A model generated the notes under the pieces. The model made no database searches. It was not told the origin of the DNA and saw only the letters and a program-made list of their open reading frames with translations. Below, in pieces: positions 1-64,000 of a stretch of DNA of 64,000 bases. The translations under genes and the position numbers were made by a program. The stretch spans positions 1-64,000 of the forward strand of contig NZ_BAFS01000472.1 in the NCBI RefSeq assembly GCF_000308415.1, in the 5' to 3' direction. The stretch comes from Nocardia asiatica NBRC 100129. Its GTDB lineage: Bacteria; Actinomycetota; Actinomycetes; Mycobacteriales; Mycobacteriaceae. Every line of letters starts with the position of its first letter. Positions within the stretch are counted from its first letter, which is position 1.

Positions 1-1690
1 GGCCCATCGACCACTGCGCCAGCCCGCCGAGCAGGTGCGGGCCCCGTTCGGCGGCCACCGCCAGCAGCCGCTCGGCGAAGCCGGTCGCGCGCGGGTCGCC
101 GAGCACCAGCGCGCACACGAAGGCGAAGGCGAGGCTGTCCATTTCCATCGCGTGGTGGCCGCACTCCGCGGCCAGGTGGGTCGCCGTCTCGGCCGACTCG
201 AGCGCGCGAGCGGTGTCGCCGTCGTTGAAGGCCAGCAGCGCCGAGTCCAGCATCGCCTCGGCGAGAATGTCCGGAGCGTTCAATTTCCTTGCCAGCGTGA
301 CGCATTCGTCCACCAGCTGGCGGGCGGACCCGCGATCGGACAGCAGTGCCGCCAGCGAGGCGGCCGCGGACAGCGCGCGGGCCCGCGGCTGGGCCGGTTC
401 GCCGGACTTGGACAGCGCGTCGGTCAGCCAGCGATAGCCCTCGGTGAGGAAGCGATTGTGCTCCCAGAACGGTCGCAGCGCCGCGGCCATCTCCAGCGCC
501 CACTCGGGCCTGCTCGCCAAGCCGCACTGCAGCGCCGCGCGCAGGTTCGCGTGCTCGCGGTTGAGTTCGCGGAACCAGTCCACGTCGTCGGAGCTCCAGT
601 ACGCGGTCCGGCCGCGCAGCGCCAGCCTGCGGTAGTGCTCCAGGTGGCGCGTCCGGGCCGCGGGTTCGCCGCCTCGGTCGACCAGCCGGTCGTGGGCGAA
701 CTGCCGGATCGGCTCCAGCATCGCGTACCGGCCGACCTCGCCGTCGTAGCGCAAACTCAGCACCGATTTGTCGACCAGGCCGGTGAGCGCGTCGAAAAGC
801 GCGCGCTGACCGGCCTCCGCCGCGCACACCGCCTCCGCCGCTTCGATGTCGAAACCGCCGGCGAACACCGACAGCTGCTCCCACAACCGCTGTTCGGCGG
901 GAGCGCACAGGTCGTAACTCCAGCGGATCGCCCCCTCGATGGTCTGCTGTCGTTGCGGCGCCAGGCGCGGTCCGGCGCTGAGCAGGCCCATGGTGTCGTC
1001 GAGCCGGGCCAGGATCTGTTCGGGGGTGAAGATGCGAAACCGCAACGCGGCCAGTTCCAATGCCAACGGGATGCCGTCGAGCCGACGGCAGATCGCCGTC
1101 AGCGCGCCGCGGTTCGCGGCCGTGGCCGCGAAACTGGGGTTGGCGGCCGCGGCCCGCTCGGCGAGCAGTCGCATCGCGTCGCTCTCGGCGGTCTCGTCGT
1201 CCGGTAGCGGCAGGGGTGCGACGGGCATGACCTGTTCGCCCTGCACCCCCAGCACCTCCCGGCTGGTCGCCAGCACCCGAACGTCGGCGGTGGCGGTCAC
1301 CACCTCGCCGACGAGCTCCGCGCAGGCATGGATCAGGTGCTCGCAGTTGTCCAGGATCAACAGCAACCGTTTGTCCGCGAGGAACTCGGTCAGGCGCGGC
1401 AGCGGCGCCGCCGTGTCGTCGCGCAGCGCCAGCACCTCCGCGACGGTCACGGTCACCAGGTCGGGATCGTGCACGTCGGCCAGCTCCACCAGCCACACGC
1501 CATCCGGGAAGGCGCGCGCGACCGCGACGCCGACCTGGCGGGACAGTCGCGTCTTGCCGACGCCGCCCGGCCCGAGCAGGGTCAGCACCCGTGTCGTGGG
1601 CAGCAGCCGCTTCGCGGCGGCGAGTTCCTCCCGGCGCCCGACGAAGCTGGTGACCTCGGCAGGGAGATTGCCGATTGGACGCCGCGCCAT
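1..1690 (-). CDS. ATP-binding (NB-ARC-like) LuxR-family type regulator, partial at the window edge
   Basis: A continuous reverse frame runs from ATG at 1690 to base 1, giving 563 codons with the C-terminus outside the window. It opens MARRPIGNLPAEVTSFVGR, followed by a Walker A motif GPGGVGKT near residue 40, a Walker B-like LLLILDN and the helix LALELAA. The rest is a Leu/Ala-rich helical region of TPR/BTAD type. This is the architecture of large actinobacterial ATPase regulators that often end in a LuxR helix-turn-helix. That DNA-binding end would lie left of base 1 and is not seen. The target is unknown. Confidence is high for the ATPase class and low for specific function. Confidence 0.85.
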   Translation of the reverse strand, partial: MARRPIGNLPAEVTSFVGRREELAAAKRLLPTTRVLTLLGPGGVGKTRLSRQVGVAVARAFPDGVWLVELADVHDPDLVTVTVAEVLALRDDTAAPLPRLTEFLADKRLLLILDNCEHLIHACAELVGEVVTATADVRVLATSREVLGVQGEQVMPVAPLPLPDDETAESDAMRLLAERAAAANPSFAATAANRGALTAICRRLDGIPLALELAALRFRIFTPEQILARLDDTMGLLSAGPRLAPQRQQTIEGAIRWSYDLCAPAEQRLWEQLSVFAGGFDIEAAEAVCAAEAGQRALFDALTGLVDKSVLSLRYDGEVGRYAMLEPIRQFAHDRLVDRGGEPAARTRHLEHYRRLALRGRTAYWSSDDVDWFRELNREHANLRAALQCGLASRPEWALEMAAALRPFWEHNRFLTEGYRWLTDALSKSGEPAQPRARALSAAASLAALLSDRGSARQLVDECVTLARKLNAPDILAEAMLDSALLAFNDGDTARALESAETATHLAAECGHHAMEMDSLAFAFVCALVLGDPRATGFAERLLAVAAERGPHLLGGLAQWSMG

Positions 1691-1763
1691 GGGTGTCAAC
1701 CCTAGGTACCGCGCGTGGCGCGCAGGAGCGTTCTGGGCGAATTCGACACCGAACCGCCGCTGA

Positions 1764-3008
1764 TCATCGGGCGGCGACCGCGGCGTCGATCCCGCTCAAC
1801 TGATGGCGCATGCGGTCCCGCTTGGCCCGCAGATAGCGCACGTTGTGCTCGGTGGGTCTGGTCTGCAAGGGTATTCGCCGCTGGACGGCGATGCCGTACT
1901 CGGTCAGCCCGGCTTGCTTGGCCGGGTTGTTGCTGAGCAAACGGACCGACCGCACGCCCAGATCGGCCAGGATCCGCGCGGCGGCGTCGTAGCGGCGGGC
2001 ATCGACCGGCAGCCCCAGTCGCAGGTTCGCGTCGACCGTGTCGGCGCCTTGGTCTTGCAGCTCGTAGGCGCGCAGCTTGTTCAGCAGACCGACGCCGCGT
2101 CCCTCCTGCCCGCGCAGGTACACCACGACGCCGCGGCCCTCGGCGGCCACAGCTCGCAGGGCGGCGTCCAACTGCTCGCCGCAGTCGCAGCGCAGTGAGC
2201 CGAACGCGTCGCCGGTGAGGCATTCCGAGTGGATACGGGTGAGCACGTCCTCGTCGCCGGGCGCGCCGAACACCAGCGCCAGGTGCTCGGCGTCGGTGGT
2301 CTCGTCCCGGTAGCCGATCACCCGGAAGTCGCCGAAACGGGTGGGCAGGCGGGTCTCGACGATCCGGGCGACGCCCGACTCGATCCGGTGGCGGTAGCCG
2401 ATCAGATCGGCGATGGAGATGATGGGGATGCCGTGCACCCGGGCCATGGTCAGCAGTTCGGGCAGCCGAGCCATCGACCCGTCGTCGCGGACCACCTCGG
2501 CGATCACGCCTGCCGGGCGCAGACCCGCCAGTCGCACCAGGTCGACCGCGGCTTCGGTGTGGCCCGGCCGACCCAGAACGCCCGCCGGATGGGCCCGGAG
2601 CGGGAACACGTGCCCGGGGCGAGTGAGATCCGCCGCCGTGGTGGCGGGATCGGCCAGCAGGCGCATGGTGCGCGCCCGGTCGGCGGCCGAGATACCGGTA
2701 TCGATGCCCCCCGCGGCGTCGACGGAGACCGTGTACGCGGTGCCCTTCGGATCCTGGTTCACCGCCGTCATCGGCGGCAGGTCCAGCCGGTCCAGATCGC
2801 CGCCCGCCATCGGAACGCACAGGACGCCGCTGGTGTGCCGCACCAGGAACCCGATGTTCGCCGCGGTCGCCTTCTCCGCGGCGAGCACCAGATCGCCTTC
2901 GTTCTCGCGGTCCTCGTCGTCCACCACGAGCACCATGCCCCCGCTCGCGATCGCCGCCACCGCGGCAGGCACCGAGTCCAGTTCACCGGTCATGTCCGCC
3001 ACCTCCAT
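1764..3008 (-). CDS. ribBA: Bifunctional DHBP synthase / GTP cyclohydrolase II
   Basis: A 414-residue cytosolic enzyme supplying both riboflavin precursors: 3,4-dihydroxy-2-butanone 4-phosphate from ribulose 5-phosphate, and the diaminopyrimidine from GTP. The N-terminal RibB half carries [11 protein letters not shown] (residues 30-40) and the [10 protein letters not shown] segment. The C-terminal RibA half has the zinc-binding stretch [20 protein letters not shown] and [10 protein letters not shown]. Length fits the fused family. ATG at 3008 is used, but an in-frame ATG at 2993 (MTGELDS) is an equally reasonable start. Other rib genes are not adjacent, so this may be a second, stand-alone ribBA copy. 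The 45 bases upstream are too short for an FMN riboswitch. Confidence 0.95.
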
Positions 3009-3053
3009 ATGCCTGATCGAAATATGGCGGGGCCGGAACTACCAGGCGGCGTC

Positions 3054-3629
3054 TCACTCAGTGAGGCGATCGATGTCCGCGAGCAACTCCCGGGCGAGAT
3101 CGCGCTCGGCCTCGTAGTGCCGCACACACCAGCGCAGCACCAGTTCCGGATAGGCCCAGTCCGGATTGGCCTCGGCGCCCTCGGCGTCGGCCTCGGCGCG
3201 CCTGCGCATCCGCTCGGCGTAAGAGATGTGCTCGGTGAGGATCTCGCGCATCCGGTCGGGCTCGGCGAGGTTGCCGAGCCACGCTCGCAGCATCACGCTG
3301 TGCTTGAGCACCGGCGCCTCGACCGGCGCGTGGTTGACCCAGTTCGCGGCGGCGGCACGGCCTTCCGGCGTGATGGCGTACATCCGCTTGCCGCGCACGC
3401 CGTCCTCCTGCGCGACGGTGCGGGAGGTGGCGTAGCCGTGCTTCTCCAGCCGTTTGAGTTCGGCGTAGATCTGGCTGAACGACGGACTCCAGTAGAAGAA
3501 CTGGAGACTCCAGTCGGCCCACTTCTTCAGGTCGTAGCCGGAGAGTTCCTCGGCGTGCGAGAGCATTCCGAGCACGGCCCACGCGGTGGTCGGCAGATCG
3601 GGCACCGCGGGTGTGAGGCCATCGGTCAT
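3054..3629 (-). CDS. PadR family transcriptional regulator
   Basis: A 191-residue protein with the PadR winged helix near the N-terminus (TTAWAVLGMLSHAEELSGYDL) and the sequence FSQIYAELKRLEKHGY, where the recognition helix reads the operator. It continues with the wing RMYAITPEGRAA and a C-terminal coiled-coil dimerisation helix typical of PadR-s2 proteins. ATG at 3629 is chosen; ATG at 3653 would add eight residues. It lies 45 bases upstream of ribBA in the same direction, so it could be co-transcribed with it. The ligand and target are unknown. Confidence 0.9.
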   Translation of the reverse strand: MTDGLTPAVPDLPTTAWAVLGMLSHAEELSGYDLKKWADWSLQFFYWSPSFSQIYAELKRLEKHGYATSRTVAQEDGVRGKRMYAITPEGRAAAANWVNHAPVEAPVLKHSVMLRAWLGNLAEPDRMREILTEHISYAERMRRRAEADAEGAEANPDWAYPELVLRWCVRHYEAERDLARELLADIDRLTE

Positions 3630-3667
3630 CGTCGGACTGTACCGCCCGGACATCTGCGGATTCCGGA

Positions 3668-4510
3668 CTAGCGCCAGCGCGCCCGGCGGGCGAACAGCGT
3701 CCGGCCTGCCTCGTGGGAGATCTCCAGCAGCACTCGCGCCAGCTTGTCGAAACTCATCGCTTCCGCCCGCCCGGACAGCGACAGGGCCGCGGGTGCGGTG
3801 CCACGGCCGCGCAACGGCGCCGCGACGCAGGCGATTCCGTCCATCGACTCCTCGCGGTCCAGCGCCACGCCCTGCCGCAGCCGGATCTGGGCCAGGGTGC
3901 GATGCAGCGCGCCGGGCTCGGTGATCGTGTGCGCGGTCAGTCGCGGCAGGGGGGTGCGGAACGCGGCTTCGGCGATGCTCGGCTCCAAACCGGCCAGCAT
4001 CGCCTTGCCGAGCGCGGTGCAGTGCGCGGGCATGCGGCCGCCGAGCCGGGTGGGCAGCATCGCCGCCAAGCGTCCACCGGCTTTGTCCAGGTAGACGACT
4101 TCGCGTCCGTCGAGCACCGCCAGATGCCCGACCATGCCGGTGCGCTGACACAGCTCGTGCAGCAGCGGGCTGACCGCGTCGCGGATCTCGTTGTGATCGG
4201 CGGTGAGCCCGCCCAGCTCCAACGTGCGCATGCCGAGCCGGTACCCGCCGGAGGCGTGGGCCAGCCAGCGCAGCCGGATCATCTGATCGAGGATCCGATG
4301 GACGGTGGAGCGCGGCAGCCCGGTGCGCTCCACCAGTCCGAGCAGCGTCAACGACGGGGTCGCGGCGTCGAACGCGTCCAGGATGAGGGTCATCCGCTCG
4401 ATCATCGACACCGGCACGTCGGCGGAGCCGGGTCCGTCCGCCGGGGGCCGGCCGCGGTGCGGGACGCGGCCGGTGCTCGGCTGCGGGTCGGGCAGCAGGG
4501 TGACGGTCAT
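3668..4510 (-). CDS. IclR family transcriptional regulator
   Basis: A 280-residue regulator. After a Pro/Gly-rich N-terminal tail of about 30 residues it has the IclR winged helix (SLTLLGLVERTGLPRSTVHRIL). The effector-binding domain contains GGRMPAHCTALGKAMLAG and the signature region around EESMDGIACVAAPLRG. It is transcribed away from the steroid operon that starts at 4736, so the natural reading is that it controls that operon, perhaps through the palindrome at 4699-4720. That link is inference from divergence. ATG at 4510 is the only plausible start before the winged helix. Confidence 0.92.
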   Translation of the reverse strand: MTVTLLPDPQPSTGRVPHRGRPPADGPGSADVPVSMIERMTLILDAFDAATPSLTLLGLVERTGLPRSTVHRILDQMIRLRWLAHASGGYRLGMRTLELGGLTADHNEIRDAVSPLLHELCQRTGMVGHLAVLDGREVVYLDKAGGRLAAMLPTRLGGRMPAHCTALGKAMLAGLEPSIAEAAFRTPLPRLTAHTITEPGALHRTLAQIRLRQGVALDREESMDGIACVAAPLRGRGTAPAALSLSGRAEAMSFDKLARVLLEISHEAGRTLFARRARWR

Positions 4511-4698
4511 CTGAACCTCCGTCGGTCGGATTCGGTCGAGGTCGACCAGGCATCGGGTGCTAGATCGCTTGTGTCTCCCATCACACTGACGGGTTCGGGA
4601 CCGGGCCGAATCGGGAGAACTACGTAGCTTCCACGGATCTCTATCTCGGTGACCGGACATCGTTCTTGACGCTCGCCGTGCGGTGCCTGCTGTCATAG

Positions 4699-4720
4699 CT
4701 GTCAGGTATATGCCTGACAG
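4699..4720. promoter_or_regulatory. 22-bp near-palindromic operator upstream of the steroid operon
   Basis: The arms CTGTCAGG and CCTGACAG are perfect, and 10 of 11 base pairs match across the symmetric site. It ends 15 bases before the ATG of the HsaB-like gene, just ahead of a purine-rich ribosome binding site. It lies between two divergent transcription units, one encoding an IclR regulator, so it is probably that regulator's binding site. It does not match the published KstR (AAC-2 bases-GTT core) or KstR2 patterns. Confidence 0.7.
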
Positions 4721-4735
4721 AAAGAGGAAGGCCAG

Positions 4736-5242
4736 ATGGAACCGGTGCTCGAGATGGACGGATCGCCGCTGGACCCGCGCGACTTCAAGGCGGTACTCGG
4801 CCGCTTCTGCACGGGCGTCACGGTGATCACGGCGCGATCCGAGAACGGGCCGGTCGGTTTCACCTGCCAGTCGTTCTCGGCGCTGTCGCTGGAGCCGCCC
4901 GCGGTCTGCTTCTGCCCCGCCCGTACGTCCACCTCCTGGCCGCGCATCCGGACGGCGGGCCGGTTCTGCGTCAACATCCTGGCGCACGACCAGCAGGAGA
5001 TCTGCAAGCAGCTGGCGCGCAGCGGCACGGACAAGTTCGCGGGTGTCGACTGGGCGCCCTCCCCGAACGGCTCGCCCAGGCTGGCCGGAACCATGGCGTG
5101 GCTCGACTGCGAGCTGGAGCGGGAGGTCGACGGTGGTGACCACACCATCGTGATCGCGCGCGTCACCGCACTGTCGGAACATCGGGAGGTCCCGCCCCTG
5201 CTGTTCTACCGCTCCGCGTTCGGGCGGCTCGATTCGGCCTGA
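4736..5242 (+). CDS. hsaB: Flavin reductase, HsaB-like reductase of a two-component monooxygenase
   Basis: A 168-residue flavin reductase-like domain protein. It contains the family segments RFCTGVTVITARSENGPVGF, FTCQSFSALSLEPPAVCFCP, SGRFCVNIL-like GRFCVNILAHDQQ and the GDHTIVIARV strand. It closely resembles HsaB, which supplies reduced flavin to HsaA for hydroxylating the secosteroid 3-HSA. No HsaA oxygenase lies in this window, so its partner must be elsewhere or different. It is the first gene of the kshA/kshB operon, 93 bases before kshA. A purine-rich AGAGGAAGG ribosome site lies just upstream. Confidence 0.85.
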   Translation: MEPVLEMDGSPLDPRDFKAVLGRFCTGVTVITARSENGPVGFTCQSFSALSLEPPAVCFCPARTSTSWPRIRTAGRFCVNILAHDQQEICKQLARSGTDKFAGVDWAPSPNGSPRLAGTMAWLDCELEREVDGGDHTIVIARVTALSEHREVPPLLFYRSAFGRLDSA

Positions 5243-5335
5243 ACGTCGCCCGGCCAGTGGGACTGCGCATTTCCGCAACGGCAAGACGAACCGAAGTATC
5301 GAGGCGACAAACGTGCGCGAATTGTGGAGGAACCG

Positions 5336-6478
5336 ATGACTACCGACCCCGAGATTCGAGTGATCGATGCGGGCGCTCCGCCGGCCCGGTACGCGCGCGG
5401 CTGGCACTGCCTGGGGCTGGCGGCGGACTTCCGGGACGGGAAGCCGCACACCGTAGAGATCTTCGGCACCGAACTGGTGGTCTTCGCAGGCTCCGGCGGC
5501 GAACTCTCCGTGCTGGACGCCTACTGCAGGCACATGGGCGGAAACCTGGGCGACGGCCGGATCGAAGGGGACTCGATCGCCTGCCCGTTCCACGACTGGC
5601 GTTGGGGCGGCAACGGCCGCTGCACCGGCATCCCCTACGGCCGCCGCGTGCCGCCCCGGGCGCGGACCCGCTCGTGGCCGACGTTGGAACAGAACAAGCA
5701 ACTGTTCGTATGGAACGACCCGGAAGGCAATCCGCCGCCCGAGCAGGTCAGCATCCCGCGCATCGAGGGCGCGTTCAGCGACGAGTGGACCGACTGGACC
5801 TGGAACACCATGGCGATCGACGGCGCCAACTGCCGTGAGGTGGTCGACAACGTGGTGGACATGGCGCATTTCTTCTACGTGCACTTCGGGTTCCCCACCT
5901 ACTTCAAGAACGTCTTCGAAGGCCACGTCGCCAGTCAGTACATGACGTCGGTCTCCCGCGAGGACATGCTGGGGGAGACCGCGAAGGCGCTGGGCGGCAA
6001 GAACGTGCTGCATTCGGACGCTTCCTACTACGGCCCGTCCTACATGATCGATCACCTCCGCAGCGAGAGCGCGGGCCTGACGGTCGAGGGCATCCTCATC
6101 AACTGCCACTACCCGGTGTCACCCACGAAATTCGTGCTGCAGTACGGAGCGATCGTGAAGAAGCCGCACGGCGTGCCGCCGGAGCAGGCCGAGGAGATCG
6201 CGGCGAAATTCGCCAGCGGTCTGGGGCGCGGCTTCGAGCAGGACGCCGCGATCTGGCAGCGCAAGACCCGCATCGACAATCCGCTGCTGTGCGAGGAGGA
6301 CGGGCCCGTCTACCAGCTGCGACGCTGGTACGAGCAGTTCTACACCGACGTGGCCGACATCGACCCGAAGATGACCGACCGCTTCGAATTCGAAGTCGAC
6401 ACCACCCGGGCGGTCACCGCGTGGGAGGCGGAGGTCGCCGAGAATCTCGCCGCGCGCCGCGCCGCCGCCGGAGCCTGA
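5336..6478 (+). CDS. kshA: 3-ketosteroid 9-alpha-hydroxylase oxygenase component (Rieske)
   Basis: A 380-residue Rieske non-haem iron oxygenase that 9-alpha-hydroxylates 3-ketosteroids such as androstenedione, opening ring B together with a delta-1 dehydrogenase. The Rieske cluster ligands are in CRHMGG (near residue 63) and CPFHDWRW (near 82). The mononuclear iron region has NVVDMAHFFYVHFG with two His, and the QDAAIWQRK region carries the expected acidic ligand. Length matches KshA (about 380). ATG at 5336 follows GGAGG at 5326-5330, so it is preferred to the GTG at 5324. The reductase KshB is two genes downstream. Confidence 0.93.
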   Translation: MTTDPEIRVIDAGAPPARYARGWHCLGLAADFRDGKPHTVEIFGTELVVFAGSGGELSVLDAYCRHMGGNLGDGRIEGDSIACPFHDWRWGGNGRCTGIPYGRRVPPRARTRSWPTLEQNKQLFVWNDPEGNPPPEQVSIPRIEGAFSDEWTDWTWNTMAIDGANCREVVDNVVDMAHFFYVHFGFPTYFKNVFEGHVASQYMTSVSREDMLGETAKALGGKNVLHSDASYYGPSYMIDHLRSESAGLTVEGILINCHYPVSPTKFVLQYGAIVKKPHGVPPEQAEEIAAKFASGLGRGFEQDAAIWQRKTRIDNPLLCEEDGPVYQLRRWYEQFYTDVADIDPKMTDRFEFEVDTTRAVTAWEAEVAENLAARRAAAGA

Positions 6479-6484
6479 GCGGTC

Positions 6485-6712
6485 ATGGCACCGATCACCT
6501 GCCATACCTGCGAGGCCCGCGTGCTGGCGGAGAAGTTCAGCCCGCAGCACACCAGCGTGCAATGGACCGGCGTCGCGGTGGCGGCCTGCGCCGAATTCGC
6601 CGGAGCGGACAGTGCACGGACGCGGACCTGCGCCGCGCTGCGCGACAGCATCGACGCCGCCGTCGCGGACGGCTCGCTCGCGGTCAGCACGCGCGACGGA
6701 GACGTGCCGTGA
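6485..6712 (+). CDS. Small cysteine-containing protein between kshA and kshB
   Basis: A 75-residue protein starting six bases after kshA. It has a CHTC pair at residues 6-9 and two further Cys (AACAEF and RTRTCAAL), but not a recognisable ferredoxin or zinc-ribbon pattern. No signal peptide or membrane segment is seen. Its stop overlaps an in-frame GTG of the kshB frame, so it is embedded in the operon and is very likely translated with it. The function is unknown. Its position suggests a role tied to the oxygenase/reductase pair, such as assembly or electron transfer, but nothing in the sequence proves this. Confidence 0.75.
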   Translation: MAPITCHTCEARVLAEKFSPQHTSVQWTGVAVAACAEFAGADSARTRTCAALRDSIDAAVADGSLAVSTRDGDVP

Positions 6713-6756
6713 GCGCGCGGCACGCGACAGCCCCGCACGAGCGGAGAGACACGACA

Positions 6757-7845
6757 GTGGATCGCGTGGAAGCGGCGGCACTGCCGCCTACCGGCCTTCC
6801 CGCCGGGCCGCCGGGCCGACCGGGCGAAATCCTGAGCCTGCGCGTGCGGCGGGTGATCGGGGAAACCGACGACGCGGTGTCGCTCGAGCTGGATCTCGCG
6901 GCCGAGCACTCGATGTCGATCGGCTATCGCCCCGGCCAGTTCCTCACCCTGCGCATACCGAGCGAGCTGACAGGCTCGGTGAGCCGCTGCTATTCCCTGT
7001 CCAGTGCGCCGCACGAGGATGGGCCGCTGAAGGTCACGGTCAAGCGGACACCCGAGGGCTACGGATCGAACTGGTTGTGCGACAACGCCGTCGCCGGGAC
7101 GGTCCTCGACGCGCTGCCACCCGCCGGCGTCTTCACCCCGGCCTCGCTCGACGACGATCTGCTGCTGTTCGCGGCGGGCAGTGGGATCACCCCGGTGCTG
7201 TCGATCCTGAAATCGGTGCTGGCGGGCGGGTCGGGTCATTGCACCCTGATCTACGCCAACCGCGACGAGCGGTCGGTGATCTTCGCCGCCGAACTCGCCG
7301 ATCTCACGGCCCGGCACCCAGACCGCCTGCGCGTAGTGCACTGGCTGGAGACCCTGCAAGGGCTGCCGGCCCGCGCGCAGCTGGCGGCGCTGGCCGCACC
7401 GTGGGCGGATCGCGAGGCGTTCGTCTGTGGCCCGGGTCCGTTCATGGACGCCGTCTGCGCCGCCCTCACCGGGCTGGGCGCCGACCGCAAGCGAGTGCAC
7501 GTCGAGAAATTCGTGTCGCTGAACGGCAACCCGTTCCGGACCGATACCTCCGAGCTGACCGATTCGGCCGACAGCGCGGCGGTCGAAGTCGAACTCGACG
7601 GCGAGACGCGCGTCCTGCTCTGGCCGCGCGAGCAGGTGTTGCTCGACGTGCTGCTGGTCAACGGGCTGGCCGCGCCCTACTCCTGCCGCGAGGGCGCTTG
7701 CAGCGCCTGCACCTGCCGGGTCGTCTCGGGACAGGTCCGGATGCGGCACAACGAAGTTCTCGACGACGCCGACCTGACCGAGGGTTACGTGCTGGCCTGC
7801 CAGGCGGTCCCGGTCACCGACACGGTGCGCGTCACCTATTCCTGA
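6757..7845 (+). CDS. kshB: 3-ketosteroid 9-alpha-hydroxylase reductase component
   Basis: A 362-residue class IA-type reductase that passes electrons from NADH through FAD and a plant-type 2Fe-2S centre to KshA. Order of domains: FAD-binding barrel with RCYSLSSAP (residues 70-80), NAD-binding domain with AAGSGITPVLSIL and VCGPGPFMDAV, then a C-terminal ferredoxin with CREGACSACTC and a distant Cys (LACQAV) as cluster ligands. GTG at 6757 is chosen because GGAGAG lies eight bases before it. GTG at 6709, overlapping the upstream stop, is the alternative and would add 16 residues. The total length fits KshB (about 358). Confidence 0.93.
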   Translation: MDRVEAAALPPTGLPAGPPGRPGEILSLRVRRVIGETDDAVSLELDLAAEHSMSIGYRPGQFLTLRIPSELTGSVSRCYSLSSAPHEDGPLKVTVKRTPEGYGSNWLCDNAVAGTVLDALPPAGVFTPASLDDDLLLFAAGSGITPVLSILKSVLAGGSGHCTLIYANRDERSVIFAAELADLTARHPDRLRVVHWLETLQGLPARAQLAALAAPWADREAFVCGPGPFMDAVCAALTGLGADRKRVHVEKFVSLNGNPFRTDTSELTDSADSAAVEVELDGETRVLLWPREQVLLDVLLVNGLAAPYSCREGACSACTCRVVSGQVRMRHNEVLDDADLTEGYVLACQAVPVTDTVRVTYS

Positions 7846-7860
7846 GGAGTACGAACAACC

Positions 7861-8748
7861 ATGGCTGACATCGCCGCGCTCGGCTACCTCCGAGTCGCCA
7901 TCGCCGACGTGGACGCCTGGCGGGCGTTCGCTTTCGACGTTCTGGGTTTCGCGCAGGGCACCGGCCCGAATCCCGGCAGCGTGTACCTGCGGATGGACGA
8001 GCACGCCTACCGCTTCGAACTCGTTCCGGCCGAACGCGATCGAGTGCTCGCCGTCGGCTGGGAGGTCCGCGACTATCGCGCACTCGTCCGGGTACGGGAA
8101 ACGCTGGAACAGGCGGGCGTAGCGGTCACACCGCTCGCTCAGGAGCAGGTCGACGCGCTGCGCGTGGAAGAAGCTTTCACTTTCACCGATCCCGCCGGGT
8201 TCACCGTGGAGGTCTTCCACGGGCCCGTGCTCGAGCACAGCCCGGTCGTCACCGCGCACGGGCACCGTTTCGTCACCGAGGGGCTCGGGCTCGGCCATGT
8301 CGTGCTGCCGGTGCCGGACCTCGCGGAGGCGAACCGTTTCTACTGCGAGGTTCTCGGGTTTCTGCCCCGCGGTTCGTTCCGGGTGCCGACTCCGCCCGGC
8401 GTCGGGCCGGTGCGCGTGCGATTCCTGGGTGTCAACCAGCGCCACCACAGCCTCGCCCTGATTCCCGGCACCCGCTCCGACGGTCCCGGCCTGGTGCACG
8501 TCATGGTCGAGGTGGCCGAACTCGACGCCGTGGGCCGGGCGCTCGACCGCGTCGTGCGCGCGGGCTATCCGTTGTCCTCGACCCTCGGCCGGCACACCAA
8601 CGACAAGATGATCTCCTTCTACGTCCGCACTCCCGGTGGCTGGGATCTGGAATTCGGCACCGAGGGCGCGCTGGTCGACGAGTCCACCTACAGCGCCGAA
8701 GAGATCACCGCCGACAGCTACTGGGGCCACGAATGGTCGCGCGGTTGA
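7861..8748 (+). CDS. hsaC: Extradiol ring-cleavage dioxygenase, HsaC/BphC-like
   Basis: A 295-residue type I extradiol dioxygenase with two vicinal-oxygen-chelate modules. The iron ligands are visible in the second module: His in GLGHVVLPVPDL, His in GLVHVMVEV and Glu in GWDLEFGTEG. The conserved RHTNDKMISFY motif supplies second-sphere residues. In steroid breakdown HsaC cleaves the catecholic ring A (3,4-DHSA). Placement directly after kshB, with a 15-base gap, supports that substrate, but a biphenyl-type catechol cannot be excluded from sequence. It is the last gene of the operon; no HsaD hydrolase follows. Confidence 0.87.
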   Translation: MADIAALGYLRVAIADVDAWRAFAFDVLGFAQGTGPNPGSVYLRMDEHAYRFELVPAERDRVLAVGWEVRDYRALVRVRETLEQAGVAVTPLAQEQVDALRVEEAFTFTDPAGFTVEVFHGPVLEHSPVVTAHGHRFVTEGLGLGHVVLPVPDLAEANRFYCEVLGFLPRGSFRVPTPPGVGPVRVRFLGVNQRHHSLALIPGTRSDGPGLVHVMVEVAELDAVGRALDRVVRAGYPLSSTLGRHTNDKMISFYVRTPGGWDLEFGTEGALVDESTYSAEEITADSYWGHEWSRG

Positions 8749-8856
8749 TCCGGCGCCCGGAGCCTGCTTGCGCACGGAGTTCGCCCGAGAGCCGCTCTGC
8801 GCCAGCCCGATTCCGGCGCTGCGCCTAGACTGACGGTTCGAGGAGGAAGGACGCTG

Positions 8857-9003
8857 ATGAAGCGGAGACTGAACTGCCCCTGCGGGGAGTCGATCGTCGG
8901 AACCGACGAGGACGATCTCGTGGCGAAGACCCAAGCCCATCTGGCCGAGAAGCATCCCGGTCACGACTACTCACGCGACGAGATCCTGTTCATCGCGTAC
9001 TGA
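8857..9003 (+). CDS. DUF1059 family small protein
   Basis: A 48-residue protein beginning MKRRLNCPCGESIVG and ending DEILFIAY, the standard DUF1059 pattern, with a CPC motif at residues 7-9 and a HLAEKHPGHDYSR segment. AGGAGG at 8841-8846 precedes the ATG at 8857. The family is widespread in actinobacteria and has no established function; the Cys/His content hints at metal binding. Confidence 0.85.
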   Translation: MKRRLNCPCGESIVGTDEDDLVAKTQAHLAEKHPGHDYSRDEILFIAY

Positions 9004-9170
9004 CCGACGGATCCGGCCCGAGGACCCGTGCCCGCCGCTCGGTCCGGACGGGTGCTCGAGAGGCGTCGGCCTCGGTTACGACAGGCTCCGGTGCCCCGCA
9101 TCCGCACCGGCGATCCGTGCCGTGGCCTGCGAGAAACCACCACGGTGCCCGCCGCTCGCGAAGGCGTGCA

Positions 9171-9422
9171 TCAACGCCCGTTCCCGCGCGGTCGAGCGGT
9201 GCGGCGAAACGGAATCTCGCCGTAGTCGATGCCCATCCTGGCTCTACGGCGCGCTCGGAGGCGGCGGAGCAGATCCCAATGCCGGTCGAGTTCCTGCTCG
9301 ATGCGGTGCAGCTCGCGCAGGTCTTCGTTCGTGACATCACGTCCGATCAGGGACCGCTCGAAGACGTGCTCCTCGTCGGCGAGCCGGTTGATCCGCGCGA
9401 GAATCTCCCGTTCCTCGTCCAA
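9171..9422 (-). CDS. DUF2630 family protein
   Basis: An 83-residue, strongly charged, mostly helical protein with the DUF2630 signature EREILARINRLADEEH at the start and RHWDLLRRLRARRRAR further on. TTG at 9422 is chosen because AGGAGGA lies immediately upstream at normal distance and the family begins at this point. A GTG at 9440 overlaps the ribosome site and is less likely. The function is unknown. It is convergent with the DUF1059 gene. Confidence 0.8.
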   Translation of the reverse strand: MDEEREILARINRLADEEHVFERSLIGRDVTNEDLRELHRIEQELDRHWDLLRRLRARRRARMGIDYGEIPFRRTARPRGNGR

Positions 9423-9685
9423 GTCTCCTCCTAAGTGCACACCCGGCGTCGGCTTCCGCAGCGCCGGACGGGACGTCCGGTCCGCGAATCCGCGATCGGC
9501 GCAGACAGTCGAACCCGGCTCCGGCAAGCTCCGTCGGTCCTTTCATCACCCTCGCAGACACGCCGGGCGCTGCGCGTGCACCCGGCAGGACGAACTCGGC
9601 CCGGCCGCCTCGGCCTGAGAGACCCACACCGGCACTCGCCCGGAAACGACGAGCGCCCGCACCCACCGGGCGGTCACCCGATGGA

Positions 9686-10282
9686 TCACCGCGGGCGCAG
9701 GCCGTCGATCATGTGCGTGATGGTCTCGTCCAGAAGTTCCTCGGCGGTCTCCGCCGCGATCACGCCGGAGCCGACGAAGGTGGCAAGGCCCTGCAGCGTG
9801 GCGACCGCGGAGAGCGCGATGCGGCGCGGGTCGCCCTCGATCACCTCCCCGAGTCGCTGCGCTTCGGCGATCAGCGCGACGGGAGTCGCGAACGCGGCGT
9901 CCACCACCTGGGACATCGCGTCACCGGCCGCCGGGCTGTGCCTGCGCGCGAACATCAGCGCGACCAGCGCCGGGTTGTCGGTGGCGAACCGGAGATAGGT
10001 TCGGGCCAGGGCGCGGACGTGCCCGTCGATCGAGCCGGCGGCCGCGGTCTGCGCCAGGGCGGCGGCCAGGCGCTCGAATCCGGATACCGCGATGGCGTCC
10101 AGCAGCGCCTGCTTGTCCTTGAAGTGCCGGGTGGGGGCGGCGTGGCTGACTCCGACGTCACGCGCCAGGCGACGCAGTGACAACCCGTCGACGCCGGATT
10201 CGCGCAGGGTCGCCTCGGCCCGCTGCAACAACTCGGCGCGCAGGTCGCCGTGGTGATAGGACCGGCTTCGGGTGATCGGCAT
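9686..10282 (-). CDS. TetR family regulator of the divergent YhgE/Pip-like membrane protein
   Basis: A 198-residue TetR protein. The N-terminal HTH reads SYHHGDLRAELLQRAEATL, then LSLRRLARDVGVSHAAPTRHF. The C-terminal domain (FATDNPALVALMFARRH) is of the TetR_C WHG type. ATG at 10282 is used; an upstream ATG at 10312 would lie inside the operator and is rejected. It is divergent from the membrane protein at 10348, and the two tandem palindromes between them are most simply its autoregulatory sites. Confidence 0.9.
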   Translation of the reverse strand: MPITRSRSYHHGDLRAELLQRAEATLRESGVDGLSLRRLARDVGVSHAAPTRHFKDKQALLDAIAVSGFERLAAALAQTAAAGSIDGHVRALARTYLRFATDNPALVALMFARRHSPAAGDAMSQVVDAAFATPVALIAEAQRLGEVIEGDPRRIALSAVATLQGLATFVGSGVIAAETAEELLDETITHMIDGLRPR

Positions 10283-10301
10283 GGTGTTCGCAGAATAACA
10301 A

Positions 10302-10340
10302 AATGTAGGCATTGCCTACTTTGTAGGCACTGACTACATT
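10302..10340. promoter_or_regulatory. Two tandem TetR operators in the divergent promoter
   Basis: Two 17-bp near-palindromes lie 18 bp apart centre to centre. Site 1, at 10304-10320, is TGTAGGCATTGCCTACT. Site 2, at 10322-10338, is TGTAGGCACTGACTACA. Each matches in seven of eight base pairs, giving a consensus of TGTAG, a variable base, CA, a centre base, TG, a variable base and CTACA. Two dimers bound side by side would cover both promoters. The second site ends ten bases before the ATG of the membrane protein, which suggests a leaderless or very short leader. Confidence 0.85.
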
Positions 10341-10347
10341 GGCTCGC

Positions 10348-11646
10348 ATGACGGTTCGGACCTTCACCGCCCCGATCGCAGTGCTGACGGTCTTCGCGGC
10401 ACTGCTCGCCACCATGTATCTCGGCTACGCGGGCAACACCGAAAGGAATCTGCACGACTTCCCGGTGGCCCTGGTGAACCAGGACGTCGGCGACACCCTC
10501 GACGGCAAGCCCGCGAACATCGGCGCCCAGGTCGCCGACGCGCTGGTCGCCGGCATCCCGGCGGAGAAGATCGACCTGCGCGTCGTCGGTATCGCCGAGG
10601 CGCGCGAGCAGTTGCGGCACGGCGAGGTCTACGGCGCCATCGTCATCCCGTCCGATTTCACCAAGCGGCTGGCGATCCTGGGCGCGGCCGCGGTGATTCC
10701 CGGGGAGATCGAGCGGCCGGTGATCACCGTCCACACCAATCCCCGGATCGGCCCTTACACCACCGGCATCATGCAGCGCATCGCGGATCGCGCGTTGCGC
10801 CAAGTGGACGAAACGGTCGGCAAGAACCTGACCGACCAGGTGAACGCCGCCCTCGCCGCGGGTCCCGGCGCGCCTGTCGAACTCAGCGGCGCCGCCCGCC
10901 TGATGCTCGCCGACCCCGTGCAGATCGTCACCGCGCCGTACCGCCCGATGGACGACGGCGCCGGGCAGGGTCTCGTCGCGTTCTTCTACACCCTGATCCT
11001 GCTGCTGGCCGGATTCACCGGCGCGATGATCATCAACACGCTCATCGATTCGGTCCTCGGTTTCACGCCTACCGAGTACGGGCCGTGGTTCGTCCATCCG
11101 CCGGCCACCGGGATCTCCCGCTTCCGGACCCTGTTGCTGAAGTGGGTGGTCCTCGTCACCGCTGCGCCGATCCTGTCCGGGACATTCCTCGCCGTGGCGG
11201 CGGCGCTGGGCGTTCCGCTGGGCAGCCCGCTGCTGTTGTGGCTGTACGGAACCCTGGCCATCGCCGCCGTCGGAGTCACCGCGCTCGCCGTGCTGGCCGC
11301 CTTCGGCACCGCCGGATTGCTGATCAACCTGATCGTGTTCGTGGTACTCGGTCTGCCGTCCTCGGCCGCCACGGTGCCACTGGAAGCGACACCCGCGTAT
11401 ATCGCGCATCTGGCCGCTTTCGAACCGATGCACCAGATCTACCTGGCCGTGCGCGCCATCCTGTTCTTCGACGCGCGCGTCGAAGCCGGTTTCGGTTCCG
11501 GGCTGTGGATGACGTTGCTCGGCCTGGGAATCGGTCTGCTCCTCGGCGTCACGGCCACCTGTGCCTACGACCGCCGCGGGCTGCACCGGGCCACAGCGCC
11601 CGCCGGCGGCACACCGGTCACCGGTGTGCCCGCCGTCGCCCGATGA
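10348..11646 (+). CDS. YhgE/Pip-type ABC-2 like membrane protein
   Basis: A 432-residue inner-membrane protein. It has one N-terminal membrane segment (VLTVFAALLATMYLGYAG), then an extracellular domain of about 150 residues with FPVALVNQDVG and GAIVIPSDFTKRL, as in YhgE/Pip and MmpL-associated ABC-2 permeases. At least five further membrane segments follow from about residue 205. It has no ATPase domain. A role in export of, or resistance to, a small molecule under the neighbouring TetR is likely but inferred. ATG at 10348 is used; a TTG at 10339 lies at the edge of the operator. Confidence 0.85.
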   Translation: MTVRTFTAPIAVLTVFAALLATMYLGYAGNTERNLHDFPVALVNQDVGDTLDGKPANIGAQVADALVAGIPAEKIDLRVVGIAEAREQLRHGEVYGAIVIPSDFTKRLAILGAAAVIPGEIERPVITVHTNPRIGPYTTGIMQRIADRALRQVDETVGKNLTDQVNAALAAGPGAPVELSGAARLMLADPVQIVTAPYRPMDDGAGQGLVAFFYTLILLLAGFTGAMIINTLIDSVLGFTPTEYGPWFVHPPATGISRFRTLLLKWVVLVTAAPILSGTFLAVAAALGVPLGSPLLLWLYGTLAIAAVGVTALAVLAAFGTAGLLINLIVFVVLGLPSSAATVPLEATPAYIAHLAAFEPMHQIYLAVRAILFFDARVEAGFGSGLWMTLLGLGIGLLLGVTATCAYDRRGLHRATAPAGGTPVTGVPAVAR

Positions 11647-11705
11647 GCGCCGACTCGGTGATGCCGTTTCGAATCGCGGCCGGTGTGCCGGGGGATCGGC
11701 GCTCA
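11644..11705. terminator. Possible bidirectional terminator containing both stop codons
   Basis: A perfect 10-bp inverted repeat, TGAGCGCCGA at 11644-11653 and TCGGCGCTCA at 11696-11705, encloses 42 bases between two convergent genes. The outer TGA of each arm is the stop codon of the flanking gene. The long loop makes it a weak hairpin, so terminator function is uncertain. Confidence 0.35.
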
Positions 11706-13934
11706 GTCCTCGGCGGCGGCCAGCAGCGCGTCCAGTTTTCCGGGGTCCACGCCGAAACCGATGAGGCGGTTCAGCGGGATGGAGGCGATCATCCGCATCA
11801 TGTCCACGCCGAGCGCCGTGGCGTCGCCCATGCTCTCGGACATGCCGCCGAACACCTCGGCCAGTGCGGCCGCCGCGGTCGGGTCGGCCAGCGCCTCACC
11901 GAGAGTCGACTCCGCCGTGATCGGGATCCGCAGCTCGTCTCCGGTGATGTCGATCCGCCCGGTGACGCGCAGATCCCGGCTCGAGGCGCCCGCCCAAACC
12001 TGATAGGCACCGCCCTCCACGACCCAGCGGTCGACGCGCGTCTCCCAGTAGGCCAGATCGTCGCGGGACAGCAGGATCGAGACCTCCTCGGCGGCACCGG
12101 GTTCCAGGTCGGCGGTGACCGCGACGCCCTTCAGCTCGCGGACCGGACGCGCGACGGCGGAGCCGGGCACCGCCGTGTAGACCTGCACCACCTCGCGGCC
12201 CCCACGGGCACCCGTGTTGGTGATCGTGAGGCGCACCGTGACCCCTGCCGCGTCCGCGGTGAGCGCCAGATCGGTGTAGTCGAACGTGGTGTAGGACAGG
12301 CCGTGCCCGAACGGGAAGGTCACCTCCACCTCCCGGCTGTCGTACCAGCGGTAGCCCACGTACAAGCCTTCGCCGTAGCGCACGTGGGAGTTCTCCCCGG
12401 GGAAATTCAAGTAGGCGGGGGTGTCCTGCAGCCGTACCGGCACCGTTTCCGCGAGACGCCCCGACGGATTCACCACACCGAACAGCACGTCGGCGAGCGC
12501 GCCGCCGCCGGCTTGCCCGAGCAGGCCGCCGTCCAGGATCGCGGCGGCCCGCGCGGCCACCGGGGCCAGCCGCACCACTCCGCCGTGCGCGAGCACGACC
12601 ACGGTGTCCGGTTGGACCCGGACCACCGCGTCCAGCAGATCCAGCTGATCGGCGGGCAGTTCGAGGTGTTCCCGGTCGAATCCCTCGGATTCCTGGCTGG
12701 CGGCCAGGCCGAGGAAGACAATGGCGACATCCGCGTTCTGGGCGGCGGCGACGGCTTCGGCGCGCAGCGCGTCGTGGTCCGCCTCCGTGTCGCTGGTGGT
12801 GAAACCCCGGGTGTAGGAGACGGTTTCGGCGCCGGCCAGCGCGCGAATCTCCGTGAGCGGCACATCGAGCCGGGTGGGGGTGACGTGGGAGCTGCCGCCG
12901 CCCTGATACCGCGGTTCCACCGCGAATTCGCCGATCACCGCGAGCGAGCGACCCGGGGTCAGCGGCAGCAGGTCGCGGTCGTTCCGCAAGAGGACGACGC
13001 AGCGCGCGGCTACCTCGCGGGCCAGCCGATGGTGGTCGCCGGTGGCGCCGGGGGCGTCGCCGAGTTCGCGTCCGGCCACCACCCTCGCCGCCAGTCGCGC
13101 CACGTTCCGCGCGGCGCGGTCGACGTCCGCCGGGTCGAGCGTGCCCGCGGCCATGGCCGCCACCACCTGTGCGTCGGAGACGCCGCTGCCGCCGGGCATC
13201 TCCAGATCCAGCCCGGCGGTCACGGAGGCGGGCCGGTCGGCCACCGCTCCCCAGTCGGAGACCACCGCGCCGTCGAATGCCCATTCGCCGCGCAGGACCT
13301 CGGTGAGCAGCCAGCGATTCTGCGCGGCGTGCACACCGTTGATCCGGTTGTAGGAGCACATCACCGTCCACGGCCGCGCGGTGCGCACGATGTGGGCGAA
13401 TGCGCGCAGGTAGATCTCCCGCAGCGGGCGCGGATCGATGTCGGAGCTCGAACGCATCCGGTCGTGCTCGGCGTTGTTGGCGGCGAAATGCTTCAACGCG
13501 GCGCCCACTCCGGTGCTCTGCATGCCCGTCACCCATGCCGCGCCGAGCAGGCCGGTGAGCAGCGGATCCTCCGAGTAGTACTCGAAATTGCGCCCGCCGC
13601 GCGGATCCCGCTTGATATTGACGCCCGGCCCCAGCAGCACGTCGACGCCCAGCCCGCGGGCTTCCCGGCCGAGCGCTTCGCCCACCCGCCGCACCGACTC
13701 GGCGTCCCAGCTCTGCGCGAGCCCGACCGCGGGCGGGAAGCAGGTGGCGGGCAGGCTCTCGGCGAGCCCGAGGTGGTCGGTGGCGCCCGCCTGCCTGCGC
13801 ACGCCGTGCGGGCCGTCGGTCATGGCGATCGAGGCGACCGGGCCGAGGGCCTTCGTGGTCCAGAAGTCGGCGCCGCTGCCGAGCGCCGCGCGGTCCTGCG
13901 GCGACAGGTCGGTGAGGTCGGGCTCGGTCGTCAT
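11703..13934 (-). CDS. Glycoside hydrolase family 3 beta-glucosidase
   Basis: A 743-residue cytosolic GH3 enzyme with no signal peptide. The order is a TIM-barrel domain with GPGVNIKRDPRGGRNFEYYSEDP, then the nucleophile motif VVSDWGAV near residue 230, the alpha/beta sandwich, and a C-terminal fibronectin-III-like domain (FPFGHGLSYTTFDYTD). It probably removes terminal beta-linked glucose or xylose from oligosaccharides or aryl glycosides. ATG at 13934 follows GAGGAG with a six-base gap. A longer in-frame extension to 14174 lacks homology and overlaps a decayed TetR remnant. Confidence 0.92.
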   Translation of the reverse strand: MTTEPDLTDLSPQDRAALGSGADFWTTKALGPVASIAMTDGPHGVRRQAGATDHLGLAESLPATCFPPAVGLAQSWDAESVRRVGEALGREARGLGVDVLLGPGVNIKRDPRGGRNFEYYSEDPLLTGLLGAAWVTGMQSTGVGAALKHFAANNAEHDRMRSSSDIDPRPLREIYLRAFAHIVRTARPWTVMCSYNRINGVHAAQNRWLLTEVLRGEWAFDGAVVSDWGAVADRPASVTAGLDLEMPGGSGVSDAQVVAAMAAGTLDPADVDRAARNVARLAARVVAGRELGDAPGATGDHHRLAREVAARCVVLLRNDRDLLPLTPGRSLAVIGEFAVEPRYQGGGSSHVTPTRLDVPLTEIRALAGAETVSYTRGFTTSDTEADHDALRAEAVAAAQNADVAIVFLGLAASQESEGFDREHLELPADQLDLLDAVVRVQPDTVVVLAHGGVVRLAPVAARAAAILDGGLLGQAGGGALADVLFGVVNPSGRLAETVPVRLQDTPAYLNFPGENSHVRYGEGLYVGYRWYDSREVEVTFPFGHGLSYTTFDYTDLALTADAAGVTVRLTITNTGARGGREVVQVYTAVPGSAVARPVRELKGVAVTADLEPGAAEEVSILLSRDDLAYWETRVDRWVVEGGAYQVWAGASSRDLRVTGRIDITGDELRIPITAESTLGEALADPTAAAALAEVFGGMSESMGDATALGVDMMRMIASIPLNRLIGFGVDPGKLDALLAAAED

Positions 13935-13948
13935 AGCAGCTCCTCGGG

Positions 13949-14253
13949 TGGAAACCGGTCTACGCCCGATTCTCCGCCGAGGCCACCCGTCCGGAACATC
14001 CCGCCCACGACTACTTCCGCGACCGCTACCGCGACGCCCTCGCCCGCGCCGTCGCCTGCTTCGCGACTCCGGCCGTCTGCCCGCCGACCTCGACCCGGAC
14101 CGCTTCGCCGTCATCGCCGTCGCCCTGCTCGACGGCCCGCAGACGCAGTGGTTGTACGACCCGGCCGTGGACATGGCCGAGCACGTGGTCTACCTGTGGG
14201 AGCTGATCGAACGCCGCGGCGAGGGATCCGAACGATCGCGCCCGCCCCGGTAG
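13949..14253 (+). pseudogene. TetR C-terminal domain remnant, frameshifted
   Basis: The first frame, from 13949, encodes VYARFSAEATRPEHPAHDY, continuing to ARAVACF near 14054. The homology then jumps to the next frame as RDSGRLPADLDPDRFAVIAV and continues to LWELIERRG near 14230. Together these read as the ligand-binding half of a TetR regulator. There is no helix-turn-helix in front: a TAG in the first frame lies at 13934 and the region abuts the GH3 start. One indel near 14055 and loss of the N-terminal half mark it as a remnant, perhaps of the former regulator of the GH3 gene. Confidence 0.7.
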
Positions 14254-14320
14254 TATCGGGATTAGCGGTTTCGCGTCGGCCGTGCCGTATTCGGCCGGGC
14301 GGCAGCCGCGGGAGCGGGAG

Positions 14321-17221
14321 ATGAGCGCACGCGACGGCCCCAGCCTGCGGCGGTTGCATCGCAGCACTCGAGTGCTGGTGATCGCCGCCACGGTGTTCGT
14401 CGTGCTCATGCTCGTCGTGCCTCGCCTGATCAGGGCTTATGTCAGCTGGCTTTGGTTCGGTGAGGTCGGATTCCGCGGCGTCTGGCTCACCGCGCTGCTC
14501 ACCCGGCTATCGCTGTTCCTCGTCGTCGGCCTGCTCATCGGTGCGGCCGTGCTGGCGGCGATGTGGCTCGCCTTCGCGTTCCGTCCGCCGTTCGTCCCCC
14601 ATGCCGGGGAGGAGGACAGCCTCCTGCCGTATCGAGCGATGGTGTTGCGACGGCGGCGGCGATTCGGGGTGGGCATCGCCGCCACGCTCGGCGTAATCTG
14701 CGGCCTGATCGCGCAGTCGAGCTGGATGCGGGTCCAACTGTTCCGCCATGGCGGGTCCTTCGGTGTGACGGACCCCCAGTTCGGCCACGACGTCGGGTTC
14801 TTCGTCTTCGACCTGCCGTTCTACCGGCTCGTCGTCAACTGGTTGTTCGCGGCCGTCGTGCTCGCGTTTCTCGTCTGTCTCGCGACGCACTACCTGTTCG
14901 GGGGGTTGCGTCTGCCCGGAAAGGCGGGCGGTGTGACGCATGCGGCCCGCGTCCAACTAGCGGTACTGGCAGGCGCGTTCATCCTCTTGAAGGCCGTGGC
15001 CTACTGGCTCGACCGGTACTCGCTGCTCGCGAGCCGCAGCAAGGAGCCCACTTTCGCGGGCCCGGGCTACACGGACATCAACGCCGTGCTGCCGGCTCGC
15101 TTGATCCTGTTCGCCATCGCGGTCATCTGCGCGGTGGCGGTATTCGCCGCCGTCGTCGTGCGGGACCTGCGCATTCCGGCGATGGCCGCCGCGCTTCTGC
15201 TGCTGTCGTCGATCCTGGTGGGAGCAGTGTGGCCGTTGGCCGTGGAGCAGTTGTCCGTCCGCCCGAATGCCGCCGACATGGAGCGCGTCTATATCGAACG
15301 CAATATCGCGGCGACGCGCCAGGCGTACGGCATCGGCAGCGATCGGGTCGAGTACCAGCCGTATCCCGGGGTGGGCAGCAAGCCGCCGACCGAGGTACCG
15401 GCGGACGCCACCACGATCGCGAACATGCGTCTGCTCGACCCCAACGTGCTCTCGCGAACGTTCACCCAGCAGCAACAGCTGAAGAACTTCTACAGTTTCC
15501 CGCCGCATCTGGACCTGGATCGCTACCGCGTCGGTGGGCAACTGCGCGACTACGTGGTCGCGGCGCGGGAGCTGACTCCGAGCGCGCTGAGCGGCAACCA
15601 GCGCCACTGGGTCAACCGGCACACCGTCTACACCCACGGCAACGGGTTCGTCGCCGCACCCGCCAACCGCGTCAACGCGGCCGTCCGTGAGGCCGCCGGT
15701 GATGCCGCCAGCAGCAACAGCGGATACCCGATCTATGCGGTCAGTGACATAGCCTCGCAGGCATCCGGGAACCAGGTGATCCGGGTGGATCAGCCCCGTA
15801 TCTACTTCGGGGAAGTGATCGCGGGCGCCGAGCCGGACTACGCCATCGTCGGCGGCGGCGCCGAACCCCGGGAGTACGATACCGACGCCAGCAAGTACAC
15901 CTACACGGGTGCGGGGGGCGTCTCCATCGGGAACTGGCTCAATCGGTTCGCCTTCGCGGTGACCTACACCGAACGCAACATCATCTTCTCCAAGGCGATC
16001 GGCCCCGAGTCGAAGATCATCTTCAATCGCGATCCGCGCCACCGCGTCGAACTGGTCGCGCCGTGGTTGACCACCGACAACAATCCCTACCCGGCGGTGG
16101 TGGACGGGCGGATCGTCTGGATCGTCGACGCCTACACCGCCATCGACGGCTACCCCTACGCCAAGCGCAGCTCGCTCGAAGCGCTCGAGCCGGGCGATAC
16201 CCGCCGCGGCTCCCCGCGCCAGGTGTCCTACGTGCGGAATTCGGTCAAAGCCACGGTCGACGCGTACGACGGCACCGTCACCCTGTATCAACTCGACCGG
16301 CAGGACCCGGTATTGGCGGCGTGGATGAAGGTCTTCCCCGGTACGGTCGAACCAGAGGAGTCGATCACCCCGGAACTGCGCGCCCACTTCCGCTACCCGG
16401 AGGACCTGTTCACGATCCAGCGCGAGATGCTCGCCAAATACCACGTGGACGAACCGCGCGAATTCTTCACCACCAACGCGTTCTGGTCGGTGCCCAGCGA
16501 CCCCACGGTGGAGACCAACCCGCACCAGCCGCCGTTCTATGTCCTGCTCGGCGGCCAGGACACCGCCGAGCCGTCGTTCCGGTTGTCGAGCGCGATGGTC
16601 GGCTACAACCGGGAATTCCTCTCCGCCTACGTGTCCGCGCACTCCGACCCCGCGAACTACGGGAAGCTCAGCGTCTTGCAGCTGCCCACCGACACGCTCA
16701 CCCAGGGGCCGCAGCAGATCCAGAACTCGATGATCTCCGACACCAGAGTGGCCTCCGAGCGAACCCTGCTGGAGCGATCGAACCGCATCCAGTACGGCAA
16801 CCTGCTCACGCTGCCGATCGCCGACGGCGGGGTGCTCTACGTCGAGCCGCTTTTCACCGAGCGGATCTCGACCACACCGAACGCCTCGACGTTCCCCCAG
16901 CTGGCGCGGGTGCTGGTGAGCTACCGCGAACCCGGGACCGGCGGCGTCCTCGTCGGCTACGCGCCGACCCTCGCCGAGGCGCTCGACCAGGTCTTCGGCC
17001 CCGGCACCGGCCGGCTCGCCACGCCGCCGGGCGGCGGCCCCGGCGTTCCGCTGCCCCCGGGCCAGCAGCCGGCCGCCCCGCAGCCCGCGCCTGCTCCGGC
17101 GGAAGCCGCGCCGCAGGATCAGGCGAAAATCGCCGAACTCAACGCGCAGATCGACGAGATCCGCGCCGCGCTCGAACGTCTCCAGAAGCAGCTGAACGAA
17201 CTCGACCGCAACGGCCGCTGA
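14321..17221 (+). CDS. UPF0182 family large membrane protein
   Basis: A 966-residue protein of the UPF0182 family (the Rv0064 type of mycobacteria). About seven membrane segments occupy the first 330 residues, beginning VLVIAATVFVVLMLVVPRLI and followed by the family motif YVSWLWFGEVGFR. A long extracytoplasmic domain follows, then a Pro/Ala-rich linker near residue 900 and a C-terminal coiled coil (AKIAELNAQIDEIRAALERL). The function is unknown. ATG at 14321 has GGAG six bases upstream; GTG at 14282 would add 13 residues. Confidence 0.9.
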   Translation: MSARDGPSLRRLHRSTRVLVIAATVFVVLMLVVPRLIRAYVSWLWFGEVGFRGVWLTALLTRLSLFLVVGLLIGAAVLAAMWLAFAFRPPFVPHAGEEDSLLPYRAMVLRRRRRFGVGIAATLGVICGLIAQSSWMRVQLFRHGGSFGVTDPQFGHDVGFFVFDLPFYRLVVNWLFAAVVLAFLVCLATHYLFGGLRLPGKAGGVTHAARVQLAVLAGAFILLKAVAYWLDRYSLLASRSKEPTFAGPGYTDINAVLPARLILFAIAVICAVAVFAAVVVRDLRIPAMAAALLLLSSILVGAVWPLAVEQLSVRPNAADMERVYIERNIAATRQAYGIGSDRVEYQPYPGVGSKPPTEVPADATTIANMRLLDPNVLSRTFTQQQQLKNFYSFPPHLDLDRYRVGGQLRDYVVAARELTPSALSGNQRHWVNRHTVYTHGNGFVAAPANRVNAAVREAAGDAASSNSGYPIYAVSDIASQASGNQVIRVDQPRIYFGEVIAGAEPDYAIVGGGAEPREYDTDASKYTYTGAGGVSIGNWLNRFAFAVTYTERNIIFSKAIGPESKIIFNRDPRHRVELVAPWLTTDNNPYPAVVDGRIVWIVDAYTAIDGYPYAKRSSLEALEPGDTRRGSPRQVSYVRNSVKATVDAYDGTVTLYQLDRQDPVLAAWMKVFPGTVEPEESITPELRAHFRYPEDLFTIQREMLAKYHVDEPREFFTTNAFWSVPSDPTVETNPHQPPFYVLLGGQDTAEPSFRLSSAMVGYNREFLSAYVSAHSDPANYGKLSVLQLPTDTLTQGPQQIQNSMISDTRVASERTLLERSNRIQYGNLLTLPIADGGVLYVEPLFTERISTTPNASTFPQLARVLVSYREPGTGGVLVGYAPTLAEALDQVFGPGTGRLATPPGGGPGVPLPPGQQPAAPQPAPAPAEAAPQDQAKIAELNAQIDEIRAALERLQKQLNELDRNGR

Positions 17222-17257
17222 CGCTCGCGTCGTCGATCCGCGGAATCGCGCCTGCTC

Positions 17258-17839
17258 CTACTTCGAGTCAATTGCCGCCGAGACACTTTCGGAGGCGGCG
17301 GTGGTCGGGGAGTCGGGCAGGTGAACGAGAATCAACCCGACACCGGCGATCAAGAAGTTCTGCAACGCGGCCGACGACGCATTCACGTCGTCGTTCGCCC
17401 ACATGCGGAACCATTCGCCGGCGACGGTCAGGAACCCGCCCGCGAACAGCAGCACCGCCATGGTCCAGCCCAGGCTCGACAGCTTGACGGCTACATCGAC
17501 ACCGGCTCGCAGCCGGCGCGGCCGTCCGGTCAGTACCCGGCCCCACACGCCCGCGGCGGCCAGCAGCGCGAAAGCGATCAGGAACTCCCAGATCACCACC
17601 AGGATGTAGGCGACGAGCGCGACATTGCCGCTGGTGATCGCGCGCCAGTCGGTGCCGGGATGATGAATCGTCGCCTTCATCGACAGCACGGCGGCCACAC
17701 CGTTGCGGTTGGTGTCGGTGTCCACACAGTTGGTGAACGCGACGAACAGGTAGTAGAAGCCGGTGATGGCGGCCAGCGTCGCCACCGCCATCCGCCGGCT
17801 ACCCAGCACGTCGAGAACCTTTGTGCCGCTGCGCGTCAT
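17258..17839 (-). CDS. DUF2165 family membrane protein
   Basis: A 193-residue protein with four membrane segments: VATLAAITGFYYLFVAFTN, VALVAYILVVIWEFLIAFAL, LGWTMAVLLFAGGFL and NFLIAGVGLILVHL. It fits the DUF2165 family of small integral membrane proteins of unknown role. ATG at 17839 follows GAGG at seven bases. An upstream ATG at 17905 would add an Arg-rich extension and is less likely. It converges on the UPF0182 gene with only 36 bases between stops. Confidence 0.8.
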   Translation of the reverse strand: MTRSGTKVLDVLGSRRMAVATLAAITGFYYLFVAFTNCVDTDTNRNGVAAVLSMKATIHHPGTDWRAITSGNVALVAYILVVIWEFLIAFALLAAAGVWGRVLTGRPRRLRAGVDVAVKLSSLGWTMAVLLFAGGFLTVAGEWFRMWANDDVNASSAALQNFLIAGVGLILVHLPDSPTTAASESVSAAIDSK

Positions 17840-18032
17840 CTGCCTACCTCGGATCGACTGGCGTGAATGTCCGGACATTCGGGCGCCGACGATCATATCG
17901 GTCACCGACCATGTCTCCTCCCCACAGCGGGGAGCCGAGGTTGAGCCCGAGGTGACACGAGAAGCTCGTTACCGCAACATGTTCAGAGGTCGGACGGAAC
18001 TTCGATGTCCAGCGCTGAGACCTCGAACGGCA

Positions 18033-18905
18033 TCAGATGTTGCCGTCGAGCACCTCGCGGAGTTCGGCTGCGAAAGCCTCCGGCTGGCCCGCGTACCCGA
18101 ACTCTCCGTCGAGGAAGCCGCCGTGGTGGCTGGGGAACACGGTCGCCTGCTGACCGAGCAGCGCGGCGGTCGCGGCGGCCGTACGTCCGGTGAACGTGCC
18201 CGCGGACTCCTCGCCCACGGCGACCACCACCCGAGTCGGCGCCGCGGTGAGCGCGGCCGCGTCCGGCAGATAGTCGCTGACCGCCCAGGATCGGTCCGAC
18301 AGCAGCGGGTCGTCGCGGGTACCGTCGTCCTCGGTCGGCATGCCGAACAGCGCCGGGTCCGCGGCGGGCTGGGCGAAGTAGTCGTCGGTGAACTCGCCTT
18401 GCCATGACGTCATGGCGATGAAGGCCGCCATGCCCGCACCGAAACCTTTGGCCTCGTAGGCGTCGCGCACGTCGGCGCGGGCGCGCTCGGCTGCCGCGGC
18501 GTCGGGAAGCACCGGGATGAGCGGCGGCTCGTGGGCCACCAGCGTGACCAGGTCGTCCGGGTAGGCGGCCACGAGCGCGAGCGCGGTGACCGCGCCGCCG
18601 CTGCTGGCGAACATCTCCACCGGCCCGGCGCCGAGCGCTTCGATCACAGCGTGCACGTCCCGCGCCTGCACTTCGGGCGTATGGTCGACGCGGCCGTCTT
18701 TCCGTGTGCTGCGGCCGAGGCCGCGCGGGTCGTAGGTGACCACGGTGCGATCCGGGAAGTGCGCGGCCAGCGCCCGGAAGCCGCCGGCGTCCATCGGCTG
18801 GCCGATCAGCAGCAGTGGCGGGCGTCCCGTGGCGGTGGGCAGCGGTCCGTGCACGTCGTAGGCGATATCGGCGCCGGGTGTCTCGAGCAGATGGGTCGTC
18901 GTCAT
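18033..18905 (-). CDS. Alpha/beta hydrolase
   Basis: A 290-residue alpha/beta-hydrolase-fold protein. It shows the oxyanion region LLLIGQPMDAGGF, the strand VVTYDPRGLGRSTRK, the nucleophile elbow FASSGGAV near residue 100 (Ser in SSGG) and the C-terminal His in PSHHGGFLDGE. This is the pattern of RsbQ/haloperoxidase-like esterases. The substrate is unknown. No partner genes are adjacent. Confidence 0.87.
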   Translation of the reverse strand: MTTTHLLETPGADIAYDVHGPLPTATGRPPLLLIGQPMDAGGFRALAAHFPDRTVVTYDPRGLGRSTRKDGRVDHTPEVQARDVHAVIEALGAGPVEMFASSGGAVTALALVAAYPDDLVTLVAHEPPLIPVLPDAAAAERARADVRDAYEAKGFGAGMAAFIAMTSWQGEFTDDYFAQPAADPALFGMPTEDDGTRDDPLLSDRSWAVSDYLPDAAALTAAPTRVVVAVGEESAGTFTGRTAAATAALLGQQATVFPSHHGGFLDGEFGYAGQPEAFAAELREVLDGNI

Positions 18906-19067
18906 ACCACTGTCGACGGCGTCCGCGCCGGAAACTCATCGGACCGTTCCGGGTTCGACATCCGCGGAGGGCACCGAACGCGACGACTGCGCCACCTGGC
19001 ATGGTGGCGCAGTCGCTCCGACAGCTCGACGGGGTATCGGGCGCGTCCCCGCCGAGCTCACCAGGTC

Positions 19068-19583
19068 CTACTGTGCGGTGGCCTGCCGCTTCGGCAGTTT
19101 CCATCCGGGACGCGGGAAGTGGCAGGTGTAGCCGTCCGGGTAGCGCAGCAGGTAGTCCTGATGCTCGGGCTCGGCTTCCCAGAACTCGCTGGCGGGAGTC
19201 ACCTCGGTGACCACCTTGCCCGGCCACAGGCCCGAGGCATCCACGTCGGCGATGGTGTCGATCGCCACACGCTTCTGGTCCTCATCGAGGTAGAAGATCG
19301 CCGAACGGTAGCTGGTTCCGATGTCGTTGCCCTGCCGGTCCTTCGTCGTCGGATCGTGGATCTGGAAGAAGAATTCCAGCAGTTCCCGGTAGTCCGTCCG
19401 GGCCGGGTCGTAGACGATCTCCACCGCCTCCGCATGCCCGGGGTGATTGCGATAGGTGGGGTGGTCGTTGCGGCCACCGGTGTAGCCGACGCGTGTCGAC
19501 ACCACCCCTGGTTGCTTGCGGATCAGGTCCTGCACGCCCCAGAAGCATCCACCGGCCAGAACGGCCTTCCGCGTGTCGGTCAC
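19068..19583 (-). CDS. msrA: Peptide-methionine (S)-S-oxide reductase MsrA
   Basis: A 171-residue cytosolic repair enzyme that reduces the S form of methionine sulfoxide. The catalytic motif GGCFWG is at residues 11-16, followed by [19 protein letters not shown]. The GTG start at 19583 overlaps the TGA of the upstream msrB by four bases and is preceded by AGGAGGAGG. The two genes form a translationally coupled methionine-repair pair covering both sulfoxide epimers. Confidence 0.96.
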
Positions 19584-20035
19584 GCCTCCTCCTTCGCGAA
19601 GAGAGTCCTGTACTGCCCGTATCCTTCCGCCTCGAGGTCGTCGAGGTGGATGAATCGCAGCGCTTTCGAATTGATGCAGTACCGCAGGCCGCCCGCCGCG
19701 CGGGGGCCGTCGGTGAACACGTGCCCGAGATGGCTGTCCCCGTGCGCCGAACGCACCTCGGTGCGGACCATCAGATGGCTGAAGTCCCGCTTCTCGACCA
19801 CGTGCGCGGCATCGATCGGTTTGGTGAAACTGGGCCATCCCGTGCCACTGTCGAACTTGTCGACCGAGGCGAACAACGGCTCGCCCGACACCACGTCGAC
19901 GTAGATACCCGGCTCGTGGTTGTCCCAGTACTCGCCCGTGAACGCCCGCTCGGTGCCGTTCTCCTGAGTGACGTGGTACTGCTCAGGCGACAGCGCGGCG
20001 ACCGCCGCGGGATTCCGGTTGTACTCCCGTGCCAC
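19580..20035 (-). CDS. msrB: Peptide-methionine (R)-S-oxide reductase MsrB, zinc-less form
   Basis: A 151-residue MsrB with the family segments [28 protein letters not shown] and the active-site [11 protein letters not shown]. The two CxxC pairs that bind structural zinc in many MsrB proteins are absent: the positions read VVSGEPLF and [10 protein letters not shown]. Such zinc-free forms are known in the family. ATG at 20035 is used. It is the first gene of the msrB-msrA operon. Confidence 0.95.
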
Positions 20036-20181
20036 ATGACCTCCTCATATCGGCCCCACGTACAACCCGTTCGACGGCTCGGAAAATCCCGGCCGAGCCG
20101 GGCGTCACACCCCGGTCGAGCCGATCTCGCCCCGCGGTAGCCGGGCCACCCGTCACCGGCGGCGTGGCCGCTCGCCACCAG

Positions 20182-21342
20182 CTACGTCGTGGGACTGGCA
20201 GCTGTTTGCTGCTCAGCAGGGACAGCGCCGTTCTCCGCCGTCTTGCGTGGCACCGTGTATACGGCGATCACGCACAAGATCGCGACGGCGAAGCAGGCGA
20301 GGGTGTACCAGAGATTTCCGATCGGGTCCCCTTCGCTCGTCCTGCCGTCGACGGCCCCGAAGAAATCGGGCAACGCGGTCACCCACAGGAAAGCCATCAC
20401 GCACAGGTACACCACGCTGTAGCCGCGGACGAAGTCGTTGGTGTAAGGCGTGGTGTCCGGGTCGCTCCGCCGCAGCCGCAGCCATTGGCGGGTGAGTACC
20501 AGGACGGCGACGATAGTGACGACGACCAGTTCGGCGGCGTAGAGGACGCCGCGCACGGTGGTGCTACCCATGCCGAACACGGTTGCGGGAATGGGCAATA
20601 CGGCGGTGCCCAGCGATGCGAGCACGCCGATGACGACGGTGCGCCAGACCAATTGCGCACCGGAGAACGCCTGCCCCTGGTCGACGTGGCGGCCGACGAA
20701 CAATTGGACGCAGAACGCGAGCGACATCGGCCACAGCGCGGCGAACACGACCACGCTCGGAAGCGGCACCGAATCGAACATCGGTTGGTTGATCGGATTG
20801 TCGATCGACCATTCCCACCACCGCAACTGCGGGCCGAGGTGATCGAAGATCTCATAGAAGGCGTGGTGGACGAAGCCCACGCAAGCGGATCCGACGAGCA
20901 CCCCGTACCGGCGGAAGACGCCGAGGATTCTGACCGTCTCGAAGGCCAGCGTGGCCATGAACGGGTAGATCGCGACGATGTAGAGCGGTAACCGGCCCCA
21001 CAGGAATTCGACGGTGAACAGGTTGTGCGCGAACATCGTGTCGACGTGCGCGTCGATGCCGAAGGCCGCGGGAAAATACAGCGGCGGTTCGATGATGAAC
21101 AGGTACGCGGTCGCGCCGAACCAGAGCACCAGGTTGGTGGGGTCCGCGTGGCGGCGCAAGCGCACGATCGCGTAGCAGAGCGCGAGTACCGCGCCCAGGA
21201 CGATCGTGACCTCGAGGACGGGCAGCGTCCAGTTCTCCAACGCGAAGGGGTTGCGTACCTCGACGAGTCCGCCTGCCTCCTCGCACGTGAAGCCGAGCTC
21301 TGTCGCGAGCTGATCGAAAGTCGGTGCGCAATGATCTGCCAT
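20182..21342 (-). CDS. Polytopic membrane protein of unknown function
   Basis: A 386-residue protein with about ten predicted membrane segments starting near residue 40 (LPVLEVTIVLGAVLALCYAI). Conserved-looking polar or aromatic residues lie within membranes (FIIEPPLYFPAAFG, HHAFYEIFDHLG). No transporter signature is recognised. ATG at 21342 has AGGAG eight bases upstream, and the gene follows the PF10118 hydrolase by 11 bases, so the two are one operon. The internal His and Glu residues would suit a metal- or lipid-linked enzyme, but this is only a suggestion. Confidence 0.75.
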   Translation of the reverse strand: MADHCAPTFDQLATELGFTCEEAGGLVEVRNPFALENWTLPVLEVTIVLGAVLALCYAIVRLRRHADPTNLVLWFGATAYLFIIEPPLYFPAAFGIDAHVDTMFAHNLFTVEFLWGRLPLYIVAIYPFMATLAFETVRILGVFRRYGVLVGSACVGFVHHAFYEIFDHLGPQLRWWEWSIDNPINQPMFDSVPLPSVVVFAALWPMSLAFCVQLFVGRHVDQGQAFSGAQLVWRTVVIGVLASLGTAVLPIPATVFGMGSTTVRGVLYAAELVVVTIVAVLVLTRQWLRLRRSDPDTTPYTNDFVRGYSVVYLCVMAFLWVTALPDFFGAVDGRTSEGDPIGNLWYTLACFAVAILCVIAVYTVPRKTAENGAVPAEQQTAASPTT

Positions 21343-21353
21343 CGGTCCGGCTC

Positions 21354-22280
21354 CTAAGGTGTGACCGTGCCGGCGGTGTACCAGTGCGAGACGTCGTAGC
21401 CGGCGTCGTAGCGCTGGAACCACACGTCCGCGAGTGCGGGCAGTTTCTCGTGGTCCGGGTTGTGCTTGGGCAACTGGCTGCGAACGACGCCGACCAGGGC
21501 CACGAGCTGCTCACGGAGGGGGAGGTGGTCGAAGGCGCGCGGCATCGGGCCGTTGTCCTCCGCGTGCAGGAAGGGCAACCGCCTGCGCAGCTTCTGCATG
21601 CGCCGATAGGACGCGAACATCGATAGCGCGTCGACCTTTCGCTCCTCCAGCGGCACATGCTTGTTGAAGCCCGCGCAGGCCAGCCTGATCACCTTCATCA
21701 CGTGCCGGAAGATCGACGGCGCCATGCGCATCCGGTACACGTCGCTTCCCACCACGGAATCGAAGATGATGAGCGCGGAACTGCGATGCTCCACTTCTTC
21801 GACGAAATGCCAGATGAACAGCGACGCGACCCGGTCGTCTCCCGGCCGGAACAAGGTCGAATCGTTGTCGAGCATCAGTTTGAACACCGGGGTGAAGGTC
21901 GCCTCCAGGTCGGCGGTGTAGGCCAGCCGGTATTCGACCGGAGTCTGCACCGTGAGGCGGTCGAATTCCGCGATCACTTCGTTGAGCGTCTCCTGCAATC
22001 CCGGGTATCGCCGGATCAGGCCGTTGGCGTGCTGGCGATGGGCGGTGGAGTGCTGCCCTTCCTGCCGCACGAACGCGTCGGCTTCCTCCGCGACCGCCGG
22101 ATCCGTGATCAGGGGCATGGCCTCGCGGATCATGTTGACGATCATCTTCTCGAAGCCGATCGCCAGGAAGGACACCGCGTTGGCCATCGACGAGAAGGCC
22201 GGATTCTCCTCGTTCCACAGGAAGGGCACGTCGTAGTCGGCGAATGCGAAGCGCATCTTCCGGACTTGAAGATCGGTCAC
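21354..22280 (-). CDS. PF10118-type metal-dependent hydrolase, ferritin-like di-iron fold
   Basis: A 308-residue, mostly helical protein with metal-ligand motifs spaced as in ferritin-like di-metal proteins: FEKMIVNMIRE, FVRQEGQHSTAHRQH and WHFVEEVEHRSSAL. It matches the family annotated as predicted metal-dependent hydrolases (PF10118). The GTG start at 22280 follows GAGG. It is the first gene of an operon with the membrane protein downstream, and it is divergent from the TetR gene at 22520. Confidence 0.85.
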   Translation of the reverse strand: MTDLQVRKMRFAFADYDVPFLWNEENPAFSSMANAVSFLAIGFEKMIVNMIREAMPLITDPAVAEEADAFVRQEGQHSTAHRQHANGLIRRYPGLQETLNEVIAEFDRLTVQTPVEYRLAYTADLEATFTPVFKLMLDNDSTLFRPGDDRVASLFIWHFVEEVEHRSSALIIFDSVVGSDVYRMRMAPSIFRHVMKVIRLACAGFNKHVPLEERKVDALSMFASYRRMQKLRRRLPFLHAEDNGPMPRAFDHLPLREQLVALVGVVRSQLPKHNPDHEKLPALADVWFQRYDAGYDVSHWYTAGTVTP

Positions 22281-22355
22281 TGGGCTGTACCTCGTCTTTC
22301 GGAATCGAACCGGGCCGGCGGCATCGCTCGACGCCACCGAGCCGCGTTGGACGTG

Positions 22356-22385
22356 ATCATACATACAACGGTCGATGTGTATGAT
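22356..22385. promoter_or_regulatory. TetR operator in the divergent promoter
   Basis: The inverted repeat has arms ATCATACA (22356-22363) and TGTATGAT (22378-22385) separated by 14 bases. It is AT-rich against a GC-rich background and lies between the PF10118 operon and the TetR gene. It probably overlaps the core promoter of the reverse operon, whose start codon is 76 bases away. Confidence 0.7.
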
Positions 22386-22519
22386 AAGAATCGACGCTCG
22401 ATCCGCGGAACGGGCGACGGCGCCGCCCTGTGATACCGTCGAGCCCTTGATCCGGATGGTCGGCAGGCTTCCCATCAGGGGATTCGCGAGCTACAGGCCA
22501 GGAGTCGAGGAAGCGGGCA

Positions 22520-23140
22520 GTGGCAGGAAGGCGCGGGTGGGGCGGTAGTCCGCCGAAAGACGACGAGGAAGCGTCTCGTCGCATAGTCGCCGCCGCCGTC
22601 GAGCTGATCGGCCGGACCGGTTCGGAGATCAGCATCGCCGACGTCGCCGAGTCGCTGGGCGTCATCCGTCAGACGGTGTACCGGTATTTCCCCAGCGCCG
22701 ACGCGCTGATGACGGCCGCGGCGATGGCGTCGGTCGACGGTTTCCTCGATCGGCTGACCCGGCACGTCAGCGGTATGGAAGACGCGGTGGAAGCGATGAC
22801 CGAGGGCGTCGTGTACACCCTGGCCGAGGTGCGCCGGACACCCCATCTGGGCATTCTGCTGTCGAGCACCTACTCGAACGTCCACCCCGAAAGCCTCACC
22901 TCCGAAGAGGCGCAAGCTTTCGGGATGACGATGATCAAACGATTCGACGTCGATTGGGAGCGCTACGGGTACGACGACGAATCGCTGCACGAACTCGTGG
23001 AATACGTGCTGCGCACGATGCAGTCGTTCTTCATCTCCCCGGGGAATCCGCCGCGCGGGGAAGACGACCTTCGGCGGTATCTACGGCGCTGGATGGGCGC
23101 CGCGATCATCGCCCAGTTGAAACCGTCCGCCAGCGTCTAG
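22520..23140 (+). CDS. TetR family transcriptional regulator
   Basis: A 206-residue TetR protein from a GTG start. The helix-turn-helix reads SIADVAESLGVIRQTVYRYF, and a helical ligand domain ends RRWMGAAIIAQLKPS. It lies 239 bases from the divergent PF10118/membrane-protein operon and probably represses it and itself through the repeat at 22356-22385. The inducer is unknown; the hydrophobic character of the target proteins would suit a lipid. Confidence 0.88.
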   Translation: MAGRRGWGGSPPKDDEEASRRIVAAAVELIGRTGSEISIADVAESLGVIRQTVYRYFPSADALMTAAAMASVDGFLDRLTRHVSGMEDAVEAMTEGVVYTLAEVRRTPHLGILLSSTYSNVHPESLTSEEAQAFGMTMIKRFDVDWERYGYDDESLHELVEYVLRTMQSFFISPGNPPRGEDDLRRYLRRWMGAAIIAQLKPSASV

Positions 23141-23231
23141 CGGCTCGTCGCGGTACGGATCACGGCAGCGACCATGAGCAGGGCGACGCGGTCAGGTCAG
23201 TAGCCGGTATCCGTTGACATCGAAACGGCGA

Positions 23232-23588
23232 TCAGCTCGCGTCGTCCAGCCGCACCTTCACGAAGACGCGGCCGCGTTCGTCGCGCTGCGCTACCGCGTG
23301 CCCGCGCCGATCCGCGCCGTCGAGGTGCAGCGTGATCGGGCCGCCCTCGTCCGTGAAGTTCCGCCACCAGCTCTTCTTGTCCGGCATGGCGACGCCGATG
23401 ACGAGCTCGTCCCCCTTGCGCCAGTAGTTGACCGGCGTGCTGAACGTCCGCCCGGACCGCCGCCCCACATACGTGATCACCACGAATCCCTTGCCCAGCA
23501 GCTTCCCGAGCAGCGGCACGTCGAGCAGGGCGACCACCCCGCCGTTCACCGCTCGCACGGTACGCCCCAGCACCGTCTTCAGCGCCAC
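23232..23588 (-). CDS. Deazaflavin (F420)-dependent nitroreductase family protein
   Basis: A 118-residue small beta-barrel protein of the Ddn/DUF385 type, with FVVITYVGRRSGRTFSTPVN and NYWRKGDELVIGVAMPDKKSWW as the cofactor and core segments. Such proteins bind F420 or flavin and reduce quinones or nitro compounds. GTG at 23588 is chosen because GGAGGA lies five to six bases upstream. Open sequence continues upstream but without family similarity. Confidence 0.83.
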   Translation of the reverse strand: MALKTVLGRTVRAVNGGVVALLDVPLLGKLLGKGFVVITYVGRRSGRTFSTPVNYWRKGDELVIGVAMPDKKSWWRNFTDEGGPITLHLDGADRRGHAVAQRDERGRVFVKVRLDDAS

Positions 23589-23834
23589 ATCTTCCTCCCG
23601 GCCGTCCCGCGGACACATCCAACACCGCCACCCTATCCGCCACGGTGTCGATCGGCCCGTCCAAGCCCGCGCCCGTGCAGGCCGGCCGGTTCGAAATTTC
23701 CGTTTTGCGACAGTCGAGTTCGGGTTGGAGGCAGGATCCGGCCGTTGCTCGGCCCGTCGGCCGATCTCGCCCTGATACTCGTGCACGACCGTCGTCACGA
23801 CGGCTGGAAGGCTCACGCGCAGAAGGGAATCCCC

Positions 23835-25058
23835 ATGACAACCAGCCTGCCCGCATTCCCCGCCCCGAACGAGGAACTGCTGGACACCTGCATCCGGCTC
23901 CGGGAGATCGCGCCGGTGGTCGAGGTGGAGTTTCCCGGCGGCGTGCCCGCCTATCTGGCGCTGACACACGAGGCGGTGCGCGAGATCCTCGCCGGGGACA
24001 ACAAGACCTTCGCCCGAGACCCGAAGCACTGGCCCGCCCTGTACGACGGTTCCATTCCGGAGGATTGGCCCTTGCGCGCCATCGTGCAGGGCGATCACCT
24101 GTCCACCAAGGACGGCGCCGACCATCGGCGGCTCCGGGGCCTGATCAGCAAAGCGTTCACCCCGGGCCGGGTGCAGGCGCTGGAGCCGCGTATCCAAGCG
24201 ATCATCGACGGGCTGCTGGACCAGGTCGTGGCCGCGGGCGACGGTGTGGACCTGGTGCCCACCTTCACCGAGGCGTTGCCGATGGCGGTGATCTGCGAAT
24301 TGTTCGGCGTGCCCGAATCGGAACGGGAGCGGCTGCGGCGCTGGACCGCGACGCTGTTGGCGCACACCACCCCGCCGGAAGAGGCATTCGCGACGCAGAA
24401 CGCGCTGATGGGGTATCTCTACGAACTGACCGACCGCAAGCAGCGCGAGCCGGGCGACGATTTGACCTCGGGGCTGGTGCAGGCCCGCGACGAAGGCGAC
24501 AAGCTCACGACCGAAGAACTGGTCGCCGTTCTGTGGATCATGCTGGTCGCCGGTCACGAGACCACGGTGCACATGCTCGGGAACGCCATCCTGGCGCTGT
24601 CGCGGCACCCCGAACAGCTCGCGCTGGCCAAGGCCGAGGACCGCTGGGCAGACGTCGTGGAAGAGACTGTCCGATACCGTCATTCGGTGATGATGACCAG
24701 CTGGCGGTTCACGCTGACCGAGGTCACGGTGGCGGGCGTGACCGTGCCCAAGGGCAGCGCGGTCGGCGTGGCCTATCAGGCGTGCGGAATCGACCCGGCG
24801 GAATACGGCGAGACCGCGAACGAGTTCGACATCACCCGCGAGCAGCGGGGCGGACATCTCGGTTTCGGCCACGGCCCGCGTTACTGCATCGGCGCCGGGC
24901 TGGCGCGTCTGGAGGGGCGGCTCGCGCTGGCCTCCCTGTATCGGCGGCTGCCGGATCTCGAACTCGCCACCGACCCGGAGGGTATCCCGTACTCGCCGTC
25001 GTTCTTCACCATCGGCCCGCTGTCGGTGCCGGTCAAGCTGGGCGTCGAGAAGCGGTAA
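23835..25058 (+). CDS. Cytochrome P450
   Basis: A 407-residue soluble bacterial P450. The I-helix oxygen-binding motif is AGHETT near residue 245, the K-helix ExxR is EETVRY, and the haem loop is FGHGPRYCIGAG with the axial Cys near residue 356. Length and C-helix HRRLRGLISKAF fit actinobacterial class I P450s. No ferredoxin or reductase is adjacent, so electrons must come from elsewhere. The substrate is unknown. The gene is convergent with the MDMPI gene, with nine bases between stops. Confidence 0.95.
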   Translation: MTTSLPAFPAPNEELLDTCIRLREIAPVVEVEFPGGVPAYLALTHEAVREILAGDNKTFARDPKHWPALYDGSIPEDWPLRAIVQGDHLSTKDGADHRRLRGLISKAFTPGRVQALEPRIQAIIDGLLDQVVAAGDGVDLVPTFTEALPMAVICELFGVPESERERLRRWTATLLAHTTPPEEAFATQNALMGYLYELTDRKQREPGDDLTSGLVQARDEGDKLTTEELVAVLWIMLVAGHETTVHMLGNAILALSRHPEQLALAKAEDRWADVVEETVRYRHSVMMTSWRFTLTEVTVAGVTVPKGSAVGVAYQACGIDPAEYGETANEFDITREQRGGHLGFGHGPRYCIGAGLARLEGRLALASLYRRLPDLELATDPEGIPYSPSFFTIGPLSVPVKLGVEKR

Positions 25059-25067
25059 GGGTCCGGC

Positions 25068-25724
25068 TCACCCGAGGACGAACGGGAGTCGCGCGGCCAG
25101 CTCGTCCAGTTCGGCCTTCTCCGTGTCGGTCGGCGGACGTCGGCCGGTGCCGACCAGCAGCGCGTCGGTGTCGGAGAACGACGCGGGGAAGGCGACCCCG
25201 GCGATCTTCTCCAGCAGTTCGCGCGACCGGGCAAGCCCCTCCGCGGGCGGCTCGTCCACGACCGGGAGGTGCGCGACCAGGTCGAGGTGATGCAAGGTGC
25301 TCTCCAAGACGTACGCGCACAGGTAGTCGCCCGCGGTGAGCACCTCGTCGCGGGTGCCGACGCGGCGGCCGGGGTCGGCGAGTGCGGCCGCGCGCCCGGC
25401 TGCCGAGCCGACGTCGTCGAAGTGGATTTTGAGCAGCCGTGGCTCCTGGTACGCGGCGGCGAGCCGCACGATCAGCGCGTCGAGCGGGTCGTCGCCGGTC
25501 GGCGCGGTATCGGCGACCTCCCAGTAGGTCACCGCGTCGCGCGTGGGTTCGGCCTCGGTGGGGGTCACGAGGGTGATCAGGACGTCCTGAGCATCGATGA
25601 TCAGATGGCACACCAGATCGCGCACGAGCCAGCCGGTACAGCCCGACGGCTGCGCGAAATCCGCGTCCGAAAGGCCGGCGACCGCCGAGCACAACGCTGC
25701 CCAAGAGCGTGAGAAGTGATCCAC
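25068..25724 (-). CDS. Maleylpyruvate isomerase N-terminal domain (MDMPI/DinB-like) protein
   Basis: A 218-residue protein of the mycothiol-dependent DinB-like superfamily. The metal-binding pattern appears as SGCTGWLVRDLVCHLI (first His near residue 40) and YVLESTLHHLDL (His near 145). Members use mycothiol in isomerisation or S-transfer reactions, or are of unknown role. The presence of this family fits an actinomycete that makes mycothiol. The substrate cannot be told from sequence. Confidence 0.82.
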   Translation of the reverse strand: MDHFSRSWAALCSAVAGLSDADFAQPSGCTGWLVRDLVCHLIIDAQDVLITLVTPTEAEPTRDAVTYWEVADTAPTGDDPLDALIVRLAAAYQEPRLLKIHFDDVGSAAGRAAALADPGRRVGTRDEVLTAGDYLCAYVLESTLHHLDLVAHLPVVDEPPAEGLARSRELLEKIAGVAFPASFSDTDALLVGTGRRPPTDTEKAELDELAARLPFVLG

Positions 25725-25885
25725 GGCCGGGAAGCTAGCAGCGCGCGCGACCCTTCGCAGCGTTTTCGCTGGTCATCGGCCTGTTGCGAATGAAGAACAC
25801 ATCGGGTGATCCGGGGACAGGCTGTTGCATGTCGTGTCAAGCTCCTGCTCGTCCGCAGTTCCGGAGTAACTGGCAGGAAGGATCG

Positions 25886-27694
25886 ATGACGCCGATGTCG
25901 CAAGGAGATTCGATCGTCGGGACCACGTCCGCACAGCTCGCCCGGATTTCCGCCGAGGGGGTCTGGGACGCGCAGGGGCAGGTCCGCCCGGAAGCAGTGC
26001 AGTTCGCGTCGAACTTGGTGACCGCGGTGCGCGAGCGCGGTGGCGAAGGACTGGTTCCCACCGAGGTGGCGGACCTGGTGAGTCGAGCGCTGAGGGTGGC
26101 CGTCCCGACGTTTCCGCGGATCGAGGCGTCCGACGGGATCGGGCTGTCGGCGCACATGCTGCGGCAGACCACCGACGAGCCGTGCCCGCTGGTGGTCTTT
26201 CCCGCCGGGTGGACGCCCGTGGGCTGGCCGTTGTTCGAGTACGCCTACCTCACCCTCGCGGTCCGGGGCTATCACGTACTGGCCTACACGCCACGCGGCA
26301 TCGGCTGGTCGGTTCTGCCGGGGACGAACCTGCCGTGGTTCGGCACGTCCGAAGGCACCGTGGACGTCGCCGGTCCGAAGGACCGGGAGGACGGCTCGAC
26401 CGTCCTGGAGTACGCGATAGAGGCGCTCGCCCCCAGCGGCGTCGCCTTCATGGGCGAGTCGTACGGTTCGGGCATCAGTCAGCTGGTGGCCGCGCACGAC
26501 GAGGACGTCGACGTCGTCGTCGCGCTCAGTACCTGGGGCAATCTCGCGACCAGCCTGTACGACAACGGCACCCGCCATGTGCGGGCCGTCCAGGCGCTGA
26601 TCGGCCTCACCGGCGGTGAGCTGACGGACAAGTTCGATCAGAGAGCGCAGGAGATCCTCGCCAAGTTCGACGAGGGCAAGGACATGGATCCGGTCGTCGA
26701 CTGGGGGACCGAGCGCTCGCCGGAAAGCTACATCGGCACCCGCAGGATTCCGACCTTCTTCTCCAACACCTGGCACGAGGGGCTGTTCCCGGTGAACGAG
26801 ATGCTGGAGACCTTCGAGAAGCTACCCCGGCCCAAACGGTTGAACATGTGGATCGGCGATCACGCGGCGCCGGAAGGGCCCGGCTTGATCGCGCCCCCCG
26901 CGCCGGGAGCCGGGCCGAACGTGCCGCTGCTGGAGGCGTACGCGTGGCTCGATCACCACCTGAAAGGCGAGGACAACGGCGTCGACGCTTGGCCGGAGAT
27001 CAGCAATCAGGTGATGTTCACCTACGTGACCACTCCCGGGTCCGGGGACGGAAACGTGATCATCGAACCCGCGCGGCGCGAGGAGAAGGCTTCGTGGGGC
27101 GACGTCACCACCGACACCGAGTCGCTGACCCTGACCGACACGCGCGAGGGTGGCGACGGTGCGTTGATCGCCGATGTCACGTCTGGTTGGGAGCGTGAAT
27201 TCACGGTGGGCGAGCTGCCCGAGATCGTCGCCATGGACAAGCTCATGACGACCGGTCAGGAGGAATGGGCCGGCAATCCCAGGATCTACCGGACCGACGA
27301 GATCGACCGCGGTCATGCCCTGGTCTGGACGACGGGGCCGCTGCTCGCTGTGCGCGGTGGGGTGGCCCGGCAGATCCGCGGCATTCCCAGGTTGCAGCTG
27401 ACCGTCGACAGCACCGACGACTGTGCGACGGTGGTGGCCTACCTGCTCGACGTCGATGAGCACGGTTCGGCGCGGATCATCACCCACGAGCCGAAAACCG
27501 TCGAGTCGAGCATGCCCGCCACCGTGGCCTGGGAGTTGCAGGCGGCCGCCTACGATGTGCCGGACGGCCACCGGTTGATGCTGGTCGTCGACGGCATGGA
27601 TCCCCTCTACTCCAGCGTCAACACGGTCGGAGCGAGAATCACCATCAGTTCGCCGCAGGGCGCTCCGTGCTGCCTCGAGTTGCCGCTCGGTTGA
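25886..27694 (+). CDS. CocE/NonD-like (S15) alpha/beta-hydrolase
   Basis: A 602-residue hydrolase with the S15-type catalytic domain. It contains LVVFPAGWTPVGWPLFEYAY, then YTPRGIGWS, the nucleophile elbow MGESYGSG (Ser near residue 192), the helical cap, and a C-terminal jelly-roll with the RLMLVVDGMDPLY segment. No signal peptide is seen. The family includes X-Pro dipeptidyl peptidases and ester hydrolases; the substrate is unknown. ATG at 25886 has GGAAGGA upstream; open sequence from 25784 lacks family similarity. Confidence 0.87.
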   Translation: MTPMSQGDSIVGTTSAQLARISAEGVWDAQGQVRPEAVQFASNLVTAVRERGGEGLVPTEVADLVSRALRVAVPTFPRIEASDGIGLSAHMLRQTTDEPCPLVVFPAGWTPVGWPLFEYAYLTLAVRGYHVLAYTPRGIGWSVLPGTNLPWFGTSEGTVDVAGPKDREDGSTVLEYAIEALAPSGVAFMGESYGSGISQLVAAHDEDVDVVVALSTWGNLATSLYDNGTRHVRAVQALIGLTGGELTDKFDQRAQEILAKFDEGKDMDPVVDWGTERSPESYIGTRRIPTFFSNTWHEGLFPVNEMLETFEKLPRPKRLNMWIGDHAAPEGPGLIAPPAPGAGPNVPLLEAYAWLDHHLKGEDNGVDAWPEISNQVMFTYVTTPGSGDGNVIIEPARREEKASWGDVTTDTESLTLTDTREGGDGALIADVTSGWEREFTVGELPEIVAMDKLMTTGQEEWAGNPRIYRTDEIDRGHALVWTTGPLLAVRGGVARQIRGIPRLQLTVDSTDDCATVVAYLLDVDEHGSARIITHEPKTVESSMPATVAWELQAAAYDVPDGHRLMLVVDGMDPLYSSVNTVGARITISSPQGAPCCLELPLG

Positions 27695-27774
27695 TCGCCG
27701 CGCGTGGCCCGGATCCGGCGACGGGCCCGAGCCACGTCACGATCGATGGATCGAGAACGGCTGATCCACCTCAT

Positions 27775-28542
27775 TCAGCCCGGCGCGAAGGTCACCACCA
27801 GGACATCGCGATAGGCGGGGTGGGTCGGGTCCATCGGACGTATGGGGGAGACGCTGTGCAAGGTGCGGCGGTCGTCGCCGAGCAGTAGCGTTCCGGGCCG
27901 GTGCAGCGTGGTGCGCAGCAGCCGTCTTCCGCTCGGATCGAACACCGAGCTGGCGCCGCCCACAGCGTTCTGCCTGCCCACCAGAAGTGACGACACCAAG
28001 GTGACACCGTCTCGGTGCCTGCCTTCCGGTGTGGGCGAGCCGGTCGTGTCCGCCGAGGCGATCACCCGGAAGGGATGGACCTTCGCACTCCACTTCGGCG
28101 GGTCGTCCAATGCCGTCGCCAATCGCGCGAGCAGCCGCAACACCGCCCGGAACACAGGGTCGGCCACGAAGGCGTCCGTCAGCGGCTCGAACCTACGATC
28201 GACGCCTACGTAGAGCGGGTTGCTGTTCTCCGGCTGCACGAACGAATTCTGCGGTCGCAGCCCGATCGGCCCGTCGGGGTCGGTGAGCGAGAAGTGACCG
28301 TATCGGCGCAGCCTGCACGTACCACGGGCGCCGGCGTAGATGTCCGTGCTCAACTCGTCCCAATGCCGTCGGAAGCGGTCCCAGTCCGCTGTCGCCACGC
28401 CGAGGCGAGATGTCGTGACGGCGGCGGGCATGAGGTGCACGCCGTCGCGGGACAATGCGAGGCGTGCTGCTTCGACCGCCTGCTCGCTGCGTGGGAGGGC
28501 AGTCCGCGTATCCGCTGCTGCCGCGGTAGAAATCCGCTTCAC
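27775..28542 (-). CDS. PF10014-type 2-oxoglutarate/Fe(II) dioxygenase
   Basis: A 255-residue protein resembling free-amino-acid hydroxylases such as isoleucine 4-hydroxylase. The iron triad is visible as HRDG (HxD, in EGRHRDGVTLV) and a distal His in TLHSVSPI; the Arg expected to hold 2-oxoglutarate lies in the following stretch. Other landmarks are YGHFSL and PLYVGVDRRFEPL. It stands alone, convergent with the S15 hydrolase. Its substrate is probably a small amino acid; this is inferred from the family. Confidence 0.85.
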   Translation of the reverse strand: MKRISTAAAADTRTALPRSEQAVEAARLALSRDGVHLMPAAVTTSRLGVATADWDRFRRHWDELSTDIYAGARGTCRLRRYGHFSLTDPDGPIGLRPQNSFVQPENSNPLYVGVDRRFEPLTDAFVADPVFRAVLRLLARLATALDDPPKWSAKVHPFRVIASADTTGSPTPEGRHRDGVTLVSSLLVGRQNAVGGASSVFDPSGRRLLRTTLHRPGTLLLGDDRRTLHSVSPIRPMDPTHPAYRDVLVVTFAPG

Positions 28543-28582
28543 TGGTGGTCCGCCTTCCTCCGATCGCTAGGGACTCGGTCGG

Positions 28583-29377
28583 TCAACCGGCCTTGGATTC
28601 GGTGGGCGCGGAGAGGATGCGATTGGCCCTGGCCTTGATCGAGTCGGGCAGCACATGGTTGGCCAAGCCGAAGGCCTTGGAGAACAACGACGCGGCGAAG
28701 ATTTGCGGCCGGTCGCTGAGCAAGGCCGAGACACCTTGGCGGGCGACTTCGGCGGGGTCGTCCTTGGGCAGTCGCCCGATCCGGGTGCCGAGCATCCCGG
28801 CGCGGCGGAAGAAGTCGGTTTCGGTGGGGCCGGGGAGCAGAGCGGTCACCGTGATGTCGGTGTCGCGCAGTTCTTCGCGCAGCGCCTTGGCGAAGGACTG
28901 AATGAAGGATTTGGACGCGTTGTACACCGCTTGCCGGGCGCCCGGCATCGTGGCGGCGATAGAGGAGGTGAACAGCAGTTTGCCCTCGCCGCGCTCGACC
29001 ATGTCGCGCAGCACGAGTTTGGCCAGGTGCACCGTCGAGCGGACGTCGAGGTCGATGACGGCGAGTTCGTCGTCGAGGTCGGTCTCCGTGAACGCGCCGC
29101 CACGGCCGACTCCCGCGTTCAGCGCGACGGCAACGGGCTTTCGCCCGTTCTCGGTGGCCGCCCGGTACAACTGTTCGACTCCGTCCGCCGTGCGCAGGTC
29201 GACCTGCACCGGCCGCACCTCGTGCCGCGGGTCGTGCAGCGCGGCGGCGGCGGTCTTGATGGCGTCGTCCTCCGCGGTGACCACGACGTCGTAGCCGTGC
29301 TCGAGGAACTGCCGGGCCAGTTCGAAGCCGATACCGCTGGACGCCCCGGTGACGAGTGCTAGGGGTTTCTCGGTCAT
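28583..29377 (-). CDS. Short-chain dehydrogenase/reductase
   Basis: A 264-residue classical SDR. The cofactor motif is TGASSGIGFE (residues 10-19), then ALNAGVG and the catalytic SSIAATMPGARQAVYNASK (Ser, Tyr and Lys in order). LLPGPTETDFF follows. The C-terminal FGLANHVLPDSIKARANRIL resembles actinobacterial SDRs of unknown substrate. It is divergent from the TetR gene at 29493, which probably controls it. Confidence 0.9.
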   Translation of the reverse strand: MTEKPLALVTGASSGIGFELARQFLEHGYDVVVTAEDDAIKTAAAALHDPRHEVRPVQVDLRTADGVEQLYRAATENGRKPVAVALNAGVGRGGAFTETDLDDELAVIDLDVRSTVHLAKLVLRDMVERGEGKLLFTSSIAATMPGARQAVYNASKSFIQSFAKALREELRDTDITVTALLPGPTETDFFRRAGMLGTRIGRLPKDDPAEVARQGVSALLSDRPQIFAASLFSKAFGLANHVLPDSIKARANRILSAPTESKAG

Positions 29378-29492
29378 GTGCTGCGGCTACCCATTGCCGC
29401 GGCACCCATACCCGCTATCGTGCGTCGAGCCTTCAGCGCTCATCCGGGCCTGGACGCGGAGCCGGGACGCGGTCGCTCGGTAGTCTGCAGGG

Positions 29493-30176
29493 GTGTCCGC
29501 CGCGCCCGCCGACGCTGACGCACCGCTCGTGCCGGTGCGCAACGGCGTGTTCTTCACCCTCCCGGAGGCGCTGCCCCGCGGCAGGCACAATCTGGCTCGG
29601 GAGCAGGTGATGGCCGCGCAGCGGGAGCGACTGCTCGCCGCCGTGACCGAACTGCTGGCCGCTCGCGGCTACGCCGGGTTCGGCCCCGCCGACATCGCGA
29701 AACGTGCCGGGGTCTCGCTGGCGGCCTTCTACGACGCGTTCGCGAACAAGGACGAGTGCGTATTCGCGGGTTACGACCGCTTCATCCAAGTACTGCTGAC
29801 GCAACTGACCGCGGCACGGATGGCGGGCCGGGACCGCCGGTCCATCGTTGCCGACGCGCTCGGACAGTACCTGGGCACTCTGCAGAACGACCTGGTGGTC
29901 GCCCGCGCCTACCAGGTGGAGATCGACGCGCTGGGGCCCGCCGTGCGCGAGCGCAGGCGGAAGTCGCTGCGACTGTTCGCCGCATACATCCGCGAGCTGG
30001 TGCGCAGCGCGAGCGGGAATCGGCTACCGGCGCTGTCGGTCACGGCTTATGTGGGCGTGGTGTACGCGGTGCGTCAACTCACCGCCGACGCGCTCGACGA
30101 GTCGAAGGAGCCGGACCTGACCGCGCTGAGCGCCGACCTCGAGCCGTGGCTCACCGATCTCTTCCGCGAGCGCTGA
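29493..30176 (+). CDS. TetR family transcriptional regulator
   Basis: A 227-residue regulator from a GTG start. After a 35-residue N-terminal arm it has MAAQRERLLAAVTELLAARG and the helix-turn-helix PADIAKRAGVSLAAFYDAF. The C-terminal domain has the DALGPAVRERRRKS segment seen in actinobacterial TetR proteins. It is divergent from the SDR with a 115-base gap. No convincing palindrome was found in that gap. Confidence 0.88.
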   Translation: MSAAPADADAPLVPVRNGVFFTLPEALPRGRHNLAREQVMAAQRERLLAAVTELLAARGYAGFGPADIAKRAGVSLAAFYDAFANKDECVFAGYDRFIQVLLTQLTAARMAGRDRRSIVADALGQYLGTLQNDLVVARAYQVEIDALGPAVRERRRKSLRLFAAYIRELVRSASGNRLPALSVTAYVGVVYAVRQLTADALDESKEPDLTALSADLEPWLTDLFRER

Positions 30177-30350
30177 CGCAGGCCCGCGGCCGCAACGCCC
30201 GCTTGACACGACAGCTGCCGTCCAGCAGCATTGGCGTAAATTTTGTTACTCCGATACCCGCCTCGGCCGTGGTGGTTACCGCAGCCGAATGTCCGATAAC
30301 CGCCGTCGCGATCCGCTCGACGGATGCCAGTCGTCGAAAATGACCATCGA

Positions 30351-31649
30351 ATGGCCGTAACAATCGCACTTTTCACCCGTGACCTGCGTGTCAATGACAA
30401 CCCGGTTCTGTTGGCCGCCGTGCGCGAGGGCGCCGCGGTGGTTCCGCTCTTCGTGGTCGACGACCGCATCGTCGGCAGCTCCCGCCCCGCGGGCAATCAA
30501 CTTCGATTCCTGTCCGCCGCGCTGGCCGAACTCGACGCCGAACTCCGCTGCGCGGGAGGGCAACTGGTGATCCGGCACGGAGACTATGTCGACGCGGTGG
30601 ACAAGGTGGCGGCGCAGGTGCACGCCGACACTGTCCATGTCGCCGAAGACGTCACCTGGTACGGCCGATGCCGGGCGCGGGCTCTGCGCGAACGGCTGGC
30701 CCGGCGCAGCTGCCTGGTGCACACCCATCCCGCGACCGTCACGGCCGTGGATGCCGCCCATAGCGCCCAGCCCGGTCGCGACGACCTGATACCGGACTTC
30801 GCGACATACTTCCGCCGGTGGCTGGAGGCTCCCAAACGGCTCCCGCTGGACAAACCCGAGGAGTTGATCGTCCCGCGCGTCGACAGCGATCCCGTGCCCA
30901 AGTTCGACGAACTCGGCGATGCGGCGGTGTCACCGCAGCTGGCCGTCGGCGGCGAGATCACCGGCCGCGCCCTGTGGCGGGGCTGCACCGCGGGCCAGAA
31001 ACAGGCCCTCGGCCGAGCCCGCGGCGACCTCACCCGGGAGGGATTCTCCCGGCTGTCGCCGTACCTGCATTTCGGCTGCCTTTCCGCGGCCGAAATGGTG
31101 TACCGCGCCGACATGGCGACGGCGGACGGACGCGCCTTCGTCCGCCTGCTCGCCCGGCGCGACTTCCATCTCCAGTTCCTCGCCGCCCGCGCCGACATCG
31201 CGCGGTCCGACGATCGTCACCGTGGGCGACGGGCGCACGACCCGATCGTGGTCGGCGCCTGGCGGGACGGCCGCACCGGATACCCGATCGTCGACGCGGG
31301 CATGCGGCAACTGGCCGCACAGGGATGGATGCCCGAGCGCGCCCGGGTGATCGCCGCCAGTTTCCTCACCACGACGCTGCACGTGGACTGGCGCGTCGGC
31401 GCCGACCATTTCCGTCGCTGGCTGCTCGACGCCGACGCCGCGAGCAACCGCTTCACCTGGCAGCAGGTGGGGCGGCTCGATCCGCGAGCCGCGGGCCGGG
31501 CCGAACGTTACGATCCCGAGGGAAACTACGTGCGACGCTGGATACCGGAACTGGCTTCGCTGCCCGGTTCGGAAATCCATCGTCCGTGGCGCCACAGTGT
31601 GCCGACCTCGATATATCCCGCCCCCATAGCGGATACCGGCCGTAATTGA
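30351..31649 (+). CDS. phr: Deoxyribodipyrimidine photolyase
   Basis: A 432-residue class I-type CPD photolyase that repairs UV-induced cyclobutane pyrimidine dimers with blue light. The N-terminal antenna domain begins TIALFTRDLRVNDNPVLL. The FAD-binding domain shows RLSPYLHFGCLS, LARRDFHLQFLAAR, GYPIVDAGMRQLAAQGWMPE, WRVGADHFRRWLLDAD and EGNYVRRWIPEL. ATG at 30351 is used; ATG at 30324 would add nine residues, and neither has a clear ribosome site. It may share light control with the carotenoid genes 7 kb away, but that is only a suggestion. Confidence 0.94.
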   Translation: MAVTIALFTRDLRVNDNPVLLAAVREGAAVVPLFVVDDRIVGSSRPAGNQLRFLSAALAELDAELRCAGGQLVIRHGDYVDAVDKVAAQVHADTVHVAEDVTWYGRCRARALRERLARRSCLVHTHPATVTAVDAAHSAQPGRDDLIPDFATYFRRWLEAPKRLPLDKPEELIVPRVDSDPVPKFDELGDAAVSPQLAVGGEITGRALWRGCTAGQKQALGRARGDLTREGFSRLSPYLHFGCLSAAEMVYRADMATADGRAFVRLLARRDFHLQFLAARADIARSDDRHRGRRAHDPIVVGAWRDGRTGYPIVDAGMRQLAAQGWMPERARVIAASFLTTTLHVDWRVGADHFRRWLLDADAASNRFTWQQVGRLDPRAAGRAERYDPEGNYVRRWIPELASLPGSEIHRPWRHSVPTSIYPAPIADTGRN

Positions 31650-31726
31650 CGGGCCGGTGGCGCGATTCGTCGGAATGCTGTCGGTAGCGCAGCGGCGAAA
31701 CTGTCCGCCGTCGGCTGTCGACACCC

Positions 31727-31757
31727 GCGGCGCGCGGCTGGTGCCGCCGCGCGCCGC
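31727..31757. terminator. GC-rich hairpin between convergent genes
   Basis: A perfect 12-bp stem, GCGGCGCGCGGC at 31727-31738 pairing with GCCGCGCGCCGC at 31746-31757, has a seven-base loop. It lies between the photolyase stop and the Mn-catalase stop. There is no T tract, so it would act as a pausing-type or bidirectional terminator common in high-GC genomes. Confidence 0.55.
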
Positions 31758-31789
31758 CCGTCGACGGCTCGGCCATCAGACCGCGATGG

Positions 31790-32680
31790 TCAGTCCGGTA
31801 TGTGCGATTCGTGGGTGAACGGTTTGCTGCCCTGGACCGCGGGCTCGCCCGCCGGGTTGGTCTCGGCACCGTGATTCACACGGTCGTCGGATTCGAGCCA
31901 TTCGGTGACCGGATTGTCGATGTAGCGCCACTCCGTCCCCGTGGGCCATGGGCCCTGCCCCTCGTTCCACGGGCCGCGGGCGCTCGCCGCGCCGTTGGAC
32001 ATGTTGAACGCGACGTTCTGGAACCGGTCGTCGCCGGGCAGCGCGCCCGGCGGGAAATTGACCGGCAATTCGTTCAACGCCGCGGTGAACTGCTGGAAAT
32101 GCGCGATCTCGCGGGTCATCAGGAACGAAAGCGTGTCCTGCACACCCGGGTCGTCGGTGAACTGCTTGAGATACTCGTAGACGATCTTGGCGCGTGACTC
32201 GGCTGCCAGGTTGCTGCGCAAGTCGACCGAAGGCTCCCCGTTGGCGTCGACGTAGGAGCCCGACCACGGCACGCCCGCGGCGTCCTTGACGACGGGCCCG
32301 CCGCCGCTGAGCGCGAAGTACAGCGGATTCACCGCGACCTGATGGATCACCTGGTCACGTCCCTCGGATGTGCCCACCACCGGCATCCAGTCGCACCGCT
32401 CGTTGGCTTGCTTGAGATCGTCGTTGAGCCCGTCGAGCAACATGGTGATCATGGCGCCGACGATTTCCAGGTGACTCAATTCCTCGGTGGCGATGTCCAT
32501 GAAAAGGTCGTAGGTTTTCGGATGCTTGCCACGCAGCATGAATGCCTGGTTGAAATATTGCATGGCGGCCTTCAATTCGCCGTTGGCGCCGCCGAACTGT
32601 TCTTGCAGCAGGGTCGCGAAACGCGGATCGGGACGGTCCACGCGAACCTCGAACTGGAGATCCTTGTTGTGTGTGAACAT
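31790..32680 (-). CDS. Manganese (non-haem) catalase
   Basis: A 296-residue dimanganese catalase that disproportionates hydrogen peroxide. Metal ligands appear in the four-helix bundle as ELKAAMQYFNQAF (Glu35), ATEELSHLE (Glu66, His69), AAESRAKIVYEYL and REIAHFQQF (Glu and His). The C-terminal tail is proline-rich, as usual. ATG at 32680 is preceded by AAGGAG. It is convergent with the photolyase gene; the 273 bases upstream hold its promoter and no other gene. Confidence 0.95.
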   Translation of the reverse strand: MFTHNKDLQFEVRVDRPDPRFATLLQEQFGGANGELKAAMQYFNQAFMLRGKHPKTYDLFMDIATEELSHLEIVGAMITMLLDGLNDDLKQANERCDWMPVVGTSEGRDQVIHQVAVNPLYFALSGGGPVVKDAAGVPWSGSYVDANGEPSVDLRSNLAAESRAKIVYEYLKQFTDDPGVQDTLSFLMTREIAHFQQFTAALNELPVNFPPGALPGDDRFQNVAFNMSNGAASARGPWNEGQGPWPTGTEWRYIDNPVTEWLESDDRVNHGAETNPAGEPAVQGSKPFTHESHIPD

Positions 32681-32953
32681 CGCTCTCCTTACCAGTATGG
32701 TCGGCCGTTCGAATGCCTTGCCACCCGGCGATTCGGCATCCGTGCCGACGACGTCCGAACCACGCTGTTCGGCCCGGCGGCAGCAGTTCCGGTGTGGACT
32801 GCCATAGCTGCGCCTCCAGCGCGTTTTCGTGCCTTACCCAGCGCAGGACGAGAAAGAGATGCGGTACTTGATTCGGTGGCGACGATACGGGCTCCAATAG
32901 CCGGTCGTTCGCAACGACACGAAGTGCCACCGGGCGACGGTCCTTCCTCGCGG

Positions 32954-34033
32954 CTACGGGCGATCGCGCCGATGCATGCCGCGGGGACGTTGGCTCTGGT
33001 GCGACGGGCGGCCGACCTCGATCCGCCGGGCGGGCGCCAGGGGCGGGCTGTGGCCGGTCTGTCCGGCACGCAGCGCGGACACCAGTTCCGCGCACACCTC
33101 GTCCGCGCCGAAGCGGGGCGCCCAGCCGAGCTCGCGCCGCGCCTTGGCGGAGTCGATCAGGGACGCGCGGTCGGCGAGCGCGAGCCATGCCGGATGCAGG
33201 GGTTGCAGGCCGCTGCGCCATCCCGGCCAGGCGACGGCGTCGAGCGCCCACCGCGGGGTCGGTAGGAGGAAACCCCCGAAGATCGTCGCGAGCGCGTCCG
33301 CGCGCAGGCACGGCTCGGCGGATAGGTTGAACGCTCCCTCCGCACGACGGCGCACTATCTGCCGGATCGCGGCGGCCACATCGCTGCTGTGCACCAGTTG
33401 CAGCCGGAACTCCCGCCACAGCGGCACGGGCAGCAAGCGCCGGCCCAGCAGCCGCCGGGGCAACCACGGCGGCAGGATCCAGTCCGCGAGTTCGGCGGCG
33501 GCCTCGGTCCCGGCGATGCCGCAGGGCCGGATTCGAGCGGTGCGGATTCCGGGGTGGTCGGCCTCGAAGCAGTCCAATCGCGTCTCCAGCTCCGCCTTGG
33601 CGATGCTGTACGCACTCCCGGACACGCCCGAGGTCCGCCATTCCTCGGAAATCCGGCGCCACCGCTCGGCGGGGGTGTAGGCGGCACACGAGGAGGCTAC
33701 GACGAGCTGGGGGACCGCCGTCTCCACGACGGCGCGCAGCACGTTCTCCGTGCCGGTGCGGTTGGTTCTGCGCATCGGCGGGTCCCCGCGCCGCGGATGG
33801 ATCGCCCACGCCAAATGGACCACGGCGTCGGCGCCCGCGCACGCGGCGCGCAGCGGCTCGACCGCGTCGTCGGTTCCGATGTCGCGGACGATCCAGTGGG
33901 CGGCCGAATAGGGCTCGTACGCGAGATCCGGTGCGCGGCGGGCTATTCCGACGATCTCGCATCCGTCTGCGCGTAGCGCGCGCAGCAACGCCGTTCCGAC
34001 GTTGCCAGTGGCGCCCGTGACGACCACCTTCAT
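32954..34033 (-). CDS. NAD-dependent epimerase/dehydratase family protein
   Basis: A 359-residue extended SDR. The cofactor motif is TGATGNVGTALL (residues 7-18), followed by VVHLAWAI, the SSCAAY segment with the catalytic Ser/Tyr region and GSAYSIAKAELE (YxxxK). The C-terminal half contains VHSSDVAAAIRQIV and FNLSAEP. This is the pattern of nucleotide-sugar or related NAD(P)-dependent enzymes. The last 40 residues are basic and unstructured. The substrate is unknown. Confidence 0.88.
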   Translation of the reverse strand: MKVVVTGATGNVGTALLRALRADGCEIVGIARRAPDLAYEPYSAAHWIVRDIGTDDAVEPLRAACAGADAVVHLAWAIHPRRGDPPMRRTNRTGTENVLRAVVETAVPQLVVASSCAAYTPAERWRRISEEWRTSGVSGSAYSIAKAELETRLDCFEADHPGIRTARIRPCGIAGTEAAAELADWILPPWLPRRLLGRRLLPVPLWREFRLQLVHSSDVAAAIRQIVRRRAEGAFNLSAEPCLRADALATIFGGFLLPTPRWALDAVAWPGWRSGLQPLHPAWLALADRASLIDSAKARRELGWAPRFGADEVCAELVSALRAGQTGHSPPLAPARRIEVGRPSHQSQRPRGMHRRDRP

Positions 34034-34383
34034 GTGTCACGCCGCTCGGGCCCGGGTGCGCCGAAGGGCATGATCTCGCGGCGCACGCCATGCCTGGGAA
34101 CCGACGCAGCGCGAGGACCCCTGAGGTGCTCGGCAGCCAGGATCGGGCGCCTTCCCCGGACCCGAGGTGGTCCTGGCGCAGGTGTGGCGCCCGGCGGTGC
34201 AGCCACGGGGTCGCACCACCGAGAGGTATCCACAGTCATGTCCCGCCTCCTCTCGGCTCGTTCCAGGCCGGGTACCCGAAATCGCCGCTCATATCGTGGT
34301 GGGATGTTTCGAGTCCATCGCGCGGAGCGTGGCCGGGGCCTGGGGCGGGGTGTGGTCTGTGCCCGTCCGGGTAGTCGCGGAAC
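34034..34383. other. Intergenic region of 350 bases without a gene
   Basis: This lies between two divergent SDR-type genes. Base composition is like the neighbours. Open frames here have no plausible ribosome site, conserved motif or family resemblance. No clear palindrome, promoter hexamer pair or repeat was identified. It presumably carries both promoters. Confidence 0.5.
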
Positions 34384-35211
34384 ATGGCTACTACAGCTCC
34401 ACTTCCGGAAGAACGGGCAGGCGCTCCGCGGCGAGCCGTGGTGACCGGAGGCGACTCCGGCATCGGTGCGGCGATCGCGGTCGCGTTGGCCGCGGGCGGG
34501 ACCGATGTCGGGTTGACGTTCCGCAGTGACGAGCAGGGTGCGCGCGACACCGCGGCGCAGGTGCGCGAACAGGGCAGAACCGCCGCCGTGCGCCGCCTCG
34601 ACCTGGCGAATCCGTCGACCGCCCGCACGGTCATCGATGAACTGGCCGACGAACTGGGCGGCCTCGATGTCCTGGTGAACTGTGCGGGCACGGGGTCGGC
34701 GCAGAAGGTCATGGACATGGACTTCGACACCTGGCGGCAGGTGCTGTCGGTCGATCTCGACGGCGCGTTCGTCTGTGCGCAGCGCGCCGCCGAACACATG
34801 ATCGCCGCGGGGGAGGGCGGCCGGATCGTCAACATCACCAGCGTGCACGAACACGCTCCGCGAGTCGGCGCCGCGCCGTATTGCGCCGCCAAAGCGGGCC
34901 TCGGAGCGCTGACGAAAGTGCTGGCACTGGAACTCGCTGAACACGACATCACCGTCAATTCGGTGGCGCCGGGGGAGATCTCGACGCCGATGACCGGACA
35001 GGAAGACGCCGATCCGCGTGAGCAGCACCGCCCCGGCGTGCCACTGGGACGAACCGGCCACGCCAAGGAGGTCGCCGCCGTAGTGGCGTTCTTGGCCACC
35101 CCGGCGGCGAGCTATATCACCGGGGCGTCATATGTCGTGGACGGCGGCATGCTTCTCATGGGCCCGCAGGCGAGCACCCTGCTGTCCGACGAGAAATGGC
35201 GCACCCCGTAG
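34384..35211 (+). CDS. SDR family oxidoreductase
   Basis: A 275-residue classical SDR. The cofactor motif is TGGDSGIGAAIA (residues 21-32), then NCAGTGS, the catalytic NITSVHEHAPRVGAAPYCAAK (Ser, Tyr, Lys) and SVAPGEISTPM. The C-terminus GASYVVDGGMLLM is typical of glucose 1-dehydrogenase/3-oxoacyl reductase-like SDRs, with a 15-residue tail. The 10-residue charged N-terminal extension resembles the stress-linked actinobacterial subfamily. The substrate is unknown. Confidence 0.9.
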   Translation: MATTAPLPEERAGAPRRAVVTGGDSGIGAAIAVALAAGGTDVGLTFRSDEQGARDTAAQVREQGRTAAVRRLDLANPSTARTVIDELADELGGLDVLVNCAGTGSAQKVMDMDFDTWRQVLSVDLDGAFVCAQRAAEHMIAAGEGGRIVNITSVHEHAPRVGAAPYCAAKAGLGALTKVLALELAEHDITVNSVAPGEISTPMTGQEDADPREQHRPGVPLGRTGHAKEVAAVVAFLATPAASYITGASYVVDGGMLLMGPQASTLLSDEKWRTP

Positions 35212-35279
35212 GACACCGCCATCTCTCGCCGCTCGGGCAGCGCACCGAGTCGTGAAAACGTCGGCGAGCGGTGCAGCTG

Positions 35280-36629
35280 CTATCTGTCCGCTACCGGGGT
35301 CGTGCAGCTGGCCGGAGGGTCGACGAACAGGCAGATGGCCGGGCCGCGAGTGGGACGGTAGTTGTCGGGGACGCCGCCCGCGGCGATGATCTGGGTGTAG
35401 GCGCCGACGGCGTCGGTGGGGCGGCGGGTGAGGGTGGGGTCGGTGCGCACGTCCACCGTGTAGAGGCCGAATCGTGGGGTGTAGCTGCCCCATTCGTAAT
35501 TGTCGGTGAGGCTCCAGTAGTTGTAGCCCATGAGGTTCATGCCGTCGGCCTTGGCGCGCTGGAGCCAATAGACGGTGTCGCGCAGGTGATCGCCGCGGGC
35601 GTAGCCGTCGGCGCGGGGACGGCCGTTCTCGGTGGGCATGCCGTTCTCGACCACGTAGAGCGGCTTGCCCGGAAAGCGGCGCGAATAGAATTGCAGCGCG
35701 TAATAGATGCCCTCGGTGCGCAGCGGCAGCTCCCAGATCTGCGGCCCCGGCAGGTTCGGCATCGCCGAGCCGCTGGCCCGCACGATGGACTCGATCAGCG
35801 ACTGAGCCGGATCGTAGGCGAAATAGTAGTCGACGCCGACATAGTCGAGCCGGTCGCCGATGCGGTCGACCAGCGGACCGTTGACCTGGGCCTCGGAGCC
35901 GGCCACATAGCCGACATTGCTGGTCACCTGGGCGCCCGGCTGCCGCGAATGGATGTGGTCGTAGATGGCGTTGTGCGCCTGCGCGACTCGCTCCAGCATC
36001 TCTGCGGCGTCGGCGGCGCCGCGGCGCACCTCGTGCATGATGTAGGCGACCGGCTCGTTGATGGTGACCCACAACGGATTACGGGACGCGTAGCGGTCGA
36101 CGACGTTGCGCATATTGGCCAGCCAGTCCTCGACCATCCGCGGATTACGCCATCCGCCGCGGTCCACGGCCCAGCCGGGGTAGACCCAGTGGTCGAGAGT
36201 GAGCATGGGGCGCATCCCGGCCCGCTCGACGCTCGCGATGACCGCGTCGTAGAAGCGGAACGCGCCCTCGTCCCACACCCCCGGCGCGGGTTGCAGTCGC
36301 GCCCATTCGATCCCGATCCGGAACACCTGCGTGCCGAGCCCGGCCGCGAGCTGGATGTCCGAGTCGTACCGGTTGTAGAAGTCGACCGAATCGCGCAGTT
36401 CGTCGTAGCCCGGGTTCGCGGCGACGTACCGCGTCCAATTGCTGTCGGGCGCATGGCCTTCGGACTGGAATCCCGAAGTCGAGACGCCCCAGAGGAAGTC
36501 CGAGCCCAGCGGCGGCGGGCCTGCGACCGGCTGGATCAGCGGGTCGGCCGTGGCGTGAGCGGCCAGCAGCAACGTGGATGCCGCGGCGGCGAGCGCGGCC
36601 AGGACGTACCGACGGAACCGAGATCGCAT
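35280..36629 (-). CDS. Secreted glycoside hydrolase family 1 (beta-glucosidase-like)
   Basis: A 449-residue protein with a Sec signal peptide (MRSRFRRYVLAALAAAASTL, cleavage after AHATA). The GH1 barrel follows: FLWGVSTSGFQSEGH, HWVYPGW, the acid/base motif TINEPVAY and the nucleophile motif VVENGMP, then YNYWSLTDNYEWGSYTPRFGL. It probably acts outside the membrane on beta-glycosides. The C-terminal 30 residues (ICLFVDPPASCTTP) carry two Cys likely to form a disulfide. No sugar transporter lies nearby. Confidence 0.9.
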   Translation of the reverse strand: MRSRFRRYVLAALAAAASTLLLAAHATADPLIQPVAGPPPLGSDFLWGVSTSGFQSEGHAPDSNWTRYVAANPGYDELRDSVDFYNRYDSDIQLAAGLGTQVFRIGIEWARLQPAPGVWDEGAFRFYDAVIASVERAGMRPMLTLDHWVYPGWAVDRGGWRNPRMVEDWLANMRNVVDRYASRNPLWVTINEPVAYIMHEVRRGAADAAEMLERVAQAHNAIYDHIHSRQPGAQVTSNVGYVAGSEAQVNGPLVDRIGDRLDYVGVDYYFAYDPAQSLIESIVRASGSAMPNLPGPQIWELPLRTEGIYYALQFYSRRFPGKPLYVVENGMPTENGRPRADGYARGDHLRDTVYWLQRAKADGMNLMGYNYWSLTDNYEWGSYTPRFGLYTVDVRTDPTLTRRPTDAVGAYTQIIAAGGVPDNYRPTRGPAICLFVDPPASCTTPVADR

Positions 36630-36723
36630 CCGCCCAGGGTAGCCGCGCTCGTCGGGCGCGTGTCGAAATCCGCGCATCAGGGCGATTCGAAGACGTGGAC
36701 AGCCGACGCCGAACGCACCGTGG

Positions 36724-37305
36724 CTACTGCATCGCGAAACGCAGCAGTGCTTGCATGTCACCCTGCTTGATCTTGCCTTGGCGGTTGAGGACTTCCAGCT
36801 GCCACTGATCGCCGTTGCGGAAGGCGCGGGCGACCGCGTTGGCGTTGTCGGTGCCCAGCAGCGAGGGCCAGATATCGGCGACCTGCTGACTGTTGCCGCC
36901 GGTCGCGTCGTAGATCTTGAAGGAGATGTTGTTCGCCTTCTCGAAAGAGCTGCCCTTCTTGAACGCGGCGGCGACGAAGATGATCGCGGTGATCGCGGTG
37001 GGGACGTCGGCGAAGGTGACGTGGATGGTCTCGTCGTCGCCGGAAGCGGCGCCGGTCTGCTCGTCACCGGTGTGCGCGACCGCGCCGTTGCCCAAGGGGT
37101 CCAGCGAATCCAGGCCGGCGAAGCGCACCGGGTCGTTGCCCTGCATGAGGATGGCGATCAGATCGAGATCGACACCTTTCTTGCGGCGCGCCCAGCCGAG
37201 TGCACCGCCGCTCGTGCCGGAGGACGGATCCCAGCTCACCCCCACACTCAACTTCGAGATACCTGCGAGGTCTGCGGCACCGTCTTCTTTTCTGAGCGTA
37301 ATCAC
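36724..37305 (-). CDS. TerD family (stress / tellurium resistance) protein
   Basis: A 193-residue TerD-domain protein that binds calcium through acidic loops. Family landmarks are the start ITLRKEDG, SVGVSWDPSSG, KKGVDLDLIAIL, GDDETIHVTF and NISFKIYDA. TerD proteins are linked to tellurite, phage and oxidative stress. No other ter gene lies in the window. GTG at 37305 gives the standard family N-terminus; its ribosome site is weak. Confidence 0.9.
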   Translation of the reverse strand: MITLRKEDGAADLAGISKLSVGVSWDPSSGTSGGALGWARRKKGVDLDLIAILMQGNDPVRFAGLDSLDPLGNGAVAHTGDEQTGAASGDDETIHVTFADVPTAITAIIFVAAAFKKGSSFEKANNISFKIYDATGGNSQQVADIWPSLLGTDNANAVARAFRNGDQWQLEVLNRQGKIKQGDMQALLRFAMQ

Positions 37306-37408
37306 GACATCAGGATACTGATGGTTTCCGGTCGCGCTGGCCGAGAAACCAGTTCGCGCCCGCGAGGCGAGCAGCCCGCGGGATACGTCACCGTTCCCGC
37401 CGCAACCG

Positions 37409-38353
37409 TCACCGATTCACTCGGCGCGCCCACCATGCTTTGGCGAGTCCGGCAGCCCCGACCCGGGCCCGCCGCCGGTTGGGCACGGTGGCGCGATGGT
37501 GGAACACGGCGAAGTCGCTGTCCTCGATGCGGTCGAGGATTTCGGAGTACAGCGTCGCCGCCGTCGCGACACACGGGCGCGAGCGACCGTGCAGCAGAGC
37601 GGTTCCGGCGTCGGCGAAGCGGTAGATGTCGCGAGTGAGCGCGCATTGGGCCGCCAGTGCCCGGCGGACCCGGGGTTCGGTGCGCTGCCGAGCCAGGCAC
37701 CAGTGCATGAGGTCGCGATCGACGCCGCAAGCGGCCAATTCGTCGGCGGGTAGGTACACCCGGTCGCGCAGCAGGTCTTCGCCGACATCGCGCAGGAAGT
37801 TGGTCAGTTGGAACGCCTTGCCGAGTGCGGCGGCATAGGGTGCGGCCTCCGTCGCGCAGGCGGTCCCCAACACCGGCAGGAGCTGCAATCCGATCACTTC
37901 GGCCGAACCGTAGATGTAAGTGTCGAGCGCGGCGCGGTCGGGATAGTCGGTCACGGTCAGATCCATCTGCATCGATGCGAGGAAAGCGTCGAACAGGGCT
38001 GCGGGGATGCGATAGCGATCAGCGGTGTCGAGAACCGCGGGCAGGACAGCGTCGGCACTGGCCTGGCGCTCGCGCAAACATGCTGCGAGAGCGTCCAGTT
38101 GCCGAGCTCTTTCCGCGGTGCCGCGCTGCGGGGCGAACTCGTCGAGTATGTCGTCGGCTCGCCGTGCGAATCCGTACAAGGCGTGCACAGCGGGGCGTTG
38201 ATCGGCAGCGAGCAATCGGGTCGCCAGGAAGAAGGTCTTCCCATGGCGCGCGTTGAGCTGCCTGCAGTACCGGTAGGACCGGTGCAATTGCGGTTCGCTG
38301 ATCCGGGGGGTGCCGAGGGCGGTACGAGTCATCTCGATTCCGATCACAGTCAT
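37409..38353 (-). CDS. crtB: Phytoene synthase
   Basis: A 314-residue trans-isoprenyl diphosphate synthase of the squalene/phytoene family, which joins two geranylgeranyl diphosphates to phytoene. The two Asp-rich motifs are visible as YGFARRADDILDE (near residue 65) and QLTNFLRDVGEDLLRDRVYLP. The start ATG overlaps the crtI stop as ATGA, so the two are translationally coupled. It is last in the crtE-crtI-crtB operon. Confidence 0.94.
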   Translation of the reverse strand: MTVIGIEMTRTALGTPRISEPQLHRSYRYCRQLNARHGKTFFLATRLLAADQRPAVHALYGFARRADDILDEFAPQRGTAERARQLDALAACLRERQASADAVLPAVLDTADRYRIPAALFDAFLASMQMDLTVTDYPDRAALDTYIYGSAEVIGLQLLPVLGTACATEAAPYAAALGKAFQLTNFLRDVGEDLLRDRVYLPADELAACGVDRDLMHWCLARQRTEPRVRRALAAQCALTRDIYRFADAGTALLHGRSRPCVATAATLYSEILDRIEDSDFAVFHHRATVPNRRRARVGAAGLAKAWWARRVNR

Positions 38354-39885
38354 CGATCGATGCGGGCGGCGGTTGGCGCTGTGCCCACGGGCACGGTGGG
38401 GCGATGCCGAGCGGGCCGGAGGCCGGTGATGCGGTCCGCGGCGAGCCTGCCCGAGATCAGCACCGGCGGAATTCCCACGCCGGGCACGGTCGAGCCGCCG
38501 GCCAACACGACGTTGTCCATGCCGCGCGGCATGTTGGCGGGCCGGAACGGACCGGTCTGGGCGAAAGTGTGGGCGAGCGCGAACGGACTTCCGGCGAGCA
38601 TGCCGCGGCGCGCCCACTCGGCGGGCGTGTCCACGCGCAACAGGTCGACCTCGCCGAGGCGGCAACCGAGACGCTGCTGCGCGATCTCCACGATGCGCTC
38701 GGCGTATCCGGATCTCTCGCGATCCCAATCGATAGGTCCCCGGTCGAGATTCGGGACCGGCGCGAGAACCGACAACAGGTCCCGCCGCGCCGGAGCCAGC
38801 GACGGATCGCTGACCGTGGGACGAGTGACCAGCAGCGACGGATCGCGCATCACCTGCCCCCGGTCGATGACGTCTCGGAAGGACTCCTCCCACGCGTCCC
38901 CGAACAGCAGACTGTGGTGCGATACCCCGGTCGCGGGCGCGCATGAGAGATGGGCGATCACCGCCGATGGGGCCGAGGTCAGCGCGACCGGCCGCCGTGG
39001 TGCGCGCCCGAGCAGCCGGTATGCCTCGTGTAGTTCCGTCGTCAGCACGACGGCGTCGCAGGGTATCCGGTCGCCGTCCTGGGTGAGCACGCCGGTGATC
39101 CGGGAGCCCACGCGTTCCAGGGCGGTCACCGCGGTGCCGTAGCCGAATCGGACACCGGCGTCGGTTGCCGCGCCTGCGAGCGCGTCCGGAAGCGCGCGCA
39201 TCCCGCCCTCCGGGAAGAAGACGCCGCCGATGGTGTCCATATAGGCGATGACCGCATAGGCGGCCAGCGCCCGAGTAGGCGCGACGCCCGCGTAGAGCGA
39301 CTGAAAGGTGAAGATACGCCGCAGCTCCGGGTCGTGTATGTAGCGAGCGACGGCGCGATCCCACCTCCCGAAACCGCCCAGCGCGACCAGCCGGGCCAGC
39401 GAAGGAGTCAGCATCGACAGCGGTGAGTCGAAATTCGCCGCGATGAACCGGTCCATCTCCACTCGGTACAAACGCGTCAGCCAGTGCCGCAGTCGGCGGT
39501 AGCCGTCCGCGTGAGCCGCGCCCGCGAAGCGGCGGATCTCCTCCTGCATCCGCTCGGCGTCCGTGTGTACCTCCAGCGTCCGCCCATCGGCGAAATGCGC
39601 CCGGTACGCGGGGTCGACCGGCAGTAGCCGCAACCGGTCCGCGGCGCGGAATCCGGCGGACGCGAAGACGCCTTCCACGAGTTCCGGCATGGTGAGGACC
39701 GTCGGGCCGGTGTCGAGGCGATAACCCCCGAGATCCGCGTGGCCTGCTCGGCCGCCCGGTACCGAATCGCGTTCCAGTACCGTCACCTCCCGGGACCGGC
39801 CGACCAGGTGCATGGCCGCGGATAGGCCCGCCAGACCGGCCCCGACGATCACGACCCGGTCGGTGGCGCCATTGACGGTGCGCAT
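38350..39885 (-). CDS. crtI: Phytoene desaturase
   Basis: A 511-residue FAD-dependent desaturase that converts phytoene to lycopene or a related desaturated product. The N-terminal dinucleotide motif is VIVGAGLAGLSAAMHL, then GGRAG and DTGPTVLTMPEL. The C-terminal carotenoid-oxidoreductase signature is NVVLAGGSTVPGVGIPPVLI. ATG at 39885 has AGGAGG eight bases upstream and lies 15 bases after crtE. The number of desaturation steps cannot be read from sequence. Confidence 0.95.
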   Translation of the reverse strand: MRTVNGATDRVVIVGAGLAGLSAAMHLVGRSREVTVLERDSVPGGRAGHADLGGYRLDTGPTVLTMPELVEGVFASAGFRAADRLRLLPVDPAYRAHFADGRTLEVHTDAERMQEEIRRFAGAAHADGYRRLRHWLTRLYRVEMDRFIAANFDSPLSMLTPSLARLVALGGFGRWDRAVARYIHDPELRRIFTFQSLYAGVAPTRALAAYAVIAYMDTIGGVFFPEGGMRALPDALAGAATDAGVRFGYGTAVTALERVGSRITGVLTQDGDRIPCDAVVLTTELHEAYRLLGRAPRRPVALTSAPSAVIAHLSCAPATGVSHHSLLFGDAWEESFRDVIDRGQVMRDPSLLVTRPTVSDPSLAPARRDLLSVLAPVPNLDRGPIDWDRERSGYAERIVEIAQQRLGCRLGEVDLLRVDTPAEWARRGMLAGSPFALAHTFAQTGPFRPANMPRGMDNVVLAGGSTVPGVGIPPVLISGRLAADRITGLRPARHRPTVPVGTAPTAARIDR

Positions 39886-39900
39886 CGATACAACCTCCTG

Positions 39901-41052
39901 TCAGGCGACGCGCTCGGCGCAGGCGGTGGCCATGCTTCCGAGGGCGGCGCGCAGTGGTGCGGTGAAGATCGCGCTGTCCAGTGCGCTGTGTGCTCGGGCT
40001 ACCCGCTCGGCGATCATCGCCTCCGCTGCCGCGGGCGCGCCCGATTCGGCGATCAGGGCGCGGGCTCGCTCGAATTCCTCGGCGCCGAGCCGGGGGCGGT
40101 TCAGCAGCTCCGCGAGTTCGGCGCGCGCCGACGGGGTCGCCATCTCGCGCGCGAGGACCACCACGGTGGTCGCCGTGCGCTCCGCGAGATCGCCGTCCGC
40201 GGGCTTGCCGGTGACCGCCTGCGATCCGAAAACGCCCAGAATGTCGTCGCGCAACTGGAACGCCTCGCCGATCGCGGTGCCGTATCGGCCCAGCGCCGCG
40301 AGGACGGGGGCACCGCAACCGGCGAGTGCGGCGCCCATCTCCAAAGGGCGTCGCACCGTGTAGTTGCCGGACTTGGCTCGCGCGATAGCCAGGACCGAGG
40401 CTGTCGTGGGCTCGGTGCGCGCGTCATTGAGCAGATCGGCGAACTGCCCGGTCGCCAGCTCCAACCGCATGGCGTCGTAGCGCGGCCATACCGCGCGCAG
40501 TGCCGACTCGGCGCAGCCGCTTTCCCGTAGCATCTGCTCGGCCCACACCAGGCACATGTCACCGAGCAATGTCGCGGCCGATTCGCCGTACCTGGTGGAG
40601 GAGCCGGGCGCGCCGCTCTCGCGGTGCAGTGCGGCGAACCGGACATGCGCGGCCGGGGCGGCTCGGCGGGTCGCGGACTGGTCCATGACGTCGTCCTGCA
40701 GCAAGGCGAACGCGTGGAGCAGTTCCAGGCTCGCGGCGGCCCGCAGCGCCGCCGCGTCCTCCGATGCGCCGCACAGCCAGCCGAGATACATGAACGTCGA
40801 GCGCAGGCACTTGCCGCCGATCGCGTACCGGCGCAGGACCTCCGGCGCGCCGAGGCGGTGAAGGGCCGGGGGGCATTCGCGAAGGAGGAAACCGCGGATC
40901 TCGTCGAGCACCGCTCGGCGCACCGCCGCACGCCACTGCGGGAACGAGTCCCCCACCTCGAGCGCCGGGATTCCCCCGACCGGATCGGCGGCCGTCGATT
41001 CGGGCGACGCGATGCTCATCACCGATCCCTTTTCCATGCTTCGGGTTACCAC
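39901..41052 (-). CDS. crtE: Polyprenyl (geranylgeranyl) diphosphate synthase
   Basis: A 383-residue all-trans prenyl synthase giving the C20 precursor for phytoene. The first Asp-rich motif is LLQDDVMD near residue 135, GGKCLRSTF is the family start motif, and the second site is QLRDDILGVFG. GTG at 41052 is chosen because GGAGG lies five bases before it; ATG at 41019 (MSIASPES) with AAGGG upstream is the alternative. It is the first gene of the carotenoid operon. A half-site like the MerR repeat lies just upstream at 41077. Confidence 0.9.
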   Translation of the reverse strand: MVTRSMEKGSVMSIASPESTAADPVGGIPALEVGDSFPQWRAAVRRAVLDEIRGFLLRECPPALHRLGAPEVLRRYAIGGKCLRSTFMYLGWLCGASEDAAALRAAASLELLHAFALLQDDVMDQSATRRAAPAAHVRFAALHRESGAPGSSTRYGESAATLLGDMCLVWAEQMLRESGCAESALRAVWPRYDAMRLELATGQFADLLNDARTEPTTASVLAIARAKSGNYTVRRPLEMGAALAGCGAPVLAALGRYGTAIGEAFQLRDDILGVFGSQAVTGKPADGDLAERTATTVVVLAREMATPSARAELAELLNRPRLGAEEFERARALIAESGAPAAAEAMIAERVARAHSALDSAIFTAPLRAALGSMATACAERVA

Positions 41053-41076
41053 TCGAACCTCCAAGACGTTACATTC

Positions 41077-41085
41077 AACGATGCA
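41077..41085. promoter_or_regulatory. Candidate MerR half-site upstream of crtE
   Basis: AACGATGCA matches the arm AATGATGCA of the inverted repeat at 41629-41653 with one mismatch. It lies 25 bases before the chosen crtE start. The second half-site is poor, so this is a weak candidate for control of the carotenoid operon by the MerR regulator. Confidence 0.35.
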
Positions 41086-41580
41086 CTATCGCTGCGAAAG
41101 GCAGCTCTGCCAGGTTTGGAGATCACCGGCGAAGGCGAAACCGCCGCCGCACGTCGGCGCCGAGGTTCCGGTCACCGCGACCGTCGCCCCGGGGCCTGCG
41201 ATGCCGATCGACAATCCAGGGCGCACGCCGGTGGTCGTGACGGTCGCGCCCGGTCCGATGGCGATCGCGGCGGGGCCGGACAGGAAGGTCGAGTTCGAAC
41301 TCGCCGCGCCCCCGTTCTGGGCGATGGCCAGCGACAGGCTGGTCGGCGCGGCATTCGCGGCGGCGGTGCCGTCGAGCCCGTAAGCGGCGGCCGCACCGCC
41401 CGCGGCACTGGTGGCCGAACACGAGGCGCTGCCGTCCGAGGTCTGTGTCGTCGCGGCGCCCGGGGCTTGGCAGGCCGCGGGAGCGGCGGTGCTGGTCGGC
41501 GCGGCGACGAGGATGCCCAACGCCGCCGCCGCGACGCCGGTCGTCAGTCCGATAGTTCGTGTGCTGATCGGTCGAAGCAT
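41086..41580 (-). CDS. Small exported Ala/Gly-rich protein
   Basis: A 164-residue protein with a signal peptide (GLTTGVAAAALGILVAAPT, cleavage near APAAC). The mature part is rich in Ala, Gly, Thr and Ser, with repeats of the GPGATVTTTG / GPGATVAVTG type, which suggests a short beta-solenoid. Four Cys (ACQAP, ASCSAT, APTCGGG and QSCLSQ) could form two disulfides. It resembles Nocardia secreted proteins of unknown function. The gene lies between the MerR gene and crtE, in the crtE direction, and may be read into crtE. Confidence 0.7.
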   Translation of the reverse strand: MLRPISTRTIGLTTGVAAAALGILVAAPTSTAAPAACQAPGAATTQTSDGSASCSATSAAGGAAAAYGLDGTAAANAAPTSLSLAIAQNGGAASSNSTFLSGPAAIAIGPGATVTTTGVRPGLSIGIAGPGATVAVTGTSAPTCGGGFAFAGDLQTWQSCLSQR

Positions 41581-41628
41581 GACGTCTCCTCCGGTTGGTG
41601 GGTCTATAGCGCTTCACACTACGCCATT

Positions 41629-41653
41629 AATGATGCAAAATCGATGCATCATT
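41629..41653. promoter_or_regulatory. Inverted-repeat operator upstream of the MerR regulator
   Basis: Perfect 9-bp arms, AATGATGCA and TGCATCATT, are separated by seven bases. The site lies between the small exported protein gene and the TTG start of the CarH/LitR-like regulator, and is AT-rich against the GC-rich background. CarH/LitR proteins bind inverted sites of this kind in their own promoters, so autoregulation is likely but inferred. Confidence 0.7.
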
Positions 41654-41769
41654 CGGATGTTTTGTCCCGCCTCGCTGAAAGCCGGGTTCGGATGCCGGAC
41701 GGTTCGCGCAACCGGCCTCGGCTCGCTGGAGGGCGGCACGAAGCCTGTTCTCGGTAGGAGGAATACCAG

Positions 41770-42639
41770 TTGAGTCGAGAGCCTCCGGCTACGGAGTACA
41801 CCGTGGGCGCGGTGGCGGCGCGACTCGGTGTTCCGGTCGCCACGCTGCGCAGCTGGAATCAGCGCTACGCGATCGGCCCGCCGAGGGAGCGGACCGGCGC
41901 CCACCGGCGCTATTCCGAAGCCGACATCGCGACCTTGCGGCGCATGATCGGGCTCGTCAGGGCGGGCGCCACGCCCGCGAGTGCGGCGCGACAGGCGCTC
42001 GACGAGGCCGAAACCGATCCGGCGGCCGCGGATCGCGGCGCCCTGCTGACGGCGGCCGAAGGGCTCGAACCGGATATCGCGCTCACCCTGCTCACGGCCC
42101 GGCTCGCGCGCGACGGCGTCGTCTCGACCTGGAACACGCTGTGCCGCCCGGTATTCGCGGCGATCGTCGCCGGTCAGGAGCGGGGCCGCGGCCTGATCGA
42201 GGTCGAGCATCTGCTGTCCTGGGTGACGATCGCGGCACTGCACCGCGTGTTCCCGCCGGCCCGGCGCCCACGTTCCCAGGCGCCGATTCTCCTGGCCTGC
42301 ACGGCGGGGGAGAACCACGTGTTGCCGATCGAAGTGCTGCGGGCCGCGCTGGCGGAGCGCGGCATCGTCGCGCTGTTGCTGGGCGCGGCGGTGCCCGACT
42401 CCGCCCTGACCGATGCCCTGTCGCACCAGCGGCGACCGAGCGTGCTCTTGCTATGGGCGCAGACGCGGGCGACCGCCGGGCCGGAAACGGTGTCCGCCGT
42501 TCGACCGGCGGCGCGGGTGCTGGTCGCCGGACCGGGCTGGGCCTCGGTTCCGTTGCCGTCCGAGGTGGTTTACGTCCGGGCCTTGGAGGACGCGCTCGAC
42601 GCGCTGAGCGGGCACGGCGTTCGCCACGACATCTGGTGA
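41770..42639 (+). CDS. MerR family regulator, CarH/LitR-like with degenerate B12 motifs
   Basis: A 289-residue regulator. The N-terminal MerR HTH begins TVGAVAARLGVPVATLRSWN and continues RYAIGPPRERTGAHRRYSEADI. A helical bundle and a C-terminal Rossmann-like half follow. In CarH/LitR the helical bundle has Trp, nine residues, then EH; here EH is present (EVEHLLS) but the Trp position is Gln. The DxHxxG cobalamin motif appears only as ENHVLP. It may have lost B12 light sensing. The TTG start at 41770 is supported by AGGAGG seven bases upstream. It probably regulates the carotenoid operon. Confidence 0.82.
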   Translation: MSREPPATEYTVGAVAARLGVPVATLRSWNQRYAIGPPRERTGAHRRYSEADIATLRRMIGLVRAGATPASAARQALDEAETDPAAADRGALLTAAEGLEPDIALTLLTARLARDGVVSTWNTLCRPVFAAIVAGQERGRGLIEVEHLLSWVTIAALHRVFPPARRPRSQAPILLACTAGENHVLPIEVLRAALAERGIVALLLGAAVPDSALTDALSHQRRPSVLLLWAQTRATAGPETVSAVRPAARVLVAGPGWASVPLPSEVVYVRALEDALDALSGHGVRHDIW

Positions 42640-42803
42640 TCGATCCACCCGGCGGGGCTCATGCGGGCCGGAAGCGCGTGCCCCGCAGATGGTTCGGCCG
42701 GGCTCCGTACGCCGCCCCGGAACTCGGACGCGACAGGATCCGGCGTCGAACGCGCGACACGATCTCGGCCGCGTGACGATCGAGATCTGCTCGGCGCGAC
42801 GGC

Positions 42804-43370
42804 CTAATCGCCAGCGGGCGGCGGCCGCAGAAGATGCTCTCCGGCGAGTTGAACGGCTTCGCGCCTGGAGTATCCGGGATGGTCGGCCACGATGAAGTGG
42901 CGGCCGATCGCCAGGGCGAAGGTCAGGGTGCTGCGTGCCTCGATCTCGTCGGGGTCGGTGATGAAGGCTCCGAACATCCTGCGCAGGTAGGCCATGCGCT
43001 CGTTGTCGATACGCCGCAGGCGCGCCGCGACGGATTCGTCGTTGCGGGCCCAGGCGCGGACCGCGAGATCGATCCGGTGCAGGTCTTCGGCGAAGGTCAG
43101 TCGTCCCGCGCGGCGGATTCGATCGGCGGCGTCGACGCCTTCGACGTCGGCTTGGGCGATCACTTCCGTCGTGCAGCGCCGCTCCCATTCGTCGAGCATT
43201 TCGCCGAGCAACGCGGGGCGGCCGTCGAAGTGCCCGTAGAAACCGCCTTTCGTGACGCCGAGTTCGGCGGCGAGCGTCTCGACGCGGACCGCCTCGGGTC
43301 CGCCTCGGGCCAAGGCGGCGAGTCCGGCTTCGATCCAGCGGGCTCGTGTTGTGCGGGGAACAGCGGGAAT
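42804..43370 (-). CDS. TetR family regulator with an apparent ATT start
   Basis: A 188-residue TetR protein: helix-turn-helix RVETLAAELGVTKGGFYGHF, then RPALLGEMLDEWERR and a helical ligand domain. No ATG or GTG exists in this frame before the HTH, and the first TTG falls inside the first helix. A perfect ribosome site GGAGGTGA sits seven bases from ATT at 43370, giving MPAVPRTTRARWIEAGL. An ATG at 43384 is in a different frame (MEVTRFPLF), so the alternative is a one-base indel near the start. Either way the HTH is intact. It is divergent from the membrane protein at 43504. Confidence 0.8.
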   Translation of the reverse strand: MPAVPRTTRARWIEAGLAALARGGPEAVRVETLAAELGVTKGGFYGHFDGRPALLGEMLDEWERRCTTEVIAQADVEGVDAADRIRRAGRLTFAEDLHRIDLAVRAWARNDESVAARLRRIDNERMAYLRRMFGAFITDPDEIEARSTLTFALAIGRHFIVADHPGYSRREAVQLAGEHLLRPPPAGD

Positions 43371-43397
43371 CGGGTCACCTCCATTGATCGCCCCGGA

Positions 43398-43440
43398 TTT
43401 ATACGTTACCGTACAGAACAACCGTACGGCACCGTATAAA
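43398..43440. promoter_or_regulatory. 43-bp TetR operator palindrome
   Basis: Outer arms TTTATACG (43398-43405) and CGTATAAA (43433-43440), and inner arms CCGTAC and GTACGG, pair symmetrically, with 16 to 17 of 20 base pairs matching. It occupies the gap between the TetR gene and the small membrane protein and overlaps the only AT-rich stretch. It would fit two TetR dimers. Confidence 0.85.
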
Positions 43441-43503
43441 AGAGCGGCCGCACCCTGCCCCGCGCCAGCGCGACAGAGTCGGGCGGAAGACAGGAAGGTC
43501 ACC

Positions 43504-43965
43504 ATGGACGCCAAGGGAAAGCTCCGCTGGGCAAGCGGCATCATGCTCGTGCTGGGCGCCGGACATCTACTTCTGCTGGCGCTTGCCGCCTGGGAGGAGG
43601 TCACCGGCTGGGTGGAGAAGGGGATCTGGGCGGCCGTCCCGCTCACGCTTTCCGGCGCGGAGACAGCGCAGACCGTGGAATCCCTGGAGAACAAAGTCAC
43701 CTTCTGGGCCGGGCCTGGAAGTTTCGCCGTGCCGCTGATCCTTCTGGGTCTGCTGATCTGGCACCTCGCCGGCCGTGGGGTGGCCGTACCCGCCTGGCTC
43801 GGCTGGAGTCTTGCGCTGTGGTGTGTGCTGGGCGGCGTCCTTCTCGTGCCGTCCCCGTACTTCGTCGGCGTCATCGCCGGGGTGCTGGTCATCTGGGCGG
43901 CGCGACAGGACGATGGAGCGCCGATCGAGGGGGCATCTGCATCGTCCGCGGCTGAGCGAATCTGA
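43504..43965 (+). CDS. Small four-helix membrane protein (DUF6463-like)
   Basis: A 153-residue protein with about four membrane segments: WASGIMLVLGAGHLLLLAL, FAVPLILLGLLIWHLAG, WLGWSLALWCVLGGVLLV and YFVGVIAGVLVIWAA. The HLL and WHLAG His residues and overall plan resemble small DUF6463-type proteins of unknown role. ATG at 43504 follows GGAAGG. It is the presumed target of the divergent TetR regulator. Confidence 0.8.
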   Translation: MDAKGKLRWASGIMLVLGAGHLLLLALAAWEEVTGWVEKGIWAAVPLTLSGAETAQTVESLENKVTFWAGPGSFAVPLILLGLLIWHLAGRGVAVPAWLGWSLALWCVLGGVLLVPSPYFVGVIAGVLVIWAARQDDGAPIEGASASSAAERI

Positions 43966-43996
43966 TCAACCATGGCGAGCGGCCATGCCGCATTTC

Positions 43997-44028
43997 CGGG
44001 CCGGGGGCGAATCCACGCCCCCGGCCCG
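43997..44028. terminator. Strong bidirectional hairpin terminator
   Basis: A perfect 13-bp GC stem, CGGGCCGGGGGCG at 43997-44009 with CGCCCCCGGCCCG at 44016-44028, has a six-base loop. It lies exactly between the stops of two convergent genes (43965 and 44033). There is no long T tract, as usual in actinomycetes. Confidence 0.8.
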
Positions 44029-44032
44029 TCTG

Positions 44033-44377
44033 CTACTTGGCCGGCACGATCGGCGTTGCTCCGCCCGGACCCGGCGCGGGCGGAACCAGCGCGCCCGCGG
44101 GCGTATTGGTGTTCGGCGCCGACCGCGCGGGCGGGGGCGCCAGCATCTGCAACGGTAGGGCTGGTGGCGGAGCCGCAGGCCCGCGGGCTCCGGGCGCGGG
44201 CTTGTCGGGGCCGCACCCGGGAGACGCGGACCCGCCCGGTGTGTCGCCGCAGGTCTGCGGAGGGCCGGCCGGAACAATGGGTTCCGCGGAGGCGGTGGCG
44301 GCAGCCAGGATCAGGGAAACCGACACACCAGCCGGTGCGATCCAGCGCCGCAGCGCCCGCATCGGGATCACAGCCAT
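44033..44377 (-). CDS. Exported Pro/Ala-rich protein coupled to the MspA porin
   Basis: A 114-residue protein with a signal peptide (ALRRWIAPAGVSVSLILAAA, cleavage near ASAEP). The mature chain is about one third proline and disordered (APGARGPAAPPPALP), with a Cys pair (QTCGDTPGGSASPGCG) near its start. The start overlaps the end of the MspA porin gene by ten bases, so it is translated from the same message. No domain is recognised. A role in the cell envelope beside the porin is suggested by coupling only. Confidence 0.7.
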   Translation of the reverse strand: MAVIPMRALRRWIAPAGVSVSLILAAATASAEPIVPAGPPQTCGDTPGGSASPGCGPDKPAPGARGPAAPPPALPLQMLAPPPARSAPNTNTPAGALVPPAPGPGGATPIVPAK

Positions 44378-45003
44378 ATCGGGTCACCGTAGACCGCGAC
44401 CGAATTGTCGGCCGTCGCCGTGGAGATCGACACGATCGCGAACGAGCGCAGGCTGACCGCGCCCGCACACGCGTCGATCTTGATCTGGATCTGATCGACG
44501 GAGATCGAACCGTGCGCGCCGGCGAGCGCTTTCGTGCCGAACGTGATGCTGCTGATGGTGCCGGGCTTGATGGTGGTGGACATGTTCGGCAGCGCCAGCG
44601 CGCTGCCGCCGACCGCGAGCCCGGGCGACGGGACGACGGTCACCGAGGCGTTTGGGCCGATCGCCGCGGATATGCCCACGGTGAGGCCGTTGGAGACATC
44701 GGCCTGGCAGCCGATCTGGTAGCCCAGCTGCAACGTGCCCGAGTTCACCGCCGCACTGCCTTCTCCACCGATGTCGGCCGCCGCCGACAACGTGACGAAC
44801 CCTTCCCGGGTGAACGGGGTCGCGGCCAGATTGGGTACGCGTTGCACGTCTTCGGCGGTCTTGCTGATCCGCAACTCCCAGCCGTCCTCGGTCTCGATGA
44901 CGCGAGATTTGTCCGCCACCGGGTCAGCGGCCGCGGGGGCGGTGGTCATGCCGAACGCCGTGGTCGCAGCGATGCCGAGCATCGCTATCGTCGAGCCCTT
45001 CAA
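44368..45003 (-). CDS. MspA family outer-membrane porin
   Basis: A 211-residue MspA-type porin. The signal peptide is STIAMLGIAATTAFGMT, cleaved after APAAADP. The family start of the mature chain is DGWELRISKTAEDVQRVPNL, then the beta-strand SREGFVTL-like TREGFVTLSAAADI and the Cys-containing YQIGCQADVSNG. MspA-type octamers form hydrophilic channels in the mycolate outer membrane, which supports a Nocardia/Mycobacterium-like host. TTG at 45003 is used, with AAGGA upstream. Confidence 0.9.
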   Translation of the reverse strand: MKGSTIAMLGIAATTAFGMTTAPAAADPVADKSRVIETEDGWELRISKTAEDVQRVPNLAATPFTREGFVTLSAAADIGGEGSAAVNSGTLQLGYQIGCQADVSNGLTVGISAAIGPNASVTVVPSPGLAVGGSALALPNMSTTIKPGTISSITFGTKALAGAHGSISVDQIQIKIDACAGAVSLRSFAIVSISTATADNSVAVYGDPIWL

Positions 45004-45105
45004 TGAAATCCTTAGTCCTGTTAACAGTCGGACGTGATAGTACTGACTCGGCGCTCGGCACCGCACGAAAGACCGCTCATTCCGCGGCCCGGCAGCGGAT
45101 TTTCG

Positions 45106-47061
45106 TCACCGATGGATGTATCCCCGGGTGAGTGGCGCGTCGTCCAGGCGCGGGGCGATCGACTCGCCGCCGAGCGCCTGCCGCAGCAAGGCCTGCTCGT
45201 CCTGGATGACGTGCATCACCGCGTTGATCAGGGCGAGGTGGGTGAACGCCTGCGGGTAGTTGCCCCAGTGCCGTCCGGTTCGGGGATCGATCTCCTCGGC
45301 GTAGAGCCCGAGGGGGCTGGCGTAGCCGAGCAGTTTCTCGCACAGCTGTTTGGCTCGCTTCTTCTCGCCGATCTCCGACAACGCCGAGACGAGCCAGAAC
45401 GAGCAGATCGTGAAAGCGCCTTCCTCCCCGGCGCAGCCGTCGTCGGTCTCGCCGACGCGGTATCGCAGGACGAGGCCGTCTTCGGTCAATTCCTCCGCGA
45501 TGGCCAGTACGGTGTTGCGCACCCGGTCGTCGTCCGGGGGCAGGAAACGAACCAGCGGGATGAGCAGGGTCGAAGCGTCCAGCGCCGTGCTGCCGTAGTA
45601 CTGGGTGAACACCCGCCGCGAGTCGACCGCATGTGCGCAGATATCGGCGTGGATCTCGTCGGCGGCCCGTTGCCAGCGATGGGCGCGGTCGAAATCCTGG
45701 TGGATGCGAGCCAGCCGGGCGCCGCGATCCGCGGCGACCCAGCACATCACCTTGCTGGAGGTGAAGTGCTGGGGCTGCCCGCGCACCTCCCAGATGCCGT
45801 GGTCGGGCTCGCGCCAGTAGGTGAGGGCGCTCTTGACCGCGCGCCCCAGCAGCGGCCAAGCCCGCGCGTCGATCTGATCCTGGTGGCGGGCATAGAGGTA
45901 GACCGCGTCCAGCGCCGCGCCCCACACGTCGTGCTGGCGCTGGCGATAGGCGTCGTTGCCGGTGCGCACCGGACCCGCGTTGTCGTACCCGCGCAGATGG
46001 GGGAGGGTGTGTTCGGTGAGATCGGTTTCGCCCCCGATGCCGTAGACGATCTGCATGTCCCTGGCTTCCTCGGTCAAATCGAGGATGTAGGAGAAGAAGT
46101 CGTTCGCCTCCCAGCTGAAGCCCAGCGTGTACAGGCCCCACAACGCGAAGGCGGAGTCGCGGATCCACGAGTAGCGGTAGTCCCAATTGCGTTGTCCGCC
46201 AGGGGTTTCGGGTAGCGAGGTGGTGGCGGCGGCGGCGACCGCGCCGGTCGGGGCGAAGGTCAGGCCCTTGAGGGTCAGCGCGCTGCGGGTCAGTTCCGCG
46301 GTCCACGGATGATCAGGGAAGCGCCCGCCGGCCAGCCAGTGCCGCCAGTGGTGAATCGTCCGCAGCAGCCGTTCTTCGGCCTCTTCGACGTCGCCGGGAG
46401 CGTCGCGAGTGCCCCAGGAGAGCGCACAGAAGCGGGTGTCGCCCGTCTTCAGCATGGTGCGGGCGACCGCGTGCGTGCCTTCCAATCCCAACCGCATGTC
46501 GGTGCTCAACGTCAACTGCAGATCGGTTCCGTCGGCGCCGGCTTGTGCGAGGTAGTAGCTGCCGAGGTAGTCCCACCGCGCGCGGTATCTGCCGTACTCG
46601 AAGGCCGGTTGGCAATCGAGGTTGAAGTGGATCTGTCCGGTCTCGCAGTGCACCGTCCGCAGCAGGATGTGCTCGGCGTCGTAGTCCGTGGGAGTGCGCC
46701 GATGGGCGCTGCGGCCCGGCGTCTGGTGCCGCCACGGCCCGACCAGCAGCACGTCGCGCACCGTCGCCCAGCCGTCGCCGCTGCGCCAGCTCGTCTCCAT
46801 GACCATGGTGCCGGGGATGTACCGGCGGTCGGTGGGCACCATGAAGTCGGCGGGAGCGAACCGGAACGAGCCGGCGGATCGATCGAGTATCGCGGCGAAG
46901 ACGCTGGGGGAGTCCATCCTCGGCAGGCACATCCACTCGATGGCTCCGCTGGGGGCGATGAGAGCGGTGACCTCGCAATCGGAGATGAACCCGTAGTCGT
47001 CGATGCGCGGGAACGCCGTGAGCCGCGGCGCGCGTTCGATCTCGTCCATGCCTTGCTCCAT
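45106..47061 (-). CDS. GH15 family glycoside hydrolase (trehalase/glucoamylase-like)
   Basis: A 651-residue cytosolic GH15 enzyme. Family landmarks are IDDYGFISDCEVTALIAPSG at the N-terminus, an N-terminal beta-sandwich, then the (alpha/alpha)6 barrel with QRNWDYRYSWIRDSAF (acidic catalytic region), QHDVWGAALDAV, SSKVMCWVAADR and the C-terminal EGAFTICSFWLVSAL and GNYPQAFTHLALI. The mycobacterial homologues are inducible trehalases, so trehalose hydrolysis is the likely activity; glucan hydrolysis is the alternative. ATG at 47061 is used; ATG at 47049 is possible. Confidence 0.93.
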   Translation of the reverse strand: MEQGMDEIERAPRLTAFPRIDDYGFISDCEVTALIAPSGAIEWMCLPRMDSPSVFAAILDRSAGSFRFAPADFMVPTDRRYIPGTMVMETSWRSGDGWATVRDVLLVGPWRHQTPGRSAHRRTPTDYDAEHILLRTVHCETGQIHFNLDCQPAFEYGRYRARWDYLGSYYLAQAGADGTDLQLTLSTDMRLGLEGTHAVARTMLKTGDTRFCALSWGTRDAPGDVEEAEERLLRTIHHWRHWLAGGRFPDHPWTAELTRSALTLKGLTFAPTGAVAAAATTSLPETPGGQRNWDYRYSWIRDSAFALWGLYTLGFSWEANDFFSYILDLTEEARDMQIVYGIGGETDLTEHTLPHLRGYDNAGPVRTGNDAYRQRQHDVWGAALDAVYLYARHQDQIDARAWPLLGRAVKSALTYWREPDHGIWEVRGQPQHFTSSKVMCWVAADRGARLARIHQDFDRAHRWQRAADEIHADICAHAVDSRRVFTQYYGSTALDASTLLIPLVRFLPPDDDRVRNTVLAIAEELTEDGLVLRYRVGETDDGCAGEEGAFTICSFWLVSALSEIGEKKRAKQLCEKLLGYASPLGLYAEEIDPRTGRHWGNYPQAFTHLALINAVMHVIQDEQALLRQALGGESIAPRLDDAPLTRGYIHR

Positions 47062-47209
47062 CGTCGTCTCGGCCCCACCTTCGGCCGGGCATCCGCGCGA
47101 TTACCTGCTGGACCGCCTTCCCTCAGCGCTGCGAGCGATACGGGCGTGCGTGATGTGACGCTCTTCTAGCCCATCACCTTCGGGGCTGTGTCGGCAAGCC
47201 CCTGCGAAG

Positions 47210-47791
47210 TCAGCGACGGTCTTCCGCGCGGTGCGCATCCGGGCTGACCAGGCGTCGGGCGGCGAGAACGGTGGCGGCGCGGCGTTCGCCGATGTTGTGG
47301 TGGTCGGTGCGGGTGGCGTGCATGGCCGCGGTGCGGGCCAGATCGGTCAGCATGACGATCAGGGTGACGGGCCCGAACGCCGACGTGATCCAGCCCCGGT
47401 CCTGTCCATGGCGGATCTCGGCGAGTTTTCCGGCGATGACGCGGCGGATGGCGTCTTCGGCGGCGGGGATGTGGGTCTGCTCGATCTCGGCCCAGGCCTG
47501 CAGCCGGGCGTTGTCGGGGTGCGCGATGTAGTGGTCGAAGAGTCTGCCCACGTAACCGGGCAGGTCGGCGGCGTCCAGGGCGGTTTCGTCGGTGGTCTGG
47601 GCGACCCATTGCTCGGTGACCGCGGCGTAGAGCTCGTCCTTGCCCGCGAAGTACGCGTAGAGCCGGTCCTTGCTCGCCCTGGCCGCGGCGGCGATCCGGT
47701 TGATGCGCGCACCGGCGATGCCGTACCGGGCGAACTCCGCTTTGGCCGCGACGAGAATTCGGTCGCGGGTGGCCTGACCTGCTGCGCGCAT
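47210..47791 (-). CDS. TetR family regulator of the divergent DUF4334/ADH operon
   Basis: A 193-residue TetR protein: helix-turn-helix INRIAAAARASKDRLYAYF, then AGKDELYAAVTEQWV. The C-terminal TetR_C domain has IEQTHIPAAEDAIRR. The start at 47791 lies 18 bases from the first of two identical inverted operators. It is divergent from the DUF4334 gene, which it probably represses with itself. The ligand may be an aldehyde or alcohol, judged from the ADH downstream. Confidence 0.9.
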   Translation of the reverse strand: MRAAGQATRDRILVAAKAEFARYGIAGARINRIAAAARASKDRLYAYFAGKDELYAAVTEQWVAQTTDETALDAADLPGYVGRLFDHYIAHPDNARLQAWAEIEQTHIPAAEDAIRRVIAGKLAEIRHGQDRGWITSAFGPVTLIVMLTDLARTAAMHATRTDHHNIGERRAATVLAARRLVSPDAHRAEDRR

Positions 47792-47808
47792 GGCGGCATC
47801 CTATCTTG

Positions 47809-47855
47809 CCGAACCGTTTGGTTCGGATATACAGTTGCCGAACCAAACGGTTCTG
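47809..47855. promoter_or_regulatory. Two inverted TetR operators
   Basis: Site 1 at 47809-47826 is CCGAACCGTTTGGTTCGG. Site 2 at 47838-47855 is CCGAACCAAACGGTTCTG, the reverse complement of site 1 with one change. Arms CCGAACC and GGTTCGG flank a four-base core. The two sites are 29 bp apart centre to centre and flank an AT-rich TATA stretch that likely holds the promoters. Confidence 0.88.
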
Positions 47856-47881
47856 AAACTGCGGCGGGAACGAGGATGGAC

Positions 47882-48352
47882 ATGGGCTCTGCAGGGCGTG
47901 GCTGGCGGGATCTCGCCGAGCGGGAGGCCGGGGTGTCGGCGGCCGAGTTGGATGCGCTGTGGGCCGGCCTGCCGGTCGCGCATGCCGAGGACATCCTGGG
48001 TGAGTGGAAGGGGGCGGCGTTCCCGACCGGGCATCCGCTGCGCAAGGCGCTGTCGGTGAACCGCTGGTACGGCAAGACCTTCCACGGCCTGCTCGATGCG
48101 AAACCGTTGATCTGCCGGGCCGAGGACGGGTCGCTGTTCTCCAATGTCGAACTCGGCGGCGGTGGGGAAGCGACGTTGTGGAACGTCGAATTCCGCGGCG
48201 AGGTGACCGCCACCATGGTCTACGACCGCCGCCCGGTCCTCGACCACTTCAAATGGCTCGACGAGAACACGCTGATGGGCATCATGAACGGCCGTCCCGA
48301 CGTGGTGCTCGTCGATGGCGAGCACTTCTACTTCCTGCTCGAGCGGGTCTGA
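47882..48352 (+). CDS. GXWXG/DUF4334 domain protein
   Basis: A 156-residue protein with the GXWXG motif as GEWKG near residue 40 and a C-terminal DUF4334 domain (VSNVEL-like FSNVELGGGGEATL, VDGEHFYFLLERV). The family is often found near dehydrogenases and has no defined reaction. ATG at 47882 follows GAGG at six bases; ATG at 47876 would add two residues. It is followed after three bases by the ADH gene, so they are one operon under the TetR regulator. Confidence 0.85.
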   Translation: MGSAGRGWRDLAEREAGVSAAELDALWAGLPVAHAEDILGEWKGAAFPTGHPLRKALSVNRWYGKTFHGLLDAKPLICRAEDGSLFSNVELGGGGEATLWNVEFRGEVTATMVYDRRPVLDHFKWLDENTLMGIMNGRPDVVLVDGEHFYFLLERV

Positions 48353-48355
48353 GCG

Positions 48356-49447
48356 ATGCTGACCACCACCGCGGTGCTCTCCCGCGATCCCGCCGCGCCG
48401 TTCACCGTCGAAGCCGTCGAACTCGACGCACCCCGCGACGACGAGATCCTGGTGCGGGTGCTGGCCACCGGCATCTGCCACACCGACCTGGTCACCCGTG
48501 CGGCGGGCGGCGCCGACCATCCCGTGCTGCTCGGGCACGAAGGCGCCGGAGTGGTGGAGACCGTGGGCGCGGCGGTGACCGGCGTGCGGCCCGGCGATCG
48601 TGTCGTGCTGACCTTCCGGCATTGCCGAACGTGCCGGAACTGCCAGGCGGGACGTCCGGCGTATTGTGTGCGCGCGGTGGAACTCAACCAGTTCGGCGCC
48701 CGAGCGGACCGGACGCGCCGGGTCACCGTCGCGGGAACGCCGGTGCGGGACGGGTTCTTCGGCCAGTCCAGCTTCGCCGCGTACGCCCTGAGCACGGCCG
48801 ACAACACGGTAGTCGTCGACACCGAGGTCGACCCTACGGTGCTGGCTCCGCTGGGATGCGGGTTCCTGACCGGTGCGGGAGCGGTGCTGAATGTGCTGCG
48901 GCCGGACCGGGTTGCCCGGGTCGCCGTCTACGGCGCGGGCGCCGTCGGCATGGCCGGTGTGCTGGCGGCGCTGGCGTGCGAGGTCGCCGAACTCGTCGTG
49001 ATCGAGCCGTCCCCGTTCCGGCGGGCGTTGGCGCGGGACCTCGGCGCCACCGCGGTCCTCGATCCGGCGGCCGACGACGTCGTGCCCGCGGTTCGCGAGC
49101 TGACCGACGGCGGGGCCACCCACGCACTCGACACCACGGGATCGGCGAAAGTACTCGCCGCGGCGGCCGCCGGAGTCGCGATCGGCGGCACCGTGGTCGC
49201 GGTCGGTCTCGGCGCCGGAGTCCCGCAGATCGACCTGCGCGACATCGTGTTGGGCGGCAAGGTGATCCGCGGCTGTCTCGAAGGCGACGCGGTACCCGCT
49301 ACCTTCATCCCCCACCTGCTGGACTTGCACGCCGCCGGCCGCTTCCCGATCGATCGGCTCGTCACCACCTACCCGCACACCGACATCAACCTCGCGCTGG
49401 CACAGCAGCGTGCGGGCACGATCGTCAAACCTGTTCTGACTTGGTGA
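48356..49447 (+). CDS. Zinc-dependent alcohol dehydrogenase, aryl-alcohol type
   Basis: A 363-residue class III-like medium-chain ADH using NAD. Catalytic zinc ligands are Cys in TGICHTDL and His in GHEGAGVVE. Structural zinc is held by the four Cys in CRTCRNCQAGRPAYC. The cofactor motif is VAVYGAGAVGMAGVLAAL. The GCGFLTGAGAVLNVLRP segment and Ile-Lys-Pro end fit benzyl/aryl-alcohol dehydrogenases. Likely substrates are aromatic or terpenoid alcohols. It is co-transcribed with the DUF4334 gene. Confidence 0.93.
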   Translation: MLTTTAVLSRDPAAPFTVEAVELDAPRDDEILVRVLATGICHTDLVTRAAGGADHPVLLGHEGAGVVETVGAAVTGVRPGDRVVLTFRHCRTCRNCQAGRPAYCVRAVELNQFGARADRTRRVTVAGTPVRDGFFGQSSFAAYALSTADNTVVVDTEVDPTVLAPLGCGFLTGAGAVLNVLRPDRVARVAVYGAGAVGMAGVLAALACEVAELVVIEPSPFRRALARDLGATAVLDPAADDVVPAVRELTDGGATHALDTTGSAKVLAAAAAGVAIGGTVVAVGLGAGVPQIDLRDIVLGGKVIRGCLEGDAVPATFIPHLLDLHAAGRFPIDRLVTTYPHTDINLALAQQRAGTIVKPVLTW

Positions 49448-49571
49448 CCGCCCGGCCCGTCGGCAGCCGGGCGGGTTCGGACGGAGGGAGCACGGCGAGT
49501 CGCCGTTTCGCGGACTCCTGCCGAGCGGAAACCATTTGAGAGCCGAAGGCTCCGGTCCTTACCCTCAGCGT

Positions 49572-50144
49572 GTGAAGGGGTTCACCGGGCTGCTGAATGT
49601 GGTCGATGTCGAGGCGACGTGCTGGGAGGGGAAGGTTCCTGCGGGCGCGGTCAGCGAGATCATCGAGATCGGGCTGACCGTGGTCGACTTGGACGCGCGG
49701 GAGCGGATCGCCAAGCACCGCATCCTGGTTCGGCCGGTCCGGTCGGCAGTCGGCGAGTTCTGCACCGAACTGACCGGGCTCACGCAGGCCGAGGTCGACA
49801 CCGGCATGGAATTCGCCGACGCCTGTCGTCTGCTCGCGGCCGAGCACCGGGCGGGACTGCGGCCGTGGGCCAGCTGGGGCGACTACGATCGCAAACAGTT
49901 CGAACGGCAGTGTGCCGCCACCGGTGTCGAATATCCCTTCGAACACCGTCACACGAATGCCAAGCAGGTCTTCTCGGAGGCTTACGGATCGGCTCGCCGT
50001 CCGGGCATGGCCGAAGCGCTCCAGCTCGCCGGGCTGCCGCTGGAGGGCCGTCACCACTGCGGTGCGGACGACGCCTGGAATATAGCCGCTCTCGTCTTGG
50101 ACATCGTCGGCCGCAGCGCTTGGCGCACCACCACGGGAGCCTGA
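49572..50144 (+). CDS. DEDDh-type 3'-5' exonuclease (RNase T-like)
   Basis: A 190-residue nuclease of the ERI-1/KapD type. The first acidic motif is NVVDVEATCWEG, with EIIEIGLTVVD next. The second is SWGDYDRKQFERQC, and the third is HHCGADDAWNIAAL with the general-base His. It degrades RNA or DNA 3' ends in the cytosol. GTG at 49572 is chosen so that the first motif is close to the N-terminus; TTG at 49536 is an alternative. Neither has a good ribosome site. Confidence 0.87.
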   Translation: MKGFTGLLNVVDVEATCWEGKVPAGAVSEIIEIGLTVVDLDARERIAKHRILVRPVRSAVGEFCTELTGLTQAEVDTGMEFADACRLLAAEHRAGLRPWASWGDYDRKQFERQCAATGVEYPFEHRHTNAKQVFSEAYGSARRPGMAEALQLAGLPLEGRHHCGADDAWNIAALVLDIVGRSAWRTTTGA

Positions 50145-50292
50145 CGTGCCGGTGTCGCAGGAGGTGAGCCGTCGGCGGTCCTGGTCCGATCGGCGCTAGG
50201 CCGATTCCGCTGAACGCAGCCCACGAGCGGCACTGTTACGCACGACTCTCAGCGCTCGTGGACTCGGGCGGTGGGCGGCAGTGCCGGTTCGA

Positions 50293-50901
50293 TCACCGCA
50301 GGCGCCCTGCGATCGTGGTGGCGACGTCGATTGTCTCGGCGCACACGTCCCAGTCGACGCCCGAAGTTATCCCTGGGACGGCGATCCCCAAATAGAACGA
50401 TCCGCCAGAAGGCACCGACACGTGCACGTCGCAGCTGCCGTTACGGCCGTCCGGCCGGATAGTGGGCTCCAGTACGGCGCGCCGTCCGGCTACCGTGACG
50501 GTCCGCTCCAGCGGCCGGTGAATCTCGCGTTGTCCGAGATCGCTGAGGTCGACGTTATGGGGCGCGAATCCGATCGTGAAGCTGCCGGACGCTCCGGTTT
50601 GGATGGAAGACCACGAGCAGCGCGGCAGCTGCTTCGGGGGCGTGGACGCCTCGGCCTCGGGCTCGAGCACGAAGCGAGCGATATCGTCCGGCCCGAGCAC
50701 GCTGCACGGGTGATAAGTGAGTTCGGCCGGCGTCCACGGCTGCGGCGGCAGTGGTACGGCCGGCGACGTGGTGACGCTGCTCGGCGATGCCGTCTTCGGC
50801 GGCGTGTCGGCGGTCTCGCAACCGGCCACCGTCGCGGCGGCCACGACACTGCCGATTACCCCGGACAGCCAGCGGTGCCGATCTCGCACAGAATTCCCCA
50901 T
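50293..50901 (-). CDS. DUF3558 family lipoprotein
   Basis: A 202-residue envelope lipoprotein. The signal peptide ends with a lipobox VAGC (near residue 28), followed by a Pro/Ser/Thr-rich linker. The DUF3558 domain has the HPCSVLGPDDIARFVLEPEA start, CSWSS and the NGSCDVHVSV Cys. The family is found in mycobacteria and Nocardia and has no known function. ATG at 50901 has GGAGGA seven bases upstream. Confidence 0.88.
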   Translation of the reverse strand: MGNSVRDRHRWLSGVIGSVVAAATVAGCETADTPPKTASPSSVTTSPAVPLPPQPWTPAELTYHPCSVLGPDDIARFVLEPEAEASTPPKQLPRCSWSSIQTGASGSFTIGFAPHNVDLSDLGQREIHRPLERTVTVAGRRAVLEPTIRPDGRNGSCDVHVSVPSGGSFYLGIAVPGITSGVDWDVCAETIDVATTIAGRLR

Positions 50902-51104
50902 CGGCGCTCCTCCCTGCACCGATCACACCACAATCCCCGCGAATGTCGATAGTCACGGGATCCCGTGGGCCGGAATCCGGATATGCCGTCCCAGCCCGCG
51001 AAGGCGGAGCGACTTGCTGGTTTGTGCACTGCGAATGGGGATACCACGCGAAAGGGCCGGAGTGCGCGGGATGCGGCTCCCGAGACCGCGGAAAGGTGGC
51101 TGGC

Positions 51105-52526
51105 ATGGTGTCGAGCACGCTCGTCGCGCTTTCCCACGCGTCGGCGGAGGCGCCGCCCGGTCTGCTGCCCGCGCGCCAGCAGATGGCGTTCTCGCTGGGA
51201 TGGCACATCGTGCTGGCCTGTTTCGGGGTGGCGTTCCCCGCCATGATCTACGTCGTGCACCGCCGTGGCATCGTCCACGACGACCCCGTCGCCCTGGGGC
51301 TGGCCAAGCGGTGGGCGACGGTGTCGGCGATCCTGTTCGCCATCGGCGCGGTCTCCGGAACGGTTCTCAGTTTCGAGATGGGCCTGCTGTGGCCGGGACT
51401 CATGGGCCGCTACGGCGACGTGCTGGGCTTGCCGTTCGCCTTCGAAGGGCTTTCCTTCTTCATCGAAGCGATCTTCTTGGGCATCTACCTCTACGGATGG
51501 GGTCGCATGCCGCCGCGCCGGCATCTCGCGATGCTCGTGCCGATGGGCCTCGCGGGGGTGGTCGGCACGTTCTGCGTGATCAGCGTCAACGCGTGGATGA
51601 ACAATCCGACCGGCTTCCGGCTCGTCGACGGCGAGGTGACCGACGTCGATCCGTGGCGAGCGATGTTCAACGACGGCGTCTACCTGCAGTTCGCGCACAT
51701 GTGGGTCGGGGCGTTCATGCTCGTCGGATTCCTGGTGGCCGGTGTGTACGCGGCCGGTCTGCTGCGCGGCCGCCGGGACGACCACCACCGGCTGGGCTTC
51801 ACGGTCCCCTTCGTCTTCGCTACCGTCGCCGCGCTCGCGCAACCGCTCATCGGGCACGTTCTCGGCATGCGGGTGCACGATACGCAACCGTCCAAGTTGG
51901 CCGCGTTCGAACTGGCCACCACCACCGAGGGCCCGGCCCCGCTGCGGTTGGGCGGCGTGCTGGTGGACGGTGAGGTCCGCGGAGCGCTCGAGATCCCCCG
52001 CCTGGGTTCGGTCATCGCCCGCAACTCGCTGACCGCCCCTGTCCCCGGTCTGGACGCGGTCCCCGTCGAGGATCGGCCACCGGTCAACATCACCCACCTC
52101 GCGTTCCAGACCATGGTCGTGATCGGCACCCTGCTCGCGCTCCTGGTGCTGGTGTTCTGGTTGCTGCGCTGGCGGCGCCGCGACCTGCGGGACGAGCGCT
52201 GGTTCCTGTGGGCGGCGGTTGCCGCCGGTCCCTTGGCCGTGGTCGCGCTCGAGTGCGGCTGGATCGCCACCGAAGTGGGCCGCCAGCCGTGGACGGTGTG
52301 GCAGGTGCTGCGCACCACCGAGGCCGCCAGTACGAGCACCGGCCTGTGGTGGAGCTATGTCAGCGTGCTGCTGGTGTATGTCGGGATGACGGTGGGCGCC
52401 GTCGTCGTCCTGCGTTCCATGGCTCGCCGCTGGCGCGGCGGCGCCACCACCATCACCGCTCCCTATGGGCCCGGGGCGTCGCCGGTCGACCAGGCGCAGC
52501 GCGCCCGCAGCATCGGAGAGCCGTGA
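51105..52526 (+). CDS. cydA: Cytochrome bd ubiquinol oxidase subunit I
   Basis: A 473-residue membrane subunit with about nine membrane segments, holding haems b558, b595 and d. It has the haem-ligand GWHIVLACFG at residue 32-34, then GTVLSFEMGL, WPGLMGRYGDVLGLPFAFEG, the second His in FAHMWVGAF, a short Q loop and the EVGRQPWTVW motif. It reduces oxygen at low tension with quinol as donor and is a rescue oxidase in stress. cydB follows after two bases. ATG at 51105 follows AAGG. Confidence 0.95.
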   Translation: MVSSTLVALSHASAEAPPGLLPARQQMAFSLGWHIVLACFGVAFPAMIYVVHRRGIVHDDPVALGLAKRWATVSAILFAIGAVSGTVLSFEMGLLWPGLMGRYGDVLGLPFAFEGLSFFIEAIFLGIYLYGWGRMPPRRHLAMLVPMGLAGVVGTFCVISVNAWMNNPTGFRLVDGEVTDVDPWRAMFNDGVYLQFAHMWVGAFMLVGFLVAGVYAAGLLRGRRDDHHRLGFTVPFVFATVAALAQPLIGHVLGMRVHDTQPSKLAAFELATTTEGPAPLRLGGVLVDGEVRGALEIPRLGSVIARNSLTAPVPGLDAVPVEDRPPVNITHLAFQTMVVIGTLLALLVLVFWLLRWRRRDLRDERWFLWAAVAAGPLAVVALECGWIATEVGRQPWTVWQVLRTTEAASTSTGLWWSYVSVLLVYVGMTVGAVVVLRSMARRWRGGATTITAPYGPGASPVDQAQRARSIGEP

Positions 52527-52528
52527 CG

Positions 52529-53566
52529 ATGGATCTGTCGGACGTGGTCGCGACGGCGATGTTCCTCGGTGTGGTGGCGTACGCGCTGTTCGGTGGCGCG
52601 GACTTCGGCTCCGGATTCTGGGATCTCACCGCGGGCGGAGCCCGGCGCGGCAGCCGTCTGCGGGTGCTCATCGACCACAGCATCGGGCCGGTGTGGGAAG
52701 CCAATCACGTCTGGTTGATCTACATCCTGGTGTTCCTCTGGACTGCCTATCCGACGGTGTTCGCGGCCATCATGACCACCCTGTTCATCCCCATGAGCCT
52801 GGCCCTGCTCGGAATCGTGTTGCGCGGGGCGAATTTCGCCTTCCGCAAATACTCCGCGACGCTGGGCCAGGCGCGCCTGTTCGGCGCCTTGTTCGCCGGC
52901 GCGTCGCTCATCACGCCGTTCTTCTTCGGCACCGCCGTCGGGGCGATCGCCTCCGGCCGGGTGCCCGCCGAGGGGTACGGCGACGTGGTGACGTCGTGGC
53001 TCAATCCGACCTCCCTGCTGGGCGGCACGCTGGCCGTGGGAACGTCCGCCTTCCTGGCCGGGGTCTTCCTCACCGCCGACGCCGCGCGTTCGGGTGACCA
53101 CGCCCTCGCCGGCTATCTGCGCAACCGCACGCTCCTGGTCGGCGGTGTGACCGGGGCGGTCGCGATCGCGGCGATCGCGCCGATCCGGCGGGACGCGCCG
53201 ACCCTCGGCGCCGGACTGCTCGGGCGCGCGCTACCCCTGATCGCGCTCTCGGCCGCCGCGGGCGTGCTCACTCTCGTGCTGGTGTACCGCCGCCGCTTCG
53301 GGTGGGCGCGGGTGCCGGCGGCGGCCGCGGTCTCGGCGATCGTCGTCGGATGGGCGGTCGCGCAGACGCCGTGGATCCTCGTGGACGAGATGCTCATCGC
53401 CGATGCCGCAGGCGCCAGGGCGACACTGCTGGGACTGCTCGCTGTCGTGGCCGTCGCCGCCGTCACGGTGCTACCCGCCCTGGCTTATCTGTTCTGGCTC
53501 ACCCAGACCGACGCGTGGGTCCGCGACGAGCGGGTGCCCAGCGAGTCGCCGGAGCACGCGCAGTAG
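52529..53566 (+). CDS. cydB: Cytochrome bd ubiquinol oxidase subunit II
   Basis: A 345-residue, eight- to nine-helix membrane partner of CydA. Landmarks are YALFGGADFGSGFWDL, HSIGPVWEANHVWLIYILVF, WTAYPTVFAAIMTTL and WILVDEMLIADAA. It is translated directly after cydA. The cydDC transporter genes needed for assembly are not in the following 700 bases or anywhere else in the window. Confidence 0.94.
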   Translation: MDLSDVVATAMFLGVVAYALFGGADFGSGFWDLTAGGARRGSRLRVLIDHSIGPVWEANHVWLIYILVFLWTAYPTVFAAIMTTLFIPMSLALLGIVLRGANFAFRKYSATLGQARLFGALFAGASLITPFFFGTAVGAIASGRVPAEGYGDVVTSWLNPTSLLGGTLAVGTSAFLAGVFLTADAARSGDHALAGYLRNRTLLVGGVTGAVAIAAIAPIRRDAPTLGAGLLGRALPLIALSAAAGVLTLVLVYRRRFGWARVPAAAAVSAIVVGWAVAQTPWILVDEMLIADAAGARATLLGLLAVVAVAAVTVLPALAYLFWLTQTDAWVRDERVPSESPEHAQ

Positions 53567-53790
53567 CCGGCCGAGCGGCCCGCGTTCGTGCTCCCTATGT
53601 GCGGAATGGGTACCGATAGATCGGTTTGTTTACGGTCGCGCGTGGTATCCGCTGCACGTATCGGCTCGACAGCGCGGTCGTGCCGGTACCCATGGGGCCC
53701 CCTCACTGCTCGAACGATGTCGCGAATGCTCGCGCCGTGCGAGGGCGAGGTGCCTGTTGTCAAGGATGGACGGCGCAGAGGAATTGCATC

Positions 53791-53934
53791 GTGATCGAGA
53801 ACGCGAACATGCCCATCACCGACGAGGAAGACCGGGACCGGATCATCTGGCCCGAGTCCAGCAAGATGAGCGCCTGGTGGGCGGACGTGATGGGGCATCG
53901 GTTCCCGCGAACCCAGACCACGCCATCGAGTTGA
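53791..53934 (+). CDS. Possible 47-residue small protein
   Basis: A GTG-start frame follows AGAGGA and encodes an acidic N-terminal half (PITDEEDRDRIIWPESSKMS), then AWWADVMGHRFPRTQ. Codon use is plausible, but no family is recognised and neighbours give no support. It could be the N-terminal remnant of a longer gene. Confidence 0.3.
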   Translation: MIENANMPITDEEDRDRIIWPESSKMSAWWADVMGHRFPRTQTTPSS

Positions 53935-54102
53935 TTCCGCCCTCCGGCACGCGGGTGCGCTGCCCGGCCTCTGCGTGATACGGATGCACGCCGGACTGCC
54001 AGGGTGGTGCCGTACTCCCGCTCGCTGGGCTCGACACGCACGGCCTGAATCGCGGCGCTGCGGTACACGGAGCGTGTGTCGAGGCCGCCTGTGTGCGGTG
54101 CT

Positions 54103-54369
54103 CTACGCGCCCGAGCCTTCCGGCTGCGGTGGCCGGCGCAGTGCGAGGAGTTTGTCGATGATCTCGATCGCCGTCAGCGGAGGCGGTGCGGCGCCCGCCG
54201 CGGCGTCGGTGCGGATCCGGGCGGCCAGGCCCGCGGGGCAGCGGTCGCCCGGCCGCGCGGTGGTGGCGCATGCCGTACAGCCCTCGACAGCATCGGCGAG
54301 ATGGGCTTCGACATTGCGCACATCGAGCGCGGCGATCAAATCCAGCCCGCTCAAGAAGTTGATCGGCAT
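54103..54369 (-). CDS. Small Cys-containing protein of unknown function
   Basis: An 88-residue frame starts MPINFLSGLDLIAALDV, followed by CTACATTARPGDRC (a CxxC plus a third Cys) and a C-terminal helix AIEIIDKLLALRRPP. No signal peptide is seen. The Cys pattern could bind a metal. AGAGGA lies 11 bases upstream of the start, which is long. The frame has normal codon use for this GC content but no family is recognised. Confidence 0.5.
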   Translation of the reverse strand: MPINFLSGLDLIAALDVRNVEAHLADAVEGCTACATTARPGDRCPAGLAARIRTDAAAGAAPPPLTAIEIIDKLLALRRPPQPEGSGA

Positions 54370-54829
54370 GTCGATGGGTTCCTCTGGTTCAATATCCGAT
54401 CGGGTCGGCGGTCGCCCAGGATTGTTCCAGCCTTCCCCGCACCGCGCAGTCCGACACGGCCGGATATCGGACGGCTTTCCGGTGACGAGGTAGCCACCGG
54501 GTTCGCACGCAGTTCACGAGACGGGCTGGAACACTTGTCCGGCGGGTGCGGCCCCGATTGCGTGGCCGACGACTTTGTCGGCCTTCCGACGTCATTGTCG
54601 GGGCGGATATCCGGTGACAGCGTTGTCGTTCGGACGTAGGGCTCACCCGTTTATATAGGCTCCGCATCGGTAATGTAACAGATGGATATACCTTCTGGGA
54701 ACCCCTAGCGAATTGCGGGGTGATTGCGCTTGTCCCAGGTCGCCCGTGCTTGTCGCGCGCGTTGCCGGGAGCAGGCAAAGACTCAGCGAAGATCGCGCCA
54801 CGGCCTCCGGTGCCGGAGGCAGCGATCGC
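54370..54829. other. Intergenic region of 460 bases
   Basis: This lies between the small Cys protein start and the IclR gene stop. It has an AT-rich island near 54650-54690 (TTTATATAGG, ATGGATATACC) that could be a promoter or a trace of transferred DNA. Open frames here lack motifs and ribosome sites. No repeat or hairpin was identified. Confidence 0.4.
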
Positions 54830-55618
54830 TCAGCCGCCGGGCGTGGTCGACAGCCGGGCCCGACGGGTGAGGGTGAGCCCTATTCCGTCGGCAGCCGCGC
54901 GGACGGATGCCGCGTGGGCCTCGGGACGAAACCGGTGAGACGGGCCCGCCACGCTGATCGCCGCCACCACCTGGTCCGCCTCGCTGACCGGGGCGGCCAC
55001 GCAGACGAGACCGGGAGCGGACTCTTCGAATTCGAACGCCACGCCCTCGGCCGCGATGCGATCGAGCTGGTTGCGCAGCGTGCCCGGCAGGACCATCGTG
55101 CGCGGAGTGTGGCGACGGAGCGGTCCGGCCAGTATCCGGTCACGGAGCGCGGCGTCGGCATTGGCCAGCAGCACTTTGCCGATGGCTGTGCAATGCACCG
55201 GCATGCGGCCGCCGATCCGGGACGGGGCGCTCGCCTGCCTGCGTCCGCCGATCTTCGTCAGGTACACGACATCCGTTCCATCGAGAACGCCGAGATGCAC
55301 GGTCTCGTGGATCCGCGCGTTCAACTCCTCCAGGAACGGAATGGCCACCTCGAGCAAACTCCGCTCGACCGACGCGCGCATTCCCAGTTCGAACAGGTGC
55401 CCCCCGAGCCGATACCCGGCTTCGGTCCGGTCCAGCAGCCGCACCGCCACCATGTCGCCGAGGACCCGGTGCAAGGTTCCCTTCGGTATTCGGGTCCGCC
55501 GCCCCAGTTCGGCCAGGCTGAGTGCGGTGTCGTCGATCGCGAACGCCTCGAGCACCGCCATGACCTTCCCCAGCACGGTCGAACCGTCTACCGCCCGACC
55601 GGCGAACGCAGATGACAC
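54830..55618 (-). CDS. IclR family regulator divergent from hsaEGF
   Basis: A 262-residue IclR protein. The winged helix reads SLAELGRRTRIPKGTLHRVL. The effector domain has GGRMPVHCTAIGKVLLAN and the FEFEESAPGLVCVAAPVSE region, as in regulators of aromatic or sugar-acid catabolism. GTG at 55618 follows GGAGG at five bases; a TTG at 55630 overlaps that site. It lies 141 bases from hsaE, transcribed away, and likely controls it via the palindrome at 55663-55679. Confidence 0.92.
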   Translation of the reverse strand: MSSAFAGRAVDGSTVLGKVMAVLEAFAIDDTALSLAELGRRTRIPKGTLHRVLGDMVAVRLLDRTEAGYRLGGHLFELGMRASVERSLLEVAIPFLEELNARIHETVHLGVLDGTDVVYLTKIGGRRQASAPSRIGGRMPVHCTAIGKVLLANADAALRDRILAGPLRRHTPRTMVLPGTLRNQLDRIAAEGVAFEFEESAPGLVCVAAPVSEADQVVAAISVAGPSHRFRPEAHAASVRAAADGIGLTLTRRARLSTTPGG

Positions 55619-55662
55619 CTCGACCTCCAACCTTGCCGGTGGACCCCACCCTACCGAGCAGT

Positions 55663-55679
55663 GTTCGACTCAGTGGAAC
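55663..55679. promoter_or_regulatory. 17-bp IclR-type operator between IclR and hsaE
   Basis: GTTCGACTCAGTGGAAC is symmetric in seven of eight base pairs around a central C, with outer arms GTTC and GAAC and inner ACT/AGT. IclR-family regulators such as PcaU/PobR bind GTTC-type palindromes. It sits 45 bases from the IclR start and 80 bases from hsaE. Confidence 0.7.
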
Positions 55680-55758
55680 GCAATGCTGGCGGGCCCGTCC
55701 TACCTGCGGCGACAGTGAGACACTGCCTGACCCCTCCACAAGGATTCCGAGACTTCCC

Positions 55759-56580
55759 ATGCCGATTCCTTCCAGCCTCGACCGAGGCTCCGTGACCGCG
55801 GACGCCACCACGATCGCCGCCGCCCGGCTCGGCGCCGCCGCCCGCACCCGCATTCCGTGCGCCCCGGTGCGCGACCTGATCGGAGCCGACGACGTTGCCG
55901 CGGCATATGCGGTGCAGGAGCGGCTGACCGTCGAGCGCATCGCGGACGGAGCCGAAGTGGTCGGACGCAAGATCGGCTTGACTTCCCCGGCGGTGCAGCG
56001 CCAGCTGGGCGTCGACCAACCGGATTTCGGAGTGTTGTTCGACGATATGCGGTACCGGCAGGACACGCCCGTCCCGCTGAGCAGGCTGCTGCAACCGAAG
56101 GTGGAAGCCGAGATCGCGTTCGTGCTCGCCCAGGATCTGGCCGACGGCCCGCTGGACGAGCGGCAAGTGCGCGGCGCGGTCGATTACGCCGTGGCCGCGC
56201 TGGAGATCGTCGACAGCCGCATCGCGGGCTGGGACATCACCTTCGGTGACACCGTCGCCGACAACGCCTCCAGCGGTCTGTTCGTGCTGGGCGCCGAACA
56301 TCGCACGCTCGATTCCTTCGACCCGGTCTCGGCGCGGATGCGCATGTCGATCGACGGTGTCGAAGTGTCGACGGGAAGCGGCGCCGCCTGCCTCGGCGAT
56401 CCGCTGCACGCCTTGGCCTGGCTGGCACGGACCACGCGAGAGTTCGGCAGGCCGCTGCGCGCCGGTCAGATCGTTCTCTCCGGGGCGCTCGGGCCGATGG
56501 CCCCGATCGAGGGCCCCGCCACCGTCACCGCCGACATCACCGGACTCGGCTCGGTGACCGCGCCCTTCATCCAGGAGTGA
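55759..56580 (+). CDS. hsaE: 2-hydroxypenta-2,4-dienoate hydratase, HsaE-like
   Basis: A 273-residue MhpD/HsaE-family hydratase that turns 2-hydroxy-alkadienoate into 4-hydroxy-2-oxoalkanoate after meta-cleavage. Family segments are [42 protein letters not shown] (metal ligands), ALEIVDSRI and [19 protein letters not shown] at 55759 is used; the nearest purine run is far upstream. It is first in hsaE-hsaG-hsaF. In steroid breakdown it acts on 2-hydroxyhexa-2,4-dienoate released from ring A. Confidence 0.92.
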
Positions 56581-56584
56581 GACC

Positions 56585-57565
56585 ATGAACGACAACCCCG
56601 CCAAGCTCGAAGTCGCGGTGATCGGGTCGGGCAATATCGGTACCGATCTGATGATCAAAGTGATCCGGCACTCGACGGTGTTGGAGATGGGCGCGATGGT
56701 CGGCATCGACCCGGCATCCGACGGCCTCGCCCGCGCCCGCCGGTTCGGTGTCCCGACCACCGCCGACGGCGTCCAAGGCCTGCTGGAGCTGCCGAACTTC
56801 GGCGAGATCGGCGTGGTCTTCGACGCGACTTCCGCCAAGGCGCACGCCGCCCACGCCGCGGTGCTCGGACCGCTCGGCAAACGCCTGATCGATCTGACAC
56901 CGGCCGCGCTGGGCCCGTTCGTCGTACCGGCGGTGAACCTCGAGGAACACCGCCACGCCCCGAACGTCAACATGGTCACCTGCGGCGGGCAAGCGACGAT
57001 CCCGATCGTCGCGGCCGTCTCCCGGGTCGCCCCGGTGCCCTACGCCGAGATCGTCGCGTCCATCGCGTCGAAATCCGCGGGCCCCGGTACCCGCGCGAAC
57101 ATCGATGAATTCACCGAGACCACCGCGCACGCGATCGAAACGGTCGGCGGCGCCCGCCGCGGCAAGGCCGTCATCATCCTCAATCCGGCGGACCCGCCGC
57201 TGATCATGCGGGACACGGTGCTGTGCCTGGTCACCGCACCGGACCCGGCCACACAGCTGGCGATCCGGGAATCGGTCGAGCGAATGGTCGCGCAGGTGGC
57301 CGCCTACGTGCCCGGCTACCGGCTCAAGCAACAGGTTCAGATCACCGCCGTGCCGCGGGACCAACCCGTGCGCACCCTGCTCCGCGCGGACGCGGTGGAC
57401 GCGCCGACCCATCAGGTGTCGGTGTTCCTCGAGGTCGAAGGCGCCGCGCACTACCTGCCGGCATACGCGGGCAACCTCGACATCATGACCTCGGCCGCGC
57501 TGCGCTACGCCGAATCCATCGCAGGCACGATCGCCGCACCGGCAGAACAGGGAGCGCTCCGATGA
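56585..57565 (+). CDS. hsaG: Acetaldehyde/propionaldehyde dehydrogenase (acylating), HsaG-like
   Basis: A 326-residue CoA-acylating aldehyde dehydrogenase. The NAD motif is [14 protein letters not shown] (residues 10-23), and the active-site Cys is in [14 protein letters not shown] near residue 130. [17 protein letters not shown] and [11 protein letters not shown] complete the family pattern. It converts acetaldehyde or propanal from HsaF, by channelling, to acetyl- or propionyl-CoA. It starts four bases after hsaE and overlaps hsaF. Confidence 0.95.
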
Positions 57566-58620
57566 CCACCCGGCTGTTCATCCAAGACGTCACGCTTCGC
57601 GACGGCATGCACGCGGTGCGCCACCGCATCACTCCCCACGACGTCGGCCGGATCGTGGCGGCGCTCGACGCCGCGGGGGTCGACGGCATCGAGGTCGCCC
57701 ACGGCGACGGCCTCGCCGGAGGCAGCTTGAACTACGGCCCCGGAAGCAATACCGACTGGGAATGGATCGAAGCCGCTGCCGCGAATCTCACCCACGCCCG
57801 GCTGACCACGCTGCTGCTGCCCGGCATCGGCACCATCAAAGAACTGGAGCAGGCCTACCGGCTCGGCGTCCGGTCGGTCCGGGTGGCCACCCACTGCACC
57901 GAAGCCGACGTGTCCGCTCAGCACATCGCCACCGCACGGGAACTCGGCATGGACGTCTCCGGATTCCTGATGATGTCGCACCTGGCCGAACCGGACCGCC
58001 TGGCCGGACAAGCGAAGCTGATGGAATCGTATGGGGCGCAATGCGTCTACGTCACCGATTCCGGCGGACGGCTGACCATGGACGGTATCCGCGACCGGGT
58101 CCGCGCCTACCGCCGGGTGCTCGATCCGGCCACCGAGATCGGCATCCACGCGCACGAGAACCTGTCGCTCTCGGTGGCCAATTCCGTGGTCGCGGTGGAA
58201 GAAGGCGTCACCCGGGTCGACGCCTCGCTCGCGGGGCACGGCGCCGGAGCGGGCAACTGCCCGATCGAACCGTTCGTCGCGGTCGCCGACCTGTACGGCT
58301 GGAAGCACAACTGCGACCTGTTCGCCTTGCAGGACGCCGCCGACGATCTGGTGCGGCCGTTGCAGGACCGCCCGGTGCGCGTGGACCGCGAGACCCTCAC
58401 ACTCGGATATGCCGGGGTGTACTCGTCATTTCTGCGGCACGCCGAAACGGCGTCGCGGCGCTACGGCATCGATGTGCGCACGATCCTGCTCGAAGTGGGG
58501 CGCCGCGGCCTGGTCGGCGGTCAAGAAGACCTCATCATCGATATCGCCCTGGACCTGCTCGCCGACTCCAGCGGGACGGCTGCCGGGGATATGCCTCCGC
58601 AGGGACTGTCGATCAGCTGA
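57562..58620 (+). CDS. hsaF: 4-hydroxy-2-oxovalerate aldolase, HsaF-like
   Basis: A 352-residue class II aldolase with DREAM-type TIM barrel and C-terminal communication domain. The metal/catalytic start is [15 protein letters not shown], then [24 protein letters not shown] and the HxH metal motif [15 protein letters not shown]. The segment [19 protein letters not shown] is diagnostic. The start ATG overlaps the hsaG stop as ATGA, in line with the stable aldolase-dehydrogenase complex these enzymes form. Confidence 0.95.
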
Positions 58621-58760
58621 GCCAAGAATCGCTGGGCCACCCGAATGCTCCGAGTCGGTCCGCCGCATCGGCGAGCCGTTCTCGAACAGGGAGCGGCCGA
58701 GCGGATCCGTCATCCGCCCGGCCGTGTCGAACACCTCGATTCGGTTCTCCGGAATATCGA

Positions 58761-59312
58761 TCAGAACGGCGTGAAGAAGAAGCCGAACCACGCGCCTACC
58801 GCAGCGCCGACCGCACAACCGATGACGGCGCCGACGATGAAGAACCAGATGCCGATGGCGATACCGATCGCGCAACCGATCGCCGCACCGATCAAGGCGC
58901 CACCGAACAGGGCGTCGTGCATCAGACCCTGCAGCTCAGGTGCGACCGCGGCGGGTGACGGCACGCCGGCCGCCGGAGTCAGCGTCAGTGTCCTGCCCGA
59001 CTGATCGAGCGAGGGTGTGACGCTGAAATTCTGTCCGGTCTCCATTCGCAGCGTCGTCGGGATCGCACCGACGATCGCGCCGTCGTCAGCGAGCACGTTG
59101 ACGCCGGCCGGTGTCACCTCGAACCGGCCGGAATCCAGATCGACCGTCGCGGTGCGGTGATCCGAAGCCAGGGTCGTCGTGTAGGAGATAGGCCCATCCA
59201 CCCCGTTGAGCGTGAGGTCTGCCAGGGTGCCCTCACCGTGTGCTGTGGCCGTTGCTATGCCTGTCGTCGCTATGGCGAACAGGGCGGTTGCCACCAATTT
59301 CTTGATAAACAT
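58761..59312 (-). CDS. Exported protein with C-terminal glycine-zipper membrane hairpin
   Basis: A 183-residue protein with a signal peptide (MFIKKLVATALFAIATTGIA, cleavage near TATAHG). A beta-rich middle of about 100 residues (GPISYTTTLASDHRTATVD) follows. The C-terminus is a Gly/Ala-rich pair of hydrophobic segments (ALIGAAIGCAIGIAIG and FIVGAVIGCAVGAAVGAW) ending FGFFFTPF. This plan is common in Nocardia envelope proteins of unknown function. ATG at 59312 is used; ATG at 59327 would add five residues. Confidence 0.8.
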   Translation of the reverse strand: MFIKKLVATALFAIATTGIATATAHGEGTLADLTLNGVDGPISYTTTLASDHRTATVDLDSGRFEVTPAGVNVLADDGAIVGAIPTTLRMETGQNFSVTPSLDQSGRTLTLTPAAGVPSPAAVAPELQGLMHDALFGGALIGAAIGCAIGIAIGIWFFIVGAVIGCAVGAAVGAWFGFFFTPF

Positions 59313-59549
59313 TGGAAGTCCAATCATCGGACGATGTTGTTGGAATTCCCCCGGGCGGGCGACGTTGACCGTCAAACCTGATCCTGCCCCCCACCAGGTG
59401 CAATGTCGATAGGTATCCCGTATGGGTAATTTTCGTAATTTGGGTCGGAATTTAGCTCCTGCCCACATTCCGGTTCTCGGTCCGGCAGGAATTGCAGGAG
59501 AGTGCGAGCCCGGCCGCGCCCGGTGCACCGTCGTGGACAGGTTCTCCGG

Positions 59550-60185
59550 CCGTGGGCACGGCGACGCCGAGTTCGTTCTCGACGCGCCCGTCGCCGACCG
59601 GCTGCTGTTGCCCGCTCTGGATCCGGACGGCGACACCGTGATCGTGGCGCCGGGGCCTGATGCGGGGACAGACGTCACCCCGCAGCCGCTGGTCGACGCG
59701 ACGCGTGATCTAGGACGGGTGCGCGCCGAGGGCGTCGAGGCGGCAGAGGCGGCGGTGTGGCGATTCCGTGGCGACGGTGCCGCCGCCGTGCGACGGCTCT
59801 ACGATCGGGCCGCGCTGGCGACGGACTGCGACAGTCTCGGGCTGAGCGCGGCGATGCTGACGGCCACCGTCGGCTACCCCGGGGTGCGCGAGCAGTTCGG
59901 CCGCCCGATCGGGTCCTTCCAGGCCTTCGAACGCGCGTGCGCGGACATGCTGGTGCAGATCTCGGTGGCCCGGCGACTGGTGGCGGACGCCGTGCGGGCC
60001 GAGGTCGCGTCCGCACCGGACGCCGGGGACGCGGCCGCGATGGCCAAAGCGTTCGCCACCGAGATGGCGGTGCGGGTGGCGGGGAAGGCCATGTAGCTGC
60101 ACGGCATCGGGTTACACCTGGGAGAGCGGGATCCACGCGTACCTCGAGCGCGCCACACTCGATCGGTCCCTCTTCGGCGCTCCTG
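59550..60185 (+). pseudogene. Acyl-CoA dehydrogenase, truncated and disrupted
   Basis: The frame encodes the middle and C-terminal part of an FadE: DAEFVLDAPVADRLLLPALD, TPQPLVDATRDLG and YPGVREQFGRPIGSFQ. At KAM the Gln expected in KAMQLHG is a TAG stop at 60094-60096. The homology resumes as LHGIG and then shifts frame to YTWESGIHAYLERATLDRSL. The N-terminal substrate-binding half is missing: upstream sequence back to 59422 lacks similarity. It is therefore a 5'-deleted, nonsense- and frameshift-bearing remnant, probably of a CoA-ester catabolic gene. Confidence 0.85.
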
Positions 60186-60284
60186 CCCGGCACCGGCAAC
60201 GACGGGCCCGGCGATACGCCTCGGCGCGGCCAGCGCAGGGGGGCATCGCCGGGCAGCCACTCGTAGGCGCGCCGGAGAACCGGA

Positions 60285-60764
60285 TCAGTCCCCCGGCGCC
60301 TCGGTGAAGCGCTGGAGGTACAGCGGCTCGCCCAATGTCTCCAACAGATCGAGTTCGGTCTCCAGATAGTCGACGTGCTGCTCTTCGTCTTCGAGGATGT
60401 GCTCGAAGATGCGAGCCGAAGTCACGTCCCCGCGCGAACGCATCAACTCGATGCCCCGGCGGAGCCGTTCGACCGCTTCCAACTCGATTTGCAGATCGGC
60501 CCGCAGTTGCTCGGGCACGCTCTGCCCGATGCGCAGCGGGTTGAGCTTCTGGTAGTTGGGCAGCCCCTCGAGGAACAGGATCCGGTCGGTGAGGAGCTCG
60601 GCATGTTTCATCTCATCGATGGACTCGTGCCGAGTGTGCCGCGCCAGCTTGGTAAAGCCCCAGTTCTCCTGCATCTTGGCGTGCAGGAAGTACTGGTTGA
60701 TCGCCGTGAGTTCGGCCGTCAGTTGCTCGTTGAGCAACGCCACGATGTCCTTGTCGCCGTCCAT
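60285..60764 (-). CDS. bfr: Bacterioferritin
   Basis: A 159-residue haem-containing ferritin subunit that stores iron in 24-mer cages. The ferroxidase ligands are in LTAELTAINQYFLH (Glu18), ESIDEMKHAE (Glu51, His54), IELEAVERL (Glu94) and EDEEQHVDYLE (Glu127, His130). Met52 in EMKHAE is the haem axial ligand that separates Bfr from plain ferritin. It follows bfd by 58 bases on the same strand and is likely under the tandem iron boxes upstream of bfd. Confidence 0.96.
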   Translation of the reverse strand: MDGDKDIVALLNEQLTAELTAINQYFLHAKMQENWGFTKLARHTRHESIDEMKHAELLTDRILFLEGLPNYQKLNPLRIGQSVPEQLRADLQIELEAVERLRRGIELMRSRGDVTSARIFEHILEDEEQHVDYLETELDLLETLGEPLYLQRFTEAPGD

Positions 60765-60822
60765 AGCAGCGATCGTGGCACAGAATGTGCGCAGCGCGGG
60801 AGAGACCGCCTGGCGTGTCGGA

Positions 60823-61014
60823 TCAGGCGGCCGAGGGCTGTGCCCCGGTCGTCGCGCGGGCGCGGCCGATCACCTCGGCCAATCGCGCCGTACAACTGCC
60901 GCAGCCGGGCTTCCAGCCGCAGGCGTTCTTCACTTGGCGGACACTGTCGGCCCCGGCCGCGACGCAGGTGTGCACGTCCCCTTCGGACAGCGCGTTACAG
61001 ATGCACACGTACAT
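60823..61014 (-). CDS. bfd: Bacterioferritin-associated ferredoxin
   Basis: A 63-residue 2Fe-2S protein. The cluster ligands are the CIC near the start (MYVCICNAL, Cys4 and Cys6) and GWKPGCGSC near residues 38-41, the BFD-domain spacing. It reduces bacterioferritin to release stored iron. Two IdeR-like boxes sit 25-62 bases before its start, so iron level is likely to set expression. The length fits the family. Confidence 0.93.
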   Translation of the reverse strand: MYVCICNALSEGDVHTCVAAGADSVRQVKNACGWKPGCGSCTARLAEVIGRARATTGAQPSAA

Positions 61015-61038
61015 GAAGCCTCACAGTCACCGTTTCAC

Positions 61039-61076
61039 TGAGGTTAGCCTCGACTAACGAGGTAAGCCTCCCCTAA
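61039..61076 (-). promoter_or_regulatory. Two tandem IdeR-like iron boxes upstream of bfd-bfr
   Basis: Two adjacent 19-bp boxes are seen. Read on the minus strand, box 1 (61039-61057) is TTAGTCGAGGCTAACCTCA and box 2 (61058-61076) is TTAGGGGAGGCTTACCTCG. They match the IdeR consensus TTAGGTTAGGCTAACCTAA at about 15 and 14 of 19 positions. In mycobacteria, paired boxes in front of bfrA mediate positive control by iron-loaded IdeR. The same logic may apply here, but sign of control is inferred. Confidence 0.8.
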
Positions 61077-61162
61077 TGTATAGCAGGTCGATCCCTCCGT
61101 GGGAACCCCGGCGCGCCGCCCGGTGCGACAGCTGTTGTCGCGGCCCGCGAACGGCCGTGGAG

Positions 61163-61650
61163 CTAGGCCCCTGCCAGCCGTTTCGCGGCAAGCTGCCGCA
61201 GTTCACGGGACATGATCTTGGCGCTGCCGGTGAGCGTGATGTCCCGCTCGGCGAACAACAGCACGTGCCGGGGAACCTTGTAAGCTGGCCAGCCGCTCGC
61301 GCAGGAACGCGCGGATCCTGCGGCGTCCACCGTCGCGCCCGTGTGGGGCACCACGCACGCCACCACGACCGTGTTCCCGGCAGCGGCCGGCCGCTGCTGC
61401 CCGCGATCTCGTCCTCGGGTGTGCCGGAGGGGAAGCATGTGGTGATTGTGAAGATCTCGGTGTTGGCGTAGGCGTGGCCCGGCTCGGTCCAGGTGGTCGA
61501 CACGCGAGGGTGGCGCGCCGCGGGCGTCTTCACGTCCACGAAGCGCAGGCCGCTCAGGTCCGTGGTGGCCCAGGTGGGCGCGCCTTCCAGCTGAGCCCAC
61601 TGATGCGATGAATACCGGCGAGGGTGCGTGCGGCAACCGGCCGCCGCGGG
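61163..61650 (-). pseudogene. Acyl-CoA synthetase (AMP-binding) remnant
   Basis: On the minus strand the homology starts near 61650 as WAQLEGAPTWATTDLSGLRF and runs to TITTCFPSGTPEDEIAG and RPLPG. It then shifts frame and joins ACVVPHTGATVDAAG directly, skipping about 100 residues of the normal domain. A +1/-1 pair of compensating shifts follows around RIRAFLRERLAS, then YKVPRHVLLFAERDITLTG and SAKIMSRELRQLAAKRLAGA to the stop. The N-terminal ATP-binding part is absent. At least three indels and an internal deletion make it non-functional. Confidence 0.83.
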
Positions 61651-61767
61651 CATCCAGATCGTCCTCGCCGGGCAGCGGACGTAACCCGTTGCCACTACAG
61701 CGGATTCGCCCGCTCGTCGGTGTGCGGGCTGCCGGAGAGGGTGGCGCGGCGGATCGGCATGGACCGC

Positions 61768-62220
61768 TCAGGCGAGATACCGGACCAGGTGCTCGGCGAC
61801 GCAGGCCGGCTTGTCCGCGCCCTCGGCGATGATCGTCACGGTGCGTTCGGCTTGGACCCCGCCGGGCACATCGGTGACGGCGGTGAGCGTGACGGTGCCG
61901 CGCACCCGGCTGCCGACCCGGACCGGGCTGATGAAGCGGACCTTGTTCAGCCCGTAGTTGATCGCCATCCGGGCCGACGTCACCGACATCACCTGCTGGC
62001 TGATGGGGGCGAGCAGGGCGAGGGTGAGGAATCCGTGCGCGATGGTGGCGCCGTACGGGCCGCCTGCGGCGCGCTCGGCGTCGACGTGGATCCACTGCCG
62101 ATCGCCGGTCGCCTCCGCGAACAGGTCGATGCGCCGCTGGTCGATCTCGATCCACTCGCCGGGGCCCAGCACGGTGCCCACGGCGGCGCGCAGCGCGTCG
62201 AAATCTTGGAAGTCGGTCAT
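61768..62220 (-). CDS. MaoC family (R)-specific enoyl-CoA hydratase
   Basis: A 150-residue single hot-dog domain hydratase. The catalytic pattern is the FAEATGDRQWIHVDAERA segment (Asp and His) and the HGFLTLALLAPI helix, then INYGLNKVRFISPVRVGS. It hydrates trans-2-enoyl-CoA in fatty-acid or side-chain degradation. ATG at 62220 (MTDFQDF) is used; ATG at 62226 is two codons upstream. It is the only intact gene among four broken ones here, transcribed with the fadD remnant upstream (50 bases away). Confidence 0.9.
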   Translation of the reverse strand: MTDFQDFDALRAAVGTVLGPGEWIEIDQRRIDLFAEATGDRQWIHVDAERAAGGPYGATIAHGFLTLALLAPISQQVMSVTSARMAINYGLNKVRFISPVRVGSRVRGTVTLTAVTDVPGGVQAERTVTIIAEGADKPACVAEHLVRYLA

Positions 62221-62269
62221 GCGCATCCTTTCTGCGGTCGCGCCTGCACGATATCCGGCGCCCGACGCT

Positions 62270-63438
62270 CTACCGCAGGTGGACCTTCATCACCTTGCCG
62301 GTCGCGTTGAGCGGCAGCGTGCGCAGAAACGCACCGAGCGGGGGACTTTGTAGCCCGCCATCCGCTCGCGGCTCCATGCGATCAGCTCCGCTTCGGTGAC
62401 CGGGTCCTTGGTCACCACGAAGGCCCGGCCGACCTGCCCGAGCCGTTCGTCCGGCACACCGATGACGGCGGCCCGCGCGACCGCGGGGTGTTCCAGCAGA
62501 AACCCCTCTATCTCGGCGGGATAGGCGTTGAACCCGCCGACGATGAACATGTCCTGCTTGCGTCCGACGATGCGCAACCTGCCCTCGGGATCGAGGATGC
62601 CCAGGTCGCCGGTGTGCAGCCAGCCCTCCGGGTCGATCGCCTCGGCCGTCGCCCGCGGGTCGTCCAGGTAGCCCTGCATCACGCTGTAACCGCGGACCAG
62701 CACTTCACCGTCCTCCGCGATGCGGACCTCGACACCGTCGCAGGATTTCCCCACGGTCGCCGCGATCTGCTCGAAGGTGTCCCCGGGCCGGGACGCGGTG
62801 GCGGTGCCCGCCTCGGTCAATCCGTATCCGGTCATGATCGAGCGGAACGGAAGTTCTTCACGCATCCGGCGGATGAGTTCCACCGGGATGTCGGCCGCCC
62901 CGGTGACCGCGGCTCGCAGCGAGGACAGATCGTGCGTACCGGCGGCCTCCACCAGCGAGTGGTAGAGCGTCGGCGGGCCGGGTAGCATCGTCATCCGTTC
63001 CCGCGCCACCAGTTCCAGCACGCGATCGACGTCGAAGACGGGGACCGGAGGGATCGTGGCGCCACGGATGAGCGAGGCCACGAGACCGGCTTTGTAGCCG
63101 AAGGTATGGAAGGACGGGTTGACGATCAGATAACGGTCGCCTTCCCGCAGATCCGCCAGATCGCACCACTCCGCGTAGAGCCGCAGCGTCTGCGCGTGAT
63201 TCATCATCACGCCCTTGGAACGCCCGGTGGTGCCGGAGGTGTAGATGACGTCGGCGATGTCGGTACTCGCGACGCTCCGCTCGAACGGCGCGCCACTGTC
63301 CAGGAAATCGGATTTCAGATCGATCACGGGCACATCGGTGGCGCCGGTGTAGTCGACGCCGAGGAAACCCTGCTGGACGAGCACGGCCTTGGCGCCGCTG
63401 CGGCGGATGACGTCGCCCGCCTCGTCGGCCTTGAAGCG
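62270..63438 (-). pseudogene. FadD-like acyl-CoA synthetase, 5'-deleted and 3'-frameshifted
   Basis: About 380 residues of an AMP-forming ligase remain. They begin at RFKADEAGDVIRRSGAKAV and include the P-loop YTSGTTGRSKGV, YGLTEAGTA, GWLHTGDLG and GRKQDMFIVGGFN. The usual first 110 or so residues are missing, with homology ending abruptly at 63438. Near 62335 a one-base indel moves the end out of frame. In the next frame it would read FLRTLPLNATGKVMKVHLR to TAG at 62270, with the catalytic Lys in GKV. It resembles FadD3 (ligase for the steroid-derived propionate HIP), but this assignment is moderate. Confidence 0.82.
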
Positions 63439-63956
63439 CCCGCGATGACCGCGCACCGCACCGGCGTATTCGGCGAGGCGGTGCGGCTGGTCGGTGACGC
63501 GCTCGGCGTCGAGTTCGACGAGGTGTGCTGCGTCGCCGAATATGCCCGGACACGGCCGATCTCGACCTCGGATCGTGGACTATCCCGGCGGGATGCGTCG
63601 CGGGCGTCCACGCGAGCTGGAAGGGCCGGATCGGGGACCGGACCGCTGTGGAGATCAAGGTCCGCTGGCGCAAAGGCCAGGCGCTCGAGCCCGACTGGAA
63701 GATCGATCAGGACGGCTGGGTCTTGCGCGTCGACGGCCGCCCCACGGTACGCAACGTCGTCAGCTTCTTGCCGCCACCGGATTTCCGAGCGGAGACGATC
63801 GCCGACATCATGACCCTCGGGCACATCATGACCGCGATGCCGGTCATCAACGCCATCCCCGTCGTCGTGGCCTGCGCCGAACCTGTCGGATGCCGGACGC
63901 TCGCTACGCGGACCGAGCAGTCGCGTCGGACAAGCGAGGAGTTGGATCGACTGTGA
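63439..63956 (+). pseudogene. DapB-like NAD(P)-dependent oxidoreductase, C-terminal part, frameshifted
   Basis: Homology starts at about 63445 (AHRTGVFGEAVRLVGDALGV). It runs to CVAEYA near 63545, then a frameshift moves it to TADLDLGSWTIPAGCVAGVH. RWRKGQALEPDWKIDQDGW, RPTVRNVVSFLPPPDF and MTLGHIMTAMPVINAIPVVV follow. This is the C-terminal domain of the dihydrodipicolinate-reductase-like family seen in actinobacterial catabolic clusters. The NAD-binding N-terminal half (about 190 residues) is absent. The last 25 residues diverge from the family and may reflect another shift. Confidence 0.8.
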
Positions 63957-64000
63957 CGACCGGGAATCCGACACGGGGTAGCGCGAATCGCCGCCACGAC
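63953..64000 (+). CDS. Possible start of a downstream gene, cut by the window end
   Basis: A GTG at 63953 overlaps the TGA of the DapB-like frame (GTGA) and opens VTTGNPTRGSANRRHD to the window edge. The overlap is typical of coupled genes, but 16 residues are too few to assign a family and no ribosome site was checked beyond the remnant. Confidence 0.3.
   Translation, partial: MTTGNPTRGSANRRHD

Follow-up and report, generated by a model that had tools for sequence, protein, structure and literature searches.

The chromosome of Nocardia asiatica strain NBRC 100129, a member of the Nocardia abscessus group, has very probably lost ∼20 to 21 kb of DNA in a single event whose limits are codon 86 of a fadD gene and approximately codon 186 of a divergently oriented dapB-like gene and which, judged by N. 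exalbida, took an mce locus with it. The analyzed window consists of bases 1 to 64000 of a 68,596-base contig, so that window and contig coordinates coincide and contig bases above 64000 lie outside the window but on the same contig. The assembly is a draft of 8.46 Mb in 475 contigs, with a completeness score of 100%. It was compared primarily with four close relatives, N. exalbida strain NBRC 100660 (G007), N. gamkensis strain NBRC 108242 (G133), and N. abscessus strains NBRC 100374 (G100) and BJ06-0146 (G096).

The process is ordinary genome erosion, and the deletion is not named in the literature listings surveyed on Nocardia mce loci, gene loss, N. abscessus comparative genomics, pseudogenes, and genome reduction. 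Its outcome is an N. abscessus-group strain that apparently lacks an mce lipid import locus kept by its close relatives, which makes it a natural comparison for the function of that locus and a small data point on the loss of catabolic clusters in high-GC actinobacteria. The coordinates of the junction and of the neighboring features are listed in Table 1.

Table 1. Remnants, intact genes, and deletion junctions around the fadD-dapB join
Feature	Position	Strand	Basis
Small deletion junction, 317 bp missing relative to three relatives, ∼325 bp relative to the fourth	61367..61374	.	
Junction of a larger second deletion (36.6 kb absent compared with N. abscessus BJ06-0146)	61607..61624	.	
MaoC-like dehydratase gene, intact, beside the FadD remnant	61768..62226	-	Pfam PF01575; dN/dS
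FadD3-family acyl-CoA ligase remnant	62290..63438	-	Pfam; NCBIfam on the N. exalbida orthologue; residue mapping
Deletion junction	63438..63439	.	Ungapped comparison with the parental sequences on either side in four relatives
DapB/2,4-diaminopentanoate dehydrogenase-like remnant	63438..63878	+	blastn against four relatives; Pfam of the N. gamkensis orthologue; three-frame translation
Further deletion region, ∼2.1 kb missing relative to N. abscessus BJ06-0146	63872..64000, on to 64068	.	
Fifth deletion, ∼490 bp missing relative to N. abscessus BJ06-0146	contig bases 64117-64130, beyond the window		

Two Truncated Genes Meet at a Single Junction

The homology on the FadD side ends at position 63438 in the comparison with the N. 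abscessus strains and at 63439 in that with N. exalbida and N. gamkensis, and the homology on the DapB side starts at 63438 in all four, the parental sequences overlapping at the junction by 1 to 2 bases (G or GC). The initial annotation had put the two limits at about 63438 and 63439 to 63445, with both genes losing their 5′ parts at the same point and the junction mapped to within ∼10 bases; the alignments to the four relatives agree with all this and narrow the junction to one or two bases.

A 301-base query spanning the junction was searched against 150 Nocardia genomes, including that of the strain itself. Its left half matched the four relatives with 90 to 92% identity (E values of 3e-51 to 2e-54) and its right half with 81 to 87% identity (8e-34 to 9e-46); the two halves match separate places at these E values, which is not attributable to chance. 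Matches to the query at an E value of 1e-30 or better were seen in 16 of the 149 other genomes, in four of which both halves were matched, again at separate places. The join itself was absent from all 149 (the longest reach past the junction was 24 bases, in G159), so the evidence for it comes from one draft assembly. Matches in a few distant genomes ran ∼15 to 25 bases past the junction, on the FadD side in G105, G113, G123, and G010, on the DapB side in G040, and with the junction query in G159. Identity in these stretches (18 of 25 bases in G010, 13 of 19 in G105, and 14 of the 22 before the junction in G040) is lower than on the true side, and we take them to be probable alignment overruns.

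The FadD remnant lies in an open reading frame (ORF) at positions 62290 to 63456 of the minus strand that contains AMP-binding and AMP-binding_C domains but joins the AMP-binding profile only at position 79 of 384. Its N. exalbida orthologue scores above the NCBIfam cutoff for the FadD3-family model. According to residue mapping, the first 86 of 475 residues are gone, and comparison by eye with N. exalbida revealed a frame change at the extreme C terminus. The dapB-like gene has lost its 5′ half at the junction, contains an internal frame change, and has lost its 3′ end at ∼63872 to 63878. The protein lost ∼186 of ∼354 residues if translation starts at the GTG before SNTPAYK, which is the likely start, or 209 of 377 if counted from the first ATG. 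An earlier estimate of 190 missing residues thus roughly holds for DapB, and that of 110 was too high for FadD. The window ORF at 63525 to 63956 matched no Pfam family on its own; the orthologue in N. gamkensis, where the gene is full length, contains PF19328 (2,4-diaminopentanoate dehydrogenase, C-terminal) and PF01113 (DapB_N) but scores under the NCBIfam cutoffs of both named enzymes, so that “DapB-like” here denotes family resemblance only. Sequencing errors could account for the internal frame change of dapB and for that at the end of FadD.

Arrangement of the Flanks in Close Relatives

Both flanks of the junction are found on one contig in each of the four relatives, in the same order and orientation as in the window, separated by 20,748 bases in N. 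exalbida, 20,329 in N. gamkensis, and 21,544 and 20,790 in N. abscessus strains NBRC 100374 and BJ06-0146, respectively. This collinearity gives good support to the single deletion, truncating both genes, that had been proposed from the window alone. The search for the flanks covered 40 relatives and 118 Nocardia genomes (own included), with the best 3 candidates per genome scored in the latter. By hand count of these candidates, 27 genomes besides the strain's own had matches on the FadD side (E value of 5.5e-244 or better) and the DapB side; the match to FadD in G106, one of the 27, ends before reaching the junction, and DapB-side matches with 72 to 76% identity may represent paralogues. The two flanks share a contig in seven of the 27, namely the four relatives and G040, G066, and G126. 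In contig coordinates, they are ∼118 kb apart in G040 and megabases apart in G066 and G126, an arrangement unlike that of the window, and the intact arrangement is therefore known from the closest group only. In none of these seven genomes are fadD and dapB adjacent.

Each gene has its own upstream neighbor in N. exalbida. An amidohydrolase ORF that ends at L032:1612 overlaps by 4 bases, on the same strand, the fadD gene that starts at L032:1609, and the dapB-like gene is preceded by a same-strand gene for a DUF427 protein. With a same-strand gene directly upstream of each, there is no promoter common to fadD and dapB.

Content of the Lost Interval

The content of the interval was examined in N. 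exalbida, where it falls mostly on locus L031, with the fadD end on L032. From the dapB side, it encodes a DUF427 protein, an acyl-CoA thioesterase, an SDR, a P450, and an ORF without a Pfam match, followed by six MlaD/Mce-domain ORFs, an MlaE permease, a TetR regulator, and another ORF without a match, and, at the fadD end, a second AMP-binding ligase and the amidohydrolase; these ORFs were selected by length and codon-position GC with overlaps kept, which makes this a list of domains rather than an annotation. The signature of an mce locus is there, with PF02405 found once and PF02470 in six neighboring ORFs; TIGR00996 scored above its NCBIfam cutoff in three of the four Mce ORFs scanned (of six) and below it in the fourth. 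Judged by N. exalbida, the lost DNA would have carried an mce locus and accessory enzymes. Like the mce loci of Nocardia and Mycobacterium, the interval combines six MlaD/Mce ORFs and an MlaE permease with lipid metabolism genes; it differs in that its copy is missing from the strain studied here and its role is a predicted one.

Among the best 40 of 880 candidate matches, a search of the 20-kb L031 against the strain's own genome yielded paralogue-like matches only. Those to the mce part had 66 to 68% identity over 0.7 to 1.9 kb (contigs C180, C216, and C206), and one on contig C47 had 73% over 0.5 kb. Further matches extended over ∼430 bases or less, mostly with 65 to 81% identity, a few of them tens of bases long and reaching 93%; identity above 73% was seen only over ∼280 bases or less, compared with 83 to 90% in the orthologous flanks. 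The same search recovered the window's own dapB flank (80% identity). The 1.9-kb piece at the fadD end likewise gave only short matches (best 40 of 478 candidates). The similarity of the mce part to other contigs suggests that other mce loci remain in the genome.

Collinear Deletions Nearby

The fadD-dapB junction appears to be one of about five collinear deletions. Six blocks of the contig match contig C33 of N. abscessus strain BJ06-0146, all in ascending order: 59556-61370 (C33 positions 200675-202514), 61367-61607 (202832-203073), 61624-63438 (239708-241551), 63438-63872 (262342-262777), 64068-64129 (264914-264976), and 64130-68596 (265466 onward). The pieces missing between them are ∼0.3, 36.6, 20.8, 2.1, and 0.5 kb long and sum to ∼60 kb, which means that 4.6 kb of the contig (59556 to 64200) represents ∼65 kb of strain BJ06-0146.

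At the smallest of these gaps, 4 bases (61367 to 61370) belong to both matches in three relatives, and no such overlap is seen in N. abscessus NBRC 100374. Read by eye, the remnant at 61155 to 61607, with its internal loss of ∼317 to 325 bp, resembles the C terminus of another acyl-CoA ligase. At the largest gap, 16 bases separate the two matches, and in contig coordinates ∼30.6 kb is missing relative to N. gamkensis and 35.3 kb relative to N. abscessus NBRC 100374. The 36.6-kb interval, searched as two 19-kb stretches, had matches of only 65 to 71% identity (E value of 1e-20 or better) in the strain's own genome, the positive control being the window's own flank at 84%. Between 63872 and 64068 lie ∼195 bases without a good match. 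The ∼490-bp loss falls within what may be the remnant of a luciferase-like oxidoreductase gene on the minus strand (contig bases 63904-64572, or L029:3904-4572).

Age of the Loss

For the FadD remnant (364 codons), dN/dS values for the window against each of the four relatives are 0.118 to 0.134, compared with 0.093 to 0.121 in the four pairs of intact genes between the exalbida/gamkensis and abscessus groups and with 0.078 and 0.142 in the two within-group pairs (the latter value being that of the N. abscessus pair). The dapB remnant (∼100 codons) has no excess, with 0.067 to 0.112 against 0.063 to 0.112 between groups. Of the two intact control genes, maoC gave 0.150 to 0.208 for the window against 0.135 to 0.195, and ferritin gave 0.045 to 0.066 against 0.008 to 0.026, a larger relative excess than that of FadD. 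Any sign of decay in the FadD remnant is thus slight. The divergence mostly accumulated under constraint, and these ratios weakly suggest that the loss is recent.

Mechanism of the Deletion

Within 150 bases either side of the breakpoints, the longest direct common word is 7 to 9 bases, a length equalled or exceeded in 62 to 99% of the 178 to 193 random pairs examined per genome, and the longest inverted common word (9 to 10 bases) is no longer than in random pairs (178 to 193 per genome). With a 1- to 2-bp overlap and no repeat beyond chance, a repeat-mediated deletion, whether homologous or slipped-strand, was rejected. Direct repeats are reported to have driven precise deletions in Mycobacterium smegmatis (PMC3519483). 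Those deletions resemble the present one in that the DNA between two points of an actinobacterial chromosome was lost; unlike them, the Nocardia junction has no direct repeat longer than expected by chance.

The genome encodes Ku (PF02735) and the N-terminal domain of LigD (PF13298). Repeat-free breakpoints, a 1- to 2-base overlap, and these two domains are shared with actinobacterial deletions that arise by illegitimate recombination or non-homologous end joining, although the Nocardia case is known from its scar alone and the repair route is inferred. Given the ∼70% GC base composition, an overlap of at least 1 base is estimated to occur by chance about half the time, so that the overlap does not single out end joining: together with Ku and LigD, it fits this route but is not specific to it. 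The scar itself does not distinguish end joining from replication slippage or template switching, and we favor the joining of a double-strand break over these two by a modest margin of belief. The loss would have started from a double-strand break or from an error in replication, with Ku/LigD-type end joining as the likeliest route by which the 1- to 2-bp overlap was rejoined. It would be recent, the presence of further mce loci would explain why it was tolerated, and it would form part of a run of losses eroding ∼60 kb of a catabolic region.

Alternative Explanations

An assembly artefact that lined up short contigs correctly but closed the gaps between them would create false collinear joins. 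The draft state of the source and the presence of several joins within 4.6 kb, ordered as in the relatives, are what such an artefact would leave, but sequenced DNA that had been misplaced should turn up on other contigs, and among the matches scored there was no orthologue-level copy of either the 20.7-kb or the 36.6-kb interval in an assembly scored as complete. The remnants, moreover, have frame changes while the neighboring ferritin and MaoC genes are intact, and we regard an artefact as improbable. An insertion of 20 kb in the relatives, with the window representing the older state, is far less probable still. Distant Nocardia do not have the 20-kb spacing of the two genes, but the copies in the window lack their N-terminal parts, whereas full-length FadD orthologues (residues 1 to 475 matched) occur across Nocardia and in other genera and the DapB-like gene of N. 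gamkensis is complete, which identifies the truncated state as the derived one.

The initial annotation had envisaged the single deletion as a loss of ∼1 kb that removed a divergent promoter shared by the two genes, as could be surmised from divergent genes with 5′ ends truncated at one point. A deletion of that size is scarcely credible: the genes lie 20.3 to 21.5 kb apart in the four relatives, each has its own same-strand upstream gene in N. exalbida, and the adjacent intact fadD-dapB pair that was to serve for alignment is the arrangement seen in none of the seven genomes mentioned above. Non-adjacency of the two genes in an ancestor had been named as grounds for rejecting the proposal as a whole; it disposes of the promoter, while the deletion itself stands. 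A single loss of ∼20 to 21 kb is thus the reading that we retain.

Departure from Collinearity at 59.5 kb

The stretch from 59556 to 64200 could tentatively be viewed as a deletion hotspot, in which a single lineage lost ∼60 kb of a lipid catabolism and mce region through five or more separate joins, although we lean against this view. If true, serial erosion would be proceeding rapidly here, and a duplication or translocation breakpoint may have started it. The stretch adjoins a departure in gene order, the part that matches positions 504 to 518 kb of the N. abscessus contig lying just before the part that matches 200 to 270 kb. Positions 44002-58575 match C33:504126-518088 of strain BJ06-0146 piecewise, and 58682-59453 match C2:251233-252007 in reverse. 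Because matches to the left of 59556 fall elsewhere, the boundary at 59.5 kb is a rearrangement rather than a plain deletion. The gene order breakpoint at 58575 to 59556 holds a 0.8-kb segment between two blocks that a single N. abscessus contig carries ∼300 kb apart and in the opposite order. The acyl-CoA dehydrogenase ORF at 59422 to 60096 contains only the C-terminal domain according to Pfam, and its homology begins at 59556, the rearrangement boundary.
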